From a virus: DNA of 24,982 nt. The translations under genes and the position numbers were made by a program. The stretch covers positions 1 through 24,982 of the IMG/VR virus record IMGVR_UViG_3300028228_000215; one strand, written 5' to 3'. This document shows, piece after piece, positions 1 through 24,982 of this stretch (the first letter of the stretch is position 1; every line of letters begins with the position of its first letter). The notes under the pieces were generated by a model, which saw only the letters and a program-made list of their open reading frames with translations, did not search any database and was not told the origin of the DNA.

Positions 1-336
1 GATGGATTCAAGAACTTCGGTTCAGGCACACCTGCCATGCTACATGGCTTGGAAGCAGTAGTGCCGAAAAATGATTTTGCCCAAGCGTTAAAAGTGTTAG
101 GTGAAGCATCTGGCACAAACAATACAACTACTAATGAAGGAAATGCGACAACAACAACCAACAACAGCACCAGCATGGACATGACGATACTGAACAACAA
201 CACCACAGAACTCATAGATTTGAACAAAAAGTTGGCACAACACTTAAATACGCTTGTAACGATAGGTGCCATGACAGAAAAGAATACCAAATCAACCAAC
301 AATAGTCTTGCAAACATGGGCGGAAGTCTAGTATAA
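1..336 (+). CDS. Tape-measure-like virion structural protein, C-terminal part
   Basis: The reading frame is open from base 1, so the gene begins outside the window. An internal ATG at 37 is not the real start. The first residues read DGFKNFGSGTPAMLHGLEAV, followed by VPKNDFAQAL. The pattern 'GSGTP(A/T)MLHG.EAVVP' is typical of the C-terminal region of phage tape-measure or related tail proteins. After it come an Asn/Thr-rich linker (about residues 38-60) and a polar helical tail. In T4-like cyanophages a structural gene of this sort sits just upstream of gp20, which fits the next gene. GC is higher here than in the rest of the window. The family is recognised from the motif only; which tail protein it is remains uncertain. 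Confidence 0.6.
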   Translation, partial: DGFKNFGSGTPAMLHGLEAVVPKNDFAQALKVLGEASGTNNTTTNEGNATTTTNNSTSMDMTILNNNTTELIDLNKKLAQHLNTLVTIGAMTEKNTKSTNNSLANMGGSLV

Positions 337-343
337 TAACTTT

Positions 344-892
344 ATGGCTTGGAAAAAATATTTTAAAGACGCAAACATGTCTCCCATATCAGGGGAGAAG
401 GTACCCAACTTCGCGAAGAGGAACTACAGTTCTTATCTTCCAGACGTTTACACAGGACACCCCAACAGGATACAGAGATACTTCCAGTATGACCAGATGG
501 ATTCAGACTCGGAGATCAATGCGGCACTGGACATCCTGGCAGAATTCTCAACACAACTGAACACCGAGAACGAAACTCCATTTGACATCGTGTTCCATGA
601 CGAAAGCACAGATCACGAAGTTAAATTATTAAAAAAGCATTGCAACAATGGACCAAGGCCAATCAATTCAAGAAAGAATCTTCAGGATATTCCGGAACGC
701 ACTCAAGTACGGAGACTGTTTCTTCGTCAGGGATCCAGAAACACAGAAATGGTTGTACATAGACAACGCCAAAGTTGACAGGATCGTAGTGAACGAATCA
801 GAGGGCAAGAAACCTGAACAGTATGTGATCAGGGACATCAATCCCAACCTACAGAGATTAAGTGCGACACAGATAACACCAACCAAACATAC
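344..892 (+). pseudogene. 20: T4-type portal protein gp20, N-terminal fragment, frameshifted and truncated
   Basis: The portal protein forms the dodecameric ring at the head vertex through which DNA is packaged. Residues 1-97 from ATG 344 match cyanophage gp20 closely (RNYSSYLPDVYTGHPNRIQR, then YDQMDSDSEINAALDILAEF). The frame then breaks twice. An A is missing in the run at 631-636 (expected KKALQQWTKANQF follows) and another at 673-675. The second part continues as RIFRIFRNALKYGDCFFVRD and VNESEGKKPEQYVIRDINPN in the frame that stops at 944. Family members are about 500-560 residues; only about 180 are present. At about 885-893 the frame changes again and the sequence becomes glycine-rich tail-protein coding sequence. 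No gp21 or gp23 follows. No clear Shine-Dalgarno precedes ATG 344. Identity is sure; the truncation may be an assembly artefact. Confidence 0.85.
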
Positions 893-1436
893 GGTGGATC
901 AGGTGGCGGTGGATCAATTAGAGAAACAACTGCTGGTGGATTAGGAAACACTCCTCCAACAAGTCCTTCTCAAGGAAATAATGGTGGAACAGGTGCTGGT
1001 TCTCCAAATTATGGAGGAGGAGGAGGAGGTGGTGCTAGTGCAGTTGGAAGTAATGGAACTACTTCAAATGGTGGTGCAGGTGGAAATGGTACAGCTTCTT
1101 CAATAACAGGTTCTTCAGTAACATATGCTGGAGGAGGAGGTGGAGCAACTTATTTAAGTGGTTCTGGTGGTTCTGGTGGTTCTGGTGGAGGTGGTGCTGG
1201 TGGTTCTGGTGGTGCTGCTGGAGTAAATGGAACAATAAATTTAGGTGGAGGAGGAGGTGGTGCTGGTGCTAATGACACTATTGCCTTTAAAGGAGGAGAT
1301 GGTGGAAAAGGAGTTGTTATAATAAGTGTACCAACTGGTAATTATTCATCAACTACAACAGGTTCTCCTTACAGTTACGACATCTGGTGGAAATACAATA
1401 ATTAAATTTACAGGAACTGGGAGTTACACAGCATAA
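893..1436 (+). pseudogene. Glycine-rich tail protein, C-terminal part, frameshifted
   Basis: From 893 the frame encodes a Gly/Ser/Ala-rich stretch full of GGGGGG and GGSGGSGG blocks (for example YGGGGGGGASAVG and VTYAGGGGGATYLSG). It ends in the conserved tail GGDGGKGVVIISVPTGNY. This is the glycine-rich domain seen at the C-terminus of many marine phage tail-fibre or tail proteins. An extra T at about 1369-1370 breaks the frame. Without it the end reads TVTTSGGNTIIKFTGTGSYT-A followed by TAA at 1434-1436; with it the frame stops at 1403. No start codon or N-terminal domain is present, since the upstream sequence is gp20. The stop overlaps the ATG of the next gene (TAATG). Gly-rich coding sequence is prone to misassembly. 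Confidence 0.65.
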
Positions 1437-1830
1437 TGGCTACATTCGCAAAAATAGGATTAAACAATAAAGTAATAGAAGTATTATCAATTCATAATAA
1501 TGAACTAAAAGATTCAAACGGAGTTGAGCAAGAAGTTAATGGAATAGATTTTTTAACTAAATTAACTGGTTGGTCAATTTGGGTTCAGACTTCTTATAAT
1601 AATAATTTTAGAAAAATCATGCTGGTATTGGTTATACTTATGATGAAGATAGAGATGCTTTATATCACCTAACCTTTAATAGTTGGATATTAAACGAAAC
1701 AACTTGTCTATGGGAAGCACCAGTTGCTTATCCTACAGATGGAGAAACTTATCAATGGAATGAAACAGCTTACCAAGCTGCATTATCCGATAGTTCGGAT
1801 ACTACAGTAGCATGGGAACAGGTTTCCTAA
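1436..1830 (+). CDS. Small tail/virion protein, frame-disrupted
   Basis: The gene starts at ATG 1436, overlapping the previous stop. The N-terminus MATFAKIGLNNKVIEVLSIH and the pieces VQTSYNNNFRK, GIGYTYDEDRDA and NSWILNETTCLWEAPVAYP match a small protein that often follows tail-fibre genes in marine T4-like phages and pelagiphages. An A is missing in the run at 1612-1616, so the raw frame stops at 1672. The true frame continues from about 1618 to TAA 1828-1830. Between 1660 and 1680 the usual A-F-I-x-P-K-P-F segment reads LYHLTFN, which three further one-base losses would explain while keeping the frame. Full length would be about 131 residues. Its exact virion role is not known to me. Confidence 0.6.
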
Positions 1831-1849
1831 TAACGATAATGAAAACTTG

Positions 1850-1857
1850 TATAAATA
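1850..1857 (+). promoter_or_regulatory. T4-type late promoter box TATAAATA upstream of gp8
   Basis: An exact TATAAATA lies in the 52-base gap between the small tail gene (stop 1830) and the gp8 ATG at 1883. T4 late promoters consist of this octamer at about -10 and need no -35 element. Start of transcription would be around 1864. It is one of five such boxes found in or at the edge of the small intergenic gaps of this window. Confidence 0.7.
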
Positions 1858-1882
1858 TAACTAAGGAAGATAATTAAAAGAC

Positions 1883-3343
1883 ATGCCAGCAATTATAACA
1901 GACAGATTTAGAATTCACAATAGTGAACAGTTTTCAGAAGCCTTTTCTGAGGCGTCAGGTAATACTTTTTACTTAGGTATTGGTAGACCACAAGCATTCG
2001 CAACTTCTACAAGAGGTGACGCTAGAACAAATAACGAGGGTACAGATACATCTCCAGTTACTCCAGCAGACAATGTTAATTCACAACACTTTCCTTTTGA
2101 TGATATGTTGGCGGCTAAGAAAATTACTTCTACAGATGTAACCTTTGCAGTTCCAAGAAGAAACTGGACAACAGGTACAACTTACGATATTTACAGACAT
2201 GACTATGGAGAGTATTCAACAGGTACTACAACTGTTATTACAGCAAATGGTGGTGCGTCAACTTTACATGACGCAGCTTTCTATGTACTCACAACAGACA
2301 GAAATGTTTACAAATGTTTAGATAACGATAGTAACACGGCTTCAACAGTAGAACCAACAGGAACATCAACATCTATTCTATCAACAGCAGACGGATATAA
2401 GTGGAAATATATGTACACTCTATCTGCTTCGCAACAATCAAATTTCTTATCAACTGACTTTATGGCAGTTGCAACAAACTCAACAGTATCATCAGCAGCC
2501 GTTGATGGTGCAATCAATGTTTGTAAAATTAAAACTGCCGGTTCAGGTGGTACAGACGGTACTCATACAGGTATCGCAATCAGAGGTGACGGTTCTTCAG
2601 GAACAGTTTCAGTTACAGTAACTTCAGGTACAGTCACAGCCGTAACAGTTACAAATGCAGGAACAGGTTACACTTTTGGAACAATCAGTAATGCACAAAT
2701 CGTAGCCGCTGGTGCAACAAGTTTATCAGGTGCAGAAATAGATGTTATTATAGAATCAAAAGGCGGACACGGATTTAATGCAGTAGAAGAATTAGGTGGA
2801 TTTTATGTAATGATGAATACATCACTTGAAGGAACAGAAAGTTCAAACACAAGTGACTTCACAGTTACAAATGACTTTAGAAAAATTAGTTTAGTTAGGG
2901 ATCCAAATTCAGGCGGTTCAGCTGCCACAGCAACAACACTTAGAGGCACAAAAGCAGTTAACCTTTCAGGTGTTACAGGAACATTTACAGCTGATGAAGA
3001 AATAAATCAAGCTACTACAGGTGCAGTTGGTAAAGTTGTAGAATGGGATTCAGTAAACAGTATTTTATATTACATTCAAACTAGACATACAGACGAAGGT
3101 ATTGATAGTAACGGAGACCAAACAGCATTTAGTGGACAAAATGTTATCACAGGACAATCGTCTAGTGCTAATGGTACACCAACAACATCAACAAGCACTA
3201 TTAACAGTCAAGTATTTACAAGTGGATATTCTGCTTCAGAAATGGATGCTGACTCTGGTGATATTCTTTACATTGAGAACAGAGCGCCGATTACAAGAGC
3301 TGCTGACCAAACAGAGAATATTAAACTAGTTATAGAATTTTAG
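1883..3343 (+). CDS. 8: Baseplate wedge protein gp8
   Basis: gp8 is a wedge component of the contractile-tail baseplate. The match to T4 gp8 is visible in three places: the IGRPQAF segment (residues 33-39; T4 has FGRSEPW), DMLAAKKITSTDVTFAVPRR-NW (about 73-95; T4 ends VIPRRDW), and the C-terminus YIENRAPITRAADQTENIKL-VIEF (T4: ENRPPIIMAMDQTEEIN...). An ADGYKWKYMYTLS segment near residue 175 matches the T4 GDGYVWEYLFEIP region. At 486 residues it is longer than T4 gp8 (334). The extra length lies in Gly/Thr/Ser-rich middle segments of about residues 205-290 and 345-440. It follows a TATAAATA box and is 9 bases upstream of the next ATG. The Shine-Dalgarno-like AAGGAAG (1863-1869) is rather far from the start. 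Confidence 0.85.
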   Translation: MPAIITDRFRIHNSEQFSEAFSEASGNTFYLGIGRPQAFATSTRGDARTNNEGTDTSPVTPADNVNSQHFPFDDMLAAKKITSTDVTFAVPRRNWTTGTTYDIYRHDYGEYSTGTTTVITANGGASTLHDAAFYVLTTDRNVYKCLDNDSNTASTVEPTGTSTSILSTADGYKWKYMYTLSASQQSNFLSTDFMAVATNSTVSSAAVDGAINVCKIKTAGSGGTDGTHTGIAIRGDGSSGTVSVTVTSGTVTAVTVTNAGTGYTFGTISNAQIVAAGATSLSGAEIDVIIESKGGHGFNAVEELGGFYVMMNTSLEGTESSNTSDFTVTNDFRKISLVRDPNSGGSAATATTLRGTKAVNLSGVTGTFTADEEINQATTGAVGKVVEWDSVNSILYYIQTRHTDEGIDSNGDQTAFSGQNVITGQSSSANGTPTTSTSTINSQVFTSGYSASEMDADSGDILYIENRAPITRAADQTENIKLVIEF

Positions 3344-3352
3344 GAGAGTTAA

Positions 3353-6300
3353 ATGCCAAGTCCAACTGACTTTAACCTTTCGCCTTATTATGATGACTTT
3401 AATGAGTCGAAGAAGTTTCACAGAATACTTTTTAGACCGTCATTTGCTGTTCAGGCTAGAGAGTTAACACAATCACAATCAATTCTACAAAATCAAGTAG
3501 AAAGAGTATCAGACCATCTTTTTGAAAAAGGTGCAATGGTTATTCCTGGTGAAATTGGATATAACATTAACTACTATGCTGTTAAGTTAACTTCATTTAC
3601 AGATTCAGCCGCAGTTGGTGTTACACTTACAGACTTTGCTGGACTACAGTTAACAGGACAAACTTCAGGTGTCGTTGCAAAAGTAATTAATCAAGTTGCA
3701 GCTGTCGATACTGACCCCAATACATTATATGTTCAATATGAAACTTCAGGAACAAGTAATACAGCAAACTCATTTACAGATGGCGAAACAATTTCGGTAT
3801 CAACAACTTTACAATCAGTAATCACAACAGTATCAGCAGTAGTTGATACAACAGCTACAGGTGCGGCTGCTTATGTGGCTGAGGGAACATATTACATAAA
3901 TGGTTTTCATGTAAATGTATCTGAACAAACACTTATTTTAGACAAATATACAAATACACCATCATATAGAGTTGGTCTATTAGTTACGGAATCTTTTGTA
4001 ACACCAAATGATGACCTAAGTCTAAATGATAATGCACAAGGAACTTCAAATGTTAACGCTCCAGGTGCTCACAGATTTAAAATTGATTTAACACTTACAA
4101 AGAAATCTTTAACTGCTACAGATGACGCAAACTTTGTAGAGTTACTAAGATTAAAAGCAGGTATTTTACAAAATCAAGTTAGAACAACAGACTATGCAGT
4201 ATTAGAAGATACATTAGCAAGAAGAACATTTGATGAATCAGGTGATTATGCTGTAAGAGATTTTGATTTAGATTTAAGAGAACATTTAATTTCAGGTACT
4301 AACAGAGGAATCTATTCATCAGGAAATGGTGGATTAGAAACTAAAATTGCAGCCGGCATGGGACCAGGTAAAGCATATGTCAAAGGTTACGAAATTGAAA
4401 CAATCGGAACATCTTTTGTAGATATAAACAAAGCAAGAGATTTTGATACACAAAATAACTTTACAACAAAATTTGATGTAGGTAACTTTGTTAATGTTTC
4501 TAATATTTTCGGTTCACCAGATATCGGTTTTGTATCAGGGGCTACAGAAGCATTTAAAAGAATTAACCTTTACGATACTTTAACAGCAGCAAGAGGTACA
4601 GAAAATACAGGTACAGGTGCAAGTATCAACTCTATTGGTCGTGCTAAGTCAAAAGGTTTTCAATATGTAACAGGTGCAGCTTCTAGTTTAACATTTGCAA
4701 GTTCATCACTTACAAGTGCAATCTATAGACACTACATGTTTGATATTAACATGTTTACACATTTAAATGTTACATCAAATACAGCATTCACAACTGGAGA
4801 AACTATTACAGGTAGTACATCAAATGCTACAGGTACAGTAGAAAGTTTAACTACAGTCACATCAGTTTCTTCAAGTGCAATTACAGTTGCTAGTCCAGGT
4901 GTTGTTTCAGCAACCGCTCACAATTTAAAAGAAGGACAACAAATCACATTCTCAGCAGTGAGTTTTGCAAACAACTCAACAGCTGTTACAACTAGTGATA
5001 TCTTTACTGTTAGAAATCCAGGCACAAACGATTTTGAATTATATGAAAGTGATGGTACAACCGCTACAAATATTACATCATACTCTTCTTCAGGAAATGT
5101 ATTACATGGAGTTGTAGTTCTTTCAAGTACAAACGGTACTTTTGTCGCAGGTGAAACTATCACAGGTGGCACATCATCTAATACATCAATTATTCAAACA
5201 GACGCTGTTGGTTTAAGTGGTGTTACAATATATGATTTTGTACAGACTAAACAAATTGGTATGGCAGGCACACCAGCGTACACAGCTGATGTATCAAGAA
5301 GTGCCACATACGGAGAAAGTTTACAAATTACAGGTAACATTTCAGTTGCAAACAGCAGCGCCTCTGTTACAGGTTTTGGTACTTTATTTAATACAGAATT
5401 AAAAATTGGAGATGAAATTACAATCTCTACAGACGCAGGTGGAACAGTAACTAAAATTGTAGAAGCTATTGTATCAAATACTTCTTTAACATTAACAGCT
5501 GCCGTTGGTGGTTCAGATGTTTCTTCTAAATCAGTTGCAACTAGAAATAGAGGTAAACTACAAGATTCAAATAAAAATATTTCAGTATTTAAATTGCCTA
5601 ATGAAGCAGTAAAAACTTTAAAGACAGCTGCAAATAGTGGTATTACAGATACTAACTTCAAAGTTAGAAGACAGTTTGTTCAACAATTATCTTCAGGTTC
5701 AGGACAAATTTCAGCAGGTACAAATGAAACCTTTGCAAGTTTAGCTGAAGGAGATTATGTCATCTCTATTAAAGTAATTGGAGCTGCTTCATCTGGTGCT
5801 AACGGGGACATACTTAGTTTAACAGGTAATAATGGTAATGGCAATCCTATTTTTACATTATCAGGTTCACCAACAGGTAAAACACTTGACTTAGATTTCG
5901 GTACTGCTTACGCTGACGCAGAATTAAAAATTGTTGCAACTGTAAACAGAGCGGTTGCAGGTTCAAAAACAAAAACTTTAAATAGTAATTCTACAGTTGC
6001 TATCTCAACTCAATCTACTATTGAGAGTGGTGTAATTGGTTTATCAAAAGCAGATGTTTACCAAATTAATAATATTTACATGGCACCTGATTTTAGTACA
6101 GTTGCTACAACAAGTCATACAGATATTACAAGTAGATTTGAATTAGACAATGGTCAGAGAGATAACTTTTATGACATTGGTAGAATAAAATTAAAAACTG
6201 GAGAATTAACTCCAACAGGTAGATTGCTTGTTGATTTTGATTACTTCTCTCACGGTTCAGGCGATTACTTTGATGTTGACTCTTATTCAGGTGTTGTTGA

Positions 6301-9300
6301 CTATGCAGATATTCCAGAATACAAATCAGATACAACAGGTCAAACTTTTCAATTAAGAGATTGTTTGGACTTTAGACCAAGAGTAGATGACGCAAGTACA
6401 ATTAACTCAGGTGGTCAAGATAGAAGTTTTGATGGCACCGGTGCTTCAACAGTTGATATTGTTAAATTTGGTGATGATGTAACTACAGACTTTGAATTTT
6501 ACTTATCAAGAATTGATAAAATCTTTTTAGATAAAGACGGTGCATTTAAAGTTGTTGAAGGTGCTTCTTCATTAAACCCACAATTACCTAAAGCTTTAGA
6601 CGGTGCAATGCATTTATACACATTGTCACTAGCGCCTTACACTTTATCTACCGAAGAAATAGAAATTGAAACAGTTGATAATCGAAGATATACAATGCGA
6701 GATATTGGTAGATTAGAAAAAAGAATTGAGAATGTTGAGTATTACACACAACTTTCATTATTAGAAACACAAACACAACAATTACAGATACAAGACGCAG
6801 ACGGTTTTGATAGATTTAAAAATGGATTTATCGTAGATAACTTTACAGGTCACGGCGTTGGTGATGTTGGTAATTTAGATTACAAGATTGCAATGGACAT
6901 GGCTTCAGGCGAGGCTAGACCTATATGTAAAACAGATTCAGTACAATTAATCGAAGCTGATGATGACGGTACAGCAATTATAACAACAGATAGAACAGAC
7001 AATAACTATGCAAAAACTGGAGATTTAATTACTCTTCCTTATAGTGAAGAAACTTTAATCGACCAACCTTTTGCAAGTAAATTTTTAAATGTTAATCCTT
7101 TCAATGTATTCACATGGGTTGGTACAATAGAATTAGACCCACCAGGAGATGAATGGAAAGAAACAGAAAGAGTACCAGAATTAGTAGTTAACCAAAATGG
7201 TATGTTCGATACTATGGCAGCTAACTTAGGTAATCCTAACTTAGCAGAAATAGAAATAGGCACAGTTTGGAATGAATGGCAAGATAATTGGGTTGGTAGA
7301 CCAGTAGAAGCTGGAACTAGAAATATTGGTGGTACTAGAAGAGAACAAACATTCGCTAGAGGTGTTCCTAGAAGAGTATTACAAACACAAGAAATTACAA
7401 CTGTTCAGCAAGTTAACCGAACTAGAACAGGTGTTAGAAGTGTATTCGTACCACAGGTTGTAAGACGGTCTTTAGGTGATAGAATTCTTAATGTTGCATT
7501 TATACCTTTCATTAGAAGTAGAACAATAAACTTCACAGGAACAAGATTTAAACCTAACACTAGAGTTTATGCATACTTTGATAACATTGATGTATCTGCC
7601 TATGTTACACCAACTGGAGGCGCTTTAGGTGGTAATGTCGTGTCAGACGCTAATGGTGCATTGTCTGGAACATTCGCTATTCCTAGCCCAACGGTAGACG
7701 CAAATCCAAGATGGAGAACAGGTACAAGAATATTCAGATTGACAAGTTCATCTACAAATGATTTAAACTCAGATGTAGAAACAGCTGGTGAAGGAGATTA
7801 TTCAGCAAGAGGTTCATTAGAAACAGTTAGAGAAACTATTGTTTCAACAAGAGAGCCTAGAATTGTTAGAGAAAATACAACAGAAACTACAACAATTGCA
7901 AGAACATCAACTAGAAGAACAGACAGACAAGTTGGTTGGTGGGATCCACTTGCTCAAACATTCTTAGTAGATGATAAAGGCGGAGTATTTGTTACTTCAC
8001 TTGATGTTTACTTTCAATCTAAACCAGAAACAGGTGATTCACAAGTTCCCGTAACTTTACAAGTTAGAGAAGTTAAGAATGGTTATCCATCTACAAACAT
8101 TTTACCATTCTCAGAGGTGTCAATAAATCCTACTGCTGTGACAACTAGTACAGACGCTACAGTTGCAACAACATTTACATTCCCTAGTCCTGTATTCATA
8201 CAAGAAAATACAGAGTATGCATTTGTATTATTAGCTAACTCACAAGAGTATAATGTTTATGTGTCAAGAGTAGGTCAAACTAATTTAGGTTCTGATAGAA
8301 CAATATCATCACAACCTTATGCTGGTGTATTATTCAAATCTCAAAACGGTTCAACTTGGACTGCTGAACAGAATGAAGACATTAAGTTTAAAATGAAGAG
8401 AGCTGAATTTGAAAATGTAACTGGTAATGTTACTTTCACAAATGATACTTTACCAAGTAGAACATTAAAATCAAATCCAATTAGAACAACAAGTGGCTCA
8501 GATGTGATTAGAGTATTCCATCCAAATCACGGTATGCACGGTGTAACAAACAATGTAACACTTTCAGGATTTGAAGCGAGTACAGATTTTAATGGTATTA
8601 CAGGTTCATCTATTAACGGAACATATACAGCATTAACAAATATCACACTTGATAGTTATGATGTTCAAATTGCAGATAGTTCAACCGCTACATCTTCAGG
8701 TGATACAGGTGGTTCAAATGTAGTTGCAACACAAAATAGATTATATGATGTTTCTATGTTGAACATTCAAACTATGACTGTACCAGATACAAATATTGGT
8801 TATGCGATTAGACCTACTTCAGGTAAATCGGTTCATGGTTCAGAAACAGAATTTGCTTTAACACCTAGTGCAAGTGCTATTAATGTAATTGCAAATGATA
8901 ATATTTACTTCGAAGCTGCTCAAATGGTTGCAAGTGATATTAACCAAACAAACGAAATGTCTGGTAGTAAATCATTATTTGTAACTTGTTCATTAACAAC
9001 AGCAAACACAAAATTATCTCCTGTAATTGATACACAAAGAATTAGTATGATTACAGTTCAAAACAGATTAAATAGTCCTACTTCTATTAATCATCCTAAT
9101 TTTAAAGATGATGAACAATCAAGTGGTTCTTCAACAGCAGCTATTTACTGTACAAGACCTGTAGTATTGGACAATCCATCTACAGCAGTTGAAATAAGAT
9201 TGACTTCAAATGTAAGGTCAGACGCAGAGGTAGAAGTTTATTACAGAGCAACTTCATCCGAAGAAGTTAGAGATGTTAAAGATTTAAATTGGGTGCCATT

Positions 9301-9490
9301 TAACGGTGACGGTAGTGAAGACACTACAGTTGCACCAGCAGAATCAGATGGTGATTTTAAAGAATACAAATATAGTGCAAGTGGTATTTCAGAGTTTACA
9401 GCCTTTCAAATTAAAATTGCAATGAAAGGTACTAACTCAGCACATGCACCTAGAATTAAAGATTTAAGAGGGATAGCTTTAGCTGTATAA
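3353..9490 (+). CDS. Giant DUF4815-type baseplate/tail structural protein (2,045 residues)
   Basis: The N-terminus (residues 2-67: FNLSPYYDDFNESKKFHRIL, FRPSFAVQARELTQSQSILQ, EKGAMVIPGE) is the signature of DUF4815 structural proteins that follow gp8 in marine T4-like phages. Other conserved blocks are NRRYTMRDIGRLEKRIENVE near residue 1110, a charged Arg/Thr-rich segment at about 1310-1370, and VGWWDPLAQTFLVDDKGGVF near 1525. Between them are Thr/Ser/Gly-rich beta-type segments with repeated GETITG motifs (about residues 481 and 600) that look like inserted Ig-like or adhesin modules. The C-terminus (VVLDNPSTAVEIRLTSNVRS, EVYYRA) is also family-like. A good AGGAG precedes ATG 3353 and overlaps the gp8 stop. 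The frame is open for 6.1 kb without a break. Role inferred: a baseplate-linked fibre or wedge protein in the gp10 position. Confidence 0.75.
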   Translation: MPSPTDFNLSPYYDDFNESKKFHRILFRPSFAVQARELTQSQSILQNQVERVSDHLFEKGAMVIPGEIGYNINYYAVKLTSFTDSAAVGVTLTDFAGLQLTGQTSGVVAKVINQVAAVDTDPNTLYVQYETSGTSNTANSFTDGETISVSTTLQSVITTVSAVVDTTATGAAAYVAEGTYYINGFHVNVSEQTLILDKYTNTPSYRVGLLVTESFVTPNDDLSLNDNAQGTSNVNAPGAHRFKIDLTLTKKSLTATDDANFVELLRLKAGILQNQVRTTDYAVLEDTLARRTFDESGDYAVRDFDLDLREHLISGTNRGIYSSGNGGLETKIAAGMGPGKAYVKGYEIETIGTSFVDINKARDFDTQNNFTTKFDVGNFVNVSNIFGSPDIGFVSGATEAFKRINLYDTLTAARGTENTGTGASINSIGRAKSKGFQYVTGAASSLTFASSSLTSAIYRHYMFDINMFTHLNVTSNTAFTTGETITGSTSNATGTVESLTTVTSVSSSAITVASPGVVSATAHNLKEGQQITFSAVSFANNSTAVTTSDIFTVRNPGTNDFELYESDGTTATNITSYSSSGNVLHGVVVLSSTNGTFVAGETITGGTSSNTSIIQTDAVGLSGVTIYDFVQTKQIGMAGTPAYTADVSRSATYGESLQITGNISVANSSASVTGFGTLFNTELKIGDEITISTDAGGTVTKIVEAIVSNTSLTLTAAVGGSDVSSKSVATRNRGKLQDSNKNISVFKLPNEAVKTLKTAANSGITDTNFKVRRQFVQQLSSGSGQISAGTNETFASLAEGDYVISIKVIGAASSGANGDILSLTGNNGNGNPIFTLSGSPTGKTLDLDFGTAYADAELKIVATVNRAVAGSKTKTLNSNSTVAISTQSTIESGVIGLSKADVYQINNIYMAPDFSTVATTSHTDITSRFELDNGQRDNFYDIGRIKLKTGELTPTGRLLVDFDYFSHGSGDYFDVDSYSGVVDYADIPEYKSDTTGQTFQLRDCLDFRPRVDDASTINSGGQDRSFDGTGASTVDIVKFGDDVTTDFEFYLSRIDKIFLDKDGAFKVVEGASSLNPQLPKALDGAMHLYTLSLAPYTLSTEEIEIETVDNRRYTMRDIGRLEKRIENVEYYTQLSLLETQTQQLQIQDADGFDRFKNGFIVDNFTGHGVGDVGNLDYKIAMDMASGEARPICKTDSVQLIEADDDGTAIITTDRTDNNYAKTGDLITLPYSEETLIDQPFASKFLNVNPFNVFTWVGTIELDPPGDEWKETERVPELVVNQNGMFDTMAANLGNPNLAEIEIGTVWNEWQDNWVGRPVEAGTRNIGGTRREQTFARGVPRRVLQTQEITTVQQVNRTRTGVRSVFVPQVVRRSLGDRILNVAFIPFIRSRTINFTGTRFKPNTRVYAYFDNIDVSAYVTPTGGALGGNVVSDANGALSGTFAIPSPTVDANPRWRTGTRIFRLTSSSTNDLNSDVETAGEGDYSARGSLETVRETIVSTREPRIVRENTTETTTIARTSTRRTDRQVGWWDPLAQTFLVDDKGGVFVTSLDVYFQSKPETGDSQVPVTLQVREVKNGYPSTNILPFSEVSINPTAVTTSTDATVATTFTFPSPVFIQENTEYAFVLLANSQEYNVYVSRVGQTNLGSDRTISSQPYAGVLFKSQNGSTWTAEQNEDIKFKMKRAEFENVTGNVTFTNDTLPSRTLKSNPIRTTSGSDVIRVFHPNHGMHGVTNNVTLSGFEASTDFNGITGSSINGTYTALTNITLDSYDVQIADSSTATSSGDTGGSNVVATQNRLYDVSMLNIQTMTVPDTNIGYAIRPTSGKSVHGSETEFALTPSASAINVIANDNIYFEAAQMVASDINQTNEMSGSKSLFVTCSLTTANTKLSPVIDTQRISMITVQNRLNSPTSINHPNFKDDEQSSGSSTAAIYCTRPVVLDNPSTAVEIRLTSNVRSDAEVEVYYRATSSEEVRDVKDLNWVPFNGDGSEDTTVAPAESDGDFKEYKYSASGISEFTAFQIKIAMKGTNSAHAPRIKDLRGIALAV

Positions 9491-9491
9491 C

Positions 9492-9716
9492 ATGTCACAT
9501 AGATTAAAAGTTCAAGGGTTTACAAGTCTAGTTAGAGAAGTCAATTCTAAAGGTATTGTCAATACCAATGTAACTGAATATGAAACTTATATGAGAAGAA
9601 TTAAATCAAGAGAACAACATGGTGACCAAATTAGAAATGCGGTAAAAGATATAAATAGTTTAAAGAACGAATTAAGAGAAATTAAAGACTTATTAAAAGA
9701 GATGATTAAAAACTAA
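9492..9716 (+). CDS. Small coiled-coil phage protein (74 residues)
   Basis: The start ATG lies 1 base after the previous stop and the final TAA overlaps the next ATG (TAATG at 9714-9718). The N-terminus VQGFTSLVREVNSKGIVNTN resembles small cyanophage proteins with a 'LVRD...GAI.NTD...Y' pattern. Residues 45-74 (IRNAVKDINSLKNELREIKD and on) have the heptad spacing of a coiled coil. The position, between the DUF4815 protein and a tail fibre, suggests a small structural or adaptor protein or an assembly chaperone. No function can be assigned from the sequence. Confidence 0.65.
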   Translation: MSHRLKVQGFTSLVREVNSKGIVNTNVTEYETYMRRIKSREQHGDQIRNAVKDINSLKNELREIKDLLKEMIKN

Positions 9717-10666
9717 TGGCAGTACGAAATATAGCAGTAACGGATACACTCGAAACATTTAGAACCGAATTTAATGATTTGGCACTTAATGATTTTGGTG
9801 ATATTGCAAACCTAAGTGGCGCTATTAGCTCAACTAATTTAGTTGACGCTATGAATGAAACCATTAGTATTGCTACATCTACTGCTGGTTGGACAATTGA
9901 AGACAGTACATCAACTCAACAGATTATTGGTGGTGGTGATGTTTTAAAAGTTTTTGGTACTTCAAATGAAATTGAAGCTGTTGTAAGTGCAACAGACTTA
10001 TTAACTATTGGTTTACCAAGTGTAGTTTCTATTACAACCTCAGTTACAGCACCAACTGTATCAACAGGTAATATGTCATTAACAAATGGTTCTATTACAG
10101 ATTCAAGTGGTGATATTTCTTTTGGTAATGAAAATTTAACTACTACAGGAACAATTAATGGTGGTGCAATTACAGGAACAAGTATTACAGGTTCAGGTGC
10201 AACACACACTTTAGGTACAATAGAAATTTCTGGTAACACAATTAGTTCTACTGACTCAAGTAGAATTGTTATTGATGACACTTTCAGAGCAACTGTTTTT
10301 GAATCAGAAACAGGTTTATTTACTGTAGATGAGATAAGTGGTTTTCCTAGAATAAGGTCTACAAGAGGTGATGACTTTTTAATTTTTGACGCAATACCTA
10401 CATTTAGTGGTTCAATTATATTTGAAGGTGCAACTGCTGATGCTTTTGAAACAACAATGTCTGTTTCTGACCCGACAGCAGATAGAACAATTACATTACC
10501 AGATAATTCAGGAACAGTAATTACAACAGGTTCTACAGACGCAGTTGTAGAAGGTATGATGGGACCAGATTCAATTGGTCAGAATGAATTGAAGTCATTA
10601 GTATCTCTACAAATATTAAACTCATCAGGTACAGTATTAAAAACAATTTTTGGTGCTGGCGCTTAA
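9716..10666 (+). CDS. Tail-fibre-like protein
   Basis: This 316-residue protein is rich in Thr, Ser, Gly and Ile, with short beta-type repeats (TGTINGGAITGTSITGSG near residues 145-160) like phage fibre shafts. It contains DPTADRTITLPDNSGTVIT near residue 250, a motif common in marine phage tail fibres and also present in the gene at 22662 (EPTADRTITLPDQSG). The ending SLQILNSSGTVLKTIFGAGA is typical of this fibre class. A TATAAATA inside the upstream coding sequence (9650-9657) could serve as a late promoter. It lies next to the DUF4815 protein, so it is probably a distal tail or baseplate-attached fibre. Confidence 0.7.
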   Translation: MAVRNIAVTDTLETFRTEFNDLALNDFGDIANLSGAISSTNLVDAMNETISIATSTAGWTIEDSTSTQQIIGGGDVLKVFGTSNEIEAVVSATDLLTIGLPSVVSITTSVTAPTVSTGNMSLTNGSITDSSGDISFGNENLTTTGTINGGAITGTSITGSGATHTLGTIEISGNTISSTDSSRIVIDDTFRATVFESETGLFTVDEISGFPRIRSTRGDDFLIFDAIPTFSGSIIFEGATADAFETTMSVSDPTADRTITLPDNSGTVITTGSTDAVVEGMMGPDSIGQNELKSLVSLQILNSSGTVLKTIFGAGA

Positions 10667-10681
10667 GAATGGAATTAGATT

Positions 10682-11617
10682 ATGGCAGTAAGAAGTCCTT
10701 TATACAATAATTCTGGCAATATACAAGAAATGACCACAACAATGGTCAATGAAGTAATTGACCAGATTGTTTACCAATATTCATTAAATCCAAGTGTTGC
10801 ATTGTCCGTAGTCGGTTCAGGCGGAAGTTTATCTGCTATTAGTGATACAAGATTACAGGCAGGCGCTAGTTCAACAAGTGCCACAGCGTTTCCTAGTGAA
10901 GCCACAACAGCTGAACCAAGTACGGTAACAGTATCATATGATAGAGTTAATTTAACAAACGCTTCATTTACACCCACAGCAGACTCAGGAAAAACATGGC
11001 CAGTTTATTATACATCTGGTGGAAATATTCAGTCAATGAACTTGCAAGATGTCAAAGATACATTTTTGCATCCTGCCATAGATTTATTATCATCTGCTTC
11101 AACTACAACACAACAAGCAGGAACTTATACAATTTCAACTTCATCTTCATTATCAGGTGCAACTTTAGTGAGTGCAACTCCTATATTTTTAGATACAAGA
11201 GCAGATACATCTTTATATACCGCTGGTGGTATTGGTGAAACATTAGACCAACCTACAACTATTACAAGTTACTATTTACACCAAATTGATGGTTCAGATA
11301 CTTCTTATACAGTTCCATTTCTTGCTAATGCGTCAAATAATCTACAAGAATTTGTAGGTGCAACATTTGAATCTTTATTACAAGAATGGATAAGATACAC
11401 TGCTGCTTCTTCAGCAGACGGCTATAATATCACTTATTCTATTGGAACAAGTGGTTCAGGAAATACAAGAGGAACTGCTATTGCAAATACAATATTAAAT
11501 GGTTCTGGTAATTATCAAACTCGTTTTGTAGGAGCTGATGATTATAGAGCTCAAGAGTTTCCTAATGGAACTCCTACAACTGCAAATACTTATAACTTAT
11601 ATATCAACAAATCTTAA
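10682..11617 (+). CDS. Virion structural protein of the marine T4-like type
   Basis: The 311-residue protein begins MAVRSPLYNNSGNIQEMTTT, then MVNEVIDQIVYQYSLNPSVA. This N-terminus recurs in structural proteins of T4-like cyanophages and pelagiphages. Later segments (DSGKTWPVYYTSGGNIQSMN, DTFLHPAIDLL, and FESLLQEWIRYTA near residue 230) are also recognisable. There is no signal peptide or membrane segment. The start is ATG 10682, 15 bases after the previous stop. The protein is probably part of the tail or baseplate periphery; its exact role is unknown to me. It is the last structural gene before the enzyme island. Confidence 0.65.
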   Translation: MAVRSPLYNNSGNIQEMTTTMVNEVIDQIVYQYSLNPSVALSVVGSGGSLSAISDTRLQAGASSTSATAFPSEATTAEPSTVTVSYDRVNLTNASFTPTADSGKTWPVYYTSGGNIQSMNLQDVKDTFLHPAIDLLSSASTTTQQAGTYTISTSSSLSGATLVSATPIFLDTRADTSLYTAGGIGETLDQPTTITSYYLHQIDGSDTSYTVPFLANASNNLQEFVGATFESLLQEWIRYTAASSADGYNITYSIGTSGSGNTRGTAIANTILNGSGNYQTRFVGADDYRAQEFPNGTPTTANTYNLYINKS

Positions 11618-11629
11618 TTATGAATTACT

Positions 11630-12373
11630 ATGAAAATATTATTAACAGGCAGTGAAGGATTTATAGGTAAAAACCTACAATCATTTCTCAAAGACCAACA
11701 TCAACTTATTTGTTTAGACAAAAAATTAGGCAATGACCTAATCAATTGTGACTTAGATTATGAAGTTGATTTAGTTATTCACTTAGCAGGACTTTCAGGT
11801 GTTAGACAAAGTTTAGATAATCCAGTTGACTATTGGATAAACAATGTCGTAGTAAGTAACAGAATATTCAGTCAATTTAAAAACAAAAAAATACTATATG
11901 CCAGTTCAAGTACAGCAAATGAGCCTTGGCGTAACCCATATGCAATGAGTAAGTTTTATATGGAACAAATTGCACCAACAAATAGTTTAGGTATGAGATT
12001 TACAACAGTTTATGGTCCTGGCGCCAGAGAAGGAATGTTAATACCAAAATTAATTAAAAATGATGTTGACTATATCAATGTAGACCATTATAGAGATTTT
12101 ATACACATAGATGACTTAATGAGTGCTATAAAAATATTAATGACAAATAATGTAAAAGAAAAAGTTTTAGAAATAGGTACAGGTAGTTCAATCAATTTAC
12201 TAGATATTTTAGCTCAACTAAATATAACTATAGAAGATAAAAGAATGGGTACTACTTTTGAAAGAAAAAATAATAAAGCAAGTATTCAAATATTAAAAGA
12301 CTTAGGTTGGTCTGCCAAGACTGACTTGATTGAATATATCAAAAACGAAAGAGGTAATTATGGCAATATTTAG
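11630..12373 (+). CDS. NAD-dependent epimerase/dehydratase (extended SDR), sugar-nucleotide type
   Basis: The N-terminus MKILLTGSEGFIGKNL carries the GxxGxxG Rossmann motif (G7, G10, G13). HLAGLSGVRQS (51-61) is the usual segment after strand 4. ASSST (91-95) supplies the catalytic Ser/Thr, and Y104-x-x-x-K108 (NPYAMSK) is the catalytic pair. GMRFTTVYGPGAREGM and HYRDFIHIDDL are family-typical C-terminal motifs of sugar-nucleotide epimerases. At 247 residues it is shorter than the usual 300-330, with a reduced C-terminal substrate domain. The likely substrate is a nucleotide sugar; which one cannot be told. It opens the enzyme island, and the two nearby glycosyltransferase-like genes fit a glycan pathway. 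The last 14 bases overlap the next gene. Confidence 0.85.
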   Translation: MKILLTGSEGFIGKNLQSFLKDQHQLICLDKKLGNDLINCDLDYEVDLVIHLAGLSGVRQSLDNPVDYWINNVVVSNRIFSQFKNKKILYASSSTANEPWRNPYAMSKFYMEQIAPTNSLGMRFTTVYGPGAREGMLIPKLIKNDVDYINVDHYRDFIHIDDLMSAIKILMTNNVKEKVLEIGTGSSINLLDILAQLNITIEDKRMGTTFERKNNKASIQILKDLGWSAKTDLIEYIKNERGNYGNI

Positions 12374-12836
12374 TGGTAATATTATAGAAGCTTATTATGC
12401 TAATTCAGAAAACGATACAGTAGAAGTTATCTACAAACAAGGTGAAAAAGCAATTAATCACTATCTAAAAGTAGATTTTAATAATCAAGACTTTAAAGAT
12501 TTAATAGAAGAATACGATACTGATAAAATAGCAGGTTCAACAATTGCTAGAAATAGAAACTATGCTAGACAATTAAGTGAAATGGTAGACGCAGGTATTC
12601 GGTCTAAAACTGATAATAAAGTTAAAGTTAAGGTCTCTGTTGATGATTTTATAGATAGTATTATAAACTTTAAAAGTGGAGATAAACAATCTGATGAAAC
12701 TTTATTTGCTTTAAAAGTTAAAATATTTGAAAATGATAAAGTAAAATCTTGTAATGATAAAGCTTTAAAATCTTCATTAAGAGCTGCAAAAACACCTGTT
12801 GATATTATTAGTTTGTTTGATAAAATAAATGGTTAA
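12360..12836 (+). CDS. Phage protein of unknown function (158 residues)
   Basis: The best start is ATG 12360 (MAIFSGNIIEAYYANSENDT), preceded by AGAGG at a good distance. A TTG 30 bases upstream in the same frame has no such support. The start overlaps the end of the epimerase gene. The N-terminal half (EVIYKQGEKAINHYLKVDFN, DLIEEYDTDKIAGSTIARNR) resembles a small hypothetical protein found among T4-like cyanophage structural genes. The C-terminal half is Lys/Asp-rich and probably helical. There are no catalytic motifs, signal peptide or membrane segments. It may be structural and misplaced among enzymes, or a small regulator. The final bases overlap the next start (ATGGTTAA). Confidence 0.65.
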   Translation: MAIFSGNIIEAYYANSENDTVEVIYKQGEKAINHYLKVDFNNQDFKDLIEEYDTDKIAGSTIARNRNYARQLSEMVDAGIRSKTDNKVKVKVSVDDFIDSIINFKSGDKQSDETLFALKVKIFENDKVKSCNDKALKSSLRAAKTPVDIISLFDKING

Positions 12837-13395
12837 TATATATTGTGTTAAGTGGGGTACAAAATATGATAGAAGTTTTGTAGAAAAATTAAAAACTTCT
12901 ATTGAGAAACACATTACAATTGAACATAAATTTAATTGTTTTACAGATAGACCTGAAAAAGATTATGATATACCTATTACTCATCCTGAGTTAAGAGGTG
13001 TATGGCACAAACTAGCTTTATTTCAATTTACAGGAAGAAATTTATTTTTTGATTTAGATATTGAAATAAATGATAATATAGATTTTTTAACAGATGAATG
13101 GAAAACATTTACCTGTGTAGATAGTATGCCTTGGAAAAAAACACAAACTTAAAACATTAGCAATCAATAATGATACATTAATTAATACTTCTATAATGAG
13201 ATGGACTGATAATAAAAAGTATTTGATAGATTTATGGAACATAGAGATTTATATTTAAGACTATATACAGGTATAGATAGATTTATTTGGAATGAGGGTA
13301 TCGGTCATACAACATTTAATGGTAACGCTATATCTAGTTGGCAAGAGGGTATAGAGAATAATACAATTGTTCTTTATAACGGAAGATATGTTTGA
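12829..13395 (+). CDS. Glycosyltransferase-like protein with DxD motif, frame-disrupted
   Basis: The N-terminal part (MVNIYCVKWGTKYDRSFVEK, FNCFTDRPEKDYDIPI, GVWHKLALFQFTGRNLFFDL) resembles small phage glycosyltransferases. D75-L-D77 would bind metal and the nucleotide sugar. The raw frame stops at 13152 after a wrong-length A run at about 13132-13138. The continuation reads KLKTLAINNDTLINTSIMRW in another frame. A second break at about 13237 gives EHRDLYLRLYTGIDRFIWNE, ending at TGA 13393-13395. The reconstructed length is about 188 residues. It would transfer a sugar, probably one linked to the epimerase two genes upstream. The gene overlaps both neighbours. Being real but interrupted by sequence error is more likely than decay, because the downstream segments remain well-formed protein. 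Confidence 0.6.
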
Positions 13396-14053
13396 TTTTA
13401 ATACAATTGAAATAATAAAAAAGATACTAAAAGACTATCCTAATAGACTTGTAGATGTTTTAAATTCATTGGGTGAAAGACAACAATTAAGTAAAGACTG
13501 GCTAGTTGAAAAATTAAATGCATACAAACACCCTTTTCGTAATAAAATGAAAAGTGATAGTTTATCAATTATAATATTGTGTAGTTGGTATGGATTATTG
13601 GCTTACAAATTAATTGAAAAATTTAAATTAAAAAAAATTAATAGAATACATTGTGTTGATTACGACCCTAAAGTAAAAAGAATTGCTAATAGATTATATA
13701 GAAAAATAGACAACGAAAATTTAAAAAATGGTGTATTAACATTAATAAAACATTGGGAGCGTGATATTGCTGATGTGCCTGAAAAAGAATTAAAAAATTC
13801 TGAAATATTAATTAATACCTCTTGTGAACATTTAAATCAACAAACTATATATGACATTATAGACAAAACAGACAGAGGAACATTGATTGTTTTACAAAGT
13901 AATAATTATCACAAAATACAAGAACATATTAATACTGTCAAGGATTTACAAGAGTTTGTATCACAATATCAATCAAGATTAATAAATATTGAAATGCACG
14001 AAAAAGATTTTTTAGAATACAAAAGATTTATGATATTAGGACTAAAAAGATGA
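13388..14053 (+). CDS. SAM-dependent methyltransferase-like protein (221 residues)
   Basis: The likely start is ATG 13388 (MFDFNTIEIIKKILKDYPNR), overlapping the previous stop by 8 bases with GGAAG just upstream. A TTG start 21 bases earlier is less likely. Residues 58-75 (SLSIIILCSWYGLLAYKL) resemble motif I of class I methyltransferases, although the usual acidic-x-G-x-G-x-G is replaced by C-S-W-Y-G. VDYDPKVKRIANRLYR (90-105) fits motif II with its acidic residue. ILINTSCEHLNQQTIYDIID resembles the segment around motif IV. The substrate is unknown. The stop overlaps the next ATG (ATGA). A protein or glycan target is plausible from the neighbouring glycosyltransferases. Confidence 0.6.
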   Translation: MFDFNTIEIIKKILKDYPNRLVDVLNSLGERQQLSKDWLVEKLNAYKHPFRNKMKSDSLSIIILCSWYGLLAYKLIEKFKLKKINRIHCVDYDPKVKRIANRLYRKIDNENLKNGVLTLIKHWERDIADVPEKELKNSEILINTSCEHLNQQTIYDIIDKTDRGTLIVLQSNNYHKIQEHINTVKDLQEFVSQYQSRLINIEMHEKDFLEYKRFMILGLKR

Positions 14054-14809
14054 TAGAAGATATTTTAAAAAAAGAACAAATATATCTTTTTTTAGAGAAG
14101 ATAAGATACCTGATAAAAAAATCATAGAAGATATTTTACAAAAAGCTCATTTATTAACCCCTCATAAAAATAATTTCTTTCAATATGATATTGAAGTTTA
14201 TGGTCCTGAATATGATGAGGATAAAAAATATGCTACACTTGCCACAGTTTTGTTCAGATGTAAAAAATATGTATAGAAAAAGTGAAAATCCTAAAGATTT
14301 TATAGAATTAGAAAAAATATATGAAAAATGGTTGTGGTTTCATAAAAATAAAGTAAAAAGTTATTCAGATAAAGAATTTGAAAAGATGAGAAAATCTATA
14401 AATCAGCATCATTTTAATCAACAAATTAGAGCACCTTACTTATTAGTATATTCTAAAAAACAGACGATATAATAACAAATAGTCAAAAAGAAAGTTCATA
14501 TTTTAAAAGAGGTAGATTGGAAAAAGTATTTGATGTTAAAAGCTTAATAAATAATAATATGTGGTTAGTACAGGCAGGTATGCACGGAATTATTACATCT
14601 ATGTTAGCAGTTGAAAAAGGTTTAGACGCTTCTTTTTGTAAATGTTTTTTTACAATACTCATATTCACTCAAATATTTTGAGAAAAGTAAAAGTTAAAGA
14701 TAATGATATAGCATTCACACTAGGAATAGGTTATGGAGATAAAGAAATGATGAAATATCAATCATATGTAGAAAAACCTTTACTAGAGGAGATAGTAAAA
14801 TGGGTATGA
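14050..14809 (+). CDS. Nitroreductase-like flavoprotein, frame-disrupted
   Basis: The coding pieces read, in order: MIEDILKKEQIYLF, then FREDKIPDKKIIEDILQKAH plus NNFFQYDIEVYGPEYDEDKK, then YRKSENPKDFIELEKIYEKW and QQIRAPYLLVYSKK, then MWLVQAGMHGIITSMLAVEK plus GLDASFCKCFF, then AFTLGIGYGDKEMMKY and on to TGA 14807-14809. The pattern 'FR...IPD..I..IL..A...TP..NN', 'R.PYLL', 'Q.GM....M.A...G' and 'GIGY' is that of the nitroreductase (FMN-dependent) family. Breaks lie at about 14080-14086 (T run), 14243-14252, 14455-14461 (A run) and 14644-14651 (T run), all fitted by one-base losses. Reconstructed length is about 254 residues. The protein would use NAD(P)H and FMN; the substrate is unknown. 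It overlaps both neighbours. Confidence 0.55.
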
Positions 14810-15509
14810 AAATAATAGCAATTAGAATAGGCGATAGATATGGACCTGAATATGAAAAATATTTAGAAGAAAAATTACCAGAATATGAGTTTATATGGAT
14901 TAGAAAACCTATTAGAGATGATGTATTATTACAATGGAATAAAATGTATGCTATGTCTTTAGATATAGATGAGCCTGTTGTTGTTATGGATATTGATGTG
15001 TTATTAACAGGAAACTATAAAGATTTATTTGAATATCCTATAAAAAAAGGTCAATTTGTATCTATACCTGGCTGGTGGCGTGATACAGAAAATAAAAGAT
15101 ATAAGATAAACGGTGGTTTTTTAAATACTACCCTAAAGATTGTAGATATATTTATGATAAATTTATGTCAGATGTTGATTTATGGCAAAACTTTTATATC
15201 AAAAGAGGTATTGCAAAAGGTCCTGTTAATGGAGAACAATATTTTGTTGAAGACAATGTAAATGAAGAATTAGAATTAATCACCGTACCTGAAAGTTGGG
15301 TATGTAGATGGTGTGCTAAAGAAGATATAGGTGTTAAAGACTTTGATTTAACAAAATGGAAAATTAAGACTACTCAATTATATAATCAAGTAACAGGTAA
15401 TGATTATGTTTATCTAGGTGGTGAGTTTCATCCTGATATAAAAATGGTACATTTTACACACTCAACAAATAAGCCACATGATTGGGAAGATATAAATGCC
15501 TTTAGATAA
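14800..15509 (+). CDS. Second glycosyltransferase-like protein with DxD motif, frame-disrupted
   Basis: The start is ATG 14800, with GAGGAG 8 bases upstream. The next in-frame ATG (14806) is less well spaced. Residues 60-70 (VVVMDIDVLLT) carry the DxD motif (D64, D66), and YKINGGFF near residue 104 is a second typical glycosyltransferase segment. The T run at 15115-15120 is one base short. The raw frame ends at 15261; the true frame continues as KYYPKDCRYIYDKFMSDVDL, NGEQYFVEDNVNEELELITV and KMVHFTHSTNKPHDW to TAA 15507-15509. Reconstructed length is about 237 residues. It probably transfers a sugar onto a phage or host glycan. It shares the small DxD layout of the gene at 12829, but the two are not near-copies. 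Confidence 0.6.
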
Positions 15510-16692
15510 ACCTACTACAGAGTCGATTAAACCAAAAAGTAAAACTTATTGTCCTGTATTATTTGATACAATATATTCGAGTAATAAAGATGATAGCTAC
15601 CAGTTATGTTGTTATGCTAAACCTAGTAATGTTTCTCGTAAATACAAACAGTCTACACATACACCTTTTGAGTTTTTTCTATCAGATGAAATGAATGAAG
15701 TTAGAAGAAGAGCATTAGTAGGTGAAAAAAATAGATGGTTGCTTAAGATGTTATGATGAAGAACAAAGAATAGATTACTCTAGTAGAATAAGATATATTG
15801 ACCAATATAAAGATAGAGGTTATTATCCTAAAGAAGTTGGAAGAATAGAATTTAAATTAAGACATTTTGGTAATAATTGTAATTTAAGTTGTGTAATGTG
15901 TAATCCTTGGAACTCTACGAACAAGAAGCTAAAAGAATTAAAAAGAAACAGAATACAGAAAATATATTACTGAAGGATATGGCAATTTCTATTATGAAAA
16001 TTAGACTATAAAACATATACAAAATTTTAAAAATACTATATTAGATAATATTGAATTTATTGATAGATTTCTAATAACAGGTGGCGAACCTTTACAAATG
16101 CCTAAACTATGGCAGTTTTTAGTTGAAGATATACCAGATGAACACGCAAAAAATATAGTTTTGATATTTGATACTAATTTAACTAAATTGACTTTTAAAA
16201 ATAAGTATACTTTTGAGGACATTGCTAAGAAGTATAAATCTGTTTCTTTAAATGTATCGTGTGATAATGTAGGTAATAAATTAGGATTTATGAGATATCC
16301 TATTGATGTAGATGAATTTGAGAATAACTTATTTACATATCATAGATACATACATAATATACAAATTTCAGTATCAACTATGAATGTATTAGATTTAGAT
16401 GAAATCTATGATTATTATACAAAGAATTTTAATTTAAAGGTTGTTTCTTTATCATATGTACAAGGTCCTATGATATTATCTGTTAGAAACTTTAAAGACG
16501 AGGTCAAGAGAGAGTTAGAAAAAAATATAGTCATTTTGATAACAAGAACAAAATGTTTATGAGTGAATTTAGCAAATCACCTTGGCCAAATGCAAAAGAA
16601 AAACAATAAATTATTTAAATAGTCTAGGTAAAAGTAGAAATATTGACTGGACTAAAATGTGGGGTAAAGAATGGCTAGATAAACTAGCATAA
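15496..16692 (+). CDS. Radical SAM protein (twitch-type, as in marine myoviruses), frame-disrupted
   Basis: The coding pieces in order are: SKTYCPVLFDTIYSSNKDDS with QLCCYA; GCLRCYDEEQRIDYSSRIRY; LRHFGNNCNLSCVMCNPWNS; FLITGGEPLQMPKLWQFLVE; VSLNVSCDNVGNKLGFMRYP; and the end NIDWTKMWGKEWLDKLA with TAA 16690-16692. CNLSCVMC is the CxxxCxxC motif that holds the 4Fe-4S cluster (codons at 15878, 15890, 15899), and TGGEP (from 16077) is the SAM-binding GGE motif. Early and late Cys residues fit a twitch-type auxiliary region. Breaks lie at about 15725-15733 (A run), 15940-16004 (more than one), 16519-16527 (A run) and 16602 (A run). Reconstructed length is about 400 residues. The substrate is unknown; homologues are common in T4-like cyanophages. 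Confidence 0.75.
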
Positions 16693-16713
16693 GATTGAGA
16701 TAATTCGAAGACT

Positions 16714-17151
16714 ATGAATAAATTTTACATTACTGGCACTCGTAGAGGCCTAGGAGAATCATTAAGTAAAAAATACAATACGGTTGATAATTTACAAGAC
16801 TGTGATGTTTTCATTAACTGTAAACACGATGGTTTTCAACAAGTAGAATTGCTTTATGAGGCTGCAAAACTTCATAAAAAAATAATCAATATAGGTTCTG
16901 CAGGAAGTGATTGGATAAAAGGTCACAAAAAAATGTATAGATACGGTATTGAAAAGAAAACACTAAGAGATGTAAATGAACAACTTTATTATGAAGGTAT
17001 TGATACTTGTATAATTAATTTTGGTTATTTTGACTCACCTAGAGTATTCCATATAGACAAAAAGAAAATGTCAATTGAGTATTGCGTTTCAATTATAGAA
17101 TGGATATTAAATCAACCTCATAGAATAAAAGATATTACAGTATGTCCATAG
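16714..17151 (+). CDS. Short SDR-like oxidoreductase (145 residues)
   Basis: MNKFYITGTRRGLGESLSKK carries the classical SDR nucleotide motif TGxxxGxG (T7, G8, G12, G14). IINIGSAGSDW (57-67) supplies the catalytic-type Ser, and Y77-G-I-E-K81 is a YxxxK catalytic pair. CIINFGYFDSPRV fits the strand after the active site. Classical SDRs have about 250 residues. Here the part between the nucleotide motif and the Ser is compressed (about 45 residues), which removes strands usually present, but the frame is intact. It may be a reduced phage version. Substrate unknown. The final 10 bases overlap the next start. Confidence 0.7.
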   Translation: MNKFYITGTRRGLGESLSKKYNTVDNLQDCDVFINCKHDGFQQVELLYEAAKLHKKIINIGSAGSDWIKGHKKMYRYGIEKKTLRDVNEQLYYEGIDTCIINFGYFDSPRVFHIDKKKMSIEYCVSIIEWILNQPHRIKDITVCP

Positions 17152-17591
17152 ATTTAAAAAAGATTATAGAAGAATTAAAAATATTACCTAAATTTGAAGA
17201 CCAAATCAGTCTTCAAGGCACAAAAGATAACTTAGACCCTTTCTGGGGTGTAGGTAAGTGGATTGAAAAACATAAAATGGGTATGAAAGAAACAGATTTT
17301 AATGTACCAATATTTGATATTCCGTATACAAATTCTATTCTAAAAGAATTAAAAATGTATAGAACAAGAGTAATGAATTTAAAATCAAAAACTTGTTATT
17401 CTTATCATAAAGATTTATCAAAAAGAATACATATACCCATACAAACAAATAAAGACTGTTTTTTAATTATAGATAAAAAAGTAGAACATTTACCAGCAGA
17501 TGGCAACTATTATGTTATTGATACAACACAATATCATACAGCTCTAAATGCGTCTAGGGAAAATAGAATACATCTAGTAGGAGTTATATAA
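17142..17591 (+). CDS. Aspartyl/asparaginyl beta-hydroxylase-like oxygenase
   Basis: The C-terminal half matches the Fe(II)/2-oxoglutarate Asp/Asn hydroxylase family: SYHKDLSKRIHIPIQTNKDC with H89-x-D91, R95 and H97; EHLPADGNYYVIDTTQYHTA with the distal H132; and NRIHLVGVI with R142 as the likely 2-oxoglutarate-binding Arg. The family pattern 'H.D..KR.HIPI.TN..C' and 'MPADG..Y.IN....H...N.S...RIHL' is followed almost completely. The protein has 149 residues, so it is essentially the catalytic domain with a short N-terminal extension. The likely reaction is hydroxylation of a protein side chain or small molecule; the target is unknown. The start overlaps the SDR gene by 10 bases, which suggests coupled translation. 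Confidence 0.75.
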   Translation: MSIDLKKIIEELKILPKFEDQISLQGTKDNLDPFWGVGKWIEKHKMGMKETDFNVPIFDIPYTNSILKELKMYRTRVMNLKSKTCYSYHKDLSKRIHIPIQTNKDCFLIIDKKVEHLPADGNYYVIDTTQYHTALNASRENRIHLVGVI

Positions 17592-17594
17592 ATA
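17587..17594 (+). promoter_or_regulatory. T4-type late promoter box TATAAATA inside the enzyme island
   Basis: An exact octamer overlaps the stop of the hydroxylase-like gene and ends 5 bases before ATG 17600. Transcription would begin almost at that ATG, so the box would suit the desaturase group downstream (from 17889) better than the 90-residue gene itself. It lies in one of the very few gaps in the island. Confidence 0.5.
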
Positions 17595-17599
17595 GTAGT

Positions 17600-17872
17600 A
17601 TGATTACAAGAAAACTAATACAACAAAGACCAAATACAAGTGTTGATTTTTATACACCTAGTGATGAGGTTATAAATTTGATAAATGAATATGCAGAAAG
17701 TGACTTACAATCAACGGTAAGTGACGATAATCTGGTCAAAACTATTTCATATACTTTATCAGATGAGAATTATACATCTTTGGGTAGTATAAGTACGATT
17801 ATAAATGCACAACAAGATAGATTAGATTATTGTAATACTAATTTAATTTCATTTAATATAGTAGAATCATAA
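17600..17872 (+). CDS. Small phage protein of unknown function (90 residues)
   Basis: MITRKLIQQRPNTSVDFYTP and SDEVINLINEYAESDLQSTV resemble a small hypothetical protein that recurs in T4-like cyanophage genomes, usually near structural genes. The second half (VKTISYTLSDENYTSLGSIS) looks like beta strands. No catalytic motifs, signal peptide or membrane segments are visible. It is flanked by a TATAAATA box upstream and a 16-base gap before the desaturase. Function unknown. It stands out among enzymes and may be a displaced virion protein. Confidence 0.6.
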   Translation: MITRKLIQQRPNTSVDFYTPSDEVINLINEYAESDLQSTVSDDNLVKTISYTLSDENYTSLGSISTIINAQQDRLDYCNTNLISFNIVES

Positions 17873-17888
17873 AAGTTAGGTTTACATT

Positions 17889-18593
17889 ATGAAAACAACG
17901 CACAAACTTTTACTCAATCATTTACTGTGTCACATTGCATTGGTACCAGGATTTATCTATGGTGATTTATGGATGTTTGTTGCAGGTTTTATTTGGTATT
18001 ATATCATTACAATCTGTTCATCAAGTGCAGGTTATCATAGATACTATTCTCACCAATCATTTAAAACAGGTAAATGGTTTGAGTGGTACACAAACTTTTT
18101 AAGTTTATTTGTAGGCTCAGGTCCGTATCTAACGAGAGCTGCAATTCATAGACAACATCACGCATATGCAGATACACCAAAAGACCCTAGTTGTCCTGTT
18201 CATCACGGTTTTTGGAAAATCTATTTTAATTTATGGGGATTAGATGGTAAGATAGAACGAAGATTTTTTAAAGGACTAATTGACAATAAAATACTAAAGT
18301 TCTTTCACAACCATTATTGGAAATTAGTATTCATTACAATAACAGTTTTATTTTTAATTAATCCGTTACTATTGATATTCACTTATTGTGTACCTTGTGT
18401 GTTAAGTTCACATTTATTTGGATTGTTTAATGCATATCTACATAAAGATGGTAAGGCGGCCAATAGTCATTGGTTAAATTTATTTACAGCAGGAGAAGGT
18501 TACCACAAGACACACCATGACAATTCTAAAAAATTGAGATTAGGATTAATTGACCCTACTTACTTTTTTATTCGTTTTATAAAATATGATTAA
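17889..18593 (+). CDS. Fatty acid desaturase (acyl-CoA delta-9 type), auxiliary metabolic gene
   Basis: This membrane diiron enzyme introduces a double bond into fatty acyl chains. All three histidine boxes are present: H50-RYYS-H55, H87-RQ-H90-H91 (in IHRQHHAYADTPKDP) and H206-KT-H209-H210 (in GEGYHKTHH). These match the stearoyl-CoA/delta-9 desaturase family. Hydrophobic stretches at about residues 8-45, 65-80, 145-167 and 165-180 fit paired membrane helices. At 234 residues it is short compared with 300 or more for many bacterial members, but the catalytic core is complete and the frame intact. Desaturases are known in some marine cyanophages. It could change host membrane fluidity during infection or modify a lipid substrate. 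The stop overlaps the next ATG by 8 bases. Confidence 0.9.
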   Translation: MKTTHKLLLNHLLCHIALVPGFIYGDLWMFVAGFIWYYIITICSSSAGYHRYYSHQSFKTGKWFEWYTNFLSLFVGSGPYLTRAAIHRQHHAYADTPKDPSCPVHHGFWKIYFNLWGLDGKIERRFFKGLIDNKILKFFHNHYWKLVFITITVLFLINPLLLIFTYCVPCVLSSHLFGLFNAYLHKDGKAANSHWLNLFTAGEGYHKTHHDNSKKLRLGLIDPTYFFIRFIKYD

Positions 18594-19146
18594 GACATTT
18601 GAGGTGGCACCACTTGATGTCCAAAAGGACATTGATTACATTTATGACATTGTAATTAAAAAAGATGGTAAGAGAGCCAAAAATTATTTAAAAGAAAATT
18701 TAACAGAGCCTGTAATCGGTGTTTCTATACGATATGATGAACAAGGTAATCCTGTTTCAACAGCAAGAATGTTAAGTCGTTCTTGTTATAAAAATGCAGT
18801 TAGAGTATTTGATAGATATGCTTTAATAGAGGGTAACACAGGATTATTACCATCGGACTATGATGGCCTTTTTAAAAAAACATCATCTGATTTACTAGAA
18901 CAACAAACAGATTTTTGTAAAGAAAAGGGGTTTGATTGTATCTTTATATCAATAGAACTAAATGGTAAAAGAACCTTACAAAGAGTTACCAAAGGACATA
19001 ATAAATACTCTAAACATATTTGGACATTTACTGGTCCTGAATATGTAACTTATAAAAAATCTGAAGGTGGGTTGCAATACTTAGCTTATACAGGAAGTGA
19101 ATTCAGGAGGAATGATGGACTATCTTACACAAGAATGGAACAATAG
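18586..19146 (+). CDS. Uncharacterised protein, possibly GNAT-like acyltransferase
   Basis: The 186-residue protein starts at ATG 18586 inside the end of the desaturase gene. PVIGVSIRYDEQGNPVSTAR followed by NAVRVFDRYALIEG looks like the beta-strand pair of a GNAT fold. QQTDFCKEKGFDCIFISIEL and NGKRTLQRVTKGHNKYSKHI resemble the later helix and strand of that fold. The acetyl-CoA-binding R/Q-x-x-G-x-G/A loop is not clearly visible, so the assignment is weak. The pairing with a desaturase would fit an acyl-transfer role, but this is inference. The last 35 bases overlap the next gene. Confidence 0.5.
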   Translation: MIKTFEVAPLDVQKDIDYIYDIVIKKDGKRAKNYLKENLTEPVIGVSIRYDEQGNPVSTARMLSRSCYKNAVRVFDRYALIEGNTGLLPSDYDGLFKKTSSDLLEQQTDFCKEKGFDCIFISIELNGKRTLQRVTKGHNKYSKHIWTFTGPEYVTYKKSEGGLQYLAYTGSEFRRNDGLSYTRMEQ

Positions 19147-19825
19147 AGATTTAACACCTTTATTAAATAACGATATAGATTTAATTGTTATTAAAAATGC
19201 ACCTGCTTCACAAATAAAATTATTTAATTTTATAACTTCATCTTACGAAATTGCACCACAAGACCCTATGGATAAAATCTTTATGGATGTAACACTAACA
19301 GGTGTACACCACGAATTGTATGGTAACACAAATTTAGAATGGCACATAGATAAAGGTTACACACAGCGACCAGTCAATGTAACTGGATTATATGCTTTAG
19401 AAATAGAGGGTGATGTTGGTCGCACATTGTATGTTGATAATCGTATTGACTGTCCTATAGAAAATAAAAAGATTACAGTTGATATGGAAAGATTTACAAG
19501 TAACGAAAGATATGGTTATAAATTTAGAAGTGAAGTTGAACGAAGATGGTTTAGACGAAAACATAGAAATGTATGGCACGACTTAATACAAGAAGATAAA
19601 AAAGGTAAGTATGTTTATTATTGTGAGGCATATACTGAATTACCTAAAGAAGAAAAACAATCAATAGAAAAACTACTTTATGACCCTAGTAGAATCTATT
19701 ATCATCAATGGGAAAAAGGTGACTTTGTTGTAACTAATAATAAAGCAACGAATCACAAGAGAGAATCAACCTCATCTGGTAAAAGACACTTATGGAAAAT
19801 AGAAGGTTTTAACAAAATTACATAA
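19112..19825 (+). CDS. TauD-like Fe(II)/2-oxoglutarate dioxygenase
   Basis: The start is probably ATG 19115 (MDYLTQEWNNRDLTPLL), with AGGAGG at 19105-19110; the ATG at 19112 is too close to it, and a GTG at 19097 has no support. The core reads LEWHIDKGYTQRPVNVTGLY, with the H-x-D iron ligand pair (H77, D79 counted from 19115). Near the C-terminus, YYHQWEKGDFVVTNNKATNH gives the distal His, followed by KRESTSSGKRHLWKIEG with Arg for 2-oxoglutarate. The order W.H.D ... W..GD.V..NN....H.R ... R.L.R is that of the TauD/TfdA family. About 237 residues is slightly short but complete. The substrate is unknown. It ends the enzyme island and is followed by a late promoter box. Confidence 0.7.
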   Translation: MMDYLTQEWNNRDLTPLLNNDIDLIVIKNAPASQIKLFNFITSSYEIAPQDPMDKIFMDVTLTGVHHELYGNTNLEWHIDKGYTQRPVNVTGLYALEIEGDVGRTLYVDNRIDCPIENKKITVDMERFTSNERYGYKFRSEVERRWFRRKHRNVWHDLIQEDKKGKYVYYCEAYTELPKEEKQSIEKLLYDPSRIYYHQWEKGDFVVTNNKATNHKRESTSSGKRHLWKIEGFNKIT

Positions 19826-19834
19826 CAAAAACAT

Positions 19835-19842
19835 TATAAATA
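19835..19842 (+). promoter_or_regulatory. T4-type late promoter box TATAAATA
   Basis: An exact octamer lies in the 33-base gap between the dioxygenase stop and ATG 19859. The strong AAGGAG (19846-19851) follows it. It marks the start of the second structural block. Confidence 0.7.
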
Positions 19843-19858
19843 GTATAAGGAGATAATT

Positions 19859-20062
19859 ATGAATACAGTAATGATTGATGGCAAAGAGTTTGATGTCGCA
19901 AAATTGAGTCCTGAATTGCAGAATTACTTAACGGTAAGACAAGAAATTCAGTTATCAAAGATTAGACACACCTTAGAGCTTGAAAAGATTGATGTTTTAA
20001 CAGCACATTATAATCAAAAAATTGCAGAATTAGTAAAAAAAGAAATACCAGAAGAGAAATAA
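19859..20062 (+). CDS. Small DUF6447-like phage protein (67 residues)
   Basis: MNTVMIDGKEFDVAKLSPEL and the following helical, Gln/Glu/Lys-rich segment (LTVRQEIQLSKIRHTLELEK) match small proteins of marine T4-like phages annotated as DUF6447: a short '.V.IDGKEY...LS.E' beta hairpin plus a helix. AAGGAG lies 7 bases before the ATG, and a late promoter box lies 16 bases before it. The next gene follows after 3 bases. Function unknown; its co-transcription with virion genes suggests a minor structural or assembly protein. Confidence 0.65.
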   Translation: MNTVMIDGKEFDVAKLSPELQNYLTVRQEIQLSKIRHTLELEKIDVLTAHYNQKIAELVKKEIPEEK

Positions 20063-20065
20063 TAG

Positions 20066-20407
20066 ATGGCCGCAATAGCAAACTTAACATTAGACCAAGG
20101 CGCAACATTTAATTCAGATGTTACAGTCAAAGACGCAAATGGAAATGCTTTCGATTTGACAGGATATACAGCTGCCGCTAAGATGGCTAAGGGTTATTCG
20201 TCAACTAGAACAAGAACAGTTATTACAGCAACTATTAATGGTGACCCTACAACAGGTATTGTCACACTCTCACTAACAGCTGATGAAACAGCAGCTCTTG
20301 ATGGCGAAAGATATCTTTACGATTTAGAGATTTTACAGACTTCTACTAGTACCGTTACTAGAGTTATTGAAGGTATTATTACAGTTCGACCACAAGTATC
20401 CATTTAA
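20066..20407 (+). CDS. Small virion structural protein, Ig/beta-sandwich-like (113 residues)
   Basis: IANLTLDQGATFNSDVTVKD, then FDLTGYTAAAKMAKGYSS and TGIVTLSLTADETAALDGER with YLYDLEI, form the recurring pattern of small phage proteins annotated as tail or virion structural. A similar fold pattern ('QG.TF...V...D..G...DLTGYT....') occurs in BppU-like N-terminal domains of receptor-binding baseplate proteins. That parallel is inference. ATG 20066 is 3 bases after the previous stop. No catalytic motifs. Confidence 0.65.
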   Translation: MAAIANLTLDQGATFNSDVTVKDANGNAFDLTGYTAAAKMAKGYSSTRTRTVITATINGDPTTGIVTLSLTADETAALDGERYLYDLEILQTSTSTVTRVIEGIITVRPQVSI

Positions 20408-20423
20408 TTCGCAGTTTTATTAT

Positions 20424-20431
20424 TATAAATA
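20424..20431 (+). promoter_or_regulatory. T4-type late promoter box TATAAATA
   Basis: An exact octamer in the 42-base gap between genes at 20407 and 20450, followed by AGGAGAG before the next ATG. Confidence 0.7.
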
Positions 20432-20449
20432 TAGATAGGAGAGAATTAT

Positions 20450-20728
20450 ATGGCAGATATTACAGCTACTGTAGGACAAAATAATAGTACAACAGCTAAT
20501 ATTGGTGTTAATACGGCCTCTGGTCCTCAAACGGTATCAGTTTCCCTACCCTCAGCTCAGGCTGCTCAAAATTCTTCTCTTCAATTAAAACTGCTCGGTG
20601 ATGTTGATACAACTACATTAGATGATGGAGCGTTATTACAATATAGGTCAAGTGATGGAAAGTTTGTAGCTAGAACAGAAATATCTACTACAACAGGTAC
20701 ATTGACCTTAAACGCAGGAGCATTTTAG
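20450..20728 (+). CDS. Small phage structural protein (92 residues)
   Basis: The start ATG is preceded by AGGAGAG and by a late promoter box. The sequence is Ser/Thr/Gln/Ala-rich (MADITATVGQNNSTTANIGV). Its second half, LLGDVDTTTLDDGALLQYRS followed by SSDGKFVARTEI, contains the 'L.DGA.L.Y....GKFV' pattern common in tail-fibre-associated proteins of marine phages. It directly precedes the large tail fibre with a 9-base gap and was probably co-transcribed with it. Likely a fibre-associated or short fibre protein; role not certain. Confidence 0.65.
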   Translation: MADITATVGQNNSTTANIGVNTASGPQTVSVSLPSAQAAQNSSLQLKLLGDVDTTTLDDGALLQYRSSDGKFVARTEISTTTGTLTLNAGAF

Positions 20729-20737
20729 GAGTTTTAG

Positions 20738-22444
20738 ATGGCAACAGTAATACAGATAAAAAGAAGTTCGGGTACAACCGCCCCAGCAACACTCAAATTA
20801 GGTGAAATTGCTTATACTTATGGAGAAGGAACCCAAGCCAATCTAGGAGATAGATTTTACATTGGTGAAGGTGGTGTTGACGGTAACGGTGACGCAAATA
20901 ATGTATCGGTAATTGGTGGTCAGTATTTTACTGACATGTTAGACCATGTTGCCGGCACAGCAACCGGAAGTTCAGCTCTTATAGTAGACGCTAACTTAGC
21001 TATCGACCAAGTCATTGTAGGTAACTCTGCTACAGTAGGTGGTCAAGTAAAATTAAACGAAGGTACAAATAACGGTGCAGCTTTTATTGGTTTAAAAGCT
21101 CCAGATGATGTTTCAACTTCAACAACATTCGTATTACCTGATGGTGACGGTTCAACAGGACAATTTTTAAAAACAGATGGTTCTGGTAATTTAGATTTCG
21201 CAACTGTGAATCAGTTTATTGATTTAGCTGGTGACACAGGAACAGATACATACAATACTGCTGAAACACTTACCTTTGCAGGTACAGGTGGTTTAGTTCA
21301 GACTGTAACAGACAACACAGTAACAGTTACAGCAACAGCATTAACAAACTCTAACTTATCGGGTAGTGCAGCTATCTCAAATGATAACTTAGCAAATCCT
21401 ACAACTACTTTAGGTTCATCTACATTAACATTAGGTGCAACTACAACAGACATTGCAGGTTTAACATCATTAGTAGTAGATAGTATTACAATTAATGGTG
21501 CGACAGTTTCAACAACTGCCGGTAATACTGATATCGTTTTCTCTCCTCACGGAACAGGAACAATTACAGTACCAGCAGGTTACGAAGACAGAGCAGGATA
21601 TACAACTAACTCATTAGCTAACAAAGCATATGTTGACCAAGTTGCTCAAGGACTTGACGCTAAACCGTCAGCAAGAGCGGCTACAACTGCTAACTTAGCA
21701 AGTACATATGACAATGGTACTTCAGGTGTTGGTGCAACTTTAACAGCAACAACAAATGGTGCAATTACACTTGACGGTGTTTCTCCATCTACTAGTGATA
21801 GAATATTAGTTAAAGACCAAACAGCAGCTGCTCAAAACGGTATCTATGTTGTTACTACACAAGGTGACGGTTCAACTGCCTTTGTATTAACAAGAGCAAC
21901 TCCGGAAGACCAACCAGCAGAATTATCAGGTGGTTCTTTCATATTCATTGAAGAAGGTACTGCTAACGGAGATAACGGTTATGTATTCACACATACAGGC
22001 GCTCCTACATTTGGTACAACAGCTTTAGATGTTACACAATTCTCAGGTGCAGGTCAAATTAATGCCGGCGCTGCTATGTCAAAAACTGGAAATCAGTTAG
22101 ATGTAGAAGTTGATGATAGTTCAATAGAAGTTAACTCAGACGCATTAAGAGTTAAAGCATTAGGTATTACAAATGCCATGTTATCAGGTAGTATTGACGG
22201 TGCAAAAATTGAAAACTTTGTATTCACAGACGAAAGTTCTACACAAGGTGCAACTACAATAGGTACTCCTATGGAGTTCTTAGCTGGCGAAGGAATTAAT
22301 ACAGTTGCTTCAGGACAAACACTTACTATTCAAGGTGAATTAGCAAGTACATCAAACATTGGTGTTGCTTCATTTACTAATTCTAATTTTACAGTTACAT
22401 CTGGTGATGTGGCTATTACAACAGTTGACGGAGGTTCATTCTAA
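20738..22444 (+). CDS. Tail fibre protein (568 residues)
   Basis: The N-terminus MATVIQIKRSSGTTAPATLK, then LGEIAYTYGEG, is the attachment-type start of many marine phage fibres. The middle is a Thr/Gly/Asn-rich beta shaft. Around residue 287, NSLANKAYVDQVAQGLDAKP and RILVKDQTAAAQNGIYVV form a domain widely found in phage tail fibres. Near 440, MSKTGNQLDVEVDDSSIEVN and SDALRVKALGITNAMLSGSI are another recurring fibre segment. It ends with a Ser/Thr-rich tail. TAGGAG lies just before ATG 20738. Likely role: host recognition. The first 26 or so coding bases are repeated at the start of the gene at 22662. Confidence 0.8.
   Translation: MATVIQIKRSSGTTAPATLKLGEIAYTYGEGTQANLGDRFYIGEGGVDGNGDANNVSVIGGQYFTDMLDHVAGTATGSSALIVDANLAIDQVIVGNSATVGGQVKLNEGTNNGAAFIGLKAPDDVSTSTTFVLPDGDGSTGQFLKTDGSGNLDFATVNQFIDLAGDTGTDTYNTAETLTFAGTGGLVQTVTDNTVTVTATALTNSNLSGSAAISNDNLANPTTTLGSSTLTLGATTTDIAGLTSLVVDSITINGATVSTTAGNTDIVFSPHGTGTITVPAGYEDRAGYTTNSLANKAYVDQVAQGLDAKPSARAATTANLASTYDNGTSGVGATLTATTNGAITLDGVSPSTSDRILVKDQTAAAQNGIYVVTTQGDGSTAFVLTRATPEDQPAELSGGSFIFIEEGTANGDNGYVFTHTGAPTFGTTALDVTQFSGAGQINAGAAMSKTGNQLDVEVDDSSIEVNSDALRVKALGITNAMLSGSIDGAKIENFVFTDESSTQGATTIGTPMEFLAGEGINTVASGQTLTIQGELASTSNIGVASFTNSNFTVTSGDVAITTVDGGSF
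20742..20767 (+). repeat. 26-base direct repeat, copy 1 (5' end of tail fibre gene)
   Basis: Beginning CAACAGTAATACAGATAAAA and ending AGAAGT, this stretch is identical to 22666-22691, 1,924 bases downstream. Both encode the T-V-I-Q-I-K-R-S start of a fibre protein in the same codon phase. Confidence 0.9.
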
Positions 22445-22662
22445 TGAAACTATGGAACAAATTTATTAATTTTTGGATTACAGGTATGCCTGGATTTGAA
22501 AAACCTTTATTGTTAAAAGATGAAGTTAAAACAGATTTAAAACATTTAAGAACACAAACAAAATCAGATTTAGAAAAACTAGGTAGAAAAATTGGTGTCG
22601 AGTTAGATAAAAGACTTACAAAAGAAAAACTTATTAAACAGATTAGAAAACACAGTAAATAA
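22444..22662 (+). CDS. Small basic phage protein with SAP/HeH-like C-terminus (72 residues)
   Basis: The N-terminus KLWNKFINFWITGMPGFEKP is hydrophobic and aromatic. The C-terminus TKSDLEKLGRKIGVELDKRL with TKEKLIKQIRKHSK follows the helix-extended-loop-helix pattern '(T/S)K..L..LG...GI.LD.R.TK..LI..I', seen in SAP, HeH and Rho-N-like motifs and in a small protein beside cyanophage fibre genes. The ATG overlaps the stop of the fibre gene (TAATG), and its own stop overlaps the next ATG. It is rich in Lys. A nucleic-acid or fibre-assembly role is possible; none is shown. Confidence 0.6.
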   Translation: MKLWNKFINFWITGMPGFEKPLLLKDEVKTDLKHLRTQTKSDLEKLGRKIGVELDKRLTKEKLIKQIRKHSK

Positions 22663-23045
22663 TGTCAACAGTAATACAGATAAAAAGAAGTGAAACGGCA
22701 TTATCCGTACCATCAGCAGGTTCATTAGCAACCGGCGAGTTGGCAATGAACATCACGGATGGTAAGTTTTATACTAAAACATCTGGTGGTGTAGTAAAAG
22801 AAGTTGGTGGTGCAGGTTCGGCTACTTTACAAGATATTACGACTAATGGTAATGTAACAATTACAGATATTATTTTAGACCAAGGTGCCAATTTAGTTTT
22901 TGAAGGTAATTTAGCAAACTCTTATGAAACATTTTTAAATGTTGCAGAGCCAACAGCAGATAGAACAATAACTTTACCTGACCAATCAGGTGCTTTAGCA
23001 ATGGACGGTGACGCTTTGGCATATTCAATCGTATTCGGAGGATAA
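22662..23045 (+). CDS. Small tail-fibre-like protein, paralogue of neighbouring fibre genes
   Basis: The N-terminus MSTVIQIKRSETALSVPSAG and GSLATGELAMNITDGKFYTK match the attachment end of the fibre at 20738. The later VAEPTADRTITLPDQSGALA repeats the motif of the gene at 9716 (DPTADRTITLPDNSG). At 127 residues it is a miniature fibre that joins an N-terminus like one gene with a C-terminal motif like the other. The stop is followed after 5 bases by the next gene. Likely a short fibre or fibre-tip accessory. Confidence 0.7.
   Translation: MSTVIQIKRSETALSVPSAGSLATGELAMNITDGKFYTKTSGGVVKEVGGAGSATLQDITTNGNVTITDIILDQGANLVFEGNLANSYETFLNVAEPTADRTITLPDQSGALAMDGDALAYSIVFGG
22666..22691 (+). repeat. 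26-base direct repeat, copy 2 (5' end of small fibre gene)
   Basis: Identical to 20742-20767 by direct reading. Both copies sit 3-4 bases after the ATG of a fibre gene and are read in the same codon phase. Confidence 0.9.
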
Positions 23046-23050
23046 TATAA

Positions 23051-23397
23051 GTGGCAAGTAGTTTTAAAAATGCAGGACTTGATGTTGGTGTTTTAGATGA
23101 CGCAACAGGTAACATGTACACAGCTGGTTCAGGTGTGACTGCTGTTATTCACGCTGTTTATATTTCAAATTTAAGTACAACAAATTCAGCTAAAGTAAAT
23201 GTTCAAGTTACTACAGATGGTGGTTCAACTTTTTTCATGTTGGTAAAAGTTTAGAAGTGCCAGCAAACAATACATTAGTTTTAGATAAACCTATAAATAT
23301 TGAAACAGCTGATATATTAAGAATTCATGCAGACCCTAATCCAGACAGTTCGTCTGTAGATGTCGAAGCATACGCAAGTATATTGGAGATTAGTTAA
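23051..23397 (+). CDS. Small virion structural protein, frame-disrupted
   Basis: A GTG start (MASSFKNAGLDVGVLDDATG) is preceded by GGAGGATA. This is a familiar cyanophage/pelagiphage structural protein, with HAVYISNLSTTNSAKVNVQV and TTDGGSTFF. The T run at 23229-23234 is one base short, so the raw frame stops at 23254. Adding one T continues as HVGKSLEVPANNTLVLDKPI, NIETADILRIHADPN and EAYASILEIS to TAA 23395-23397, giving about 115 residues. The stop overlaps the next ATG (TAATG). The conserved LVLDKP and SILEI ending supports a real intact gene with a sequence error. Confidence 0.7.
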
Positions 23398-24020
23398 TGG
23401 CCACTTTAGGATATGTAGCACCAATTAGTCAACAATCTACTGAGAGTTTTCATGCTCTTAGAAGAACAGTTGAGGGTACTGTATATTACACAAAAGTAAA
23501 TAAAGACAGTACAGATAGTATTGACTTTGATGGTGGTAATCCTACAGATAAGAATGGTAATAGACAATTACCTACAAAGGTAGATTATACAGATGAGAAC
23601 ATAGAATTACAATCTGGAACAACACAATATTTAACAGGTGACGGTTCAACTGTCACTTTTAATCTAACAGCACCAGTTTTAGATGGCACAAGAATTGCAG
23701 TATTTTTAAACGGCGTAAAACAACCTATTGATGAAGTTTGGACTTATGCTTCAAGTGTAGTAACTTTTAAATTAGCTCCATTTAGTGGTTCACAAGTTGC
23801 AATAGGTTATATAGATAAAAAATATAAAAATAACACTAGTGACAACTATCATCAATATGTATTTGAACAAGGTGACGCAACATATTTCTTAGATGATAAT
23901 GGTTATTTTGTAAAGAGGGAAAACAAAAGTAGAGGGGCAACAGCCTTGACAACAGATGATTTTGATACTTTTGAAGCAACAGCTTCAGTTCAATCAACCA
24001 GTTGGCAATCAGCAGTTTAA
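23397..24020 (+). CDS. Virion structural protein (207 residues)
   Basis: MATLGYVAPISQQSTESFHA and LRRTVEGTVYYTKVNKDSTD are typical of a structural protein in T4-like cyanophages. The centre carries TTQYLTGDGSTVTFNLTAPV followed by AVFLNGVKQ near residue 105. The 'GDG.T..F.L..P......I.VF.NGV.Q' pattern is a common beta-sandwich fibre domain. NYHQYVFEQGDATYFLDDNG is near the end. Probably a fibre or tail-surface protein. It lies between two structural genes and is followed by a late promoter box. Confidence 0.65.
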   Translation: MATLGYVAPISQQSTESFHALRRTVEGTVYYTKVNKDSTDSIDFDGGNPTDKNGNRQLPTKVDYTDENIELQSGTTQYLTGDGSTVTFNLTAPVLDGTRIAVFLNGVKQPIDEVWTYASSVVTFKLAPFSGSQVAIGYIDKKYKNNTSDNYHQYVFEQGDATYFLDDNGYFVKRENKSRGATALTTDDFDTFEATASVQSTSWQSAV

Positions 24021-24025
24021 ACTCG

Positions 24026-24033
24026 TATAAATA
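24026..24033 (+). promoter_or_regulatory. T4-type late promoter box TATAAATA
   Basis: An exact octamer in the 34-base gap between stop 24020 and ATG 24055, followed by AAAGG before the start. Confidence 0.7.
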
Positions 24034-24054
24034 GTATTACAATAAAGGTAAACC

Positions 24055-24741
24055 ATGGCAGATTTCAAACTAGGTAGAATTAAATTTAAATGGAGGGGTG
24101 ATTGGGCCGTTGACACAGCATTCTTAATTGATGATGTGATTAAATACGGTGGTAATACCTATGTGTGTATTCAAAATCATACATCTCCTAATAACACAAA
24201 CATATTTTATACAAGTCCTGGTACATATACTTCTTACTGGTCTTTACAATCCGAGTCTTTATATAATAAAGGGACTTATGGCAATAGCACATGGTACAAA
24301 TTAAATGACCTAGTTAAATACGGACAAAGACAATATAGAACAACAACTGCTCACACTTCAGCTTCAACAGTTTTAGATACATCTAAATTTGAATTGTATC
24401 AAGACGGTATTGATTTTAAAGGTGATTACGCAACATCAACTTATTATAAAGTAAATGACATTGTAAAATATGGTGGCGGACAATATAAATGTACAACTGC
24501 TCACACATCATCTGGTAGTGCAGGCGCTTTTGATGAAACTAAATTTACAGAATTCACAGAGGGTTTACAATTTGAAGATAGTTGGTCAAGTTCAACTGTT
24601 TATCAAGACGGTGATGTAGTAACTTATGGCGGTTATTCTTATATTTCTAAAGTTGAACATTCAAATCAAACTCCTAACGATACAGATGGACACACTTATT
24701 GGGATTTATTAACTCCTGGTTTTAAAGCTCAAGGCGCATAG
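24055..24741 (+). CDS. Carbohydrate-binding-repeat tail fibre/adhesin, ended by in-frame TAG
   Basis: The product is built of repeats of about 50 residues, each with the pattern '(G/D)x(W/Y)...(T/S)xY...D.V.YGG..Y......H', like chitin/carbohydrate-binding modules (CBM5/12 type). Examples are GDWAVDTAFLIDDVIKYGG (residues 15-33), GTYGNSTWYKLNDLVKYGQ, GDYATSTYYKVNDIVKYGG and DSWSSSTVYQDGDVVTYGG. The fifth repeat is cut by TAG at 24739-24741, exactly where the others carry the aromatic W or Y. The same frame goes on downstream with repeat-type sequence. A late promoter and a ribosome site (AAAGG) precede ATG 24055. Likely role: binding a cell-surface glycan of the host. Confidence 0.75.
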   Translation: MADFKLGRIKFKWRGDWAVDTAFLIDDVIKYGGNTYVCIQNHTSPNNTNIFYTSPGTYTSYWSLQSESLYNKGTYGNSTWYKLNDLVKYGQRQYRTTTAHTSASTVLDTSKFELYQDGIDFKGDYATSTYYKVNDIVKYGGGQYKCTTAHTSSGSAGAFDETKFTEFTEGLQFEDSWSSSTVYQDGDVVTYGGYSYISKVEHSNQTPNDTDGHTYWDLLTPGFKAQGA

Positions 24742-24982
24742 GTTCACGATGGTTCAGCATATCAAACAGGTGCTGTTATTCAGTATGGTGGTAATTCATA
24801 TGTAGCAATTGTAAATAATCAAAATGAATATCCAGCTACAACAAGTGGTTCGGCTAACGACACAAAATGGCAACAATTAAGTGAAGGTTTAAACTGGAGA
24901 AGTACATATGCTGCCGGTACAACTTATAATATTGGTGATACAGTAGAATATAGTTCTAGTTCATATGTAATAGTATAACTAA
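24742..24982 (+). other. In-frame continuation of the carbohydrate-binding fibre after the TAG
   Basis: In the same frame the sequence reads VHDGSAYQTGAVIQYGGNSY, then NDTKWQQLSEGLNWRSTYAA and TTYNIGDTVEYSSSSYVIV, so it completes repeat 5 and most of repeat 6. A TAA at 24976-24978 ends the frame near the window edge. No new start or ribosome site is seen at the boundary. The segment is best read as part of the same protein, separated by one substitution or by read-through. Confidence 0.65.

What the first reader, a model, noticed from the sequence alone, without database searches (positions are those of the whole stretch)
11630..19825. Overlapping-gene enzyme island inserted between two tail-gene blocks
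Thirteen genes lie between fibre/virion blocks, and most overlap the next by 4-35 bases (12360/12373, 12829/12836, 13388/13395, 14050/14053, 14800/14809, 15496/15509, 17142/17151, 18586/18593, 19112/19146). Such coupling suggests a coordinately made pathway: epimerase, two DxD glycosyltransferases, methyltransferase, nitroreductase-like, radical SAM, SDR, hydroxylase, desaturase, possible acyltransferase and TauD-like enzyme. A combined lipid/glycan or tail-protein modification system is a reasonable but unproven idea, and I know of no described system with this full set.
Basis: partly seen in the sequence, partly recalled or inferred. Interest (0 to 1): 0.7.

Follow-up and report, generated by a model that had tools for sequence, protein, structure and literature searches.

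The report
Phage fibre-linked sugar-decorating gene cassette
A marine virus of the SAR11 type carries, next to a tail-fibre gene, a fixed set of sugar-attaching genes with swappable chemical-tailoring enzymes, plus a separate fatty-acid-type module; the set recurs in dozens of uncultured marine viruses, so it is a real working unit whose target is still unknown.

Summary
The window is a pelagimyophage fragment (closest isolate Mosig EXVC030M). The island is real and lies in the published, hypervariable 'host recognition cluster' downstream of VrlC. As given, 4 of its 13 genes (both glycosyltransferases, nitroreductase-like, radical SAM) are broken by 18 one-base indels between 13135 and 16599. 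A near-identical contig, L003, has all 13 intact, so these look like sequence errors. The overlaps are confirmed in L003 (9 of 12 junctions). The single-pathway idea splits in two. Module A (fibre 311 aa, epimerase, 158-aa protein, GTa, methyltransferase, nitroreductase-like, GTb, radical SAM) is a genuine conserved unit: 30 of 32 GTb-selected viral loci keep fibre, 158-aa, GTa, MT ... GTb in order, while the genes between MT and GTb vary. The 158-aa protein co-diverges with both glycosyltransferases (rho 0.84-0.86) but only weakly with the adjacent fibre or epimerase (0.26-0.27). Module C (90-aa gene, desaturase, GNAT, TauD) has its own T4-type late promoter (8 of 8 loci), occurs without A, and is absent from many A loci. 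Best reading: a late, phage-dedicated glycan-decoration cassette acting on the adjacent fibre complex (or, as published, the host surface), plus an independent acyl/oxygenase module. Acceptor unproven.

The parts
3353..9490 (+). VrlC-like baseplate protein (2045 aa), left anchor of the host recognition cluster
   Evidence: 84% to Mosig VrlC; phrog_358
10682..11617 (+). fibre-like structural protein, 311 aa (fib311), directly upstream of the cassette
   Evidence: 73% to Mosig_00097; upstream of hyp158 on the same strand in 28/28 hyp158-selected loci in which it was detected
11630..12373 (+). NAD-dependent nucleotide-sugar epimerase/dehydratase family
   Evidence: Pfam PF01370 1.3e-22; phrog_540; present only in part of the loci
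12360..12836 (+). hyp158, conserved protein of unknown fold; co-diverges with GTa/GTb; candidate acceptor or partner
12829..13395 (+). GTa, DxD glycosyltransferase-like (FFDLDI); broken in window by indels at 13135 and 13214, intact in L003 3293-3859
13388..14053 (+). MT, class-I SAM methyltransferase/spermidine-synthase-type fold
   Evidence: profile hit 1.6e-5 to spermidine synthase structures; alignment A2
14050..14809 (+). nitroreductase-like flavoenzyme; broken in window by 4 indels, intact in L003 4514-5275
   Evidence: 4 of 11 family members match PF00881, best 3.9e-5
14800..15509 (+). GTb, GT-A glycosyltransferase (GT8/LgtC/glycogenin-like fold); broken at 15117, intact in L003 5266-5976
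   Evidence: model pLDDT 79, Foldseek E 1e-6
15496..16692 (+). twitch-domain radical SAM enzyme (CxxxCxxC); broken by 11 indels, intact in L003 5963-7156
   Evidence: NF033640 229.8 bits vs cut-off 170
16714..17151 (+). short SDR-like protein (TGTRRGLG, YxxxK motifs by eye)
   Evidence: no Pfam/NCBIfam family; conserved next to AspH in L009, L011, L012
17142..17591 (+). Asp/Asn beta-hydroxylase family 2OG oxygenase
   Evidence: PF05118 3.9e-9; best solved relative Cpz10 7V4F 1.7e-17
17587..17594 (+). T4-type late promoter-like TATAAATA (core 17588-17594) just before the 90-aa gene
   Evidence: present upstream of the 90-aa gene in 8/8 loci
17600..17872 (+). 90-aa protein of unknown function, first gene of module C
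17889..18593 (+). acyl-CoA/acyl-lipid desaturase (three His boxes)
   Evidence: PF00487 8.5e-14; alignment A9
18586..19146 (+). GNAT-fold acyltransferase, 186 aa
   Evidence: model pLDDT 78, Foldseek E 2e-6 to GNAT structures
19112..19825 (+). TauD/TfdA family 2OG dioxygenase
   Evidence: PF02668 4.2e-15
19836..19842 (+). late promoter-like ATAAATA ahead of the next fibre block
   Evidence: 12/13 loci
19859..20407 (+). 67-aa protein and 113-aa L-shaped tail-fibre-assembly-like protein, right anchor of the island
   Evidence: phrog_3304; same right boundary in Mosig

Best explanation
The island is two late modules in the phage's host recognition cluster. Module A is a phage-dedicated glycan-decoration cassette, read through from the fibre gene. 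The epimerase tailors a nucleotide sugar, GTa and GTb attach sugars, and the methyltransferase plus interchangeable redox enzymes (nitroreductase-like, radical SAM, Asp/Asn-type hydroxylase) decorate the sugar or its attachment residue. The most likely acceptor is the adjacent virion fibre complex (fib311 and/or hyp158), which would change the adhesin surface and hence host range or recognition. Module C (90-aa protein, desaturase, GNAT acyltransferase, TauD oxygenase) is a separate acyl/oxygenase unit with its own late promoter. Shown: gene identities, fixed gene set and order, swapping of the middle genes, co-divergence of hyp158 with the GTs, late-promoter placement. Inferred: glycosylation chemistry, acceptor, biological effect.
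For: 30 of 32 GTb-selected loci with at least 8.4 kb upstream keep fib-hyp158-GTa-MT...GTb on one strand; NR, AspH or rSAM vary between MT and GTb. 32 of 34 hyp158-selected loci carry core GT/MT genes. hyp158-GTa rho 0.86 and hyp158-GTb 0.84, against 0.27 with the adjacent epimerase and 0.26 with the adjacent fibre, jackknife-stable. GTb has a GT-A fold, rSAM is a twitch rSAM, MT a class-I fold. A T4-type late promoter stands before the 90-aa gene in 8/8 loci and before GTb in 0/8. The GTb scan of 84,980 genomes gave six loci; the two read in full carry T4-like virion genes and three others carry hyp158. In some loci the cassette ends against neck proteins or the fibre-assembly gene.
Against: No acceptor is identified: hyp158 is not Ser/Thr-rich (12%), and fib311 is no richer in Ser/Thr than other fibres here. 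fib311 does not co-diverge strongly with the GTs. Some cassettes contain LPS-type enzymes (GT25 in L169), and Mosig's island carries a sugar aminotransferase and carbamoyltransferase, which fits surface glycans equally well. GTa and GTb lack Pfam matches. Co-divergence could partly reflect two deep lineages (co-linear versus convergent layouts).
Confidence: 0.5

Rival explanations
1. Host-surface modification: the GTs and tailoring enzymes alter SAR11 lipopolysaccharide O-chain during infection so that competing phages cannot adsorb (the published idea for this cluster).
For: Proposed in PMC7029224; GT8-like fold of GTb also matches LgtC; GT25 LPS-type gene in a related cassette; sugar aminotransferase in Mosig.
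Against: No flippase, polymerase or ligase family matched among the 13 genes; no clearly cellular relative of GTb found by the genome scan; adjacency to a fibre gene and co-divergence of hyp158 with the GTs; late rather than early promoter signals.
Confidence: 0.33
2. The whole 13-gene island is one lipid/glycan pathway.
For: All genes co-oriented and mostly overlapping; the Mosig island also contains desaturase, TauD and GNAT genes.
Against: Separate late promoter for module C; modules occur without each other; the GNAT-TauD pair is inverted relative to the desaturase in L014-L016.
Confidence: 0.08
3. Unrelated auxiliary genes accumulating in a recombination hotspot, with no joint function.
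For: Hypervariable region by published description; modular shuffling.
Against: Fixed set and order across loci with GTb identity down to about 61%, and the same set recovered at 25-58% GTb identity; co-divergence.
Confidence: 0.07

Closest known systems
Pelagimyophage host recognition cluster (HRC), PMC7029224
   Same: Same place (downstream of VrlC among tail fibres), hypervariable, GTs and radical SAM cassettes.
   Different: The published description treats it as a nonsyntenic island with O-chain genes; here a fixed fibre-linked gene set with a variable middle and a separate desaturase module are resolved.
Pelagibacter phage Mosig EXVC030M island (Mosig_00072-00096)
   Same: Same insertion site; epimerase, hyp158, GTa, GTb, MT and NR relatives and the same functional classes.
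   Different: Island larger and enzyme block inverted; only 23-28% identity for hyp158, the GTs and MT; different radical SAMs, plus aminotransferase and carbamoyltransferase.
Cyanomyovirus hyperplastic regions and P-SSM2 LPS gene clusters (PMC2984593)
   Same: Enzyme-rich hypervariable insertions near structural genes; superinfection-exclusion idea.
   Different: No GTb, MT, hyp158 or fib311 relative was found in any isolated cyanophage in the phage collection.
Cpz10 caprazamycin beta-hydroxylase (7V4F, PMC9814697)
   Same: Best solved relative of the window's Asp/Asn-hydroxylase family enzyme (1.7e-17).
   Different: Acts on a small nucleoside-antibiotic intermediate; substrate here unknown.

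Membership tests
Pelagimyophage host recognition cluster | Lies downstream of VrlC with tail fibre genes | tested here: met
   VrlC at 3353-9490 and fibre genes on both sides
Pelagimyophage host recognition cluster | Other end at neck gene gp14 | tested here: inconclusive
   Beyond the window; in Mosig the neck genes follow the same fibre block
LPS O-antigen biosynthesis cluster | Flippase, polymerase or ligase with GTs | tested here: not met
   No such family matched among the 13 genes
GT-A glycosyltransferase | GT-A fold with DxD motif (GTb) | tested here: met
   Foldseek to UGGT, LgtC, glycogenin; invariant DID
GT-A glycosyltransferase | Same for GTa | tested here: inconclusive
   Invariant FDLD motif but no family or structure match
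Nitroreductase (PF00881) | Match to the Pfam family | tested here: inconclusive
   L003 member no match; 4 of 11 relatives match, best 3.9e-5
Twitch-domain radical SAM (NF033640) | Score above curated cut-off | tested here: met
   229.8 vs 170 bits on the intact L003 copy
Lipid A hydroxylase LpxO (NF033391) | Equivalog cut-off | tested here: not met
   20.6 vs 500 bits; closer to Cpz10
FA_desaturase (PF00487) | Above gathering score with His boxes | tested here: met
   52.4 vs 29.7 bits; HRYYSH, HRQHH, HKTHH in the window protein, key His invariant in A9
TauD (PF02668) | Above gathering score | tested here: met
   56.8 vs 27 bits
GNAT acyltransferase | GNAT fold | tested here: met
   Foldseek best E 2e-6, 144 hits at or below 0.001, most listed ones GNAT acetyltransferases; no sequence family match
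Virion protein glycosylation system | Glycan present on a virion protein | not testable with these tools
   Needs mass spectrometry of virions

The most novel reading that the evidence does not exclude
Uncultured marine T4-like phages carry a dedicated fibre-glycosylation operon with constant transferases (GTa, GTb), a co-evolving partner or acceptor (hyp158) and interchangeable hydroxylase, radical-SAM or flavin chemistry, so that the adhesin's sugar decoration diversifies by swapping enzymes rather than by mutating the fibre.
Probability: 0.35. Interest if true: 0.75.

Novelty: new variant of a known kind. Interest (0 to 1): 0.52.

Why it matters
Marine T4-like phages of SAR11 are widespread, and their host recognition region has been described mainly as a hypervariable island. 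A fixed fibre-linked glycosyl cassette with a swappable middle gives a concrete, testable rule for what varies and what does not, names hyp158 as the protein to examine, and can be tested in Mosig, a cultured relative.

Tried and rejected
Real pseudogenisation of the island was rejected: L003 has no substitutions over 12500-16000 and keeps every frame open, and the indels sit mostly in homopolymers. A recently captured host O-antigen cluster is not supported: the genome scan with the GTb profile gave no clearly cellular homologue, although the scan uses short peptide patterns and could miss distant ones. An LpxO-type lipid A hydroxylase role for AspH was considered and not supported at family level. 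PDB profile searches for GTa and fib311 gave nothing, and PHROG matches for hyp158 were all marginal (best 0.0037). Literature searches for phage-encoded fibre glycosylation returned nothing specific to this cassette.

Full report
What the window is. The 24,982-base record is a virus fragment. Its 1826-10267 stretch is 83% identical to Pelagibacter phage Mosig EXVC030M, a T4-like myovirus of SAR11. Gp8-like and VrlC-like baseplate genes, then fibre genes, precede the island; a fibre-assembly protein and more fibres follow it. This is the region that Zaragoza-Solas et al. named the host recognition cluster of pelagimyophages, a nonsyntenic island downstream of VrlC with glycosyltransferases and radical SAM cassettes (PMC7029224).

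The observation. Thirteen co-oriented genes are present, but in the window four of them are split into short ORFs. Contig L003 matches 9536-24725 and has every gene open. From 13135 to 16599 the two differ by 18 one-base indels, mostly homopolymer length changes, with no substitution between 12500 and 16000 and two in the 16000-16500 bin. The simplest reading is sequence error in the window record. In the intact copy 9 of 12 junctions overlap (4-35 nt), three have gaps of 8-21 nt, and flanking structural genes show gaps or 1-nt overlaps. Mosig's own, larger island at the same site overlaps at 22 of 24 junctions (from the tables), so overlap is the style of the region and does not by itself show a pathway.

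Gene identities. Epimerase PF01370, Asp/Asn hydroxylase family PF05118, desaturase PF00487 and TauD PF02668 pass curated cut-offs. The radical SAM enzyme is a twitch-domain member (NF033640). GTb is predicted to have a GT-A fold of GT8/glycogenin/LgtC type. The 186-aa protein has a GNAT fold. MT has a class-I methyltransferase/spermidine-synthase-like profile. Nitroreductase is supported through relatives only. GTa carries an invariant FDLD motif but no family match. The SDR call rests on motifs. The hydroxylase's best solved relative is Cpz10 of caprazamycin biosynthesis (PMC9814697), not LpxO.

Is it one unit? Loci were collected by independent seeds: desaturase, hyp158, radical SAM, nitroreductase, GNAT, and profiles of hyp158 and GTb. 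Among GTb-selected viral loci with at least 8.4 kb upstream, 32/32 have fib311, hyp158 and GTa, 30/32 have MT, and 30/32 keep the order fib311-hyp158-GTa-MT...GTb on one strand; between MT and GTb the genes differ (NR in 13, AspH in 15, rSAM in 9). These are the best-scoring 80 of at least 484 matches, so they over-represent the nearer clade, and some are near-duplicates. More distant loci keep the set but not the layout: among hyp158-selected loci with 6 kb on both sides, 32/34 carry core genes, with the GTs on the opposite strand in 23 and the same strand in 8, and Mosig is inverted as well. All six loci recovered from bacterial genome contigs by GTb alone also carry GTa and MT. The two I read in full hold T4-like virion genes and so are phage contigs binned into MAGs; three others carry hyp158; the sixth I did not examine further. 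Other middle or neighbouring genes include further radical SAM enzymes, a PP-loop protein, a GATase-like protein, GNATs and a GT25.

Module C is separate. Desaturase-GNAT-TauD recur together, sometimes with the last two inverted, and occur on contigs without the core; many core loci lack the GNAT. A TATAAATA-like late-promoter match sits 12-24 nt before the 90-aa gene in 8/8 loci and before the 67-aa gene in 12/13, but before GTb in 0/8 and hyp158 in 1/11 (the scan also accepted ATAAATG). NATAAATA/TATAAATA is the late promoter of T4-like cyanophages (PMC2984593). Over the whole window the motif is not enriched above chance; it is the placement that is informative. In GTb-selected loci the motif is rarely found just upstream of the fibre (2 of 33), so read-through from further upstream is inferred.

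hyp158. In 19 dereplicated loci having all six genes, hyp158 distances track GTa (rho 0.86) and GTb (0.84) but only weakly the directly adjacent epimerase (0.27) and fibre (0.26); fibre and epimerase are uncorrelated (-0.05; a larger n=56 set gives 0.59-0.61 for hyp158 with the GTs and 0.38 with the fibre). GTb lies kilobases away across a variable middle, so linkage alone does not readily explain this, although two deep layout lineages could contribute. hyp158 is therefore a candidate acceptor, carrier or chaperone of the glycosyltransferases.

Mechanism. I favour a late, phage-dedicated glycan decoration of the adjacent fibre complex: the transferases and hyp158 form the constant part, and the redox and methyl enzymes are the exchangeable chemistry. 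Against it, no acceptor residue is known, and LPS-type enzymes appear in related islands, so host-surface modification for superinfection exclusion remains the main rival. The function of module C is open: desaturase plus GNAT plus oxygenase suggests acyl chemistry, but no lipid target is shown.

Novelty. Location, hypervariability and gene classes are published. The fixed order with swappable middle, the hyp158-GT co-divergence and the two-module split were not found in the papers read. Among 50,697 phage records GTb, MT, hyp158 and fib311 match only Mosig; the search notes that records of or very near the window's own genome may be left out.

Noticed in passing
1-1830: The first 1.8 kb is a frame-broken patchwork: tape-measure-like C-terminus, T4-like portal fragment in two frames, glycine-rich stretch, then a piece matching podovirus HTVC025P gp43/gp44. 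It does not match Mosig upstream of gp8 and looks like an error-rich or chimeric contig end.
   Followed up: partly
13135-16599: Eighteen one-base indels clustered in the variable island with no substitutions between 12500 and 16000 relative to L003, while the 6.1-kb VrlC ORF is intact; suggests that the island was less well polished than the structural genes.
   Followed up: yes
L175 6785-8974, L196 6711-8475: Related cassettes carry another radical SAM enzyme next to a PP-loop/QueC-like protein and a kinase-like protein between MT and GTb.
   Followed up: partly
L043 9651-14736 (Mosig 39650-44735): Mosig carries a phycocyanobilin:ferredoxin oxidoreductase, heme oxygenase, ferrochelatase and four 2OG oxygenases next to the neck genes.
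   Followed up: no
L045 8629-9423: A hyp158-family protein with the C-terminal motif duplicated, on the strand opposite to the GTs.
   Followed up: no
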